Assembly: GCA_006384855.1 (NCBI GenBank)
Contig: VCJN01001460.1
Span: 54,264 to 118,263, forward strand
DNA from: Tetraselmis striata
Taxonomy: Eukaryota > Chlorophyta > Chlorodendrophyceae > Chlorodendrales > Chlorodendraceae
Length of the DNA: 64,000 bases
Direction: 5' to 3'
The translations under genes and the position numbers were made by a program. The number at the start of each line of letters is the position of its first letter. The first letter of the stretch is position 1. Below the pieces are notes generated by a model. It did no database searches. It worked only from the letters and a program-made list of their open reading frames with translations, and was not told the DNA's origin. Below are positions 1-64,000 of this stretch, piece after piece.

Positions 1-1963
1 GGTTCAGCAGGGAGAGCGCTTCTCCGGCGCGGGACGAGGTTTTTGCGCGGCGACGCAGAGGGCGAGGGGCGGGAAGCGCAGCACCTGATGACCTCGTCTT
101 GCTCGTCCGCCGGGAGATTGCCGTGCAGGACGAGCACCTCTGTGTTTGCTGGCCCCACGCCCTCCAGCCTGTTTGCCACGCCGCGGATCTCGCCAATGCC
201 TGTGGCAGCCACGACGATAAGGAGTGTCGGCGTTCCAACGGCCTCGGACCCTACCCCGCCCTCGCCCGATCCACACTCACCCTGTTTTGCTTGGTGTGGT
301 GTTGAGGTGCACTGTTGAGGGAGGACTTCTCGCTGTCTTTGCCATGCCATGCCTGCCACTGCCGATGCCGCATTAGGTGTCGGTGGCCTCACCTGGCAGG
401 AAGCACAGCACGTCACCCTCATCGTCCTGCAGCGCCTGCGCCACCGTCCGCGCCATCATGTCCTCCATCGCGCCGCGCCGTGTGCCTGGCGTACCGACAT
501 ACCTGGCGTCCCGAGGGCGGCGGCAACCATCAGGCCATGCCTCACCGCAATGCATGTATTGACAAAAGCCGCCACTGCACACAGGAGTCTGACTTGCCCT
601 GTCCGCACACCTGATGTCCACCGGGTAGGAGCGCCCCTGGCTGACCACCAGTGGCGCGGGGGCCCCGTCCTCCCCCCGGAGCACCTCGGCGCAGCGCTCT
701 GCCACGCCCCCGCCGAGCGTCGCCGACATAATCAGCACCCTGGCCAGGGTCAACACCGCCGTCATGCCACCATTTCCAGCACCGGCCAGCCGCCCACCGG
801 GTGAACTCCAGTAAGGCGCATGGGGGACAATGCCGAGCGTCCACCTGAGATCCTCACGTCCCAGATGCTGGATGTCCCGCACCAGCGCCAGCGCAAGGTC
901 CGCCTCCAGGCTGCGCTCGTGGAACTCGTCAAGTACCACGGCGCCCACATTGTCCAGGGAGGGGTTGCGTTGCATCTGCCGCACCAGCGTCCCCTCCGTA
1001 ACAACCTGACACCGCAAGTGATCGGAGGTCAGCGAGAGCGGCCCTCAGATGGGCGCCACCATCACTTTCCATCTGCTCCATAAGGCACGATTGGCTCGGT
1101 GATGCATTGACCAGGGGTGCGCTCTGTGAGGATTAAAGTGTCTGCATGCCAGCTTGAGGTTGATCGGCGCACCTCGATGCGCGTGGCAGAGCTGATGGCC
1201 GCCTCATGTCTCACCCTGAAGCCCACTGTCTGCCCCACCCGCTCTCCCAGCAGCGCCGCCAGCCTGCGCGCCGCGGCTTTGGCTGCCAGCCGCCGCGGCT
1301 CCAGCACCTTCCGCGCATCCAGCGGATGTTATCAACTCTGGCCGGGGCAATCGGGCGGCCGCCGCTGCTGTTGATGCGGCGTCCTGGGGTGTGAGGGATC
1401 CGGAAACTCGCTCACCATAATCTTCTTGCCTCCCTCCAGATACTCCGGGCAGCTTTGCAACATGGCCAGCGGGACGCAGGTGGTCTTCCCTGCTCCGGGC
1501 GGCGCCTGCAAGTGTAGCCGCAGCAGCACAGCAGCACGGCATAATGTGCCGGCACACCCGCAACTGCTTCTCGCCTCGCTGCCCCTCATCCCTCCTCACT
1601 GGGGCCACCACCCCCCGCAACGGCCCACGCGGGACAGCATACCTGCAGCACCGCGCTGCGGCCTTGCTGGCTCAGAGCCGCCAGCAGCTCCGGCAAGACA
1701 GTCTTGATGGGGAGCCCCTCGGCGAAGCCAAAGTCGCCGGCCGACGCCACCGCCTCCGTCGGCACAGCCCGGGCAGTCGCCCGGCCGGCACTGGTGGCAC
1801 CCACCGCGCGGCCGAGGGGCTGCGTCTCGCCACCGCCGCGCTCAAGCGTGAGGTGTCTGCCGACGGCTGCGTGGCGCCCGCGTCGGGCCACCGCTGACGA
1901 GGGGCCTCCCCTGCCGCCGGTCTTCAGCGGCGCCAAACCTCCGGCGACGCTCAGTGACGCCAT
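1..1963 (-). CDS. hrpB: HrpB-type DEAH-box RNA helicase, probably plastid-targeted (partial, C-terminus off the left edge)
   Basis: This is a superfamily-2 ATP-dependent RNA helicase of the HrpB family, which unwinds RNA using ATP. Seven exons read on the minus strand: 1963-1643, 1505-1416, 1307-1173, 1005-845, 739-611, 502-393 and 199-85, all with GT-AG introns and joining in frame. In order they show an N-terminal lead, [15 protein letters not shown], Walker [23 protein letters not shown] (motif Ia), [11 protein letters not shown] (Ib), the HrpB variant of the DEAH box [19 protein letters not shown] (motif III), [17 protein letters not shown] and [10 protein letters not shown]. The remaining helicase motifs and the C-terminal HrpB domain lie beyond base 1. 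The first 75 or so residues are rich in Ala, Gly, Ser and Arg with almost no acidic residues, which suggests a chloroplast transit peptide; this is inference. Bacterial HrpB proteins begin close to the LPI motif, so the extension is an addition. Confidence 0.88.
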
Positions 1964-4522
1964 AGTCTCACCGAGTTGCTTTTCGGTTCGCCAGCTGTGA
2001 AACTATCCCCGCCAACTCTCCAGGTGCGCACACGACTGCTGTGTGTATATGCTGTCGTGGTCTCGTCCAAATGCAGCCGCGAGTGGTGCATCGCTGGTCG
2101 TATGTAACAGCCGCCGGGCTCATGGGTCACCTTTCATGTTGGATTTGTTTCAGGAGGTTTAGAAAACCCTTCTACTGCTGCTAGCTCATGTAATTATTTC
2201 AGGGGGTAGTAAATCGGGCGAAAGTCAGAAACTAGGTACCTGTACGGACGGTAGCGACTATTAGTGCTGAATAATTGTGCCACTAGCGATCAGCAGCCGA
2301 GCAGCGATTTACAATAATTTTGTTATACCGGTATGCTATATATACTCGCTACGTATGTAAATAATTACAGGTATGTACATCTAGTAGTATATGTCCGGGA
2401 CCGTGAACTTCGCTTAGTTTTTATTGTGCTTCTGATATTATACCGTTAAAATTCCGTAGATTTAACGAAATTCGCGCGCTGGAAGCGCAATGTGAGGCCG
2501 GTAGTAGTACAAGTACCTCGAGTCCGCATGCTACCGGTTCTTACAAGTGGGAAGTATGGGATATGGATAGATGGATGTTAACCGTTAAGAACATGAGCGC
2601 CCATGTGTTCATTTAATTAAAGAATCTGGATTTGAGCGCAAAAGTGGCAAGCATCATGCATACCACCTATGGCCGGCAACTACGTCAACTTGCAGAGACC
2701 AAGATCAAGACCGAGGCGCAGATGGTTGCGTGACTAGTCGCCTCGTAGAGTGTGCTGATCCTAACCGCGACGACTTCAGCTTTATGGCTTCCATGTATGA
2801 GTATGGGCACTATGTCGATGCTCTTTTGAAGGGCACAGATGAGTGATATCATGACATTGCTAACAATATACAAAGACGGCAACTAGGTGACATCAACATC
2901 GACAAGTACACGATTCATCATTGGCAATGGTTGCCATGGACCACATGCGGGAGGGTCAATTGGGGGTCTTTAGATAATAACAAATATAAATTTTCATTGT
3001 TAAAATGGATTGAGCCCTTATTTCCATGCAAATCTTGCCGTGCAATGAGTATGCGTTCTTGCTGCTGGCATGCCACCCAATTGCATAAGTCTCCGCTTGC
3101 ATTGTTGCACGCACTACGTGATGGGCCACACCTCCATCGTTACAATGTGACTGTATGATCATGGCACCTCTGTGCCTCATTTGCCGCGCACTCTTTTTGC
3201 ATGTATGTGCCATTGCTAGGTTGCCATTGATTTGCGTGTTGTATTGCTGTGCCCTCTTGCCATTATTATGCAAGGCTATGCATATCAAGTGAGAAGTCAG
3301 CAGCAATACAATAATATACTAATCATCAAGGGCCCAAAAATCTATTTCTTGATCGGATTCAGGCGCCGCTGATCATCTGATATTTAAAATTGATTATATC
3401 AATATGCAAAATGTCGATTATAAATTGATGAATGAGAACGCATGGAATTAATATGACAGTTTGGGGTGAAGCAGACGGAAGTTCCGGGGTCTTCCGGCGG
3501 AATTTCCCTCCCGGAATTCCGCTCTGTGTGGAGGGCGGAACGGAATTCCGGCGGAAGGGAGTTCCGCGCACTTCGTCCGCCGGAACTGCCGGAATTCCGT
3601 TCCGGCGGAACGGAAATATCAAAATCCGACTTCCGTGCAACCTGGTACTAACCGCACTGCTGTCCGTTGTCCTGCACTCCTGCACAAACCGTGTGATGAT
3701 GTTGTCCCCAGATTTGCCGGCCTTGCACCTAACCCGGCCTTGCGGCTTTATCCGCCTAGGCGCCGAGAGTACAGGTACTCTGTGCCGCGGTGATTTGTAA
3801 TCATTTCGCGGCGCGGAGGGGGAATCTCGGGTACCTATTTCCGGCCACAATCAGGCTCTGGTTCCTCCCGCCCTCGCTATCCGAAGCTTGCCCTGCCCAT
3901 CTGCCCAGCTTGCCCTGCCCGCCTGCAGCAATGGCAAGCTCGTACTGCACCGACACGAGAGTTGGTTAAAGCGACTTCCGTATCGCGCCGGACACTCGAT
4001 TGCGTGCTTACGGGGCTGGCAGTTGGGGCTTGAAAGAGCCAACCAGCTAGCAACTACATAATTTATTACGTGATCCTGCGACATTTATACCACTCTGTGC
4101 CGACCTCCGCGTTATAAGGATAATATTGTTATGTGCAACATTAAATTCTAGGATTCTTAAATTTTGGGGGGCGGGGGGGCGGCGGGCTCCTCCGCAGACC
4201 TCTGCGCGCCTGCGCGCCGCTGTGCAGCGTGCGCCGCAGACATGCCGGTCTGCCGGGTAGAGTTTCACTGCTGAAGCAGCGACAATGACCGCGCCCCCCC
4301 TTCCAGTGATCCTGACCAAGTATCAGCAGGGCGGGAACGGCCGCGAGCTGTCGCGTTGGTACGGTGGCGCCGAGGGTTGGCCCGATATAGTTAGGCCCGG
4401 AAGGCGTCACGGTCATAGAGCAGCCACGTGAGCAGGGCCGAGCTGAGGCAAGTGCCGCCTGCACAGGGGGGCGACAATAGTTAAATCCCGCTGAACGCGG
4501 CGCACGGGAAGCGAGAGAAGCG
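1964..4522. other. Intergenic region upstream of the helicase gene, no supported gene
   Basis: This AT-richer stretch should hold the promoter of the helicase gene. I see no gene in it. Around 2680-2900 the plus strand reads some gene-like codons (for example DDFSFMASMYEYGHYVDALL) that soon run into stops, so they are at most a pseudogene scrap. A 22-bp stretch at 2177-2198 (beginning gctgctagctcatg) recurs at 19973-19994. A GGAATTCC-rich cluster lies at 3470-3625. From 4140 to 4500 the sequence is GC-rich without coding signal. Confidence 0.5.
3470..3625. repeat. Cluster of short GGAATTCC / CCGGCGGAA palindromic repeats
   Basis: About 150 bp are built from variants of ttccggcggaa and ccggaattccg, repeated in direct and inverted orientation (cttccggcggaatttcc, cccggaattccg, gcggaacggaattccggcgg, ctgccggaattccgttcc). 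The cluster can fold into many alternative hairpins. Its function is unknown. Confidence 0.6.
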
Positions 4523-4616
4523 ATGGTGGAACATAGGGTAAGCATGCTTTGGCTGGGCTCACCCCACCTCTTTCATGTCAGTCCCGTCCTTGGGGCGGGG
4601 AAAACATAGAAGAAGA

Positions 4617-4653
<37 letters not shown>

Positions 4654-5567
4654 ACTTTCTGATTCGTTTCAGTGATGTATCTCAATGGAGTGGGATACGT
4701 ACTGGCGGCTAGGTCATTCGGTTTTTTACATTGTAATGTGACCTCCACCCGCCCCTCTTACTTTCGCCGGCCCCTGTGCAGAATTCCAGCCAGCAAAATG
4801 TGGTGTCAAAGGATGCGGACTGGCGCCGCCGCGTCGACATGGAGACAATCTCACAGCGAAATTTCTCCAGAGAGCACGGCTACATGCTGAAATATATCAA
4901 GGGGGGAGCCTTCCGCAGGGCAGACCCAGCGCCCACGGACAGCCTCGACACGTTTGCAGCCGGCAGCAAAGCGTTGGTGGCGTCCTATGACGGCAACTTG
5001 AGCTCTATGTACAACATGCGCCGCTCCCGCCCCAGGCTGGGGAACACTGTCGACCGCATCGTGGGTCTCCCCTCCCTCGATGGCTGTGCTGCGCCCGCGG
5101 GTAGGGCTAAGCAGAGTGACAGCGTCGAGGCCTTCCTGGAGGCCTACTTGAAGCGCGCGCCAGGAGTCCCAAGGTGAGGTTTTGGGGATGCTCAGCGTCT
5201 CCCCGGGATGGCATGGCCGGCTGGGGTGCCTCTGCTGAACACACCGCATGGCATGCGTAGAGCCCACCCCTGCCTGTCTTGCCCACAGCACTGACGCATA
5301 GCGCTGCTGATGCAGGCCAGCACCACAGGATCTGTATGCTACGCCCATTTTGTCCTCGCATCGAGTGGGTTGGGGGAAGAGCCTGGAGGTGCGTGAGCAC
5401 TTGCATGTGTGCGCTTCTGTAAATGAACGACTGTGTGTTGGAGCGGTGATGGGGAGGGTGGGGGGAAGGAGAGGCGGATGCCAACCAATGCAGTATGCGC
5501 CGCACTCATTCTGTGCGTCTGTGTTCGCAGCTGTGCAACACCGGCGGGTTTCGCCTGCGGTAGTTAG
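4523..5567 (+). CDS. Small protein of unknown function, three exons
   Basis: A 15-nt first exon (4523-4537, MVEHR) is followed by GTAAGC and an intron containing a run of 34 C. Exon 2 (4782-5173) starts after a good acceptor (cccctgtgcag) and reads NSSQQNVVSKDADWRRRVD and then QRNFSREHGYMLKYIKGGAF, and ends at AAG|GTGAGG. The last exon is either 5288-5299 (ending STDA) or 5531-5567; both acceptors give a stop in frame, so the C-terminus is uncertain. The product is about 140-150 aa, hydrophilic, without signal peptide or membrane segment. I do not recognise the family. The short W/R-rich start followed by an NF...HGYM segment faintly recalls small axonemal microtubule-inner proteins, but this is weak. 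The tiny first exon joins in frame with exon 2, which supports a real gene. Confidence 0.55.
4620..4653 (+). repeat. C34 homopolymer inside an intron
   Basis: An uninterrupted run of 34 C lies on the coding strand within intron 1 of the small gene at 4523-5567. It is one of the longest of the intronic C tracts in this window. Confidence 0.9.
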
Positions 5568-6622
5568 GCAGCAGGCTTTGCCCCCCCCCCCCCCCCCCCC
5601 TGCTGTATCGTATCCCCCGGAGGCTTGCCTCGGCTAGCCTGGCATGCGCCCATCGGAAGCGCCAATGCCGAGCGATTTTGTCCGGGCTGGCCTCACCTCT
5701 GCCTGGCGTGAATATTAAAAAGCTGTAGCGCTCCATAAAGGGAGCATGCTTTGGCAGTGTATAATAATGGAAGAGCTGTGACATTTACCTGGCGCTCACA
5801 GGGCGCGCCATGTAAGCTACGAAAACATTTTTGCGGCATGATGAGCAGTATCCGCTCATACATGGGATGCACGTCTGCCGGCCTATATTTTGTGACTGTG
5901 ATCTGTCTCTCTCCCCCCATTCTCTCTCACACACACGCACTCGCACTCATACACGTCCCACTTCCAGGAGCATGTACAAGAGAAGGGTATCCGTTTAGGA
6001 CATCAACCCATGATATCTGTACATGCACTTGCAGCATTAGCGCCCTGTGGTTAGCGACAGGGATAGTGCAGCGGACAACGCAATCTCAGACTGAATGTCG
6101 CCCATTCCTAGCTGCAGGTCCATTATGATGCCATCGCGACCGCAGATTGTGTCCTGTACATCTGGGATATATCTTTCCCCCAGTTGGTTGTTATATATGG
6201 TACCTCTGCCTCACATGCAAGCAGCATGTAGCCACCTTTTCTGTCTGCACTTCTCGGTCAAAGGAAGCGATCATACCACGCTGTAGTTGAGCTTCAATAT
6301 GTATAGGTCTCTTCATATCCTTTCCGTATGGATTGCTTCGTAGATCTGAGGAATGTGAAATTGATACAGTGTTGCTCCTAGCATGAGCGGATGTGGTTTT
6401 AGTTAGATATTTAATCACGAGGATCCTCCTCATTACATCCTTAGTCACCAGTCTGCTGTCGAGTAGTAGCGGCAAAATCCATATTTACATGGTCACCAGA
6501 CGTCCACGACTAGGCGAGTGTGCTTTGCGTAGATGGAAAAACTCGTTCTATACCCTGGCGACTACAGGGTATATAGTCTTAAACAACTGCGCACGCTGCG
6601 TACTGGGGATCATCTACTGTGG
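5568..6622. other. Intergenic, no gene recognised
   Basis: A C20 tract lies at 5581-5600, and ordinary-composition sequence follows. Short open frames on both strands have no recognisable motif and no splice pattern, so I call no gene here. Confidence 0.45.
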
Positions 6623-7907
6623 CGAGATGATCGGCTCCAGAGTTGCTAGTGGTGTCAATAAAGAAAGAATTATTGACAAGGTGGTCTGCGCTGCAGGTAT
6701 ACATCCAGCATTCGGCGAGATGCCACGCCGGCGCTATCAAGCCTGTCTGGTGATTTAGTCAGCAGTGGAAATGAGATTACGTGGGAGGGCATTTAGTGAG
6801 GTCGAGATCTAGGGTTGTAACCCTAACATGATCTCCTCACAGTCCTCCCCGCCATGAAGGTGTCAAATGGAGGTGATATGTGTGGAAACCTGTGTGGTAG
6901 CGCAGTGTGTCAGCAAATGACGCATTAACATGTGTCATTGTCATGTGACAGGTCACATGCTGAAAAATCAGCATGGCATATTCTCAGAATTGACACTCCA
7001 AAGTGAATGTTTGTCTACGACATGGAATTTTGGTGTGTCAACGTAGTAGAATATAGTAATGACACAGAAGGTGTTTGTTGTTCTTGGATGTGTTTGAGGT
7101 AGATGTGTGTGTTGATGACAGTGTATGTTACGCCATTGATGGCGCGGCCATGGATGACTCAAAGACCACAGCCTGTTGTAGGCCCGATGTGGAGCAGAGC
7201 GCGCATGGTTGGTAAATGGCAATGATCATTGTGCATTATTAAGAGGCACTCTCAAAGCTGCACTGCCGTGTGAACCAGTAACCCTCCGAAGACAGGGCAC
7301 CCACGGCGGTATGTTGTCAAGAGGTGAAGCATGGCGGGTGCTTGTCGGAATCAAATGGATCTTGCCTCCGGGTTGAAAGCGATTATTGAGACAAGTGGCA
7401 GTCAGCATCACGACCCGCCCCAAGGCGTCCCCTGAGGGATAACCGGGTCAGCACAATCCACACAATTGATTCCTAAAGCTGCCACCACATCGGAACCCAA
7501 CCTGGCAATAGAATACCATAAAGGAATTCAAATGGTGACACATCGCAAGAGCATATGTTCGATTGCGGCATGCAATAACACTCAAGGCACACTGCGAATG
7601 TTGTTGGTTGGCTCAGGGCTTAATGTGATCAACCGCGATCTCTGATTGTTGTTTTATAATTTGCTTATCCGTTTTCTCTTTTGATGTAGTATATGTGTTT
7701 GTGTTGTTTGTTTCTATGGTTTTTTATCAAGTGTTGTGATAAGTACAAGCAGTAGTAACATCAAGTGATGAAGGGAAAGGGGGAGGGGGGCGCACCAACC
7801 ATCAGCTGGCACCTGGGCAGCATGAGTTAGTATTTTCAAACAGCGGTGAGCATCTTTGAGGCGGTTATTGTTTGTTTCGTGGGCAGGTGTGATTGTTCTG
7901 AAAACAT

Positions 7908-8419
7908 TTAGTGGTTATTAGTGGTGTTGTTGTTAGTCTGAGGTTTATTGGGCACCTCTCTCTGTGCCATTTCTTTGTTCAGAGCAGTCAATTGTTCTTG
8001 CGCATTTTTAAGAGCAGCCCTAAGATTTTTTGTGTCACTGTCATCATTGAACATAACGCCACTCTTTCGAGCAGCAGCAGTTGTTGTATTGTGTCTTTTG
8101 GTTGTTGGTGTTGTGTTTGGTTGTGTTTGGTAGTTGGCCGGCTGGCCGGTCAGGTTTGAGTATGTGGGCCTCTGTGTCATTATCCCTGTCTATTTGAGGC
8201 CCTGTAATTTATGATATGTGTGACCCAAGCCCTGTCAATAAGAACATATTGGCGTGCCATCAGGTGACACCCAATTAAACTTTGGTTTCTGGGCTTTGTG
8301 GTATTGTTTTCTGCCAGTAACAGTGCCAGTCTTATCAAACTGGATATTAAGTCGTCCCCTCTTGTTAGTTTTGGGTCGATTGGTATTTGCAGCATAGTGC
8401 ATGGGCGTTCATAGTGCAT
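7908..8419 (-). pseudogene. Gag-like remnant with a short coiled-coil
   Basis: Two minus-strand frames lie end to end. The first (8419-8180) reads PIDPKLTRGDDLISSLIRLA and the second (8180-7908) contains a heptad-like stretch, NLRAALKNAQEQLTALNKEM, followed by an Asn/Thr/Gln-rich tail. They lie between the direct repeats of the element at 6623-11018, so a decayed structural (gag-like) ORF is the simplest reading. No zinc knuckle or enzyme motif is present. Confidence 0.35.
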
Positions 8420-8705
8420 AGAGCCCCGGCATCAGTATCGTGCTGCATGTCTGATTTGGCAAGGTGCTGCTTAGGGTCTTGTAACATCTGTGACGGTTGT
8501 ATGTGCTGCATTGCTTTATACTCAGAAAGGGTAAAGGAATAATGTAACCGAAATTTTGATAGAAAGCTGCCCCAACTTGTCAGTAAGGCTGAGATACCTC
8601 TCGATTACTTGTTTCCAGGTCGTGAAATTTTCCGAGGTCGAGCGGCTCATTGTGATGAGTTTAGGTCGAAATCGAAAATGTTATGTGTCAAACTTCTTTA
8701 AAAGG

Positions 8706-8790
8706 TCAAAGCGCACTGTGATGTGCGAGTGTAAACAGCACAGTGTGGTGTGCAAATGTAAAAATCACGGTGTGACGTGCTAGTGTGATT
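8706..8790. repeat. Three imperfect tandem copies of a ~30-bp unit
   Basis: The unit (gcactgtgatgtgcgagtgt, then cagtgtggtgtgcaaatgt, then acggtgtgacgtgctagtgt) repeats three times with spacers of about 10 bp. Each copy contains a small dyad. It lies inside the LTR-like element. Confidence 0.55.
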
Positions 8791-9574
8791 CGGCAAACCT
8801 TGTTGAGCACAAGAGGCTTGATAGCCTTTCTTACAAAAGCACCGTTATTGTTGCAAGTCGATATCAGCGACTGCTGGTGCTCGTAACTAAAAAGGCGACT
8901 ATTATGAAGCAATCCACCACGCGTAGCAATGCGCAGTATTGTCAGTACTGGTGCTACATTGATACGGGATAGCTGTTAACTGGTTTGGTGGTGGCTGGCT
9001 GGTCCGACGACTTGTCGGATTGTGGACCGAGTTTTTATCAAAAGTGACGAGTCGACAGTTGTGACGACTGCATTGTGAAAGCTCCTCAAGCGAGTGCATC
9101 AACTCGCGAGCGTAGTGGTGAGGCTTACGAGTACGAGTAGGCAAGTCGCAGACAAGCTCACACGAGTCGAGTTGCGAGTTTCGGTGGTGTGGTATGGTTT
9201 GTGTGTGACGAGTTGTTGTTTTGAAAAAGAGGATCCGCAGCAGATAGGGCAGCAGGTCCGCCTGTCGGCAACGGTAATTGACGCGTTCGGTCGACGACAC
9301 AGTAAAAGCAAGTGATACGTGCAAAAGATGGCGTTAACGTCACGATCAAGTGTAGCGTGGTCGTCGGTGAGATCTCTGGGTAGCGAGCGAGTTCCGTGAT
9401 CGAAGTAGGGATAAACACCAAATATGGAGAGATGGTCGGCTCCAGATTTGGTGCGTGAAAAGTAAGAATTATCAACAAGGGCAGGGTCTGCGCTGCGGTA
9501 TATAGGTCGCTACCCAGCACTCGGCGGGATGCGCGTATACCCCGGCGCTATCGAGCATATGCCTGGTGATCTAT

Positions 9575-10915
9575 CTACACCCCTCCATATAAGTCCCAGG
9601 CCCCTTTCTCGCCGAATCCGAGCGCACAAATAGTAGGGCAGCTGAATCTATGTTTTATGACCTGATATCCTGGAATATCATAGCGCATTTGTGCTGAGCC
9701 TTTACCACCATAGGATGTAAGCAACCCCGTTGACCCTAAAAGTGCCCCACACGAGTGGCACTTGCGCCACACTGAGCGTTTCCAGTACCCCCACAACAAC
9801 GGGGGTTGGCGGTGCCCCGCACGTCCCGCCGCGCATGCATAGACCATTGCATGGTGGGACGGCCATGGGTGGGCGAGGAAACATGTCAGCAAAGAGGCTA
9901 AGATGTTTTTTGCTTGGGGTGGGGCCATAGTGGCGTGCGTCTGTGCACGATGCGGCGTGATACCATCGCCACTGCAGTACCGCCAGTACCGCAGCTCTCA
10001 AACTTGCGGTATCGCTCAGGGCGTTGCGAGGAAACGTCAGAAAACTTTCAGATAAATACCAATAAAAACTACGTGAACATGACTACAACTTACCCCCCTG
10101 CAGCACGGTCGTCCGAGGCCATTTAGGCACTTTTCAATAATACGTCGAAATCTGACGTCCCTGTTAGCGTGTGGTCAACATGTTGGCGTGAAACTTTACG
10201 CCAAGGGGATCTCAAAACCTGATACACGGTGGCGGGACAGTGTGTTGTATGTACTTGTGCACGGACTACTCATACTTGGCACATACCCCCCTTCAGCGAT
10301 GCCCACGGCCGCCATGCCGGATCTCCCCTTTCACAACATTATTTCCGCCAGCATCGACGCATTAAGGCGCACGCCATTGCCGCCCCACTGGGCTCACCAT
10401 GGCGCGCTATGAGCATGCGGTCATGCAGTGCTATAGAAAAGCTTTGGCCTACGGCAAGGAGGCCGCGAGAACCCTCTCCCGCCTGCGCGTGCAACGATCA
10501 CAGCCGCATTTTGTCAATTATTTTGGCCATGAATCATCGCCATCGACACGTAGGGCTTGGTCCAGGTCGTGAATGACCTAATTTCAATGCCCTACCTGTA
10601 TGGTGGATAGTGATCATACCAAGGGTGATGTGGTATGAGTACGGGGGCTGTGGTGCCCCATGCCTATTTGTGCACACGAGTGGCGCACTTGTGGTTTTGA
10701 AGCGCCAACGCCTAAAGGCCTGCTTTTGCATGAATGAAAGCGTTGACGGCAACGGCCCCAGCGTGGCAATATGGGGTGTATCGCGCTATCGCGGCATTTC
10801 CCCCCAGCCGTACGACCCTGAGTTACCCGCATGCACGCGCGCACGGCCTTAGTGCAGCCGCGCATGGGCATGTGGATCAAATTCGCAAACCCCATACTTA
10901 TGTGCAGGGGTGTAG
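9575..10915. mobile_element. Inverted-repeat DNA transposon copy T1 (1.34 kb)
   Basis: The left end reads ctacacccctccatataagt and the right end is its imperfect inverse, acttatgtgcaggggtgtag. The insertion splits an LTR-like repeat: the flanks (atgcctggtgat on the left, atgtctggtggt on the right) look like a diverged target duplication of about 8-12 bp. Related copies lie at about 52140-53390 and, inverted, at 55294-56639. The best shared stretch, around 9780-9930, reads on the minus strand as DMFPRPPMAVPPCNGLCMRG in a 99-aa frame (10001-9702). No transposase catalytic motif is recognisable, so this may be a non-autonomous family. Confidence 0.6.
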
Positions 10916-11183
10916 ATCATGTCTGGTGGTATACTCAGCAGTGCAATTGTTAATGAGATTATGCGCATAAATGCGTAATAATGCGTAATATATAGGAGAT
11001 TAGTAGATCTCCTCACATCGACCGTGCCACGTACGAGTAGCATGTATACCGATATATAATAATAATATAATATTATTAGATAGTGTATTATTAGCAAAGC
11101 AGGGGGCTCGCACTTTCGCCGCCAACAACGTTCGGCATAGGGGCTCAAGCCCCATAGTACGCAAAAGGGGTTGGGAAGGGTGG

Positions 11184-13306
11184 GTTGCGCTAGCAAGTGG
11201 AAGCTTGGCGCAAAGGCAGAAGGTGGAGACACCGCTGCGTCTCGGGCACCATATAGGGGTAAGGGCTAGACGTGCTTGTAGCGTACTAGCAGCGTACTGC
11301 GGAATTTGTAACGTTGGTTTAATGTCCCCCTCCACATGGTCCGCCGGATGTAAAGCTTCCTCTGTGTGGGCTGTGTAGACGATAAGGGGGGCTCGGGCTC
11401 GGGTTTCCGGAGGTAAGGATGAATATACTTGGCGGGTGAGTGTGACCAAATAATGGGGGAGAGGCTCTAACCCATTGGCAGAGTTGACCTCGGACGTCTA
11501 CGGTGAAGCAGTCTCGGTCCGCCTCAGCGATGCCTAGGACATAGAAGCCATCGTGTATAGGTCGACTGAGAACATGTATGTAGTCTCCCTTCTTGGTGAG
11601 GGGCGCACTCCCAATAGGGTCTCCATCTTGAGTCGCTTGTGCACACCATAGGAGTTGAGCACGCGGAGGTCGATGATGCAGCGCGCCACTAGTCGACGCC
11701 GAGCTTGGGCACTAAAAAGAGTCTTGACACCCACTTGCGGCATGTGCCAAACTCCCACGCGTCGGACTTCACGAAGCGGGCATGCTCGCCCTCGTGGAAG
11801 GTGAGGTGCGGGCGGGGTAGCGTCTTGCATGCTGATGCCGTTATGAATGTGGGGTTGGGGGCGGTTGTGCTTGAAGGGAATCCGGACGTCCTCCTGGATG
11901 CAACGTAGGACTTGATCGCTCGCTCCGATAAGTCTTGCCGTTGCCGCCAATGCCGCCGCACGCGGTGTCGCATGTAGCTTGAACTTGGGTAGCATGACTC
12001 GGAACGGCGGGGCACACCGTTAGTTCTCCTCCTCGGCCTGCCGGGTAGGAGTCTTCTTCGCAGGGTTGCCGGCGGGCTGAGGCTTGCCCTTGATCTTGCC
12101 TTGTCCTTGTTCTTGTCCGCCCTCTCGTTGGTAGCTCGGTCTGCTTGTTTCTGCGCCTTGATGCGAATGTTGCCTCCGCCGCCGCCTCCGCCCCCTCCGC
12201 TGCCGCCGCCACCGCCCTTGAAATACACGGCTGCCCGTGCCTTGGCCGCAAGATGAAGGATGACCTCGAGTCGTTTGTCGTCTAGCGTGTTGAGGAGGCC
12301 GTCGACGACATTGCTAGAGGGCTCGACGGCGGTGGTGTCGAAGAAGCGGGCGTAGACGATGCGCTCGGCGACTCGCTCCTCGCCGGTAAATAAGTGCATG
12401 CTTGCACTTAAAACGCCGGCGGAGGTAGGTGACCCGGTCTTCAGCAGCCTGCCCGCACGTCGCAATCTTGCGAATCTCGGAGTCGAGTAGGTCGTTGGCG
12501 TCCGCGGTGTCGCAAGCGGTGGCGTTTTGCGCGCGAAGCGTTGCCACAGCGTTCGTGAGCTCCGCGTGATGCGCATAGGCGGTAAAAACCCCAGAGCACA
12601 GCATGTGGCGATACTCGTCGCGCGTCGCGTGCTTCTTTTCGTTGGTGAGATAGCGGTCCCATCACTCGTCGTTGCGCGGGTCCCACAGTAGCCCAGGGGT
12701 AGTGAGTCCTACGTGGGGCATAGACTCGGCGTATGCCCGCGGCATGCTGTAGTCGATCCTGTCGCGCAGCAGGTCGATGAACGCCGCGTGGCCGGGAAAT
12801 TTTGCAAGGAAAGCGGGGGGAGGGCCATCCTCCTCCTCGTCACCCTCGAGGGCGTACGTCGGCTGGCGTCACATGAATAGGTTTTGCGGCGGTGGTTGTT
12901 GAATGGGAGAAGTGTGGGAGTCTAGCTCGTCGAGTCGCAGCCGCATTCGCTGCACCAACGTAGTGACTAGTGAGGCTAGCGGTGTCAGGTGTCGAACTCG
13001 CGGCGTTGCCTCCACCGCCCACCATGAATCAAATCGCTAGGCAACCGTGTGCTGTCCATAGTACGGCATGCTGTCGTTATTGCACTACTCGCGCCGAAGC
13101 GAGCGGCTGGCGTCGAACGTCATGTGAGATCGTGAGATCGTGTGTCACCTTGGGCGACTGCGAGAGTCTCGATGCCGTTGCGCTAGCGGGAAGCTGGCGC
13201 AAAGGCAGAATATGGAGACACCGCCGCGTCGCGGGCGTCATATAGGGGTGAGGGCCGGACGTGGCTGTAGCGTACTAGCCGCGTACGCCGGAATTTGTAA
13301 CGCCGG
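11184..13306 (-). mobile_element. Reverse-transcriptase retroelement remnant between ~130-bp direct repeats
   Basis: Direct repeats of about 130 bp (11184-11317 and 13177-13306, roughly 85% alike) share gttgcgctagc, gcgcaaaggcaga, ggagacaccgc, catataggggt, gtagcgtactag and ggaatttgtaacg. Between them the minus strand carries a gag-like segment and the start of a reverse transcriptase. With only 2.1 kb between the ends, most of pol is missing, so this is an internally deleted, non-autonomous copy. The class (LTR, or DIRS-like with terminal direct repeats) cannot be settled. Confidence 0.6.
11530..13025 (-). pseudogene. Gag-reverse transcriptase fragment, frameshifted
   Basis: The minus strand reads a glycine-run linker and a basic region (about 12250-12000), then the N-terminal part of a reverse transcriptase: FHEGEHARFVKSDAWEFGTC, RKWVSRLFLVPKLGVD, IIDLRVLNSYGVHKRLKMET and YMFSVDL. 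This is the fingers/palm entry of the RT family that reads KWRLIIDLRPLN...MFSFDLQDGYY in other eukaryotes. Frames shift near 11690. The reading ends just before the catalytic YxDD region, so the enzyme cannot be active. Confidence 0.6.
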
Positions 13307-14108
13307 GTAACACCCGTCGTTCTTGGCCCCGGGTAATTCAAATACCTCCATAATTCTCACTATGACCACTACAGTATTTTATATCTATCAGACTCCGCCG
13401 CCCACTCCTCGCCTGCGCGCCACTGCATAGCGACTACTGTACATATTATCATTAGAACGCTGATATCCAGGCTGCCGGAGCACGTGAATAGTCCTATTGA
13501 AGTACGTCGGAAAAAGCTTCGTGTTTACGAATGTCGATGCGGTTGTACGAGGCTTGCCAGAGTGGAGCACTTTTCCCAAAAGTGTTTTGTATCGTGTCCC
13601 CTCGTAAACCGAAAGGGAGCAAAAAGGTAAAATTACTGTGGCTGATCAGTAGCCTGATATTATTATTTTCTATCTAATTATAATATAATATCAGGCTACT
13701 GATCAGCCACAGTCGCGCGGCCCGCCACTACCGCGCCCCTATGCGTTGTGTAATCTCGTCCACCCGCCCACTGCACACGCTTGGCAGACCTTAGCGCGCT
13801 TAACCTCCCCTGCGTAAGAGCTGCTGTACCGCATTGCTAAAAGCCCGTGAGCTCTGTACAGTTTTCAGGTAAGGGCGGAGGCACGGGCGCGCGGCGGGCC
13901 GGCGAGTCGGCGTTGTCGAGCTGCGCCATATCTCCCACCGAGCATGGACTTCCTGTGACCCCCCGTGTAATTTCCGACCCACCCTGGGGGCTTCGCTCCC
14001 TTACCAACGTGGCGCACCATTTTCTGCCGAGTTTCGAGTGCATTGTACACCGTGTTTCCTGAATTTGCCGCCCTCGTGCGCCGCGCCGCACTGCTCCAGG
14101 CGCGCGCC
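13307..14108. other. Upstream region of the UBX gene with a perfect hairpin
   Basis: No gene is supported. The stretch contains the 28-bp inverted repeat at 13636-13712 and probably the promoter and 5' UTR of the UBX gene. The reading frame of its first exon stays open upstream to an ATG at 14043, so the start could lie there. Confidence 0.45.
13636..13712. repeat. Perfect inverted repeat, 28-bp arms and 21-nt loop
   Basis: The left arm 13636-13663 (ctgtggctgatcagtagcc...) is the exact reverse complement of 13685-13712. The AT-rich loop is 13664-13684. No flanking target duplication is obvious. It may be a very small MITE or a structural hairpin. Confidence 0.85.
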
Positions 14109-17100
14109 ATGACCTCCTTGCAGCTAGGCGCGAAGGGCGCGGCCACCGCGGGGCTGGTGCTGCTGCTGGCGGTGCTGGCGGCGCGCGCGATGGGCAGTAT
14201 GGGCGAGACGCGCGCCTGGCTGCTCCAGCAGTCGGGGTGGCAGATGGCGGCGTGCAGCTTCTTTCTGCTTGCGGTTGTGGCACTGGGGCAGGACTGGCTA
14301 CTCAAGGGCATGTCGGAGTGGAAGGTCCAGCGATCGGCGGCAAAGGGTACCCCCCCCCCCCCCCCCCCCCCCCCCAGCCCGCGCTCTCCCCCGCCCAAAA
14401 AATGGATATTACTTTAAAAAGACTGGGCAAAATAACAACTCAATGCCTCACACCCAGCCACATGCGCTCTCCGCGGACGCACTGACCACAGCCGCGGACA
14501 TGCCTTACTCTGCCTCGCAGCGCCATCTGTTTCGGAGGACCTGCGCTATCGGCAGGCACACCAGGCTGCGTCAGAGCGCGCACAGGCGAGCATGCAAGCA
14601 GGTGAACCCCCTCTGGCCTCGCTTTCCCCCATCCTCCGTCCGGCACGCCAGCCGTGCCAGCTGTGCGCTGAGCGGCCCGCTGATGGCCGTGCGTGGCATG
14701 TGGCGTGTGGCTGGGCGCAGCGGCAGCGGAGGCTTTCAAGCGCAAGAGGGAGGAGCGCGCCGCCGCTGCCGAGGCGGCCGCGCAGCTCCTGGAGGCTTCG
14801 CGGTGCGAGAAGGAGCGGCTGCAAGTGGCCATCCAGGTGAGTTACTTGGCTGCTGGCCCCATCCCATGCCTTTGCAGCAGGCTGCTTGACAATGGAGCTG
14901 GAACTGGGCTGCCCTGCTTTCCGAGAACATGCAACCGGCCTCTTTTTTCGACCGCGGCCATGGCCTACATTTAAGGCGTGTGTCTTAAGTTGCAGATATA
15001 CGGCTTCCTTCGTGGTCATAGGAACGCTGCAAAGAAGAATCTGCCCGCCCTGTCAGAGGTCAGATGTAGACGAAACTGTGGCGGAACTAGAGCAAATATT
15101 TCCGTAGCTTGCATGCAACCCCAATGTGCGGCTTATGTTATGGGTTATATTCCAGGTGCGTCGGCACCCGTATATGCATGCTGGGGTCATACCCGCTGGG
15201 GGGATGCAGCCCCCCCCCCCCCCCCCCCCCGGGTGGCTTTGCGACCTGGCGGCGCCCCGCCTGTTCATACTTGGTCTGGCAAACGAGCCGCTGAACGAAC
15301 AGCCGTTTCTGCCCATCCACCCAGGCGGCTGACGCCAAGAGGGTGGCTGACGCGGCGGCGGCGGCGGCGGAGGGGGCGCGTGTGGCAGAGGAGGTGCGTG
15401 AGCGGCGTGCGCTGCGCGTGGAGCAGGACGATGAATACCAACAGGTGTGCGTGCGGTTGCCCCTGGCGCATGCTGAGTGCCTGCAGGAGTGAGCGGCCTA
15501 CTGTCCCCCGCTCCTCCCCCCTCCCCTCTCAGTGCCGATGACCTGCACCGACAGCCTCTGCAGTTCCCCCATGCCCTACCGCCTGCACTTCACCCCACTT
15601 GCTTCTGCCTCTGTGAACCCGCAGTCTCTGAGAGCCGACAGGGAGAAGGCGGCCAAGCTGGCCAAGGCGCACGAGGTGAACTTCAGTCACCCCCAGCCCT
15701 TGATGCCTCTCATCTGTGCCCCTGTGCGCATGCTTCTTCGCTTGCTGATGGTTGTCTGATGTGCTTTCCGCCTCGAAAGCGCCGCGCGGATGCTGAGGAG
15801 TCGCGCCAGCAGCGATTGGAGGCGTTGCGGAACAGTCTGTCTGTGAGCCCCCCCCCCCCCCCCCCCGAGTGACCCCGCTTTCTCATTCACTCATAGAAAC
15901 ACTTGATAACCAAGGGAGTAAAAATAGAAATTCGTATATATATTGCAATGGTAATTCCTACGTTTCAGTGTGACCGCTAGCGCGTGTAATCATCATAACT
16001 GTGTGAGTGCTATCACTGATAGTCTTAAACCGCCGCCCACACAACTGATAGAAGTGTTGACACTTAATCCATTCAATGGCTTCTTGACTGTGGTGTATGA
16101 GGATGCCCGGGCTTGCTGTGCGTGTGTACGTGTGGGTCCTAGCGAACAGCGGTAAGCGCCGCTGTATGGCTGCGGCGCTGTAAGGGACGCCACTAGTCAG
16201 CATTGGGAAGGGGACAGCAATCCAGCCTGAAAAGCATGCTCTAGGCATCAGCTGAAGGCATACGATTACCGAGATGCCTCTGCCTTGGATGGAGCGTAGA
16301 GACCTGCATCAATGGGAACCTACCCTGTCCACCACTACATTGAGCGAGAGAGAGAGAGGGCCCAAAGGGGAGGGGTCCAAAGACAGCACGCATTCAAAGC
16401 AGGCACCACAATCCCTGCGGTCACTAAGCCCACTCATCCCGTGCTCCTCTACCCCATCTGGACAACAGGCAGAGCCGGCAGCAGGCGAGCAGGGGTGCGC
16501 CTCCATTCGAGTGCGCCGCCGCGACGGGTGAGCTCCCCCCCCCCCTCCTCCTCCCCCCGCCCCCGGGTGCTCCTCGCTCTCCTGACTCCTCCAGAGGCAA
16601 AGGGCGCGAGTTTGGTCCCGCATCATCCACCTTACCCGTGCTTCCCGCTCCCTGCAGGTCCACCCTCACGCGCGCCTTCCTGCAGACTGATGATGTGCGC
16701 GTCATCCATGACTGGCTGAAAAGCGTGGAGGTGCGCCGGCCCCCACGCTTCTGGCCACCCTCTTGAGCCCTCATGACATGCCCTGCGCCCCCGGCCATCT
16801 CATCCCCGGAGACAGAAGTTCTACTTCCCCATTGCTGCCCGTAAATCTGACCATTGTGCGCGTCACGTCACACCAGGGCGTGGGTGTGTTAAGTTGGCAC
16901 TGGTTCTTCGGGATGGGGGAGGAAGGGGCGCAATATGGCTATCCAGCAGGCTGTCATTACACCGGGTCAAGGGGGTTGGGGGGGACAACTCGTTTCACCT
17001 GCGTGCACGCGGCCACTGGCCAGTTCTGGTACCAGTGCAGAGCCTGAGAAGTGCTTGGTCGTGTATGCTTGCGGAGGCTCAAGGGATCACACCGTGCGTC

Positions 17101-17500
17101 TGATGATCAGTGAGGTCTTGTGTGTCGTGGGATCTACGTATCATTCGCTGAGAATATATATGGGCCATGCCCACAATCACAAGGCACTTCCGTATTTCAG
17201 GCAGAAAATCAAAACTCCGTGCAAGGTTTCTCTCTCTCCTCTCTGTCTACAACTAAGCCGGTGTTTGATCACGACCCCCCCCCCCCCCCCCCCCCGCACA
17301 CACGTGCCTGAGGACGGACCCCCGTCAATGCATTTGGCCAACACCTCTTCACCTCCGTGAATTCACAGGCCGTGGAGCTGGACTCCAGCGCCCATAAGCT
17401 GGTCACTCCCTTTCCACGAACGGAGCTGCCAGCTGGGGGCGCCACGTTGGCTGAACTGGGCCTGGCTCCACAGGCGGTGCTTGCGCTGGAGCTGCCGTGA
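14109..17500 (+). CDS. Membrane-anchored UBX-domain protein (PUX/UBXD-type p97-Cdc48 adaptor)
   Basis: Ten exons join in frame with GT-AG introns: 14109-14346, 14521-14601, 14721-14836, 14996-15058, 15325-15444, 15625-15675, 15780-15842, 16469-16527, 16658-16730 and 17369-17500 (996 nt, 331 aa). The N-terminus has two hydrophobic segments (AATAGLVLLLAVLAA and MAACSFFLLAVVALG), so membrane anchoring is likely. A long Ala/Glu/Arg coiled-coil follows, with LRVEQDDEYQQ and SLRADREKAAK, the segment that precedes UBX in FAF2/UBXD8-like proteins. The UBX domain reads CASIRVRRRDGSTLTRAFLQ, VIHDWLKSVE, LVTPFPRTEL and TLAELGLAPQAVLALELP. UBX domains bind Cdc48/p97, so a role in membrane protein turnover or lipid droplets is likely. 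It lacks the UBA and UAS domains of full FAF2. Several introns hold C tracts (14349-14375, 15211-15230, 15849-15866). A possible TGTAA signal lies at 17603. Confidence 0.86.
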
Positions 17501-17948
17501 TGCGACAACCCCTGTACCATAACATGCTGACACTGGGACATAGCGCGCCGCTTGGATATGTGTGGGCAGTTACACAGGCTGGTAGCCGCTGCTCAAGATG
17601 ATTGTAAAGAACCGCCCTCTGCCTCTGGACGGCACCAACCCGGTACCGCGCCTCAGCGTCAGCGCGACAAGTAGGTTCGGGGGGAGCGAAATAAATAGCG
17701 GGCACCCGAACTCCAATCCCCTCTTCTTTTGTAGTGGCTGGCAGCCGGCTGTTTATTGAGCATCTGCAGGCCGCCAGTGCACCCCCTAGAAAAAAAAGCA
17801 ACTCCACCCCAGCCAACTCAGTAGGAGTGGCGGGGCGCCACAGGCAGCTAGCCGGTGCACCTAAGGGGCAAGGAAGCGCGCCTCGCTCCGGTTCCCCCTC
17901 CTCTTGCCAGGGTGCCGAGCTGGCGGGCAACAGTGTGTGACAGCTCTC
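17501..17948. other. Convergent intergenic region between UBX and ELO genes
   Basis: The two genes end tail to tail 448 bp apart. TGTAA at 17603-17607 lies about 100 nt past the UBX stop and could be its polyadenylation signal. On the minus strand a TGTAA (complement at 17570-17574) lies about 375 nt past the ELO stop. No other gene is seen. Confidence 0.5.
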
Positions 17949-18926
17949 CTACGCCTGCTTCTTGTTAGCGTGGAATTTCCGGCGGTAGAAGGCAGAGAAG
18001 AGGGTGATCATGGAGAAGTGGTACGCCACCTGCAGCACCGCGAGCTGCTTTGGCACCGACGATTCCCAGCCGATGGCAATGTACAGCACCACAAGCAGAG
18101 CGTGCGCCACGCAGGAGTAGAACTGGCAGATCTGCGCCGCGGTTAGGTACTTTTTGAAAGGGTTGCGCACGCCGTAGGAGGTCATGAAGTAGTGGGAGTA
18201 CATCATGACGTGGATGACGCTGTTGATGAAGGCGCCGTACGCGCCGGTACCGTTCCCGTTGCCAGAGCGCAGCACAATGCCCCACATGACCCCGATGGAG
18301 GCGTGGTGGTAGACGTGCAGGAAAGACAGCTGCTCGTCCTTCTTGCGCAGGATGATGAACATCGTGTCCAGCAGGTCCAGGAACTTGGACCAGTAATGCA
18401 CCATTACGAACCATTCCGCCTGCGGGGTGTAAGCGGCGCCGATGGCGAAAAGGTTGGGAAGCCGCACGCCCAGCACTGCAGGCAGGGCCGGCGACTCCAG
18501 CAGCGGCGACAGGAGCAGGCCGACCGCCATGTACGCGCACAGCACCACCTGCAGCAGGTTGTACACCCGCATGACCGCCTTGAGCTGAAATGGCTTCCGA
18601 TCCGCCATCCACGCCTGCGCCGCGCCTATGGTCAGAAGGTATCCCAGCGGCAGCGCCGCCAGCGTCCAGGTGCCCAGCCAGCCGTTGTACTCGGGGTGGA
18701 ACTCCAGCCCGTAGCCGTCGACCAGCTTGTCGTAAAATGCGCCCCGCATGCTAAAAAAGTACTCCTCGCCGCTATAGCTGCCGTTGTATCCGCCCACGTC
18801 CATCACCGGGGAGGGCGCCGCGGCGCCCGGCGGGATCGTGCAGTTGTCGAGGCTCGGCGAGCCCGCCAGCGCGGCGCTCAGCGCGCCGGCCAGCACGCCC
18901 GGGATCACCTTCTCACTCGTCGCCAT
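17949..18926 (-). CDS. ELO-family very-long-chain / polyunsaturated fatty acid elongase (3-ketoacyl-CoA synthase)
   Basis: This intronless 325-aa protein condenses malonyl-CoA with an acyl-CoA in the ER, the first step of fatty acid elongation. Family motifs are all present: KFLDLLDT (181-188), the histidine box LHVYHH (203-208), NSVIHVMMYSHY (235-246) and TAAQICQF (262-269). About seven hydrophobic segments span the chain, and the C-terminus ends NKKQA, with the lysines at -3 and -4 as in ER-retrieval signals. Length and motifs match the PUFA elongases (delta-6/delta-5 type) of green algae and other protists; the exact substrate cannot be read from sequence. The ATG at 18926 is the first in frame and gives the expected length. 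It is convergent with the UBX gene. No introns are needed, unlike its neighbours. Confidence 0.93.
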   Translation of the reverse strand: MATSEKVIPGVLAGALSAALAGSPSLDNCTIPPGAAAPSPVMDVGGYNGSYSGEEYFFSMRGAFYDKLVDGYGLEFHPEYNGWLGTWTLAALPLGYLLTIGAAQAWMADRKPFQLKAVMRVYNLLQVVLCAYMAVGLLLSPLLESPALPAVLGVRLPNLFAIGAAYTPQAEWFVMVHYWSKFLDLLDTMFIILRKKDEQLSFLHVYHHASIGVMWGIVLRSGNGNGTGAYGAFINSVIHVMMYSHYFMTSYGVRNPFKKYLTAAQICQFYSCVAHALLVVLYIAIGWESSVPKQLAVLQVAYHFSMITLFSAFYRRKFHANKKQA

Positions 18927-20334
18927 CGTGCTAGTGCCGCACAGGGTTCCGTGGCGTGCGTGGTCGCCGTTGTGACGTCGCTCAGTCTGCGCAGGGCGGG
19001 GGCGATGGGGAGCAGCTGGAGTCAGAGCTGGCGAAAGGAGTACTATTTACTCCTGCTTGGGGAGCCCGTGGCAGAAACGACTGAAGCGGTGGAAGGCTCG
19101 GAGCACAGGCGGGGGGGGGGGGGGGGGGTCCGATGCAGACAGTCGCTGGGTCGGTGTACGAGTTTCAGGGGTGAGGTTAAAAGGGGTGATCAAGCGACGA
19201 TGGGGATGTGGCTTGCGGTGGGGGAAGGAGTCGGCGAGCGCGGTTGCTGCTGGGGCGCCATCAAGACAATATGGCGGAGCGCGGCAGAGCCGGAGCCGGA
19301 GACAGTACTTTGGTGCTGTATATTCCGCCTCGGCGCACGGGAGCCGCAGAACGGAGAGCCGCCAGCTAGGGGAGGGCCCATTCGCGAAGCGATGCCTCCT
19401 ATGGCCACTCAGCGCTCCGACGCGAAGTGAGGGAGCGTCAATGTAGATGCATCTCGACGATATGGGGGGAGGACCAGCGCGAAGAGCTCGAAACGGCGAG
19501 GCTCTCGGGTGCGGGTGCGGCGACAGTCCCCGTCTTGGACGTTCGCCGCGGGGACTGACGCAGGTGGCGGGGGCGCATCAAATGCGAATACCTAACACGG
19601 GCTGGCGCCGATTAGCTTCCACACCAGGGGAAGAACTCACAGCAGTGGGTGCTCCAACGAGGATCTTCCACGGTTGGAGAGGGCAGGGGGGGGGGAGGGG
19701 ACGGAGGGGACGAGGGAAAGCTCCTTGGGGGAAGACGGATGTGGGACTGCAACGTACGGAGCGTGACCAAACTGGCTGTCAGGGTGTCCTCCTCCGGGCG
19801 CGGGCAGGGCGGCGTGCGCCCGATCTTGGCCGCCTTGACACAACGAATATTCCAGGCTGGCGGAAAATCGCTATATCAGGCCGCCACGCCATCTATGCGG
19901 CGCAGTGCTAGGGCGCAGCAGTATCACAGCTCTGATTGCCCTTTTCTTTGGTGATTTCCGATATCGCCTGTTGCTGCTAGCTCATGTAATTATTAAGTAA
20001 TTAGTATCACAGCTCTTCTCTCTCCAGCAGTTGCGATGGTCTCCAGTGTGTATCCTCGTAGCGGGAGCGCCACCCACGTGCCACAGGATTCTGTACTTAA
20101 GCTTATTTCATTTTGTCTACCGAGCGACTCGTCCAGCCGCCCCGTCGTCCACCACCACCACAAGTCCGCCACTCGATATCAAATATTTATAAAATACTCT
20201 GATTTGTTGCCGGCCAGCAGCAACCATCGACTTGGGGCACAGAGGAAGCACGGTACTTTTCGCGCACTTTTTACATGACAAGGATTTTGTTGCTCGATAG
20301 ATGGATACACAGCGACCGCCGACTCGCTACGCAC
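18927..20334. other. Upstream region of the ELO gene, then repeat border
   Basis: The sequence contains a G run at about 19112-19128 and GC-rich DNA without coding evidence; the open frames here (for example plus 19057-19446 and 19447-19911) lack any motif. The ELO promoter should lie just above 18927. The 22-bp stretch at 19973-19994 matches 2177-2198. From 20335 the tyrosine-recombinase element begins. Confidence 0.45.
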
Positions 20335-20457
20335 ATTTCAAAGTTGAGTCTGGTTTTGCCAAAAAGGTCGCGCAGGCTGTTTTACATGGTCAAGAGCCGA
20401 AATTGGCAGGATGGTTTAGCGAAAGCGTGGTGGGAAAACGGAGTCAGGGGGGGCCCT

Positions 20458-20640
20458 GCGTGGAACGCAGCGAAAACTGGAAGATGGCAGGCTCAGCTGT
20501 TCTGGCTGCTTTTATGTCTACTCGTGCTGCACCCAACAAGGGCGCAACAACAGTTACTAGTTCCCGTACCACTGAGCAGCACTTGTAGCTAAAAAGCGGT
20601 TAGGTCAAGGATGGAAACCCCATAAACTAGTTTAGATCAT
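20458..20640 (-). repeat. A2 terminal direct repeat (183 bp) of the tyrosine-recombinase element
   Basis: This stretch begins gcgtggaacgcagcg and ends gtttagatcat. I read it as identical to 23379-23561 (offset 2921). It abuts the 27-bp B1 repeat. Confidence 0.9.
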
Positions 20641-20718
20641 TTCAAAGTTGAGTCTGGTTTTGCCAGTCTTGAGCGAACGTAGAGAGCGGTGGATTGACGG
20701 AGAAGGGGTAGCGCCAAG

Positions 20719-22347
20719 TCATGAAGGAGGCACTGGGAAGGCCACCGCTGCGGAGTCCTGTTGGACTTGGAAGTGGCGGAGGGGGGCGATGTATGTGTCC
20801 ATGAAGCACCACGCGCCAGGAGAAGGAAGAACGTTGGGGTCGATGTAGTCCAGAACGACATCAGAGTTAGTGGCCCAACCGCCTTGGTAGCGGATGTGGG
20901 ACAGTGGCGCTCCGATGGCGTTTGCTGCAGAGGCTGCGCCCTTGCGTAGACTGTGTGAAGTCCAGGAAGTGCCAGCAGGGGGGGCAGCGTTGACTAGGTT
21001 GACTGCTGTAGACAACCAGTCTGACATCGTAGCCGCAGTCCAAGGTTTTGACTGCTCAGCCACATTGACAGCCCAGAAGTTGGAGGCAGCCAAGCCAACA
21101 GTAACCAGGGTGACAGACTGGACGTTGCCGATGAAGTGGTGCAAGAGACGTGCCACTCGAGGGTGCTCGGACACTGGAAGGAGAAGTACGCGCAGGTCGC
21201 CGGGTCCCCGCCGGCCAGCGCGACCCTTCTCGCGGTAGATCTGCAAGGTGATGTTGTAGGTGTCGACATGCACATCTTGCATTCGACAGGAGACGCCAGT
21301 AAGGCCCCTGGCAAAGAACAGGAAGTTGACAACCGAAGCCAAGAGGGCTCGGTAGTCGAGGTGGGACTCTGGGTAAGGAGCAGACACAATTAGCTCGGCC
21401 TTTGAGACGAAGCGGTAAGCTACATCCGCAGGCAGAGGGACACGCAAAGGGGCAGCGTCCAGTCGGCGCTGACGCAACATTAACCCACGTCTTGCTGAAG
21501 TGAGGTGTAGGCTGTCCTTGGCGATCGGGACGAGGTTGTGCAGCTCGAAGAAGGTGTTGATGGCAGACAGATAGGGCTGCAGCGATTTAGCTGCGATGTG
21601 CCCTCGCTCCCCGATCCAGGCAACGTACCGAACAACAGTAGCAGTAGTCGCTTCCAGCGGGCTGATGTTCTCGGAGTCGTGGCAGAACTCAGCGAACTGA
21701 GACAACCTGCCGGCGTAGCTCTTGAGGGTCTGAGCGCTGAGGGAGCTGGAGAGCAGGTCGAGCGTCCGCTGGCCTAGCTCGTCTGAGCCGAACGCGTCCT
21801 GCAGTCGAGATCGCAGTGACGCAGCCCATGGAGCGATAGCCGCGGGCTCGTCAATTACGTAAGTGCGTCGTTTTACTGACAGAGTTCCACCGGCACGGCT
21901 ACTGTTCGCAAAGTACTCGGCATCAACGGTTAGGTTCCCGGCAGTTGGCCGGTAGTTGCTGGACGGGTTTGCAGTAGCTCCAGTACGGGTTTGCGGGGCT
22001 AGGTTCAGGTAAGAGGGCCGCCCCGCGCGCCCTTCGCGCTCATAGCGCCTGTCACGTGCGTAACGTACACGCGCGAAACTTGGTCGTTGCGAACCGGTTG
22101 TAACACGTAGTGTAACAACCGACGAACGCAGAGATGGGGTTGTAAGAAAGGCGGATGGTTGAGCCGCCATGTGCAAGCGTGCGGATGGTTGAGCCGCACT
22201 CGGCTGTAGCTGTAAGAAGCGCCGCACCGAGGAAGGTCTAAATGAAGTATGTAAGGTGGGGGGGTCAGGTCCTGACACATGGCGCTCATCCCGCCGTTGA
22301 GCTGCAAGGGTGCGTCTTGCGGCGGTCACCGAAAGGTGGCCTCGCAA
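20719..22347 (-). CDS. Tyrosine recombinase (integrase) of the mobile element
   Basis: This 542-aa intact ORF has a low-complexity, Arg/Ser-rich N-terminus of about 180 aa. A core-binding SAM-like domain follows (about 205-300; AQTLKSYAGRLSQFAEFCHD), then the catalytic domain. Likely active-site residues are the Arg in FFARGLTGVS (R347), a Lys in YREKGR (K374), the HSLRKG box (H465, R468), a Trp in QGGW in the usual second-His/Trp position (W491), and the Tyr nucleophile in VVLDYID (Y501). These enzymes cut and rejoin DNA through a phosphotyrosine and would insert the circular form of the element. The overall look (HSLRKGA, GGW, DYID) fits recombinases of DIRS-order and Crypton-like eukaryotic elements. 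All residues needed for activity appear present. It lies directly downstream of ORF1. Confidence 0.85.
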   Translation of the reverse strand: MRGHLSVTAARRTLAAQRRDERHVSGPDPPTLHTSFRPSSVRRFLQLQPSAAQPSARLHMAAQPSAFLTTPSLRSSVVTLRVTTGSQRPSFARVRYARDRRYEREGRAGRPSYLNLAPQTRTGATANPSSNYRPTAGNLTVDAEYFANSSRAGGTLSVKRRTYVIDEPAAIAPWAASLRSRLQDAFGSDELGQRTLDLLSSSLSAQTLKSYAGRLSQFAEFCHDSENISPLEATTATVVRYVAWIGERGHIAAKSLQPYLSAINTFFELHNLVPIAKDSLHLTSARRGLMLRQRRLDAAPLRVPLPADVAYRFVSKAELIVSAPYPESHLDYRALLASVVNFLFFARGLTGVSCRMQDVHVDTYNITLQIYREKGRAGRRGPGDLRVLLLPVSEHPRVARLLHHFIGNVQSVTLVTVGLAASNFWAVNVAEQSKPWTAATMSDWLSTAVNLVNAAPPAGTSWTSHSLRKGAASAANAIGAPLSHIRYQGGWATNSDVVLDYIDPNVLPSPGAWCFMDTYIAPLRHFQVQQDSAAVAFPVPPS

Positions 22348-22383
22348 GGCTCCTGCAGCTCCGACGAGCGGCGCCCCACACCG

Positions 22384-23261
22384 TCACTCGTGCTCACCTT
22401 CGCGGCCACGTCCACGTCCGCCGCCACGTCCTCGCCCACGCCCGCGACCTGCAGCTGCAGCCGCAACTCGAGAAGTAGCGGTCGCCTTGGCGCTGCTGGC
22501 AACGGTCGCCTCGAAGACACGACGCTCGTAGTCCCTCATGAGGTCCCCAAAAATTGCAGAACCCAAATGCTCCGAAGCAGGCTGAAAATGCTGAGCTCGC
22601 AGCACGTCCAGAACACCTTGGTCACCGTGCACCCGCTTGTTCTCATCCAGTTTCCGCAGGAAGGCTAGACGAAAACGAAACGCCTTGTCGATGGCCTCGG
22701 CGTGATTCCGAGCTCTCGCGAGGTAGGGGGTGAAGTCATGGTTAGTGGCGGGGACGTAAGGTAGCAGCTCGTCGAGCGCCACGAAAAGGGCGGCCATGTG
22801 GGCCCCGAAACACGACATCCACAAGTACTCCTCCTGGGCCGGCAGACGCCGGTCATCCTGCTTGAGGTACTCGTTCGTTAGGTCGGTGCTCAGGGGGAAG
22901 AGTCCAGGCACTCGGCTGACCGGTCGAACGGCCTCGTAACCAGACTCTGCTCTCTGCAGTAGCTCTGGCACCGCGAGGTAATCATCCTCGGCACTGCTCA
23001 CGGATTTTGCTCCGACACGGCCGCTCTGGGCTAGCTCTAGCAAGTCGGGGCGCTCTGCGGCTCCCCGCTGCCTGTCGGTTGTCCCGCGAAGCGCTGCCCT
23101 GAGCCGGAGCCATGTGCCCCTTCTCCATCAACAACGCGATCACGAGCCGTCAATTGTGCCACAGCTGTAGCCAGCTCTCGCAGTAATGAAGAATGGGCCC
23201 TCATATCTGCGTTCAGCGACTGCAACGTCGGCCCAGCGACGGGTTCTTCTCCATCTGACAT
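22384..23261 (-). CDS. ORF1 of the recombinase element: gag-like protein with RG-rich tail, apparent -1 frameshift
   Basis: The N-terminal part starts at 23261 (MSDGEEPVAG) with a short helical region (ADMRAHSSLLRELATAVAQL). Near 23060 it runs into a stop in its own frame. The rest continues in the -1 frame (RPDLLELAQSGRVGAKS, EDDYLAV, LPAQEEYLWMSCFGAHMAAL, DELLPYVPATNHDFTPYLAR, FRFRLAFLRKLDENKR) and ends in an Arg/Gly repeat, RGRGRGRGGGRGRGREGEHE. The RG tail suggests nucleic-acid binding, as in gag/ORF1 proteins; this is inference. The diverged second copy needs the same -1 step at a similar G run (GCGGGGA here), so programmed frameshifting or slippage is possible; a chance indel or an intron is the alternative. 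I know no named domain for the central region. Confidence 0.65.
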
Positions 23262-23378
23262 GGTAACGCACGGACGTACGGACGAGAATATCACACTCGG
23301 GTGGGGAGCCGGGTGTGGTCTTGAACAACCTGGGGTGACCTTGCTCGCAACGGGTTACGAGACATTTTTTACATCGCA

Positions 23379-23561
23379 GCGTGGAACGCAGCGAAAACTG
23401 GAAGATGGCAGGCTCAGCTGTTCTGGCTGCTTTTATGTCTACTCGTGCTGCACCCAACAAGGGCGCAACAACAGTTACTAGTTCCCGTACCACTGAGCAG
23501 CACTTGTAGCTAAAAAGCGGTTAGGTCAAGGATGGAAACCCCATAAACTAGTTTAGATCAT
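23379..23561 (-). repeat. A1 terminal direct repeat (183 bp) of the tyrosine-recombinase element
   Basis: This is the partner of 20458-20640 at the 5' end of the element, just upstream of ORF1. Diverged versions occur at 24055-24236, 36130-36318 and, inverted, at 44744-44935. Confidence 0.9.
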
Positions 23562-23945
23562 ACCGACTAAAATAGCAGGGTTGGGTTCTTACCACAGCAC
23601 GCGGTATAAGATTAGTCGGTATATCTATCCCATAGTCGCTCCTGGTTTGTATGATGTTCCTTCCACAAGGATTATGTCCATCGCCCGTGCTATCGCGTCA
23701 GCACCCGTAGACTCGCGTACCCTGTAGCGACTACAGTACAGGTAGCGCGGCGGGCCGGCGGCTTGCTGTATTGATCTGTAGTAGTCGCTACCGAAAAATC
23801 AACACATCAAGCCGCCTGAAAGCGGCCCGCATCCTGCATGAGGCGGGATGGATGAGTGATCGATGCGCACACGGTTAGTTCAGAGTATTTAGTACGGCAC
23901 CTGTAGCGCTACCTGGTACCCTGTGTGTCTCGAGTTATTTTGTCA
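23562..23945. other. Spacer between two recombinase-element copies
   Basis: A 9-bp inverted pair, accgactaa (23562) and ttagtcggt (about 23611), forms a small hairpin next to the A1 repeat. The rest contains short gtagcgactacag-type dyads and no gene. Confidence 0.4.
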
Positions 23946-24289
23946 AGACGTCATTTTGCCAAGACGTCGCGCAGGCGATTTACACCGTCAAGAGTCGAAG
24001 ATGGCACAGACGTTCAACTAAAGCATAGAGAGAAAACCGAGTCAGGGGGGCGCTGTGTAACACAGCGAAACTGGAAGATGGCAATCTTAGCTGTTACAGT
24101 TGCTTTTATGTCTACTCGTGTTGCATACGAGCGGGTGCAGCGACGGGTGAAATAGCAACTCGTACCACTTAGCAACACATGTAGCCGGAAAAACGGTTTG
24201 GATAGAAGGAAACCCCGTAACCTAGTTTAGATAATTTCAAGTTGGGACGTCTGCTTTTGCCAAGGAAGAGCGAACGAAGAGAGCGGCAG

Positions 24290-25701
24290 ATTGCCGAAGC
24301 AGAGTTAGCGCCAGGTGACGGAGGATCCACCGGCGGGAGGGTCACTGTCGAGGAGTCTTGTTGAACTTGGAAGTGGCGAGGGGGCGCGATGTGGCCAAAG
24401 AAGAACCACGCGCCATGCGCATGTGAACGGAGGACTACGTGGGGTCGACGTAGTCCAAAACGACGTCGGAGTGAGTTGCCCATCTGCCTTAATCGCGGAT
24501 GTGGGACAGCGGGACTCCGATGGCGCTAGAGGATGCACCCTTGCGATTGCTGTGAGTGGCCCATGAAATGTCGGCGGGAGGGGCAGCACCTACCAACGAG
24601 ACGAACGGCCATAGAGAGCCAGTCCGACATTGCAGCGGTAGTCCATGACTTGGATTGCTCGCTTTGGTGACCGCTAAGAAGTTAGTCTCGGCCAAGGCAG
24701 AAAGGACCAAGGGGACAGACTGGACATTGTCGATTAAGTGGTGCATGAGGCGGGCGACACGCACGGGGTGCTCCGACACGGGAAGGAGCAGTACGCGTAG
24801 ATCGTCGGGGCCGCGCCGGCCGGCGCGTCCCTTGTCACGGTACGCCTTCATGGTGATGTTGCAGGAGTCGACATGCACGTCCCGCACTCGGACGTCACTC
24901 GACGGTGAGTCCCGTGGCAAAGAACATGAAGTTGACAACCGCGGCCATGAGGGCCCGGAAGTCGTACTAGTACTCGAAGGGAGGGGCACACACAATCAAC
25001 TCGGCCCGCTGCTCGACGAAGCTGTAAGCGACATACATCGGCAGGTAACGGGACGCGCAAAGCAACAACCTCCATGCGGCGCTGCCTGAGTAGAACTGAG
25101 AAAAAACGCGCGGGGGTGAGGTGCATGCTATCTTTAGCGATGGGGACGATGTTGTGCAGTTTGAAGAACGTTTCGATTGCCGACATGTAGGGCTACTATA
25201 GCGCGCGACTTAGCCCCAATGTGGCCCCGCTCAGCACCAGTCCAAGCAACATACAAAACGATTGTGGCAGTAGTCGCCTTCAGTTGGCTAATGTTCTCCG
25301 AGTCATGGTAGAACCCCTGGTAGAACTCGACGAGTTGAGACAGCTTGCCGCCGTTGCTTTTGAGCGTTTGGGAACATGGGGATCTGGAGAGAGGTTGAGT
25401 GTGCGCTGCCCCAGCTCGCCCGAGCAAAACGCTTCCTGTAGGCGGGCCCGGAGTAAAGCCGACCATGGGGCGAGAGGCTCGGGCTCGTCAATCACGTAAC
25501 TGCGACATTTGACCGACGGGATATCATGAGGCCGGGCCTTTTTGGCAAAATAATTGGTCGCGTCGGCTAAGGTACTGGTAGTTGGAAAGTCATTGCACAA
25601 GGGTTAATCGGGGGGCACCGATACGGATTTACGAGCCAATGTTCAGGTAGGCAAGCCGCCCCACGTGCCCTTCGCGCTTGTAGCGCATGTCTCGCGCGTA
25701 A
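24290..25701 (-). pseudogene. Decayed tyrosine recombinase (copy 2)
   Basis: Pieces in several frames match the recombinase of copy 1: YVIDEPEPLAPWSALLRARL, LQEAFCSGELGQRTL, AYRDKGRAGRRGPDDLRVLL, HPVRVARLMHHLIDNVQSV, SWATHSNRKGASS and a D-V-V-L-D-Y-V-D box. HSLRKG has become HSNRKG, and frames break at least four times, so it cannot be active. Confidence 0.75.
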
Positions 25702-27487
25702 ATCGAAATTGAAATTGATTGCAACTTCTAGTCTGCCGCATCCACTCGCTCAGAGTGAGTTGTCTTTAGGATCTGCTATCTCTAACTACAGTGGGCAACA
25801 CGAAGTGTTATCACAGCTCAAGGTATCGGCTATCCTCCTATGTTTCCTAGCCCCTCCTCCGTCCAGTGGGCTATAGCTAAGACAACAGCGCCCCCCCCCC
25901 CCTGCTGTCCCTACCTAAATCAGACCCATCCCATCAAGAGCTCAACATACACGCTAAGGCAGCCAGAGGCGTCCCGCGCGTGTTGCTACTGAGGTGTGAT
26001 GGGGGAGTGGAGCTTACCGGAATAGTTGCATGGTGCTCAGTATTTATGTACCGATGTGCCGGCTAGCTTGGTGGGGTAGGGGCTACGTTGCCCTCCATCT
26101 CTAATATTTTTGGCACAATATATTCTGCGTCTGGTGCCTTTTCATGACTTCGTCTGGTGCCTTTACCAAGCCCGCGGGTTGGGCGATAACCTGTTTATAA
26201 TACTTGCGGGGAAAAGTGATGGTGAATTCGAAAACATGCATTCCGGGCGAATTGGCTGAAAACGTCCGCAGTTCTTGGGTTGAGGCGCTGACATTCGCAA
26301 GCGTGCGTCCGGCTTGGGGTTGGGCGCCTTGCCGGCGGAGAGTATCATCAGACGGCCCACCATCGGCTGCAAGTGGATCGTCCGGCGCGCGGGAGGCGAC
26401 GGAGGCGGTATGCCTCTGCCGCGAGCTGGGTCAGGCGGGACGCCTGGGTTGGTGTGCTGGTTTTGGAGGTATGTTTGAGGGGGGCGGTGGCCTCCGAGGC
26501 CTCTCCTCTCTCGGTGAGGGCGTGGATTGCGGCCAGTGGAGCCGGCTCAGGGTGCGGGACTGGATCGATGCTTGTCGCCGGCTGATCGACTTCCGGTGAA
26601 GGGTCGTCGTCGTCCATTTCCGTGTCTTGAGGGGCTGCCGCGGCCGGGGGTGGGCCGCTTGTAGTTGGCCAGTTGGTGGTGACGGGAGCTCGCGTGGGAG
26701 CTGGCCGTGGTGCATCGCCGACTGGTCGGCTGTAGTCGGCGCCGGTTGGTGAATAGTCACCATCTTTCCCGCCCGTGCGGGTGCATGGTACTGGCTGCGA
26801 CGAGTTTCGCGTCGGATCCCGTGTTCGTGGTGAGTAGCCCAGCAACTCTTCTCACCCCTGCCGGAGCGGCGGCAGCCGGCATAGGGGTGCGTCGGGTCAC
26901 CGCTCGGACGTCGTGAGTTGATTTGTATACCCCGAGCTTTGGGCCGAGGGTACGGATGGGTTCAGAAACATACGGCTGCGGCGCACGTCGACCCCCGTCG
27001 CACGGTTCCGGGTCACAATATAGCTGAATAGCATGGCGACTTGTGTGGCACAGTCGGCACCAAGGGGAAGATCGATTGGGGGTTGGCGGGCCTGGCGGTT
27101 CAAAACGAAGAGAAGACGGCGGACAGCATGTGGGAGTAGGGTGCCTGTGAAATTTTCGCGGCAATGGTTGTGGGGATCTTGGGGGGTTGGGCTCTGCCGC
27201 TGCGAGGCGCAATCATCGAGAGTGACGCCGACCGCGGCCTTATGTTGCTCCTCGGGTCTTTTGATGTCCATGGTGGCTGTAGTGATGCTCTCTTGTGGAG
27301 CCTACTTTTCACGCCTCTGTGGGCGCTTGCCGGCAGTTGGCCTGATGCTGGGTCGTCCGGTCGTCGGTATGTCCACCGTTTTACAAGGGTACACTATCAT
27401 CACTAGTAGAGCCGCGCCGGCTCGCCCGGATTTCGTACATACGCAGTACTTCGCCCGGTGTTAAGGGCTGGCTGGAAAGTGAGAAGT
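25702..27487 (-). mobile_element. Nested insertion X1 (1.8 kb), LINE-like by its target duplication
   Basis: The insert is defined by comparison with copy 1 of the recombinase element. The flanks tctcgcgcgtaa (25690-25701) and tctcacgggtaa (27488-27499) agree at 10 of 12 positions and fit a target-site duplication. No terminal inverted repeats are seen. The left end, read on the minus strand, ends in a caatttcaatttc simple repeat, as at the 3' end of some LINEs. The insert carries an ORF chain on the minus strand but no recognisable reverse transcriptase, so it may be 5'-truncated, or an ORF1-only or otherwise non-autonomous element. Confidence 0.55.
26348..27271 (-). pseudogene. Unidentified ORF chain of insertion X1
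   Basis: Two successive minus-strand frames look coding. The first (27271-26897) includes HAVRRLLFVLNRQARQPPID and DCATQVAMLFSYIVTRN. The second (26845-26348) is Pro/Ala/Thr-rich with an acidic patch (DTEMDDDDPSPEVD) and ends in a Leu/Arg-rich helix. An overlapping frame contains CRLCHTSRH, which recalls a zinc knuckle but with the wrong spacing. I do not recognise the family. Confidence 0.35.
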
Positions 27488-28136
27488 TCTCACGGGTAAC
27501 GTACACATGATGGTCGTTGCAAACCCGTTGTAACCCGTGAAGTGACAACCGACGGACGCAGTGATGATATGGTACGGGAGACGGGTTGTTGAACCGTCAT
27601 ATGCGGGTGTACGGATGGTTGAGCCGCACTCGGCTGTGGTTGTGCTACGCCGCACCGATGATGGTCTAAATGGAGCAGGTAGGGTAGGGGGTCAGGTCCG
27701 GACACGGGGCGCTCATCTCGTCGTTGAGCTGCAAGGGTTCGCTGTAGTGTGGCCACCGAAAGGGGGCCTCTCAAAGCGCCAGCATCTCTGACGGAAGGCG
27801 CCCAACGCCGCCACTCGTGCTCACCTTCGCGGCGTCGCCCACGACCGCCACCGCGTCCACGTCCATGCCCGCGACCTGCGAGCGTCGTCGTCCCCACCCG
27901 AATAGTGGCGGTATCCTTCGCGTTGCAGGCGATTGTCGCCTCGAAGACCCGACGCTCGTAATCGCGTGTCAGGTCCCTCGCCGGAAACCGCAGAGCCTAG
28001 ATGCTCTGCGGCGGGGAAGAAATGCTGATGAGCCCGCAGTGCACCTCACACCCCATGATCAACGCGCATACGTTTGATCTCGTTGAGCCTCCGCATGAAG
28101 GCTAGACGAAATCGGAATGCCTTGCCGATGGCCTCG
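27488..28136 (-). pseudogene. ORF1 tail / recombinase N-terminus of copy 2
   Basis: This is the continuation of copy 2 between its two insertions. The RG-rich ORF1 tail (GRGHGRGRGGGRGRRREGEHE-like, 27870-27810) and the recombinase N-terminus (AAQRRDERPVSGPD) are recognisable. The stop between them has been lost, so both now lie in one frame. Confidence 0.7.
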
Positions 28137-28161
28137 CACTGTGAGATTCAGATGTGACATA
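28137..28161 (+). repeat. Left terminal inverted repeat of X2
   Basis: This 25-bp end begins CACTGTGAGATTC and matches the inverse of 35420-35444 with two mismatches. Confidence 0.9.
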
Positions 28162-28843
28162 CGGGTGACGAAGCACTACTACTAGCGACTATTATTTATC
28201 CGTGAAGGCAGCTGCTGGTGGCGGCACGTCCATCCAGTTACGTGCGAGTACATCCGGCGTTATTGCCGGCGGGCGATAAATCCTTTTTGTCATCATTCTT
28301 GGTAGTCGTACTAGCCCGGTAAATTGTTACATGGCACTGACGTATAAGGTACAAGGTTGTCCGTGTAGTACCGGGTAGTACGCGATATATTTATTGAGCC
28401 GGTACCGGGTATCTAGTACCCGGTACCCGGTACCCGGGCACGATGACGAGGGGTCCTGTGGATAACTACGACTATTAGTACATGGGAGCGCAAATCTCAG
28501 CCGTACTTTTTGGCCAAAGTGGGGAATTTTGTGTACATTATAGCTAGTACTGCTGAACGGGCCTGCCAGCCGTCCGATCAAAGGTCATCAGATGGGCGGT
28601 TTGGCGGCCATGTTTTGCCAAAGAGTGCTCACGTTACATAAATATTCGCGAGGGGGAGGGCGGGGGCAGGCAGCGGTTTGCCGAAGAATGATCGAATTAC
28701 AATATTCGCGACAGCTGCCATCGGGGAATGTGGCCCGGGGGGGGGGGGGGGGAGGCGGGCGGGCGTGGTCCCCCCGCCGCCCCCCCCCCCCCCCCCGCCG
28801 CTCCCGCCGGGGAAGTGAGGGGAGGGGGGTAAGGGGGCGGGGG

Positions 28844-29480
28844 CTACTGCTTGTTCTTGTTCTTGCGTGCCCGGGGGACCCTCCGCTTCGACGATCTCGC
28901 TGCCTCCGCCTCCGCCTCCGCCTCCGCCTCCGCCTCCGCCTCCGCCTCCGCCTCCGCCTCCGACTCCGCCTCCGACTCCGCGACCGTCAGTTTCTTACCT
29001 CGGCGTTTCTTCACTGGCCTCTTCCGCTTCGTGTCATCCGTCAGTGTCTTCACCACCCCGGGAGGCTGTGCCGTCGACGACGCCGCCATGAGCTTCCTTA
29101 CCTTCGCGTCGGGACGCCCCCTTGTGCCCAGACACCAACAACAAGCCACAATCGTTTCGCCTTTAAGCGGCTGAGGATGCGGCCTCCTCGGCCACCACGA
29201 GTTGCGCCGCTGGCACTGTGGAAGCCTTGGCGTTGAGGTGGGCCTTACGGCGCTCCCGGACGAACCTGCGCGCGGCACAAGTTAGCCACGAGTGGGTGCG
29301 TGCTAATGTGGAGGATGGAGTGTTTTGTTGCGCGCCCACCTTGTCACGCGTTTCCTCATGTCTTTCTCGTCCTCCTCGATGCCGGCGGCGCGGACACGCG
29401 AGACAACAAGGCTCGCCGCCCACTTTTGCCCCGGGGGGCGAGGTCGGCCATGGCGCTGTGAGCGGTGAAGGGGGGGGGGG
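28844..29480 (-). CDS. Putative Lys/Glu/Ala-rich protein encoded in X2 (exons uncertain)
   Basis: A minus-strand reading GQKWAASLVVSRVRAAGIEE, DEKDMRKRVT can be spliced (ACAAG|GTGGGC ... GCGCAG|GTTCG) to RFVRERRKAHLNAKAS and AAQLVVAEEAASSAA, followed by a stop at about 29163. A second frame farther down (29278-28844) reads KRKRPVKKRRGKKLTVAESE, then an (EA)n run encoded by the hexanucleotide repeat, and a basic end SSKRRVPRARKNKNKQ. Whether these form one protein or two is unclear. The basic composition suggests a nuclear, DNA-binding role. No domain is recognised. Confidence 0.35.
28895..28972 (+). repeat. (GCCTCC)n hexanucleotide microsatellite
   Basis: About twelve copies of gcctcc run in tandem with a few gactcc variants near the end. 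On the minus strand the array encodes alternating Glu-Ala. Confidence 0.9.
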
Positions 29481-29699
29481 GCGGCCGAGGTGAAGAAACT
29501 AACACCCAGTCGACGACCGCCTTCCGCAGCAGTCAACGACACATCGGAGGCGAGGAGCAGCGCGCCACTACTATTAATATGCACGTATTGTCAAGAGCTA
29601 GTCGGTGCGGCATTGTGTCGGTGTAATTTCGCAATGTTTATTGTTGAAGTAGCACGGCGTAATGGATACGGCGAGTGAATCCGGGATAATGTGTGCGGT

Positions 29700-29775
29700 A
29701 GGGCGCGCGTATATGTGCGCGACGAATGTGCGCGCGCAGCGTTGTGCGGCGGTGTGCGGCGGTGTGCGGCGGTGT
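29700..29775. repeat. Short tandem repeat (gcggtgtgcg)n
   Basis: Three to four tandem copies of a 10-bp unit (gtgcggcggt) lie just before the 371-bp array. Confidence 0.7.
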
Positions 29776-29884
29776 GCACCGATGTTAATATAGTGTGAAT
29801 ATTATATCGGCCGTAGACGATCAGGTCTGGCAGCACCGCCCGTGCTTGTAAATAAGCGACAATGGATCTAGTCTCCCGCTAGTC

Positions 29885-31040
29885 TGTGCACCGCCAGTGC
29901 ACTCCGCAAGCCTCGCCTCCATCCGCGTCGGAACCGGTAGTAAGTGTTGTTGTGTGCGCACATCGTGACAACATTACACGGTGGCAATTGCAATTATTAG
30001 CGGTGGATAATGTGAAGGCGTTTTCGAAATCGACAGAGAATGAGGCGGTGCTGGCGGAGTGCATTGGCGGTGCATAGAATAGCGTGTTGCTGGGGGTTTG
30101 GCTGCATCGGACGCCGTATTCCCACCCATCCGGCACGGAATGTCCGATTTTCACACATTTGTGTGTTAATAAAGTGTGAATATTACGCGTCTTTTACGCC
30201 GGGTGGATGGGCATCCGGCGTCCGATGCACCCCAATTATTTGCAGCACGCTACTCTACGCACCCCCAACGCACTCCGCAAGCCTCGCCTCCATCCGCGTC
30301 GGAACCGGTAGTAAGTGTTGTTGTGTGCGCACATCGTGACAACATTACACGGTGGCAATTGCAATTATTAGCGGTGGATAATGTGAAGGCGTTTTCGAAA
30401 TCGACGGAGAATTAGGCGGTGCTGGCGGAGTGCATTGGCGGTGCATAGAATAGCGTGTTGCTGGGGTTTTGGCTGCATCGGACGCCGTATTCCCACCCAT
30501 CCGGCACGGAATGTCCGGTTTTCACACATTTGCGTGTTAATATAGTGTGAATATTACGCGTCTTTTACGCCGGGTGGATGGGCATCCGGCGTCCGATGCA
30601 CCCCAATTATTTGCAGCACGCTAGTCTGTGCACCGCCAACGCACTCCGCAAGCCTCGCCTCCATCCGCGTCGGAACCGGTAGTAAGTGTTGTTGTGTGCG
30701 CACATCGTGACAACATTACACGGTGGCAATCGCAATTATTAGCGGTGGATAATGTGAAGGCGTTTTCGAAATCGACAGAGAATGAGGCGGTGCTGGCGGA
30801 GTGCATTGGCGGTGCATAGAATAGCGTGTTGCTGGGGTTTTGGCTGCATCGGACGCCGTATTCCCACCCATCCGGCACGGAATGTCCGGTTTTCACACAT
30901 TTGTGTGTTAATATAGTGTGAATATTACGTACGCGCCTTTTACGCTGGGTGGATGGGCATCCGGCGTCCGATGCACCCCGAATCTCACCAACACGCTACT
31001 CTACGCACCCCCAACGCACTCCGCCAGCCCCGCCTCTTTC
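29885..31040. repeat. 371-bp tandem repeat, three copies plus a partial, each with an internal inverted repeat
   Basis: The marker gcactccgcaagcctcgcc occurs at 29899, 30270 and 30641, exactly 371 bp apart, and a partial copy starts near 31016. The first and third junctions differ slightly (tctgtgcaccgcca against tctacgcaccccca). Each unit contains a long dyad: the arm gcggagtgcattgg...gcatcggacgccg is answered in inverse by cggcgtccgatgca...ccaacgcactccgc. Each unit therefore resembles a MITE-like hairpin of about 250 bp that has been tandemly copied. It lies inside transposon X2. Confidence 0.85.
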
Positions 31041-31129
31041 CGCGCAGGTCCTACGTTCCATTGTATGTATATACATACGTACATGTACTGCTCCGAAACC
31101 AGCCCAAACTTAATGAGTGCACAAGTGTA

Positions 31130-31300
31130 AATGGGGGGGTGGGGGGGGGGGGGGGGGGGGATGTGGCGGCGGGGCATCCACTCACACATACCCCGGCGAT
31201 GCATGACAGATATTACATGCCGTGGCGGGTCGGCGGGCCGACCCGGCGGGCCGACCCGGCGGGGGGTGGGGGGGCGGGGGGGGGGGGGGGGGGGGGTCTA
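31130..31300. repeat. Two long G tracts
   Basis: G-dominated runs at about 31135-31160 and 31259-31297 flank a short tandem cggcgggccgaccc. Runs of this length can form G-quadruplexes. Confidence 0.7.
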
Positions 31301-32009
31301 TTCAACTACACGTGCCACAGTGTCGTTTCGTGGAGCAGTGTATGTGCCCGGCCTCATTTATACCGCCCCCTACCTGCGCTGCATGGTCCACCCCTACGAA
31401 TTACTTAGCACAAACCGCCATTACTTAATAGGAACCTAGCACAGCCAGGCTTATATGCCCGCTTTGCCGATCAACTTCTACGCACTTTCCGTCCCTCAAC
31501 CGCCGGACATGGGGGTTAAGCCGCCAGCCTCGGCAGTTGCTTAGCCAGACTTGGCATCCCGTACCGTGTCCATGGCTTCGCAGCTCTGCCGCCGGCACAC
31601 GCCGAGTCCGGGGCTTGCTGCCGCGGGGTTGCGCACGCATGCACGCACGGTAATACGCCGCCGACGCCGCCACGCTTACTTCCACCACCTTCGCCAGCCG
31701 CAGCTTCGCACGCCGTTCCGCCGACATACGAAACGCACGAATCCCCCCCCCCCCCCCCCCCCGTCCCCGCGTCATGTATAATATATTCGAGGCGACTATG
31801 CGGGGCGCAGCACACGCCGCGGCGTGGGTCGGCGGAGCGGCATGCGGCGGGAGCCCTAATGGCCGGGCAGTATCGACACCCACACTGGCACCGCCGCTCA
31901 CCTCCGACGCGGATGAACCGCCTCCCAAAGGAAACATGCCGGTTGGTGGTAAGCCCAGCAGGCGTGGGGTGCCGGCGCCGGTACTGGTGCGACGGAGCTG
32001 TCGCGTCAG

Positions 32010-32637
32010 GAACCGCACCGCATGTGGAGCAACACATGGCGGTGCCGGCCCCACCTATGTCTAGGGCCACCTCCTCACAACACCCCGCCACGACGGCGTC
32101 GGCCACCGCCGACGGCGCCGTTGCGGGGGGGGACGCCCTGCCAGGCGACGATGATGCGCCTGGTGCGCCACGTCAGGAAGCGGAGGAGGCCGTGGTCGAG
32201 GCGACTGATCGGGCTGAGGGGGTTGTTGAGGCGAGCGAGGCTGTGCTCGCGCCACCCGCCCCGCAGCCACCTGCGGGACATGCCGACTTGCTCGTCGCCA
32301 TGTTGACCGGAGCACTACGAGCAGTGGCGGGAGGCGGCCACATGCACTATCATGTGCGTGGACTGCGGCCAACGGACGGACTGGGAGTGTTGCTGCGACG
32401 GCACCCCGGCTTTGTGCGGCCCCAAGTACCCATGCATGGCGACCCATCAGCGGGCAGTCCCCTGCCCGACCACGGCCACGGTGAGGGCGGAGTTCCGCCA
32501 TGTCAGGGACGCGTTCCACGACGCGACTCGCGCCGCCGCGTGTGAGGCTTCCGAGAAGGCACGCGCGGCTGGTGGGGTGCGCAGGGTGAGGCGGCGGACG
32601 GCCCAGGAGCTGAAGGAGAGCGAGACATGCCGTCAGT
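32010..32637 (+). CDS. Putative acidic protein with Cys-rich C-terminus (partial, in X2)
   Basis: A plus-strand frame with an acidic, Ala-rich region (DALPGDDDAPGAPRQEAEEA, then VVEATDRAEGVVEASEAV) leads into LLVAMLTGALRAVAGGG. A shift of frame near 32345, by a short intron or an indel, enters MCVDCGQRTDWECCCDGTPA followed by LCGPKYPCMATH. The last part is Arg/Ala-rich (EFRHVRDAFHDATRAAACEA) and ends at a stop at 32637. The CxxC...CCC...C...C...H spacing suggests zinc binding, as seen at the C-termini of several transposase types. This is inference, and I cannot place it in a family. Confidence 0.4.
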
Positions 32638-32683
32638 GAGGTCGGGCGCAATGTCGTTGGGTGGGGCACACGGACGTGTAACA

Positions 32684-32999
32684 CTTGCACTTTGCGCGTA
32701 CTGCTGGGTTACATCCAGGCGGCGTCACACTATGCAACCGGAAAGGCTGCGTTGCTACTGCAAACGATGCGACGCCTCACTCTGTAGCAACCGCTGCCGC
32801 GCCTATCCCACAGCCGCTGCCCCCCCCCCCCCCCGCGCGGGATCCCCGCCATCAGCAGCTTGCACTTGCACTTTGCGCGTACTGCTGGGTTACATCCAGG
32901 CGGCGTGACACTATGCAACCGGAAAGGCTGCGTTGCTACTGCAAACGATGCTACGCCTCACTCGGTAGCAACCGCTGCCCCGCCCATCCCACTCGCCTT
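32684..32999. repeat. Direct repeat of ~135 bp, period 181 bp
   Basis: The block beginning cacttgcactttgcgcgtac and continuing through tgctgggttacatccaggcg and aaggctgcgttgctactgc occurs twice (ctttgcgcgt at 32690 and 32871), with few differences. A C tract (32820-32834) lies between the copies. The second copy leads directly into the minisatellite. Confidence 0.85.
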
Positions 33000-33415
33000 G
33001 GCGCCGCGCTGCCCCGGCCGCCGCGCCTTGGCGCCGCGCTGCCCCGGCCGCCGCGCCTTGGCGCCGCGCTGCCCCGGCCGCCGCGCCTTGGCGCCGCGCT
33101 GCCCCGGCCGCCGCGCCTTGGCGCCGCGCTCCCCCGGCCGCCGCGCCTTGGCGCCGCGCTGCCCCGGCCGCCGCGCCTTGGCGCCGCGCTGCCCCGGCCG
33201 CCGCGCCTTGGCGCCGCGCTGCCCCGGCCGCCGCGCCTTGGCGCCGCGCTGCCCCGGCCGCCGCGCCTTGGCGCCGCGCTGCCCCGGCCGCCGCGCCTTG
33301 GCGCCGCGCTGCCCCGGCCGCCGCGCCTTGGCGCCGCGCTGCCCCGGCCGCCGCGCGTTGGCGCCGCGCCTTGGCGCCGCGCTGCCCCGGCCGCTGCGCC
33401 TTGGCGCCGCGCTGG
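32998..33415. repeat. 30-bp GC-rich minisatellite, 12 full units plus partial
   Basis: The unit (gcgccgcgctgccccggccg plus ccgcgccttg) runs from 33001 to 33360 as twelve near-perfect copies, with one g-to-c change (33131) and one c-to-g change near the end. A shortened, rearranged tail follows to 33415. Because 30 is divisible by three and the unit lacks stops, several frames stay open on both strands; I do not count these as genes by themselves. The array lies at the downstream end of the minus-strand gene at 33430-34870. Confidence 0.95.
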
Positions 33416-33429
33416 GTCTAGAGTCCTCC

Positions 33430-34870
33430 CCTCCCTGGTGAGCGCGTCCACCTGCGCCTTGCGCTCGGGGCCGTCCTCCTCCGTCACCACATTCTGCAAC
33501 CCCCACCGCGTGACGAACCACGCAGCTCCTTGCATGCGCTTGTACATGTGCCCAAGCACCGCCTGGGGACGCGAAGCTCCTTCTCGGTCATGATCGCCTT
33601 CACCCGGGCCTCCTCGAGCAGCGGACCGGCGTTAAGAATGGAAAACGTTTCCATGTGGTTCAAGCAGTCCTCCATGACCCAGCCGGACTGCACCGTCACC
33701 TTGCCTGACCCTGCAGTCATGGAGGGGAATGCCGTCACGCCCACGCCCACGCACGCCCACGCCCGGGGGGGGGGGGGGGGGGTTTACCTTTCGATTCTTG
33801 GACACTGCAAACGAAGGGCGCAACCCGCGTTCAAAGTTGCTGGGTATCGGGACTAAAGCCTGGCGCCGGTCTTCCTGCTTCATAGCTCGGAATCCAATGT
33901 GGCCCTGCACGGTGACAAATTTCCTCCAGAAGTCCCTTCCCAAGCCAAAAAAAAACAGGTGGAACGGCGCGAGGGGGAAGAGGTTGACCATGCTGACATA
34001 GCCAAGGACCACATGCACATGGCACACGCCATGGCAGCCAGTGTTGTGCTTGGCCTCCGCCAGCCGGGTTGTGTTGAACGCACGCCGGGCAAGGTGCGTG
34101 ATTCACTGGACAAGTCATCGCCTTCATGGACGGTTACCAAGCGAGCATCCCCGTCCGCATCCACATGGGGGTGCTCCTGGGCAGCCGCCATAGCCTCCAC
34201 AACCTGCCACGCCGACCGGGCGGGTGCGTGTGATTCCATACAACCGCAGTTGAGTGGTGCCACCCGCACGCAGGCCGGGCCCACTCACCTCTGAACGCAG
34301 AAGGTCCACAATGTCACCGTCCTCGAAAACAGCGCGCCACTGGGTCGCCCCGCCGTAGTCCTCCAACACCCACTCGGTAACGACGCCGGTTATCACGCCG
34401 TAGTGCCATACTCCCCGGAACTTCTTGGCGATGACCTTCATGTAGAAGTCACCGGGATCGCCTTTCCGTATCACGCCCTCATCGGCAGCTTCCACGTCCG
34501 CCGGCGGCCACGCAGGCGCGTCGATGTCCACACCGTCTTCGCCAACGGGGTCCTCCCCCACACCCATCACATCGTCCTCCGAGACCGGCGCCGGCGGGCC
34601 GTTTCCGACGGCTGCAGCTACTCCTGCTGCCGCCCCTGCCGCTGATGCTGCTACTGCTGCCGCCCTGCTGCTGCTGCTTGTAATACGGCGGCCTTGCGGT
34701 GCAACTTAGCCGCACGCTTCAACGAGTGGCTACAGTTCGGGTATTTCCGGAAGTGCCGCTCTCGCGCCGTCCTTTCACTACTGCCCGTCACGATGCCGTG
34801 GCAGTGCTTGCATGTGTACACGCCATTCTTCGACACACTCGACATCCATCCCTCTCCCGGCATGCCTGCT
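33430..34870 (-). CDS. BED-type zinc finger / Tudor-like protein carried by transposon X2
   Basis: The minus strand begins around 34870 (MPGEGWMSSVSKNGVYTCKH) with a BED-like finger: CKHC, then H and C in RHFRKYPNCSH. After an intron it reads PVSEDDVMGVGEDPVGEDGV and a Tudor-like segment, DFYMKVIAKKFRGVWHYGVI ... TQWRAVFEDGDIVDLLRSE, ending at GAG|GTGAGT (34299). A further exon reads RDFWRKFVTVQGHIGFRAMK ... RPSFAVSKNRK and stops at AAAG|GTAAAC before a poly-C intron. The next reads GSGKVTVQSGWVMEDCLNHM and then, after a frame change near 33560, RPQAVLGHMYKRMQGAAWF and WGLQNVVTEEDGPERKAQVD. BED fingers bind DNA in transposases, and Tudor-like folds read methylated histone tails; the combination suggests a transposon protein that might target chromatin (inference). 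The frame change may be an inactivating indel. Confidence 0.5.
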
Positions 34871-35419
34871 GCCGCGCGCGCGCGGGGGGGGGGGGGGGGG
34901 GGGGGTTGAGAGTTGAGGTGGATGTAGCCCACCACCGGCATGGAGCACAAATGCGAGTGCGCGGCTGTCCGCGCTTGGTTCAGCGGTGAGCGGCGGTGAC
35001 CGCCAGGCGACCCCGTACTTCATGCGCGTGCTGGGGCGTTACACAATCATCAACAGTTAGGGCGGCTGCATTAAAACGCGCACCTACGAACACCACCTAC
35101 CGCCTACCACCTACCGTACCACCTACATCCGCCCACACTTCCGCCCGTCGTGCCGCACACCGCCGCACACCGCGGCGATGTGCAGCGATGTGCAGCGAGT
35201 ACTTGCAGCCGCCTGTACTTAGCCCGGGTACTCCGCGTCGGCGGGCGACACGCGAGCCCGCGTGCGCATATCAATTTGATGAAATTATGGAAACGAGAAA
35301 TTCATATAGTACTTTACAGGTCGCGCGCGATAGTCGTCGCTACTGGGTATGAAATCCACGTCCCTCGTCCGTCCCGTATCGTCCCCATATGTCGTCGTTC
35401 GTCACCAGTAGGGCACATT

Positions 35420-35444
35420 TACGTCACATCCGAATCTCACAGTG
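35420..35444 (-). repeat. Right terminal inverted repeat of X2
   Basis: This end reads ...catccgaatctcacagtg, the inverse of the left end, and is followed by the TCG target duplication. Confidence 0.9.
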
Positions 35445-36318
35445 TCGGCGTGGTTCTATGTGCACGCGAGTTAAAGTAAGGGGTAAAGTCTTGATTAGCA
35501 GCCGGAACATAGGGTAGCAGCTCGTTGAGATCCACGAAGTGAGCGGCTATGTGAGACCCAATACACGTCATCCAAATGTATTCCTCTTGGGCCGAAAAGC
35601 CCCTGTCATCATGCTTGAGGTAGTCGTTCGTCTGGTCGGTACGCAAAGGGAAAGCCCATTCACTCGGCTGGTCGGTCGAACGTCCTCGTAAGTAGGGTAT
35701 TCTCGTTGCAGTAGCTCTAGAACCGCGAGGTAATCGTTCCCGTCACTCGCGGTTTTTGTTTCGACACGGCCGCTCTGGGCTAGCTTTAGCAAGTCGGGGC
35801 GCACTACGCTACGACTCCCCCGCCGCATGTCGGCTGTCCCGCGACGCGCTGCCCGGAGCCAAAGCCATGTGCTCCGTCTCCGTCGACACCACGTTCGCGA
35901 GCCGTCAAATGGGTCATCGAGGATGTGAGCTCGAGCAGCAATGTAGACTGAGCATGCATGTATGCTTGCAGCAATTCGAACGTCGGGTCGGCGGCGGGAT
36001 CCTTTCCATCCCGCATGGTGACGCACATACGTGCGGATGATTACTATTATAGACACGGATGATGAGTAGCCGGGTGTGATCGTTAAACATGCTGTTATCT
36101 TGCCAGCCGTAAGTTGCGGGAAAATTATTCGTTGTGTGCATCACAACGAAACTCGAAGGTGGCAAGCTCAACTGTTACGACTGCTTTTATGTCTACTCGT
36201 GGTGCTCAGGAACGGGCGCATCGACGGGTGAACTAGTAACCCGTACCACTTTGCAGCACATGTAGCCGGAAAAGCGGTAAGGACATGAGGAAACCCCATA
36301 AACTCAAGTTTGCATCAT
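35445..36318 (-). pseudogene. ORF1 N-terminal half and A1 repeat of recombinase-element copy 2
   Basis: The frame from MRDGKDPAADPTFELL matches the ORF1 start of copy 1 and ends in AGQPTCGGG. The -1 frame continues RPDLLKLAQSGRVETK, DYLAVLELLQ and FSAQEEYIWMTCIGSHIAA, as in copy 1. The 183-bp terminal repeat is recognisable at 36130-36318 (gcttttatgtctactcgt, cccgtacca). Stops and a missing internal part make it inactive. Confidence 0.75.
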
Positions 36319-36339
36319 AAAGTCTATATTAGTGCGGGT

Positions 36340-38260
36340 ATGATCTACATTTGTTTCTTGGGTTTCCCAAGAATGATAGCTGTCCTAGTGTAACCCATGC
36401 GGTTGTTGGTGGTTTCAATTGGTCAAGTTACCGGTACCACCAAGTTTCAGTACGGGCTTCCCCCTCGCCTATGAGCCCCGCATTCCCGGCCGGGGAGCTA
36501 CTTAGGACAGCCACCACCAGCTCGCCTGCCATCGTCCAGCTCGTTGCCTTCGGCAGCGGCTTTGCATACTTGTACGCGCGAGGGTGGCAGAGGCTTATCA
36601 AGTCCGCACCGATGTTCCCTTTCCCGGTATTCAGTCTTGTGCCGCGCACATGCGTTACACCATCAAGCAGCGATAGAAAGCCCCTCGGTAGTGTGGTTTT
36701 CCCCCGATGTCGCTTTTCGTTCTTGCCGTAACTTTTCATCGGCTGGTCGTTTTCGGATGGCGATGCGCACGGAATGGAATTAGACAAGGCGGTCCCCGTT
36801 GGGGGGGTTTAAAGCTCAACACCCGACGGAAGCCGAGTCGCAGTACGGGCTTTCGTGGACTCCCGCAGTGGAGCACCCTCTCGCAGTAATATCAACTCTT
36901 GAGAGTAGGTGGGGCGGCGTAGGTCTTGACGTGTTCGACGTCTCGTGGTTCCCGTACCTACCCTTATCCGGCTTTGGGTTTAGACCCCCGGCGGCCGTCG
37001 CTAGTGCGCAGCGGCGGCGGCCGCCTTGTGATATTGCCCTCGTCCCGACAATACTTGCATCGTGTCGAGCCGACGTAAACTGTCAGAGCCTCTACGCCGG
37101 CCACTCCGTTTCCAACTTCGTGACATCCCACCTATGACATCACGAGCTGCCGCCCGTCGGGGGAAGCTCTGCCACTTAGCGCGACCTAATTATGCGTTTC
37201 GTGGCGTCATCGTATGTCTGCGACTTGTGACGTGGTCGGCGGCCATCGAGCGTTGGTGCAGCAGCGGTGGCCGCCTAGCCACACTCCGCGAGGCGAGACC
37301 CTCGACGACGGCTTACCGAGTCGGCGGGTCTTTTGCGACGACGTCACCGGCAACCGACCCCAACACACATCAAAACGACCGGTACGGCACGGCCACATCG
37401 GGTCCCTTGGGGCCGCGCCCCGATGTGCTATGCGTTCTAGGTGCCGCCCCTCAAGCGAAGTGGCGGGACGACCGGCGCGGATGGTGACAGCGGCCCTACA
37501 CCGCCGTGCGGTCGCTACGCGGCGTCATGTGTTCACCCTCTGTAATGTACAATGCCGGTACGTGTGCAGAGTTACCGTCGCGTCGCGTACAACGTACCGT
37601 ACTCTACTTGGATGTACGCGGCGCGCTCGCGCGCCGACACGCGCCGACCGTACTCATCGTACCCGTGCCGCTCTACTGATGGGTACCCGCCATCCTGCCC
37701 GCTCCCGCTAACTTACACCTCCGGTTTTGTCGGGCACGCCATGGCGCGAGGCAATTTTTTCACGGCGCCATTGAGAGAAGGCGCCTCCCTACTACTTTCG
37801 CAGCGCGTCCGGCCTTATGTCACTCCGACGTTCGCCGGCGCCAACGCCCCCCATCCGCGTCTGCTCTGCGCTTGCGCATCAATCGAGTTGCATGCACGTG
37901 CTCTCGGCGCGAGACCCCCTACAAACCAAGACTTCTTCCGCCTTAGTCTAGTCGGCACGCATGCCGACTGCCCACGCTCCCGGTCGTTAACGAACCGCGT
38001 ACAGTGGCAAAACTATACTCGATTGCCAGTTTGATATAATCTAAACCTGTCTATGGGTATTCCCAGCAATGTTAGTTGTCTAGTGTAACCCATACGGTTT
38101 TTGGTAGTTTCAACCGGTTAAGTTTCCGGTACCACCAAGTTCCATTGCGGTATGCCCCATCACCCGTGATCCTTGCGTTCCCGGCCGGGTAGCTACAAAC
38201 TTAGGACAACCACAACCTGCTCGCCGCCTGCCATCTTCCAGCTCGATGGCTTCGGCATCG
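36340..38260. mobile_element. Possible LTR-type element with ~220-bp direct repeats (36340-36560 and 38045-38260)
   Basis: The two ends share, in order, gtgtaacccat(g/a)cggtt, ttggt(g/a)gtttcaa, ccggtaccaccaagtt, cccggccggg, agctac, ttaggacag/a and gcctgccatc. Identity is roughly 75-80%. The 1.5 kb between them holds long but unrecognisable frames (for example plus 36799-37137 and 37552-38034). It abuts the end of recombinase-element copy 2. Confidence 0.45.
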
Positions 38261-38456
38261 CCCTCCCGATTTCCGTTTCCGCCTTATTGCAGGCTCCCCC
38301 TCCGACTCCGCCCCCCCCCCCCCCCCCCCCCCCCACACTCGGTGACTCGGGCCGACATCGCCCTCCCGATTAATTTCCGTTTCCGCCTTGCAGGCTCCCC
38401 CTCCGACTCCGCCCCCTCTCCCTCCCCCCCCCCCCCCCCACTCGGTGACTCGGGAC
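38258..38456. repeat. Tandem duplication of ~100 bp containing C tracts
   Basis: The block catcgccctcccgatt ... ccgtttccgcctt ... caggctccccctccgactcc, a C tract, then actcggtgactcggg occurs twice in a row. The C tracts are at about 38310-38333 and 38421-38439. Confidence 0.8.
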
Positions 38457-39393
38457 GATTCCAGAGATAAAGCGCACTTTGTGTATGTAAATGGATATAG
38501 TCCATTTTATATGTTAGTGACTATCACTCAGGCCTTTCGCTGAGTCTTCTTAGCCATAAAATGGCGCTTATTCTTCCGTGAAGAACAGCCTTCGCACTTT
38601 TGAGATAATAAACCGTTGCAGCGTCTATGCGACCGCGGTGCGTATCATGTTCATTATGTGCTCCTCGCGGAGCCAGCTTAGTCGCCATATGGGGATATAT
38701 CGTCCGGTTGCCGACATATCGTCATCCTCATCTTTTTCATACCCTAGCGACTCATTTTTTTTCGCCCCCGGGACAGGACTGGCACCTGTGAAACCCTTGC
38801 AGCGTCTCTACGATGGCCGTTTAGGCAGCAATCCAGTTACGGAAAACCCTAGCGACTCATTCCAAACCTTCACTTGATAATTCATCGGCATGCCTCATCG
38901 GTGGCCGGTTAAGGGCGCAACGCAAAATAAGCAGCACTACGGGCGGGGCAAAATAAAGTGCAACACGGGCTTTCACCGCGCCGACCTCTGCTGCAGAACA
39001 CGCACGAACTTCAAAAAAGGAAAGCCGTGCTGTCAACGCAGCGCGTTGAAAGTGCAGAGAGCGCTTCGAGGCAGGCTGACAACGCAGCGCGCCGCTGTCG
39101 ACCCGGCGTCAATACAGTCGAGAGCAGCGGCCGGCCGTCCGCGCGCACATACTTGCGTGTCCAGTTTGAGCCGTTCGACCTGTGCCGCGTGCACTCGGCG
39201 GCACCCCCAAACATAACGGCCCCAAGGCGGCCAAGGCCTGCCGCCACCAAGAGAGCGGCGGTGGGCAGCGCTCGGGACAGAGTGTAGGAGCAACTAGCAA
39301 GCCGTCCGGCGCGAGGGTGGCAGACACTCCTTTTACTCCTCTTCACAGGCCGCTGCTGATCGCATCACCTGCCACTCTGATCAGCGAAGCAAT
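38457..39393. other. Upstream region of the ZOP1-like gene
   Basis: No gene is supported. The phrase aaccctagcgactcatt (first copy ataccctagcgactcatt, 38741-38758) recurs at 38842-38859, marking a roughly 100-bp duplicated border. GC-rich sequence from 39000 is presumably promoter and 5' UTR. Confidence 0.4.
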
Positions 39394-41415
39394 ATGACGG
39401 AGGTGCGTCTGCGCATATGTTTTTCCACCACCTGCACTCCCACCCCCACCGACCGTGGCAGTTCACCTTCTTCGTGTTCCAAGCAGCGCGCCTGGCTCTA
39501 TCTCTGCAGCCTCGTCCATTCTGACCTCCCCATCAGCAAGCGGCGCACACTCAGTCCACCCTGCCTCTCCCTCACAGTTTTGGGTGTCCCAGAAGCGGTT
39601 CTGGTGCGAGTTCTGCAAGGTATGGCTCAACGACACTGCCTCCGCTCGGGCGACGCACGAGAATGGCATGAAGCACCAGGATGCCGTCGCCAAGAGTATG
39701 CGCCCCCTTCTCTGCCCCCCCCCCCCCCCCCTCCTCCCCCCGGGGGCATCCCGCTGGCACGCTGCTTTTGGCGGGGGGGGGGGGGGGGGGGGCTTTAGTG
39801 GCCAGCGCCTTCCCACTCACCCGCTGCTACTCGCCCGGCCACGTAGAGCTGCGGGAGATGCGGCATAAGGGCGACGCGGAAAAGAAGGAGAAGGAGTTGC
39901 TTGACAGAACGTGGAAGAGCATCGAGGAGAAGGCGAAGAAGCAGTACGAAGAGGACCTGCGCGCGGGGGTAGTTGCCAAGGCGGTCCCCAAGCCATCCCC
40001 TACGGCGGAGCCCGTCCACGCGTACGTGCCCCTGGGCTACAAGCTCACTCTGCCAGTACCTTCGGGCTGGGATGCCAAACCCTCGGGCCTGCTCTGTGCC
40101 GCGCATGATGCCCCTGCCCCACGCTGTCCCTCGCCCACCCAACAGAGTCACAGCGCCAGGGCCATCAAAGATCGTAGGGGACAGCAACGCAGCCTGGGTA
40201 TGAATCACATGCCCCAGCCCATTATACCTGCCCCCCCCCCCCCCCCCCTTGCCCGGGCTCCCTTGACCCCTGTTGAACCCCGGCATGTATGGCCGGTGCC
40301 ACAGGTACCAGATAGAGGCAGCGGCTACCTATACAACGAGGCGCTGCGGTGGTATTACGATAAGTGCGCATGCCCCCCCCCCCCCCCCCCCCCCCAAACC
40401 CCTCTTCCCCACTTCTCCACAATCCCCTCTCTCAGGCTCGCTCTTATTGCACGGGAAGCTCCTCCGGCGCCCCCATTGCTAGTGCCCCCCATTCCCCCCC
40501 CCGGTGGGATCACTTTTCCTCGGTGGGATGCCAAACTCCCTTTTGAAACCCACTCCGACCCCCCCCCCCCCCCCCCCTTTCACCCCCAGGAGCACCAAGT
40601 TTTACTACGGCGGCAACCCGCCGGAGTGGACGCAGAATCCGCCCATCCCGGATGCCGCCAAATTCCGCGAGGGCGCCGCTGCCGCCGCCAAGCCCAGCAG
40701 CGCGGCGCAGTCTGTCAGCCTCGCGTCCGTTTCCACCAAGAAGCACCACCACCCGATGCAGAGCGTCGGCGGGTCCGCACCCCCCCCCCCCCCCCCTCCC
40801 CCAACACACACCAACGCCACCGCCACCACCTCTTGCCTGCCTCCCAGCTGCGCGTTAATGCTCTACCTGCTGGTGCTGCCCCCGCTGCTGGTTTGGCGCC
40901 CACGCAGGGTGCAGTTCCACCAGCTGGGCGGCAAGGTGGGCGCCGCCCGTGGGCTGGGGGCGCAGGGCAAGGAGACCGGAAAGGTGCGCTCTGCCCACCG
41001 CTGTTGCCCAGGTCATATAGGGTTTCTGGCGCAAGGGTTCTGATTTATGGGATTGGTTTTGTTTACTCGTTAACCCGATACAGGTTAATGTACTGGGTTT
41101 CCTGTGTAAATTCTGTTTTCAGGGTTTAAGGGTTTAATTTTAAGGTTTCCGGACCTACTTAATGGCCGCCCGCCACCACTGCGATCTCCGATACCTGACA
41201 GGCAGCGCCCCATGCTGCTCGCACCTCTTAAAGTGCTCGCCCCTGCCTGCGCGCCGCTCCCGCCCCTTTCCCAACAGCGGAAGCAGCCCGAGGCTGCGGC
41301 GGCGCCTGCGGCCAAGAAGAAGATGTCGAAGGAGGAGGCAGAGGCGGTCGCCAAGCGGGAAGCGGCCCGAGCCCGCATGGAGAAGCGCACCATGAAGCAG
41401 TTCGGGTTAATCTAG
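39394..41415 (+). CDS. ZOP1/WBP4-type splicing factor (U1-type zinc finger plus OCRE-like domain)
   Basis: Eight exons join in frame: 39394-39402, 39578-39695, 39847-40021, 40147-40198, 40305-40363, 40590-40772, 40908-40983 and 41278-41415 (810 nt, 269 aa). The N-terminus reads MTEFWVSQKRFWCEFCKVWL, a U1-type C2H2 finger (C13, C16, H30, H36), the signature of WBP4/ZOP1 proteins. A charged coiled-coil (KKEKELLDRTWKSIEEKAKK) follows, then an OCRE-like repeat (GSGYLYNEALRWYYDKSTKF, YYGGNPPEWTQNP) and a basic C-terminus ending MEKRTMKQFGLI. In plants ZOP1 acts in pre-mRNA splicing and RNA-directed DNA methylation; WBP4 is a spliceosomal protein. The first coding exon is only three codons. Five of the seven introns contain C tracts shortly after the donor, and intron 2 has both a C tract (39718-39730) and a G tract (39774-39792). 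A TGTAA lies at 41549. Confidence 0.85.
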
Positions 41416-42601
41416 CACGCCTTCACTTCCAGGGGGATACCAGGCACTCACAGATGCCCAGTAAGAAACGTATCTGTCACCATATTGGGATGTCACAATG
41501 GCAAGAAGACAATCTCCGAAAATCCGGACAACAGGTTCCCGGCGCACCTGTAACAACCCTTACCATAAGGCTCAAATTCGGGGTGCTATAAGAACATTCG
41601 CTATAGTTCCGCTATGGCTTAATCGACATTTACCTTGCGGCAGGCGGAGCAGGTTCCTATTCGGCGATGCAGCATGCTTATTGCCGCGTCGCCGCCTGTA
41701 AGGTTTACATCGAAAACAGAGAAAGCCACTGCGCAATAGAGGCGGCGCAAATGAAGGCGCCCGCCGCAATGACCTTCAGGCCATATATTCGCACCAGTAT
41801 GCAGGCCATCATAACCGCGACTGCTCCGATACGAACAGCGCGGCACGCTGGGAGGCGGTGCACCAACCCAGGGTGTCAGACTTTGTGAATAGCGAGCATA
41901 ACACCGCACCGGTGGAGCTGTGGCGATGCAGAATGGGGTACAGACGAGGACCAGGCAGCGGAGGAGGTGTTCGGAGCGCTGCCTTGAAAGGGGGCCGTCC
42001 TTCCGGTGACGCGTGGCTGTCATCGGCCCCTCTACCTTGCACCTCCATTGGCAGCAACTTTATCTCAAACCATCAAACTATCCCAGTCAAAGATTGTGTG
42101 ATTATAGAGTTAATAAGGAGTGATGCAAGGCGAAGTTAACCCACATTGATGGTTCTTCACGCTCTTCCCCGCATCCAGTGGTCGTTCACCTGGGATGATA
42201 GTCCACCATGCTCACTCATTACTGCTCCACACTTCCAGAGGACATTGCAGATCTTTCATACCCAAACTATTGCGGCGTTTGTGACCAAACAGTCCATTTG
42301 CCTGACGAGTTTTCAACGGAAGCGGCTGTTTGAGGGTAGGGGGTCTCCTTTGTGCTGCTACCTCCATGCCGGTGTGCATCAGGCAGGCCAGTCATGCCAC
42401 GTTGGCAGAGCATACAGCAGGAGGGAAGGGGTATCCGCTCATGTTGTTGCACGCCCCCATTCCCTCATGATGTGCACATCAATCAGATGGTTCCCTCGCT
42501 TAATCGCTTTTACAAATATAATTTATTCCAAATTTACTACATCCCTGTTACGGCGAGCCCAGGACAGGCCACATGTTAGGGTTTTTCAGGCTAGGGTTCT
42601 A
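41416..42601. other. Convergent intergenic region between ZOP1-like and Nopp140-like genes
   Basis: No gene is supported in these 1.2 kb. TGTAA at 41549-41553 (134 nt after the ZOP1-like stop) and, on the minus strand, at 42514-42510 (about 90 nt after the Nopp140-like stop) are candidate polyadenylation signals of the green-algal type. Confidence 0.5.
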
Positions 42602-44346
42602 CTAGTCCTCGTCGCTCTCAAACTTGATGGAGTTGGAGCCCATGTTATCGATCTTCCCGCCCCGGTAGGTGCCGCGCTTCTTCTTGGTCTTCTCATGCCG
42701 AAAGTCCTTGCCGCGTACCTTGCCCAGCACCTCCTGCGCCTTGTACCCCCAGCCGTCCTCGCCAAACGTGCCAACGTAGCTGTTGTCCCACGCGCCCTTC
42801 TTCCCAAGCCACTCCTCCTCCTTCACGCGCTGAAACGCCTTGGCGGCGGTGCCCAGCTTCTTCCCGCTCGTCGCCGCGGCCTTGTCCGTGCCGGTCGCCG
42901 GCGAGGCCGCATTGTCGGTGCTGTCGTCGCGTGGTGGCGTAGCAGGTGCGTCCACCTCCGCGGGAGCTGCCTTGGCCTGCGCATAACCCACATGGCAAGA
43001 ACAACATAGGGTCAGCAACGGCGGAGTCGGCGCACCGGGTGACGGCATTGCCAGTGTGCGCGACGGTCCGGTGCGGGCATGACAAGAGCTATACGGTTTG
43101 GCTTCCCACTGGCACATCCATGGGGTCGGATGGAACCAGTCCCTTTATGCCGTGCCGGTGAATGTTGCAGCGTGTTCCTTCAGTGGGCCAGGTGGTAGGT
43201 TGGCCTGGCCTACTGTACACACAATCACTGCGTATCTACTGCGTCCCATAGGTGCCGCCATCAACCCAAAAAGTGGACGGCAAAGGCAAAGAGGGACACT
43301 TGGGTGCCCTCGTGAGGGGAGTGCTGCCTGGGGTAGCGGGCAATGCGGCTGTCATCACCTTCTTGTCTTTCTTCTTCTTTTTCTCCTTCTTTGCGGGCTC
43401 AGCTGCCGGCGCCTGCGCAACGACACATCAATCACACTTTCATCGGGCTACTTGATCCTGGTTCTCCGCAGTGAGCGCCACGCTCAACAGCGCACAGGCC
43501 TCAGGAAACTTGGTCATCACGCACAAATTGCATCTGATGGTACGGACAAGTAAAAGTCTCATCCCTGGCCGCGCCCAGCAACGCCTCACGACACAGCAGC
43601 GCCGGGCCCGAGCGGGCGTACCTCGTCCTCGGCCTGCTCCGCCTTCTTCGCCTTCCTGTCCTTCTTGGACTTCTTGGCCGGAGCTTCCGTCTCCGCGTCC
43701 TCTTCAGCAGCAGCTTTGCGCTTCTTGCTGGCAGGCTTCTCGTCCGAAGCCTCCGCCTTGGCCGCCGCCTTCTCCTTCTTGGCCGATTTCTGCACCACAC
43801 AAGGCAAGCGTCAAAGGCAGATAGCAATGCCCGGCGCATGGCTCATACTAACCGTCCCATCGCGTAGCCTAGCAGCAAGCAGTCCCTCAATATTGCAGAA
43901 TTCGGTATTCCACAAGGAGTTTTCAGAGGAAAAAAGTGTGTGTATGAATGTTTCATTTCATTGGGGGCTGCGGCAAGGACGGGCGCAAGAGTAGAGCCGG
44001 CCGAGTGGCTTCGCCATACCTCTGTTTCTTTGGACTTCTTCGCCTTCTTGGCCAAGGGGATAGGCTCCGCCACTTGGTCTTCTGCCTCCACATTCTGCGG
44101 GGCCATTATAGCGCAGCGGTCGTCAGACGCCGACGTTGGACGGAAACAACCCCCGCGGAAATGCCGATACTTGGAGGCGCGACAGGGAGCAGGGGGGGAG
44201 GGGGGCTGCGAGGCGGATCTCCCGCGTACCTTCTTGGATTTTTTGTCCTTCTTGCTCTTCTTGGCTGAGGCGGTCACTTCTGGGTCGGCCTCGGCCGCCG
44301 CCGCCGCCGCCGCGGCGGCGGCGGATTTCTTCTCTTTCTTCCCCAT
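42602..44346 (-). CDS. Nopp140/SRP40-type nucleolar phosphoprotein
   Basis: Five exons join in phase 0 on the minus strand: 44346-44230, 44094-44020, 43789-43622, 43412-43359 and 42976-42602 (262 aa). Exons 1-4 encode alternating acidic/Ala and Lys-rich blocks (SAKKSKKDKKSKK, AKKAKKSKETE, APAKKSKKDRKAKK, AKKEKKKKKDKK), the low-complexity body of Nopp140-like proteins. Exon 5 carries the SRP40 C-terminal domain: FQRVKEEEWLGKKGAWDNSY, GEDGWGYKAQEVLGKVRGKD, FRHEKTKKKRGTYRGG and the end SNSIKFESDED. Nopp140/SRP40 proteins chaperone small nucleolar RNPs and link the nucleolus with coiled bodies; the central repeats are casein-kinase targets in animals. This version is short, with few serines in the repeats. 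No LisH domain is seen at the N-terminus. It is convergent with the ZOP1-like gene. Confidence 0.85.
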
Positions 44347-44743
44347 CCCCGCCTCTGGCTGCCGGCGAAGTGTTGCTCGCAGCGCTGGTTAGACGGCCGG
44401 GCTCTAGTTCACGAACAGGGCGACAACTTCTACTTCACGGAACCACGGGTGTGGCGGTAGTTTGCGAAGTAAAGGGACGGGGGCTCTCTACGGGCTCAGC
44501 GAGGTCAGGACGGTATTTTATGTGACGGCTCAGTGTTGACGTTGTGACGGTGGTGTGTATTCCAGGGCCTAATTAATAGTGACTCCACATCCACATCCGC
44601 GCGTACGGAGTCGGCGATGACGACAACGGGACGACGATGACGGCACCGCGCCGACATGGAAGGGCGCCGCTGGCAACGGACGAAAGCGGGCGATAAAGAT
44701 TATTTAAGATCCTTACATACATCACCAGCAGCGGCTATATATA
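44347..44743. other. Upstream region of the Nopp140-like gene
   Basis: This holds the presumed promoter and 5' UTR. No gene is seen. The recombinase-element copy 3 begins at about 44744. Confidence 0.4.
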
Positions 44744-46605
44744 TTGATCTGAGCTAGTTTGTGGGGTTTCCGCCTTTCGTAACAGCTTTTCCGGCTAAAG
44801 TTGCTGCTAAGCGGTACGGGTTGCTAGTTTGCCACTCGTTGCGCCCGTCGTCGTAAACCGGGTGCACAAGTAGACATAAAAAACAGCCGTAACAGCCGAG
44901 CCTGCCATCTCCCAGTTTCGCTGTGTTACACACGGCGACCTGTCTCGTAACATGTTAGCAAGGTTGTTTCAAGACCACACCCGGCTCACCAGCATCGTGT
45001 GCGTAATTCGAATCAGTACGTCCGTGCGTCACCACGTGAGATTCGATGTGGAAAAAACACGTCGCTAAGCCGACGTTGGAATCGCTGCAAGCAAACGTAT
45101 GCATGCCCGGTCTACATTGCTCCGCGATCTAACATCGACGTTGGCCCAATTGACGGCCCGTTAACGTGTTGCTGACGGAGACGGAGCACATGGCTACGGT
45201 TATAGGCAGCGCGTCGCGGGACAAGCGACTGGCAACATGGGAGCCGCAGTGCGCCCGAAGTTACTAGAGCTAGCCCTCAGCGGCCGTGTCGGAGCAAAAT
45301 CCGCGAGTGGCGAGGACGACTACCTCGCGGTGCTTGAGCTATTGGAACGAGCAGAGTTTGCTTACGAGGACGTTCGACCGCCAGCCGAGTGCCTGGGCTT
45401 TTCCCGTTGCGTATTGACATAACGAACAACTACGTCGAGCAGGCTGACCGGCGTTTGCCGGCTCGCGATGAGTACCTTTGAATGACGTTTTTATTTGGGG
45501 CCACATGACTGCTATTTTTGGTGGCTCTCGACGAGTTGCTACCTTACGCCCTTACTTGCTGCTAATCAAGCCTTCACCCCCTACCTCGCTCGCACGCCCG
45601 GAAATACGTCGAGGCCATCGACTACCTAGGCGTTTCGCTTTCGTCTAGCCAACCTGCGAAGGCTAAACGAGATCAAGCGCGTGCGCGGTGACCAAGGTAT
45701 TCTAGACGTACTGCGGGCTTAGCATTTTCAGCCCGCAGCCGACGAGCATTTGGGGTCTGAGATTTTCGGGGACATGATGAAGCATGACTATGAGCGGTGG
45801 GTTTTCGATGGGATTGTCGCCAGAAGCGCGAAGACGACCGCTACCGCTCGGGTGGCGGCTGCGCTCGTTGGACGTGGACGTGGTGGCGGTCGCGGGCGTG
45901 GTCGCGAAGATGAGCACGAGTGATGACGACAGCGTGGGGCGGCTTTCGTCGGAACCGCTAGCGCTTTGCGAGTCATTGCATCTCAACGGTGGGATGAGCG
46001 CCATTGCATGTAGTGTCCGGTCCGGACACCCCCCCTTATACATACTTCATTCAGACGTCCTTCGGTGCGGCGCTTCTTACGTCCACAGCCGAGTGCGGTT
46101 CAACAATCCGCCTCCCGTACCATCACATCATTGCGTCCGTCAGTTGTTACACGACAAGTTACGATTGGTTTGCAACAACCATCTTTCTCGCGTGCACGTT
46201 ACGCGCGGGACATATGCGCTACGAGTGCGACGGGCGCGCGGGGCGGCCCTCCTACCTGCACTCTGCCCCGCAAATCCGTACTAGCGCCCGAACTATCCCG
46301 TCCAACAATTCCAGGCCAGCAGCCAGCAACCTAACCGGCACGGCCGAAAACTTTGCTGAAATGAACCGCCCCAAGTTACTCCGTCGGCCAAGCGTCGTAT
46401 GGACGTAATCGACGGGCCCGAAGTTGTCGCCATGGAAGCGTTCACTCCGGCCCGGCCTACATGAAGCGTTCGGTTCGGAGGAGTTGGGACAACGGGCCCT
46501 CGATATACTTTCCAGCGCCCCCTCACCACATGGACGCTCAAAAGCTACATCGGCAAGCTGTTTGTCTCAGTTGGCGAAGTTTTGCCACGACTCTAATAAC
46601 ATCAT
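44744..46605 (+). mobile_element. Tyrosine-recombinase element copy 3, plus strand, 3'-truncated
   Basis: The A1 repeat (44744-44935, inverse of the copy 1 repeats; gatctgagctagtttgtggg) is followed by ORF1: VRPKLLELALSGRVGAKSAS, EDDYLAVLELLERAEFAYED, then frameshifted pieces down to GRGRGGGRGRGREDEHE near 45920. The recombinase N-terminus then appears (about 46000-46600; APQIRTSARTIPS, VIDGPEVVAMEAF). Homology stops near 46605, before the catalytic domain. ORF1 and the recombinase are again adjacent with no reverse transcriptase between them. Confidence 0.75.
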
Positions 46606-46984
46606 GCGACAGTCTCAGCCGAATAGTGACTGTGGGGAACTAAACAAAGGCGGTTTGCAGTGGTGGTGCAAAGACGAGATACTTCAGTGTTTTGAGAATA
46701 CAAATACGATTGATTGCAAGGCTGCCACCACCCGCTGCTATATGTACATGGTTGGCGTCGGCACCTGTCGTATGTGCGAACACCCAGTCCACGCGCTTCG
46801 AAAGTCGCTCCACTTGTTGATGGTAGATTGGCAATGCAGCTATAGTTTTACCACTACTGATTAAACCACGTAGATATTATATATGATATATGCGATCTTC
46901 GCGCATATGGGCATCATTAGCCCGTAGCGCTCGCCTGCGCTCGGAGCCGGGAGCGCGGGGCACGCAGCCGAGCACGGAGCTCGG
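46606..46984. other. Unassigned sequence between recombinase copy 3 and the foldback element
   Basis: A plus-strand frame contains YMYMVGVGTCRMCEHPVHAL (about 46740-46800), then stops at 46864. I do not recognise it. A short palindromic AT stretch (atattatatatgatatat) follows. Confidence 0.35.
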
Positions 46985-47646
46985 AGTGCCGTCGCATGAG
47001 GCTAGGGCCGCGTGAAGCCCTAGAGTGAAGGCTAGGGCTTCCGGGGCCCTAGCGTGTGCAAAAACCCCCACCACGAGGGGAGTTGTGACGTCACAAAAAC
47101 CTAAGATACCATAAGGAGGTGGTTGAAGGTTCTCCCCCCAGCGTGGGAGTTTTTGCACACGCTAGGGCCCCGGAAGCCCTAGCCTTCACTCTAGGGCTTC
47201 ACGCGGCCCTAGCCTCATGCGACGGCAGCTGCCACCGCGCAAGGTGCAGTGCCGCGTGTAGGGCTCGGCCGAACCCTAGCACACCCTAGGGTCTCTCTGC
47301 CCTAGGGTCGCGGATGGCAGGGTCTCCATACCCTGACCACCTGCCCTACCCACCTCGTGTGGGTACCACATATATTGCCAAGAATGCTCCACTTGGACAT
47401 GTGGCACTAGGAGGAATTGAACCATGGTCTCTTGGCTCAAAGCCGGCCATTTTAACCAAATTCCTCCTAGTGGGACATGTCAAGTGGAGCATTCTTGGCA
47501 ATATATGTGGTACCCACACGAGGTGGGTAGGGCAGGTGGTCAGGGTATGGAGACCCTGCCACCCGCGACCCTAGGGCAGAGAGACCCTAGGGTGTGCTAG
47601 GGTTCGGCCGAGCCCTACACGCGGCACTGCACCTTGCGCGGTGGCA
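46985..47646. mobile_element. Foldback element of two adjacent long hairpins with 9-bp flanking duplication
   Basis: Hairpin 1 has 79-bp arms, 46987-47065 and 47149-47227, that read as perfect inverse complements. Hairpin 2 has arms of about 190 bp, 47229-47418 and 47459-47647, with a few mismatches and a 40-nt apex. The sequence ggagctcgg occurs on both sides (46976-46984 and 47647-47655), as expected for a 9-bp target duplication. The outer ends are weakly inverted (TGCCGTCGC against TGCCACCGC). Long inverted repeats with 8-9 bp duplications are typical of Mutator-like foldback elements. Shared phrases (ccctagggt, gctaggg) in both hairpins suggest that one arose from the other or that they share an origin. 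No ORF is carried. Confidence 0.75.
47405..47472 (-). other. tRNA-like sequence at the apex of hairpin 2
   Basis: Read on the minus strand, the tip contains a TTTGAG anticodon-loop-like segment and then GGTTCAATTCC, an exact match to the Pol III B-box consensus GGTTCRANYCC, followed by a CACTAGGAGGAAT/ATTCCTCCTAGTG closing stem and CC. The arms do not fold as a cloverleaf: the T stem and anticodon stem are broken. It is therefore tRNA-derived at best, not a functional tRNA. Confidence 0.35.
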
Positions 47647-47647
47647 G

Positions 47648-49639
47648 GAGCTCGGGGCACGCTTGTCACGGAAAGCCTCAGCGCTTTCGATCACTTCTTT
47701 GTTTCCGTCAACTCATCGCCTCACTATCCAACTCTACACTCACGCACACAGTACAAGAGCTGCAGGGCGCCGCCAAACACTCCGCTGTACTAGGCCGGGA
47801 TTCGAGTGAGTCACAGGTGGAACACATACGGGTAGGGGGTACGCCGGATCTTCTGCAGATCGGTCGCGGGTCGTGCCGAGGTACGAGAACACGATTTTAT
47901 TTCGAACAACCCTCGCGAGTAGGCTGCCCCCGCCCGAGTCGTACAGTCCGTCCTCCCCAACAGTAGGCGGATGTTGGAGAGGCCGACGCAAGGCCGAGGT
48001 CGTACATGAATTGTTTTAGCAGCCCCCGCCGTATAGGGCTGCTGCCCGGCTCCGCTCAGCTCCCTGCCGCTCGACCGTGGGACGAAACGGTCTTAGGGGT
48101 TACCAGCGCCCACCGCCGACGCACGTGGAGGTGGGAATGGTGCCGCAGGGCGTACCGCACCCATGATCCTCCGCTCATGGTGGGGCGCTTCCTAGCGGCT
48201 TGCGCCGTCATGGATCGCGAAGGCGGACCTGCTCCTGAGAAGTTCGCGTTTTTTCCGGCTCGTAGCGAGCCCGCTGTTGAACACGGGTCGAAGAACCACT
48301 CGGCTTTGAGGCGACTAATTCGCTATGAGCCCAAGACACCCAATCTTACTCGACCACTCGGGTCATCACCACATATTCGCCCGATACGTCATGTCCGTGT
48401 TTTCCTCCTGGGCCATGATCATGTGTCAACAACACACAAATACCGGCGCGAGTCACGGGTGCCGGAGCGTTACGGAGCGCCGGGAGCGTTGCATGACACA
48501 TGTACCGGAGCGTTGCGAGTCATGGCGGTGCATCGCATACGTGCATGTCAGTCGGACACCTTCAAGGATAGTTAGGACAGCCTTGGTGTCCCGGCAGTGC
48601 CCCACACCTCGGTGGAGGACTCGGAGAAGGGAGAGCTCAAGGCTATCTTCACAACACTTCCCGCGGTATCCCGTACAATATTGCGGCTCCCGAATTCATG
48701 ATCCGATATGCGGTTCGCGCCGTTAGTACAGTGTGCACATGCTGCAACGCGACGCGCACATCGCGCGGCCCATTGCCCATGCTCGATCTAGCCTCTAGCA
48801 AGCCCACGACTACTGTCAACCACCGACACCGCGACTGCCCGTAGCGCCATAAGTACCTCTTTATGCGGCGATGGTGGGCGGGTCGCGCGACCGCTACATA
48901 CGGCTGCGCAAGCTGTGTGCGGCGGGATATCACCGTGACGACCCCGCAGCAACCGATCTGAGCGCCGCACCAACCATAGACTTCGCACCGATGGCACAGG
49001 TTCCGTCGGACCGGCTAGAGGAAAACGTACACTATTAATGATTTCTATTTTGACTAAGCTACCTTTCTATCCGAGCGGTTTTGGCCCTAACGGCGTAATT
49101 AAAGTGTCAGCAAAACGCGAATCTCGGATGGGGGTGGTCAATCTGGCGCCAGTCGCGAGGGTGGACCTCTTGGCCGCCGTCCCGGGACATACACGCGCCC
49201 CGAGCCAGCCACGATCGCCATGTGTCCTCGAAGTAGGGGGCAGGAGGTAGGGCTATGGGCTGGGAGGGAGCTGGTGGGCTTGGCGGGGTGGTGCTAGCGG
49301 ATGCATGATTCGCCGCCGGGCCGGTAGTTCGGGCGGCGCGACGCGGATCCCGCGGCGCAAGGGCGTTGCGCGCGCGGACAGATTATTCGTACCGTATTCG
49401 GATCTCGAAATGTCGTACGGTTTACCGCGGGAAGTGTTGTGCTAGGCTTGAGAGCCGGGAGGTGGTGGGTCTCATGATCCAACCTCTCTCAACCCGCCGC
49501 AGGCACTGTTATTGCGACGAGTGGTACTCACCACTATCCGATACCGATCCATCCTCGGCTTAGCTACGATATCCGAGGACGACAAGACCGGCTCGCAGGA
49601 TGCGAGTGTGTAGCCCGACGACTTGCATGGCGACGACTC
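47648..49639. other. Repeat-rich region, no supported gene
   Basis: Open frames such as plus 48006-48575 (189 aa) lack recognisable motifs. The block at 47850-48035 is an inverted, roughly 70-75% match to 53829-53990, so this is an old dispersed element. The rest of the stretch shows nothing I can name. Confidence 0.4.
47850..48035 (-). repeat. Dispersed repeat, inverted partner of 53829-53990
   Basis: The inverse complement shares gtacgacctcg(g/a)ccttgcgtcgg, atccgcctac, ctcgcgaggg and ttcgaaata with 53829-53990. Both translate to a similar peptide (MRRPLQHPPTVGEDG here, MRRNLRDPPTGGEGG there), so a former coding repeat is likely. Confidence 0.6.
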
Positions 49640-50098
49640 ACATGGAGTGCATCTCATGACCCGGCTTTTTTGTCGCCGCTAACGGAGATGCATGGACAGA
49701 TGCCCAACCAGTGTGACGAGCTCTACTCATGCCAGATGGAGATCAATACTAGGCTGGAAGCCCACGAAAAGCGCGCATCTGAAAAGATGGTTGCATAGGT
49801 AGCATCTCCCGCCTCTTGCGTGGCGACCGAGAGGACGGCGTTCGGGGACAGCGTGGCCTCGCGGCAACAAGTCTCGCGCTATCGCAACCGGGAGAGCATC
49901 AGCCCCGTCGAGGTTAAATGGGCGAACACACAAGCAAGGCAGTTGGGGCAGACCCTGGTGGATGTGACGAAGGGCATTCGGCTCCATGAGACACCGACGC
50001 TGGTGAATAGGCCGCTTTTCCGTAACTTTCAAGCCTCATTTCTGTCATATTGGCATGAAAGCCCTTGCCCTCATCACACCGACCATGATGTGCCCTAG
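49640..50098 (+). pseudogene. Coding-like remnant with helical region, one in-frame stop
   Basis: A frame reads QMEINTRLEAHEKRASEKMV, then a stop at 49797, and continues SVASRQQVSRYRNRESISPV, WANTQARQLGQTLVDVTKG, ending at 50098. The helical, charged start suggests a gag-like or other structural protein of a mobile element. The family is not recognised. Confidence 0.35.
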
Positions 50099-50906
50099 TA
50101 ACTAAGTAACTGCCCGGGTGGGGACGCCGGCATGCATATGTATTAATTATTTAAAACCGGTTGTTTAAGATCACCGAGAAGCACGTGCTAGTCGATGTCG
50201 CACGTCCCGGCATGGGCCGGGGTTGGGAGGGCAGAAGCCCATAGCCGGGAGAGTGCATGGTTACTACAAAGAAGTGAGCATGCCCGGAGCGCCGAACTAC
50301 GCCTACATGGCTGGCGCGATGCGGTGCCCGCGGCGCGTGCGTAGCGTCGTGCTCGTACCGCTCAGATATATGCTAAAGTACTAATACGCATACCCTAGCT
50401 ACAGTGTCTCATGTAAAGCAGTGAGAGCAACACTGATCGCCTCACCCTTCGCCTCTGCACTCACGCACACACAAAGCCGACGTCGAATTCAGCGCTCTGC
50501 ACCTCTAGCTCCACTACTCCGCTGTATAGGCGCTTTTCCATTTCGATTATTTCCGTCACGCCTGCACCGCCAGTCGGTAATTCGGCTTACGCACCGGAAG
50601 CCTCGCGTGTGACATCCGTTCGGTCGACGTCGCTGGGGTAGGCTCTCCAGCTCGTCGCAATAGCATGGAGGCCGTTGTAAGCTGTCGCATGTCGTGCTAC
50701 TAGAGCTACGGTACACTACGTGTAGCGTACCACACCACCGATGTGAAATTAGTACATATACTGCAATATAGCCACGTGGCGTACATAGGCCCCGCCGTAC
50801 GCGCTTTAATCAAGCGGACCCCATGCGTTGGTCCGGGGCGGGCCCTTACCTGATGCTGGGTGAAGAGAGATTGTCAAGGCGACAACTTGATTCAGTTATA
50901 TATGCA

Positions 50907-50944
<38 letters not shown>
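50907..50944. repeat. (TG)n(AG)n microsatellite
   Basis: About eleven tg units are followed by about seven ag units, in AT-rich sequence. Confidence 0.9.
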
Positions 50945-51311
50945 TTTGTGTGTGCGGCTGACATGTATAATGACATATAATTATAATAATGTATACATAT
51001 AATATGACATGCGCGGGTCTTTTGTATTGCTTTTGCGCTACATGTCTACGTAGGTATAAGGTGCTGGCCTATCGCGTTGACTGCCATATGTCGTTATGGC
51101 GGTCGAAGCGGTGAGGCAGCGACCACCTTATTGGCATGCGACCGGCTTCGTGATCGGCGCGAGCGATTCCGCTCGCTGCCCCGGTGTCGTAGCCAGACCA
51201 GCACCACACAACATCCCACATATAGGGGTTTGTACTAGAGTTTTGGGGCGGGGGGTGCAACGTCGGTAGCCACGGACGAAGAGCCGGCCGAGGCAATGGA
51301 TACCGGAGGCA

Positions 51312-51638
51312 ATGTCTCGGCGTGAATTGCGGAGCCGCATTATATCGTTTGCAATTTGTGGCTTGCGCACCGATCCAAACGACTACATGGCTGTCGACAT
51401 AGCGACCGAGTACGGCCGTATGGAGCTGAAGAAAGGATTACTGCGGTGGTGGCAGTCGTACGAAAATATGTTGATCAACGACATGCTACTGCGATCGAGT
51501 TCGTCATTGCCGTTGGTATATCGGCTCAAGTACATGACCTTCAACGAGATGACTGCACCTATAGCCTCATATGCATATGCATCCGCATCTGCATCTACTG
51601 CATCTGTAGCCTGCATTATAGGTGATCGCGGGACGTGA
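51312..51638 (+). CDS. Hypothetical 108-aa ORF
   Basis: The frame MSRRELRSRIISFAICGLRT, DYMAVDIATEYGRMELKKGL, WWQSYENMLINDMLLRSSS is more protein-like than its surroundings, but the C-terminal Ala/Ser/Tyr alternation comes from a gcatctgcat repeat. It has no recognised domain and no splice support. It may be a fragment of a mobile element. Confidence 0.25.
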   Translation: MSRRELRSRIISFAICGLRTDPNDYMAVDIATEYGRMELKKGLLRWWQSYENMLINDMLLRSSSSLPLVYRLKYMTFNEMTAPIASYAYASASASTASVACIIGDRGT

Positions 51639-52139
51639 TGGAGCGCCCGCGACTTCCGCCGAGTACGCGCCAAGAATATTACGACATACTGGCAATAACT
51701 CCACAAGAGGTGAGCAACGAGCCGACGACGACCGTCGAGTGAACGGCGGGCCTCAGTCATCCTATGCTGTTGTCGATGGAATATTCATTCATTACGATTA
51801 CCCGATTGTCACGTCGTGAGGATAATAATATTTTGATTTACAGTGGATTCCCCATTCGAATATGGGGCTATTCGTATATCGCGCACGTTGTCTCGTAGAT
51901 GGGCAAAATAACCCCATTCCGACTGTGAGGTCGGAACGTTCCTACGACTACGACTACAATTTTGAATCTGGGCTTTGATAGCGCTAATATTAGAACACAA
52001 GGCCCATGCCCCTTTTTGCCAAGTCTGAGCTTACCAATAGATAGGCAAGATAATATAGGGTTTATGACATGAAACCCTAGAATATTGCACATTTAGAATA
52101 TCAGCCTTTATCATCATAGCGTGTAATGATATCCTATCA

Positions 52140-53390
52140 CCCTAACAAATACGCCACGCGATTAGTCATGGCGCCACATGGGGCGTTTCAAGTACCCCCA
52201 CAATGCTGGGGTTGGTGCCCCACACGTGCCACCGCGCATGCGTAGAACATAGCATGGTGGGATGGCCATAGATGGCTGGGAAGCATGTTAGCAAAGGGGC
52301 TAGAAAGTTGTTGGGCACGATGGGGCCATGTAAGCGCGAGCAGTTGCACGGGGTGTGCTTATACAATCGCAAATGCAGTGTTACCCTCGTCGAGCACCCT
52401 CACAAGACAAACTGATATTCATGGCATTGCAAGCATTGCTCACAAACTCTGAATGAAAATAACTCATAAATCTCATTAAATGCTACGCAAGGGGTATCCC
52501 ATAAAGAAGTTTCCTAGGCACGTGAAGGCCCGTTTCGGGCTAAAAACGTAAAATGAAGTCGAAACGTAATAATATTAAATAACACGAAACAACATGTGGC
52601 CACATCACGCGCGTGAAACGGTACAGCACGTGCGCCGTATCAATACCCAAGACCCGGTGGCGTGGAAGTGTGGATGCTGGGTGTACTTGCGCACGGACTA
52701 CTCATACTTGGCATACGCCCCCATGAAGTGATGCGCACGGCCGCCACGCCCGATCACCGCTTTTTATAGCAACATTTCCAATAGCATGGACGCATTGCAA
52801 TACACTTCATTACATTGCCACCCGGCTCGCAGTGACGTGCGATGGGCATCTAGCCACGCATTACTACATGAGGCCGCGAGAACCTTCTCATGCGCGCGCG
52901 CGACGATCACAAGCACCTTTTCTGCTCGTATAAGATAGCGGAATCCGCACACAAGGCGCGTTTCACACCCGGAATTCCCACAATTCCCGGGATTCTCACA
53001 CCCGGAATTAATAACGTAGTTTCAATGCCCCACACGCATGGTGGATGGCTATCATATCAAGGCGGGTGGTGTTGCGCTGGTGTGTGAGCATGGGGGCTCC
53101 TATGTATGTTCTATCGTTATATGTGCGCACATGTGGCGCAATATGTGGTTTTGAAGCGCTTGCGCCATTCCGCCACTCGCTCTGATTTTGGATAGGTGTT
53201 GAAAGTGTGGATGGGAGCGGCTATATCATGTGGCAACATCGGGTATAGAGCGCCATTGCAGTATCATTTACCCCTAGCCGTACTACCCTTAGCAACATGC
53301 ATGCATGCACTCGTGCACGGTCTCGATGCAACCCCCACGTATGTGCATGTCGATTGAATCCCCCAAACCCGGACTTATGTGGAAAAGGTA
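52140..53390. mobile_element. Inverted-repeat DNA transposon copy T2 (ends worn)
   Basis: It is colinear with T1: gtacccccacaa...ggttgg, cgcatg(c/a)(g/a)tag, catggtgggac/tggccat, acttg(t/c)gcacggactactcat and cacggccgcca. The right end near 53360-53385 keeps acttatgtgg but has lost the ggggtgtag tip; the left end is not clear. No transposase is seen. Confidence 0.55.
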
Positions 53391-53861
53391 TATAAGAAGA
53401 AACACAATAACAATGATATAATGCTAGCATATATGCGGCAATCAATTTTAAACGGTGGTGCCTGGCGGCGTTTTCTTAATTTTGCCGCCCTTCTAATGTT
53501 GCAAAAAACCATATTACTCGAGTACATGCGCCCGCCAGCAAGAGCCGCCCACCATGATCGGAGGATCCTGAGTGCGGTAGACACGGCGGTACCACCCCCA
53601 CCTCGACGCGGTGCATGCTGATAACCCTTGATTGTAGCCGGTGGGGTGCGGTAGAGTGCTGAGCGGGGTAGCCGGTTGTCACGGATCCTTGAATCTCGCG
53701 ACGACTGGGGAGGCATACCGGGTATACGTTTCAAGTGATACTCGCTCCGTCGTAGTCCCGGTAGCTCCGTCGTAGTCGTAGTCCCGGTAGCGCCTGCGCC
53801 GGCACACCATAGGGCAGCATCCATGTACGGGGGGCTGCTACAGTAATGTACGACCTCGACC

Positions 53862-54452
53862 TTGCGTCGGAATCTCCGAGATCCGCCTACGGGTGGAGAG
53901 GGAGGTGTTTACACCTCGGACGGGGGTGGCATGCTCGCGAGGGCTATTCGAAATACAATCGCGTGTTTTTGTACTTCGCTGCGACCCGCCCAATACATGT
54001 TGGGTCTTACAATACTTGGTACCGCGCCACAACCACAGCCTTGCACGGTGGCGGCTGCAATGACTCCAACCGTACACGGGGCCAGGAAGCCGCCCTCGGG
54101 CAGTAATTTTGGCCATGACCGTGGGCACGTGGATGCCGCTCGTCGGCCGATCCGGCATGAGTTCATTTTGAGCAATTCAGAGCAATTAAAGGCATACGGC
54201 AAGCAGTGCATGCATGGGGTGTTTCCCCCGCCTTATACACCTCCGAACTCCGAGGAGGTCCGGGGACACCGCAGGCAAAAGATCAAGGCGGGGGCTGATC
54301 TCAGCAGTGCTATGGCCGAGCGGCCTAGCCGCTTGGCCGTGGTCGGTGGAGCGCAGCGCTGGAGCGGGCTGCGATTTCGGGGGACAATAAACGGCGGGAA
54401 CATGAGCATGTACGGCGGATTATGTGATCACGGGTTTCAAGGGCCGGGCTAG
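53862..54452 (+). CDS. Hypothetical 196-aa ORF in a dispersed repeat
   Basis: The start (MRRNLRDPPTGGEGGVYTSD, GGMLARAIRNTI) resembles the inverted copy at 47991-47740, which supports former coding. The middle reads ILSNSEQLKAYGKQCMHGVF and the end GGLCDHGFQGPG. No known domain is recognised. It is probably a mobile-element protein, perhaps still open by chance. Confidence 0.3.
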   Translation: MRRNLRDPPTGGEGGVYTSDGGGMLARAIRNTIACFCTSLRPAQYMLGLTILGTAPQPQPCTVAAAMTPTVHGARKPPSGSNFGHDRGHVDAARRPIRHEFILSNSEQLKAYGKQCMHGVFPPPYTPPNSEEVRGHRRQKIKAGADLSSAMAERPSRLAVVGGAQRWSGLRFRGTINGGNMSMYGGLCDHGFQGPG

Positions 54453-54855
54453 CGAGCACATGCTAGCGCCCTTGTACGAGCGTAATATATCTTGTACGAC
54501 TTGCGTGTAGTGCGTTGCACTGCTTTGGTACCAATAATGGACCGCCAACAATGCAACATGTACTTACATAACATAGCACATGTCTTTCAACATAGCTACG
54601 TGGCCTACTGATTTCCCGATGTAAGCGCGTTAAATAGCGGACCCTATGGTGATGTAGGCAAGCCCAACCGTGATGATAGGTAAAGACAGCTTATTGTCAA
54701 GACGAAAACTTGACTCGTCAGTTCTAACAAATATACAATATCGAATTTCATACTCAAGTAAAAGTAAATTTCGCTCTGGGTCATCGGCCAAAGCCGCCCC
54801 AGCACTTGACCTCGTGCGCCATCGGCATCGTATGTTTGGCGTAGCCATTAGCCTG

Positions 54856-55165
54856 TTGCCTCATTCGAATCCCAAAGGGCTAATGCATAAACCGGGTAAA
54901 CCTGTGGCACGGGCCCGGATAAAATTGATCTGAAATGACACTAGAGCCGGGAATAATCGATCCGGGGACCTCCTCTACCGAGCGGACAGACAACGAGACA
55001 TGTACAAGGTACATTTCTTGTCTTACTCTCGGTTGAGCGGTCGTCTCTTGGGCGAGAGGTCCTGGGTTCAATTCTTGGTCGATACATTTCGGCAATATCG
55101 GCCCGGCATTTCGTGGGTTTATTATCCGGTTTATGCATGAGTCCTTCGGGGTTCGAATGAGGCAA
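54856..55165. mobile_element. 310-bp MITE with ~44-bp terminal inverted repeats and a tRNA-like core
   Basis: The left end ttgcctcattcgaatccc ... gcataaaccgggtaa (54856-54899) is the near-inverse of ttatccggtttatgcat ... gttcgaatgaggcaa (55122-55165). No target duplication is clear. The core (about 55030-55090) contains gggcgagaggtcctgggttc followed by aattcttgg, which resembles the anticodon-T-arm half of a proline-type tRNA and a near B-box. The acceptor and D arms do not match, so it is not a tRNA gene. Confidence 0.75.
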
Positions 55166-55293
55166 TGGTCAAAGGGCTATGCCATATCTACGACTGCAGT
55201 TGGCGCAAGAGGTCAAGTGCTGGGGCGGCTTCGGCCGATGTCCCGGGTGAACTTCATACTCAAGCAAGTGCTACTCGCTACTCGTAGTGATAA

Positions 55294-56639
55294 TACACCC
55301 CTCCACATAAGTCCGGGTTTTGCGTTTTCGATCGCAAAGCGCATGCATGGGCGAGGATAACGCCGGCTGCATGTGCATACATGCTAACTACAGTGGGAAT
55401 AGTTCGGGCGAACGCCCATTGTGCGCTTTATACCCACCCGCGCGACAACACGACCATTTGTAGGCGCCCTTTAAAAAACGAGAAATCGGTGCATGATGCG
55501 TTGGCGCCGGAAAATTGTGGGTTGCGCCAACCGTCCAAACCTATGGAAATAGCGGTACTCGTCGCACCAAACTCGGTGAATACGGCCCTTGGCATATATA
55601 AGTTGCACACACCGTGCGTATAGGCCACTGAAAGCATGTCGCTATAGCCACGACGTGACACCCCAACGACAAGTTGGCCATTGTGGGGAGCAGTTTTGGG
55701 GTGAAAATGCTGCTGTATCCGTGGCGAACGCACGTAGGAGAGGCGCTCGATGGGCCCCTTGGCGTAGGGCGATGCTCTACTACTATGGGGGCGCGTGGTG
55801 GAATGCCAGTTGCACCGTTTCGTGGGCGGGGAGGCGCGGTAGGGGCGTGGATTTTAATTAATATGAAATTCCTTGAAAAATGCTGTGGAAAATGGCATTT
55901 TGGCTGGTAGATGTGTGTATCGCAAGGAGGCGGTACATGCCAAGTGTTGGTGGTCCGTGGTCATCCACACACATAACGCTCTCGCACAGCCGGGTATGGG
56001 GCTTAGACACGCACTTGGCGCAAAGCCACGCGCCCGACATGGGTGGGCACATGAGGCAGTGAGGGGCAACTTGGATAATCATCTTTGGGGATTTTTTCCG
56101 GGGCTCAAAAATCGATTTTTTGATTTTAGAAGATTGGTTTCGACGCAGATTTGAACAAGCAATCGCGTGGTATGTTTAAAACAATTTTCTGAGCAAACCC
56201 TGAGAAGTTATAGCGTTTTTAAAGCCAAGGAGGTCTTAGGATTGTGGCCGACATGCCATGCCAGTATCGCAACGCGACATGTACTAGCCGCCGCCCACAC
56301 GGCTGCACCCCAACCAAATGCACCCGAGCCCCTCGCCAATGTGTTTCCTCATGCGGTCATGGCCATCCCGCCGTTTGGTTGTCTATTCACGCGCGTCGGT
56401 GTGTGCGTGATACCGACCCTGGTTTTGGTGCAGTTGCAGGCGACGCCCATCTACGCACCAAGTGCAGTGTGACACCCTAAACGTCTTTAAGCTTCGGTTT
56501 GAGCCACTCGTCATGTAGGTTTTATAAAACCCTCCGAGATTCCAGGGTGTCATCTCATATACCCTACTTTCAGGTACCCTAGACTTCTGAAGTCTTGAGA
56601 CTGCCGGAAAGGGACCCCAAACTTATGTGCCGGGGTGTA
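55294..56639. mobile_element. Inverted-repeat DNA transposon copy T3 (1.35 kb), opposite orientation to T1
   Basis: The left end tacacccctccacataagt is the inverse of the right end acttatgtgccggggtgta. The length equals that of T1 within a few bases. The shared protein-like stretch now lies on the plus strand (APEPLANVFPHAVMAIPPFG, 56320-56380), so the copy is inverted relative to T1. No transposase is recognisable. Confidence 0.6.
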
Positions 56640-57622
56640 GTACCGGCCGGTACCATATTGGCACCACACTGATCGCAGCAGGCCGCGTGTCTCATGACAA
56701 CAACGCGTCATTAACGTAATGTTTTATCCGTTGTGCATCGGCACGCATTCCTGCATTCCTATCTATATGTAAACAATGTACTTATTCCTTTCTCTTAACA
56801 TGGGAACACAATAGAACATGTCATTGGTGCTGTCCGGAATCAATTTTCAAAACGACTAAGATGTATGCTCAGTTTCTTTCAAGAAAGGCAAATTATACAA
56901 TATTTTTGTATTCAAGTTCCCGAAATTCCATCCGACTATAATGGTGAGTAGGATTATCCGTAGTCGCTACTCATCAGCGACAACGCTGCTCATTGTCGTG
57001 CGTGACCCAGCCGCCACAGCAGCTGCAGCGCGCAGAATCCATATGAGAGCATGCATGCGCATGTGCTGTTCCTGCAAACTACGCGAGTACTCCTACCATC
57101 TTTTATGCTTGTACAATGCAGCATCTCGGGGCTTATCCGCAGTACTCAGTGAGTTGCTGAATCTCCATGCTCTGGTGGGTCTGTGCCAGCAGCGACCCCT
57201 TGAGCCTGTTACACTCAGCGAATGTTGAATGAATATCAAGCATCGGCACACAGAAGTGATGTTTGATTGGCTGCATCATGCGCGCAGGATATCCAACAGC
57301 CTGATCATGCCTTCAGTTAGAGTGGCAGGAATTAGCAGACACAGCAGATGCTATGATTTACACTTGTGGTGGCCAAGACAACCGGTGGCAAGGATGCACG
57401 GTGAGATAATTATACACATACATACATGCGGGCATGATGGTGCTTTTTCCTGGAGGGGAGGGGGGAATCAGTGAGAACTGCAAAGCTAATGCAGGCTTCA
57501 GCGGCAGCTGGCTACGAAGAGATGCACTAGTGGGGTGGGAAGATAGGGCACTGCCAGATCATTGATACGCTGGACTGCGACACAGCGAGCCCAGTCCACA
57601 ACAGACATCCCTTGAGTATGGC
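56640..57622. other. Downstream region of the amidotransferase-like gene
   Basis: No gene is supported. A 95-aa plus frame (56941-57228) has no motif. The 3' UTR of the minus-strand gene should lie above 57300. Confidence 0.4.
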
Positions 57623-59092
57623 CTAGAAGGCTTGCAGGCCCTCCAGGGGGAAAATGGTCTCCTCCACAGCGGTGTCATCCTGGTCCTCCGCAGTGTCAGA
57701 GCCGCTGCTGAACTCATTGCTGAGGCGTACTGGTACAGTGGGGGAGGAGCTCAGGCGTCTCGTCATCCTGTTCGCAGAGTCGTCGATGGTGACCGGCAGC
57801 AGCAGACGTGAATCAGCCTTCATGCCCGGGAGAGGCGTCGTCTCAACCTTGGGCTGCTTGTGCGGCTTGCCTGGCTTAATGCGCAGGCAGCACTCCACTG
57901 GCACCTTCACCCACTTCGAGGCGGTATTGGGGTAGTCCGGGACATCCAGGGGCACGTTGGAAAAGTGCGCCGCCCCCTCCGCGTCTAGAAAGTAGTAGAG
58001 GCTCTCCTCACCATAGGGATCTCGGGAGGCGTACACGCAGCGCTTGTCTGAATCATAGATGACAAAGGAGTAACGCCCCTGCAGAGCACCGCCACACTCA
58101 TATTTAGGCGCCAAAGCAGTTTGAGTTTGAGGACCCAATAGAAATGAAATGGGTTGCAGCAAGGGGTCAACACATTTGTGTAGTTCTCGAGGTGCATTCC
58201 GATAGGATTTCAGATTAAACCACATTCTCCCCTTGTTTTGCGCTGGAGCAGAAACAAGCACGCTCAGACAATCCAAAGCGCGGATAGGGTAAGAGAGCAA
58301 ACAACTGTGCCTGCTTTCCCATCAGTTATTGGGGGGGGGGGGGGGGGGGGGGGGTTCTGTCCACTACCTTGACATCTTGGAGCGCATCTGCCAAGCTGCC
58401 GTCGCTGCGGGTCACACGGAGCACATGCTGCAGCAGCAGCTGGGCCACTCTGGCGCCGCACTCAACGCCGCCCCCGCTTGTCACATACTCATGCTCCTCG
58501 AACGGAGAATGAATGACGCCGTCCCACGAGCCGCGCATGTTACGCGCGCCGTCAGGGGTGGACCAGCAGCTGGGCTGGAGCGCGTCGGCGTCAAACAAGT
58601 AGCCATACATGACGATGAAGGCGTCCTTGATGTGGTGCACAACCGGCTGGACGCGATACAGTTCGCCTGTTCAGGGGGGGGGCAGTAGAAGGGAGTGGTT
58701 CAGCACACCATGAAACAGTGTGCTGTGGAATCCTGGGCTCCTGACATAATGCCAGGCGTGGCATGGCACTTGCCTGCGACTTCCACCCATCCTGGCACCG
58801 CCGTCACGCCTGCACCAGGCAGTGTCAAATGGCCCTCGCGCTCGCACTCCCCGGAGCTCAGGCTGCGCTTGGAGAAGGAGGAGCCCCTGGCATGAATCGA
58901 CGAGGAGATTCCAGGGAAAGGATCGGGCCTGAACCACACCAATATATATGTAACTCTCCTACCTGCAAAGGTGTCAAGCATCGCACAGCAGACAGGCTTC
59001 CAGCGCAAGCAGTCTCGGCAAGCTCTGATGGTCAGAATGCACATCAAATTTGATGTTGCAAGTTTCCATAGGGTGGCTTGCCTGTCATGCAA
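57623..59092 (-). CDS. Class-II glutamine-amidotransferase-like protein (DUF3700 / asparagine-synthetase N-domain-like), GC-AG intron
   Basis: The last three exons are clear: one ending at 58764 (SFSKRSLSSGECEREGHLTL, GWVEVAG), 58666-58368, and 58078-57623. The second reads HHIKDAFIVMYGYLFDADAL, SWDGVIHSPFEEHEYV and ECGARVAQLLLQHVLR. The third reads GRYSFVIYDSDKRCVYASRD, PYGEESLYYFL and EGAAHFSNVPLDV. This G.YSFV.YDS ... ASRDP.G...L.Y pattern is the N-terminal-hydrolase fold of plant DUF3700 (TSJT1/AILP1) proteins and asparagine synthetase. The tail after about residue 80 of the last exon is Ser/Thr-rich and acidic. The first intron uses AG|GCAAGT, a GC-AG site, and phases agree only with it. 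A C tract lies just after the second donor. The N-terminus (ATG at 59092 or elsewhere) is uncertain and I cannot confirm the catalytic Cys. Its substrate is unknown. Confidence 0.65.
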
Positions 59093-61187
59093 GGAGCCCA
59101 GCCGCTTCAGGACTGATTTCTCGCTTGCCTTGCCAAAGGGAAGCCAGCTTGGGACTTGTGGTCCACTGCAGTAGACGCCGGAAACAAGATATGTTCAAAA
59201 ACGTCGCAAACCAGTGGCAAAGCAACCCATCCTCAGCACAAGGGTCACTTCAGGCTGTGAATGTATCCATGCACAGCCGCAAGCTGCTACATTGGCGTTA
59301 ATATGCCAGACATGGTCATTTCATTCCGCCGAAATGGAGCCCGAAAGCTAGGTGCGGCGTCGCAAGTGAGGGTGCGGTGCAAGAGCGGGGCCCGCTGCGC
59401 TGGCAGTGCTTAGAGGGGCGAGGGGGCGCCAGGCTGGCAGGTGTCCCACCTTGGCACATAACAGTAGAACGAGCCCTCTTCCATCAACGGAGGCTGGGCT
59501 GACACGCACGGGTTAAGGGGACGACTGGAGGAGACGCGGAAATTCCAGGCAGGCTTGCTCGGAGGACGGAGCTGCCAGCCGCGGCGGGTAGATGCCGAAA
59601 GGCAACGATGCGCTGAAAACGATACTTCGTACGAGCCGGCGTGGCCGCTCCCGAAACAACCGGCGCGACGAGTTTCACGAAGCTTCAGCGGCGAGAATCA
59701 GCCGGCGCGGGCGAGATTGGTATGCGGCGTCCGTAACGACCAGTGCGGGCGCAAGTGGTGCGTGTTGGCTGCTGTCAAGGGCGTGGCAGTCTGGGACTTC
59801 TGTGCTGTGATGGCCGTTTCTATCGGGAGCGCTGTCTTGTTGAAAGTACGAGTACAGGTACCGGGAGAGACGACGAATACCAGTAGTGTATGTAGTATTG
59901 TCGACGTGTTGTGCCTGGCTGGATATGCTCCCTGTTAACAGCGACCTAAAAATATGCCGGGCTTCATGGCTGTGCTTCCGCGGCCGGTGTCCAGCTTCCG
60001 GTTCAAGGTATGGGTAAGGCCCGGTGCGCCGTGTCAGCGCCTGGCGTGCCGGTGAGTCGGGGTTCCGCTGAGAGCAACGGGATCAGGCTGGGAAGCACGT
60101 GGGTCTTCGGAGGGGACACGACGATATTTACTGCCCAGCTTATCGCTCCCCGACCGGAAACGCCAGCAGCGGATGCGAGGTGGACGTGGCAGCGCTCGTA
60201 TATGGGGCTGCTTCAGACACAAATGTAGCTGCCCGGCGCGGAGTACGTGCACTCAAGCTGGTCAGCGAGGTGTGGCGAGGGACAAGGTTTTGCTCGAGGT
60301 TGGGCGCAGGGGAAGCCAGCGGCGCAGCCCCCAGGCGGCCCGCCCGCGCCGCCCGGTAAGGCAGCATCATCAACGCAGCGCCGCGGTGTAATGTTAATGT
60401 TGAGGTCGTGCGGCGCTCGGTTAGTTTCGGTACGTGATTCGCGCCGCGCGGATGGGCGAGTGGGGAAGTGTGATCAATACATACAGCGACTATACGTGAA
60501 AATATATGTACATGTGAGTGGAGTGTACATTTCTGATTTATACACATTCACACATATTAATACATATAAGCAAGTATCTTAATTTAATTCAGATATATGG
60601 ATATGTACCCTACGTACATATAATACATCCTACCATATTAATTAAGAGGTGAGTCTGTCTGTCGCCGACTCTCGGAACGGTTTCGCATATATCTAATTAG
60701 AAATTAGATACATCGAAAATGTATCCGTTATGGATTCCGTAATAATTCAGCGCTGAGACTCGGTACCGTACACCCGGTAGTACAGTCGCCGGGCCACCCA
60801 CGGCCGTCCGATCAAGCGAGCGGGCACGCGGTCATCAGCGGGCAGCGGGCGAGCGAGCGGCGGTCCGATGAGTGCCCTAAAAATAGATTCCGTCATAATT
60901 CCGCGTAGGCCAAAATAACAGTCGCGCTTACGTTCTGACTGCTTGTACCTTTACGGGTACCGGCCGGCCGGCCGCCGCCGGCCGGGCCGGTCGTCGCCGT
61001 TTGTCATATCTACGGGGCGGGCATGGCGCGAAGCGCCGAGCCCGCCGCATGGACCGGACCCGGACGCCGACGCCATCGTTCGTCCGTCGCCGGACGCCGG
61101 ACAACCATCGCCCGTCCGCCTCGCCGCCCGTCCATCGACGGACGAGGTGCCCGGCGGGTCAGCGGACGCGGGGTTGTACAATGAATA
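59093..61187. other. Intergenic, no supported gene
   Basis: The stretch is GC-rich to 60450, then AT-rich (60480-60730), then GC-rich again. Open frames such as plus 59592-59810 (Arg/Ser-rich) and 60099-60359 have no motif. A short pair, gattccgtaataattc (60732) and gattccgtcataattc (60887), is the only repeat I see. Confidence 0.4.
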
Positions 61188-62176
61188 GCGACTGCTACGA
61201 TCGATCCTTGCGGCTCTCTGGATTCCACACTCCTGCAGCGGGTTCACTTATTGTAATACAATATATATCTGTACATAAAAAGGTCTCAGTCGCCTTAGAG
61301 AGGTTGCTTCTCTCCACGATCCAGCCGGCACTCTTGTATACTACGCGTGGTCTTTGGTCGTGCGCACAGTGATATATTGCGCAGGGTTGAAAGGCTTTGC
61401 GCTTGGAGAGGTCACAATCCCGGACTTGTCCAACTGTGACGAGGACTTCGCAAATATCATTCCAATCCGCGAGTTTTTCGCCATCCCGCCGGCCTTGAAT
61501 GGCTTCTCCGAAACTTGTGCCGCCGCCTGTATCTCTTACGGCCACCTCAGAGTCGAGATTGTTGATCCAAAGGTGAAGAGGTCTCATAGCGGTGACATCA
61601 ACATGTTATGCGCCTGAGGAGTCAACCTCGTCACCAACAAGGTTTCGGGGCTACCTTACATTTTCAGCTTCCCATCCGATAAGTTCGTCGCCCTGCCGGC
61701 GGAATTTGAATTCCGTTCTCCCAAGCTACAAGACTGCAATATGGTGGCGCAAAGCTACAAGGTAAAAAGCCCATCAATGATCTGATAAACCTCTCCGGAA
61801 CAAACGTAAATCCGAAATAATATACGATGCGACAAGACATGTCTTTTTATTGTGAAACAGAGGAACCCTTCCTTATCCGCCGAAAACTTTTAGTGTCCGT
61901 CCCGGTAGTCAAGCAATAAGGAGTCATCCCCTATAACTACGAGCACCTCGCTCTGACTATGGCCAACTTCAAGGAGCAAGTTACGAAATTCGAAGGCGGG
62001 GAGTCGCGGAGGTTGGCGGATGCTGTGGGATGCGGATGTTGGCGGATGTTGATGCGGATGGTTGGCGGATGCGTGGGATGGATTTTACGGGGCGGAACAA
62101 TACTAGAATGTGGCGACTACTACGATCGATCCTTGCGGCTCTCTGGATTCCACACTCATGCAACGGGTCTACTTGT
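61188..62176 (+). other. Decayed coding region flanked by 64-bp direct repeats
   Basis: The repeats at 61188-61251 and 62113-62176 (gatcgatccttgcggctctc, then tggattccacactc) agree at about 58 of 64 positions. Between them the plus strand reads a protein-like chain: VTIPDLSNCDEDFANIIPIR, PPALNGFSETCAAACISYGH, then after a stop LVTNKVSGLPYIFSFPSDKF, ALPAEFEFRSPKLQDCNMVA, and after further stops and a shift EEPFLIRRKLLVSVPVV and PYNYEHLALTMANFKEQVTK. The chain is well balanced in composition and not low complexity, so it was a real protein. I do not recognise it. It could be an endogenous viral or mobile-element structural protein; that is a guess. At least three stops make it a pseudogene. Confidence 0.5.
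62000..62075. repeat. Short tandem repeat of ggcggatg(t/c) units
   Basis: Irregular copies of ttggcggatg and tgatgcggatg lie just inside the right-hand 64-bp direct repeat. Confidence 0.6.
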
Positions 62177-63134
62177 ATATTATGTATTGCCGTAAATGAC
62201 ATGGCTCATGGCGTTTTGGCTTCTGTCTGACTCTCCACGGGTGACGCCCTTGCTTGGCAGTGGGCGTGCTGCTACATGTCGGCATGGTAGTCCGCAGGCT
62301 ATTGGTTATTGGTCGGCAGGCGGGCGGCCGGTCGGTCGGTAGTCCGTGGGCGGCCGCACGGCCGTCTGGCGTGGTTATTGGTCGGATTAGCGACCGGGCC
62401 GGCCCTCCCCGGTGGGGTGGGGACGACCGGCTTGGTCGCAGCCTTTGACTCGGTTCGGGCTCGGTCGTTGGTAGCGGATAGAGAGGGCTCCCCCGCTGTC
62501 AGAGGTGGTGCGGTACCGGCCGGACGCCGATCGCTCGCGCGCGTGGAAAGTGCGGCGCACTAGAGTGGCCGCGGAAATCGGAAGTAGATTGGTCGGGTAG
62601 TACGGGGCCCGGATCTCGCCCCAGTGGCGCTTGAAAGCGGCGGCCTCCGGCGGAGCCGAGGCTGGCTCCTCCAAGGCATTTGGTGTGCCGGCGCGTCGTT
62701 GACGGCGCGCAACGGATCGTCGCTGGGGGGCGGGCGATCATCGGCCGCTCCAACGAAAAATATACAAAATCGCCATGAAGCATGCGATCTTTCTAAGAGC
62801 ACACGGGCGCGCGCGCGGTTCGGTGAAAGGCACACCGGTCTCCGGGGTCGTACAATCTTGGGGCTTGAAATTCTCGAGGCGGAGGTTTAGAGCTCGGTTG
62901 CGGCGGCTCTAGGCCGACGGCTGAAGGGGGGCGGGGCGGGGGTGGGGAGGCCATGGTGGCGGCGGGCGCTTCTGGAGAGGCCACACTCCGCCGACCTTAT
63001 CCGCTAGTGCAGCTGCAACACATGGTATGAAGTACTACTTCCCTAACACGTGTAAAAGCGGCGGGAAAGTATGAAGTCGAAATCATGGAAAAGTTAGAGC
63101 AAAAATTACAAAAAATGCACAAAACTGCGTACTT
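62177..63134. other. Unassigned GC-rich sequence
   Basis: No gene is supported. Frames here are short and shaped by cggcc-type simple sequence. Composition drops sharply in GC after about 63000, where the retroelement remnant starts. Confidence 0.4.
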
Positions 63135-64000
63135 CACCACGAGTTTTTGGTACGGGCCAATCTTTGACTGCGGCTACTTTCGACTCATACATTTAGCTTA
63201 CCATCAGATATAGTATAACCCAAATATTCCATTGACGTCGTACCGAAAAACCATTTTTTACCTGTAATCGCAAGATAATTTTACTATACCATTCCAATAG
63301 GTTCCCGGTGATCAGCACAATTTCCCGAAAAAATATTAATATCATCAAGACATACAACAACGAATTTACGCAGAAGGGGCGTAACATGTCATTCATATAC
63401 GATGGAAACTCGCAGGGGCATTGCACAGACCAAATGGCATAGCAGTCGATTCTGATAATAATCCATCAAGTGTTTTAAAATGCGGTCGTATGTGTATCCT
63501 TCTCAGCTATATAGCAGCATGCCAATAATGAGAGATTAGGTCTAGGACTCTACGTGGTTATAGCATCGAGCTTCCCGTAATTCATCAAGAGTTTCATCGA
63601 TACGCGGCAATAGATACGCATCCCATCGAGTAAAATCATTTAGAGCACGAAAACCGACACATAATAACCTAAGAGACCCATCCTTCCTAACAAAAGAATA
63701 GGCGAGCCAAATTCATATTGACTAGGACAAATAAGTCTGGCATCAATAGATGAGTTGGCGATCTGACTCGGCATGTTGACCTAGGGACAACCGATTGAGA
63801 CGTTTCTTCATAGTATCAGTAAGATCAATCGTATTGTCCCATGGTCGATGCTGCGGAAAACGATCAATAGGTTTCAAAACATCCGGAAATGCCCCATAAA
63901 GAATTTTACGAACAGTCTCCTTATGTCCAATTAGCATCGAATTGTCAAAATGCCTATCAAGATAATTTAATCACATACAGTTATTTGGACAATAGAACTC
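63135..64000 (-). pseudogene. Ty3/gypsy-type retrotransposon pol fragment (reverse transcriptase), runs off the right edge
   Basis: Reading leftward from 64000, the minus strand shows the pre-RT segment (AFPDVLKPIDRFPQHRPWDN, TIDLTD), then FGSPIL, DGSLR, ALNDFTRWDAYLLPRIDE and TLDELREA. AMPFGLCNAPASF follows, then YMNDMLRPF, CLDD-like and ILIF-like pieces of the catalytic region, and SMEYLGYTISDGKL. This is the standard order of Ty3/gypsy reverse transcriptases (fingers, palm and the box after YxDD). The frame changes many times and several stops occur, so it is inactive. The low GC compared with the neighbourhood supports a separate origin. Confidence 0.75.

Follow-up and report, generated by a model that had tools for sequence, protein, structure and literature searches.

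The question raised by this locus is whether an element with the split direct repeats of tyrosine-recombinase (YR) retroelements can persist as a family that lacks reverse transcriptase (RT). In the window, which is the whole analysed stretch of 64,000 nucleotides of Tetraselmis striata DNA, a 3,228-bp element (copy 1) occupies 23561-20334 of the minus strand in the order A1-ORF1-recombinase-B1-A2-B2. This layout had been proposed in the preliminary description and is borne out by direct repeats A (183 nt) and B (28 nt), so that the anatomy of copy 1 can be read directly:

A1, 23379..23561, minus strand: 183-bp left terminal repeat, element positions 1-183, identical to A2
ORF1 N-terminal part, 23037..23261, minus strand: 74 aa, with conserved counterparts in copies 2 and 3 (tblastn)
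ORF1 C-terminal part, 22384..23043, minus strand: 219 aa with an Arg/Gly-rich C-terminus, Gag-like by position only
Linker, 22048..22383, minus strand: about 330 nt conserved in all three copies, without codon periodicity and without RT
YR ORF, 20719..22347, minus strand: 542 aa, with a selection signal from about 22047 and an in-frame ATG at 22170
B1, 20638..20665, minus strand: 28-bp internal repeat, identical to B2
A2, 20458..20640, minus strand: 183-bp internal repeat with a 3-nt overlap with B1, identical to A1 over 183 nt
A2-B2 spacer, 20362..20457, minus strand: 96 nt, also present in copy 3 by alignment
B2, 20334..20361, minus strand: 28-bp right terminal repeat, identical to B1

The three nucleotides shared by B1 and A2 are ATG, and the same ATG starts A1 and closes B2. 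For this reason B1A2 reads as the two ends of the element joined; it equals the two ends of copy 1 fused with three bases in common. As regards target-site duplication, which Ngaro/PAT-like YR retrotransposons are expected to lack, the observation is these three bases, ATG, at both ends of copy 1. A search for DIRS1-type inverted repeats found no inverted pairs of at least 20 nt within 19500-24500. The A repeats, described earlier as identical, match at 183/183 nt between A1 and A2, and A and B together at 211/211, which gives a 95% upper bound of 1.4% divergence and indicates a recent insertion of copy 1. The suggestion that the element may move today is thus supported by its identical repeats but weakened by a frame break: ORF1 of copy 1 is split over two frames (23261-23037 and 23043-22384), and copy 2 keeps a single frame at this point (tblastn matches, with the join read by eye), so that copy 1 may not be intact.

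The C-terminal part of ORF1 and the YR ORF lie in the same frame with a single UGA between them. The gap between ORF1 and the recombinase had been put at about 40 bp; the open frames are in fact 36 nt apart, but by the selection signal some 330 nt separate the two coding regions, since the third-codon-position excess is missing over element positions 1215-1482 (p 0.57 and 0.55), begins beyond about 1515, and is clear from 1665. Outside the repeats and ORFs, copy 1 holds about 117 nt between A1 and ORF1, about 330 nt in the linker, 53 nt between YR and B1, and 96 nt between A2 and B2, gaps so short that no room is left for RT/RNase H. The idea that the linker forms a conserved RNA structure was considered and rejected: copy 1's linker folds better than 100/100 shuffles (z -3.85; -3.3 with 60 shuffles), but shuffled sequences fold as well as those of copies 2 and 3 (z +1.28 and +1.0). 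Folding z values down to -2.75 also occur elsewhere in the element, and the covariation term of the linker is a penalty.

The same RT-less junction of ORF1 and recombinase was claimed for, and is seen directly in, copies 2 and 3, making 3/3 copies in the window. These are located as follows:

Copy 2, 44745..46604, plus strand: element 2-1899, 71.8% identity
Copy 3 piece 1, 35445..36318, minus strand: element 1-865, 73.6% identity
Copy 3 piece 2, 27489..28136, minus strand: element 863 to about 1511, spanning the ORF1-YR linker, end set by eye; 75.6% identity over 28136-27511
Copy 3 piece 3, 23930..25701, minus strand: from element 1499 roughly to the right end, including B1, A2, spacer and a decayed B2; 71.1% identity over 25701-23954

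Both copies are decayed (tblastn), and the right part of copy 2 was not found within the window. The scattered pieces of copy 3, read by eye, are one element interrupted by two nested insertions. The first, 7,308 bp long, is an element that has inverted ends and a 3-bp duplication; the second, an insert of about 1.8 kb, has an imperfect duplication of about 11 bp (9/11). Across the pieces of copy 3 the split direct repeats A1...B1A2B2 are recognizable. The insert of about 1.8 kb, at the start of the YR coding region of copy 3, was considered as the missing RT and rejected on the ground of the duplication that flanks it. Open frames of at least 150 aa were listed for this insert, and the two frames searched in Pfam gave no match up to E 0.01; no RT motif was seen by eye in its six frames. 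Absence of RT as a family trait, as had been claimed, holds for 3/3 copies with a silent divergence from copy 1 of about 0.5-0.85, and its scope is the window. The only RT-like sequence noticed is a relic at 13302-11184, read as RT by eye, whose ends differ from those of the element and for which Pfam and PDB gave no match.

Both proteins bear the mark of selection. Comparison of copy 1 with the other copies gave dN/dS of 0.24-0.27 for the ORF1 C-terminal part (0.237 against copy 3, 0.268 against copy 2) and 0.26-0.36 for YR (0.255 against copy 3, with 423 codons compared) at dS of 0.54-0.85, with shifted-frame controls at 1.05-1.6. After subtracting copy 3 decay of 0.107 per branch, the pre-insertion dN/dS is about 0.10 for the ORF1 C-terminal part and 0.15 for YR. 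In the N-terminal part of ORF1, substitutions are in excess at third positions when copy 3 is compared (p 2e-4) and less markedly so with copy 2. Judged from these substitution patterns, the main part of ORF1 and YR are under purifying selection, and because of this the form without RT seems to be a lineage that has long been propagating rather than a recent deletion.

The recombinase assignment is based on Pfam matches of the YR ORF to Phage_int_SAM_1 (5.9e-8) and Phage_int_SAM_4 (6.1e-6), on a match to Phage_integrase at 9.9e-4 that falls under that profile's cutoff, and on a weak match of residues 460-503 to Cre (phmmer). R347, K374, H465, R468, W491 and Y501 each stand where the preliminary description had placed them, pointing to the R..K..HxxR..W..Y signature of tyrosine recombinases, of which only the H..R..W..Y part lies inside the profile match, R and K being assigned by motif alone. 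The ORF starts with TTG, and the first in-frame Met thereafter is residue 60; the AlphaFold model is too poor for use (pLDDT 30.8). For ORF1, the Pfam search returned no family but one chance-level match (E 0.07), and the AlphaFold model is likewise poor (pLDDT 43.9). Its position, selection and Arg/Gly-rich tail fit a Gag-like protein, without a family match. Homology with the gag-like frame of the relic was rejected, as 83/2000 shuffles score as high (42/2000 with looser gaps).

A further clue comes from the A repeats. A1 and A2 of copy 3 are identical at 140/172 positions and A repeats of different copies at 127-131 of 168-172, a likeness within the copy that is directly observed; a tree placed the two A repeats of copy 3 in one clade in 96% of 200 bootstraps, on a short uniting branch (0.016). 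Since these two group together, each transposition seems to make the A repeats anew, as would be expected of reverse transcription, while gene conversion could be an alternative source of the likeness of A1 and A2.

With barely better than even confidence, we read these copies as a PAT/Ngaro-like YR retroelement family in which RT/RNase H was lost or never present, whereas a Gag-like protein and the recombinase are retained. A cycle with an RNA intermediate was inferred, in which the element would be transcribed into RNA and its own ORF1 protein would package that RNA, while RT and RNase H would be supplied in trans by another YR retroelement. The junction of both ends would then be restored on the B1A2 copy as template, which would lead to a closed DNA circle, which the element's recombinase would integrate by a crossover within the bases common to both ends. 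Of the two options offered earlier, a non-autonomous element with RT in trans fits best, yet its own two proteins are selected, and a new class of element is not favoured. An element with two proteins kept by selection and a borrowed polymerase is unusual, which counts against this reading, as do the short branch that unites the A repeats of copy 3, the failure of ORF1 to match any family, and the fact that no RT-bearing partner came to light, the relic at 13302-11184 having different ends.

Other explanations have to be weighed against it. In an RT-independent DNA transposon, possible but unlikely here, the recombinase would excise a circle and reinsert it in a Crypton-like manner, with B1A2 acting as a recombination site inside the element, which would in effect be a large A-ORFs-B unit fused to a 307-bp A-x-B unit at a common junction. 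Such a transposon needs no partner and agrees with the presence of two proteins only, the RT missing in 3/3 copies and the selected recombinase; however, a DNA-only cycle offers no ready reason for the within-copy likeness of A1 and A2, and Cryptons are described, in the parts of PMC3212892 available, without terminal inverted or long direct repeats. Distinctly unlikely is a self-sufficient two-gene DNA transposon that replicates RT-free and restores its ends via a DNA circle by means of its split direct repeats and recombinase, thus combining retroelement ends with a Gag-like protein.

Recurrent loss, by which RT-bearing parents under selection would repeatedly yield RT-less copies from spliced RNA, accounts for the shared junction and the selection together with no need for an RT-less lineage, and by eye a donor-like GTGAGC stands near the ORF1 end of copies 1 and 3 (ATGAGC in copy 2). 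We hold it to be quite improbable, as that motif persists in the DNA, the linker of about 330 nt aligns end to end across the three copies with no visible scar, and no RT-bearing parent was seen. The decay of copies 2 and 3 and the frame break of copy 1 would suit ordinary deletion products of a Ngaro/PAT family that are dead and whose ORFs are mere relics. This was already disfavoured and is very improbable in view of the low dN/dS of both proteins and the recent insertion of copy 1.

Relatives were also sought with patterns that demand exact matches, so that many true relatives would escape. Against the YR protein, viral_contigs gave 0 relatives; there an RT-motif pattern gave 0 stretches and two YR-motif patterns gave 0 and 1, the single one (L001) lying in ORFs that by eye are unlike a recombinase. 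In genome_contigs, the YR protein gave 34 pattern stretches and 0 relatives, and the 15 stretches of one YR-motif pattern were every one in bacterial records. With tblastn on L001-L016, the best E was 2.2 for YR and 0.049 for ORF1.

Among known systems, TOC1 of Chlamydomonas is a split-repeat element that is not known to carry an RT of its own. PAT-like elements (Pat1, Toc, Kangaroo) have split direct repeats and YR as here and have been reported in chlorophytes and in the brown alga Ectocarpus, but they are described with RT/RNase H and usually a methyltransferase-like (MT) domain, neither of which was found in this element (PMC4157794, PMC3266345, PMC12477816, in part); no MT family is among the families that ORF1 and YR match in Pfam up to E 1. 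Ngaro elements, e.g., of Cafeteria burkhardae, share the order A1-[ORFs]-B1A2B2, an ORF1 that is possibly Gag-like by position and YR in the last ORF, but they span about 6 kb with RT and RNase H in ORF2, whereas the present element has 3.2 kb and no ORF2 (excerpts of PMC8547959). DIRS1 has inverted terminal repeats and an internal complementary region, unlike the surroundings of this element. In Cryptons, YR is the sole recognizable enzyme, as here, but they are described as lacking long direct repeats (PMC3212892), while the present element has 183-bp and 28-bp ones. DUF3504 is matched there by YRs of three animal Cryptons and not by DIRS/Ngaro YRs; it is absent from the Pfam matches up to E 1, a criterion stated for animal Cryptons only. 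VIPER has the arrangement A1...B1 A2 B2 but with RT/RNase H, and its short form SIRE, the A2-to-B2 region, resembles the A2-x-B2 unit (PMC6681497 and PMC12278014, in part); here, ORF1 and YR are both kept and under selection. No element that combines split repeats, gag and YR but lacks RT is described in the accessible portions of PMC8226300, PMC4157794, PMC8547959, PMC3212892, PMC3266345, PMC3537659, PMC12477816, PMC6681497, PMC9210276 and PMC12278014. Such a family would show that a polymerase provided by other elements is enough to maintain split repeats, and it raises testable questions on the purpose of split repeats and the supply of RT in trans to YR retroelements. In conclusion, YR retroelements have been proposed to combine a Crypton-like recombinase with an RT module (PMC4157794 and PMC6681497, as excerpted), and a selected Gag-like protein and recombinase without RT would show that these modules can separate again.

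An elongase of the ELO family, encoded in one open frame (Pfam PF01151, 9.6e-53), and a GATase_7/DUF3700-like protein (3.3e-7, with DUF3700 itself under its Pfam cutoff) mark the window as eukaryotic, and its content suggests an alga. The element carries ORF1 and a tyrosine recombinase (YR) frame among split direct repeats A and B, and further copies of it were located by blastn of the element against the window.

Features of the element and its copies (element position = 23562 minus window position, in minus-strand reading)
23561 to 20334, minus strand, whole element (copy 1)
Element 1-183, minus strand, A1
Element ~301-1178, minus strand, ORF1
Element 1215-2843, minus strand, YR ORF
Element 2897-2924, minus strand, B1
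Element 2922-3104, minus strand, A2
Between element 3104 and 3201, minus strand, 96-nt spacer from A2 to B2
Element 3201-3228, minus strand, B2
44745-46604, plus strand, copy 2, matching element 2-1899 (blastn)
Matches to element 1-865, 863-1481 and 1499-3208 (blastn), minus strand, three further pieces

In copy 1, A1 and A2 are identical (183/183), as are B1 and B2 (28/28). ATG forms the overlap of B1 and A2 and also provides the first bases of A1 and the last bases of B2, so that B1A2 is the sequence expected from joining the two ends of the element.

The three minus-strand pieces are read as one copy, copy 3, split by two inserts. The insert between the first and second pieces (28137-35444, 7,308 bp) has inverted ends beginning CACTGTGAGATTC. 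Its terminal inverted repeats, imperfect and ~22 bp long, start with CACTG; it has a CGA duplication of 3 bp and is CACTA/EnSpm-like. Within it lie ~370-bp units arrayed in tandem at 29877-31044 and short alanine/proline/arginine-rich coding repeats at about 32.9-33.4 kb. The insert between the second and third pieces (25702-27488, ~1.8 kb) shows an ~11-bp imperfect target duplication (9/11 matching), and the two of its GC-rich open frames that were tested had no Pfam match. The junction from ORF1 through a linker of ~330 nt into YR is unbroken in copies 1 and 2, and in copy 3 save for the 1.8-kb insert right where YR coding begins. Reverse transcriptase (RT) was absent from this junction in 3/3 window copies, which bears out the preliminary description, where an RT-less ORF1-recombinase junction had been proposed as common to them.

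The YR ORF matched SAM-like N-terminal domains of phage-type integrases in Pfam (5.9e-8, 6.1e-6), and its residues 429-503 matched the catalytic domain below the curated cutoff; Cre matched weakly over residues 460-503, with a best E of 0.0051. The six recombinase residues listed earlier by the preliminary description were all found in place. ORF1 had no Pfam family match. Its frame changes between the N-terminal and C-terminal parts in copy 1; copy 2 keeps one frame at that site, and copy 3 is shifted there by its own indel.

Codon positions were compared on the three-copy alignment. Between copies 1 and 3, substitutions at positions 1, 2 and 3 were 41/219, 30/219 and 81/218 in the ORF1 C-terminal part (p 7e-9) and 100/445, 80/445 and 182/444 in YR (p 3e-15), where the third-position excess was weak in the 150-nt windows starting at 1515, 2115 and 2715 and thus not present in every window. 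The dN/dS against copies 3 and 2 was 0.237 (207 codons) and 0.268 (201 codons) for the ORF1 C-part and 0.255 (423 codons) and 0.364 (123 codons) for YR, with 0.43 and 0.54 for the ORF1 N-part; shifted frames of copy 3 as controls gave 1.05, 1.61, 1.09 and 1.57. These counts left out codons containing gaps or stops. The A1/A2 branches of copy 3, 0.095 and 0.120 long, date its decay and put ~0.107 of its divergence after insertion; subtracting this gave a pre-insertion dN/dS of 0.10 (ORF1 C-part) and 0.15 (YR), rough values from one pair. Provided that the RT-less junction was already present in the ancestor shared by the copies, selection maintained both proteins in a lineage without RT. The alternative is that RT was deleted three times at one junction, which splicing could bring about and which is retained as a rival.

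At 22347-22386 of copy 1, a single UGA (UGA CGG) parts the second part of ORF1 from the YR ORF in the same frame; copy 3 has UGG at this site and the frame reads on. Readthrough at the UGA is conceivable, though the linker lacks codon periodicity (p 0.57 and 0.55). Because of this lack, the YR ORF probably does not code over its first ~100 codons; against this stand a frame that stays open through the linker, both in copy 1 and in copy 3 (27490-27996), and the linker's YR-frame dN/dS of 0.58 and 0.46.

The A repeats were compared over the first 185 alignment columns. A1 and A2 of copy 3 are alike at 140/172 positions, and A repeats of different copies at 127-131 of 168-172. With 200 bootstraps, the maximum-likelihood tree united the copy 3 pair at 96% support; the branch uniting them is short (0.016). 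Because this pair groups together and that of copy 1 is identical, each insertion seems to make its two A repeats alike, as if copied from one template, with gene conversion as another source that may account for the likeness.

In a retroelement cycle, B1A2 has an evident role, in that it would serve as the template for the end junction, while simple excision followed by reinsertion offers it no evident one; therefore a retroelement to which RT would be provided in trans is favoured. For the favoured trans supply, a decayed relic at 13302-11184 is a possible source, in kind only: it lies between direct repeats of 121-130 bp (83-85% identical), its frame reads by eye as gag-like and then the start of RT, a reading unconfirmed by Pfam and PDB searches, and its ends are unrelated to those of the element. 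At 13635-13713, perfectly matching 29-bp inverted arms enclose a 21-nt loop; the fold of 13567-13886, a control window that includes them, is far better than that of its shuffles (z -7.7). Three copies from a single window are too few to decide the life cycle of the element.

No selected RT-less split-repeat family was found in those portions of the open PMC literature that were searched. The element shares its arrangement with Ngaro, described as A1-[ORFs]-B1A2B2 in passages of PMC8547959, and with VIPER, as described in passages of PMC6681497. Cryptons are characterized by the lack of long direct repeats, whereas the element carries them. Ngaro and PAT have RT/RNase H among their defining features. 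It was tested for and absent here, and the element, which is built like them, is therefore filed under neither.
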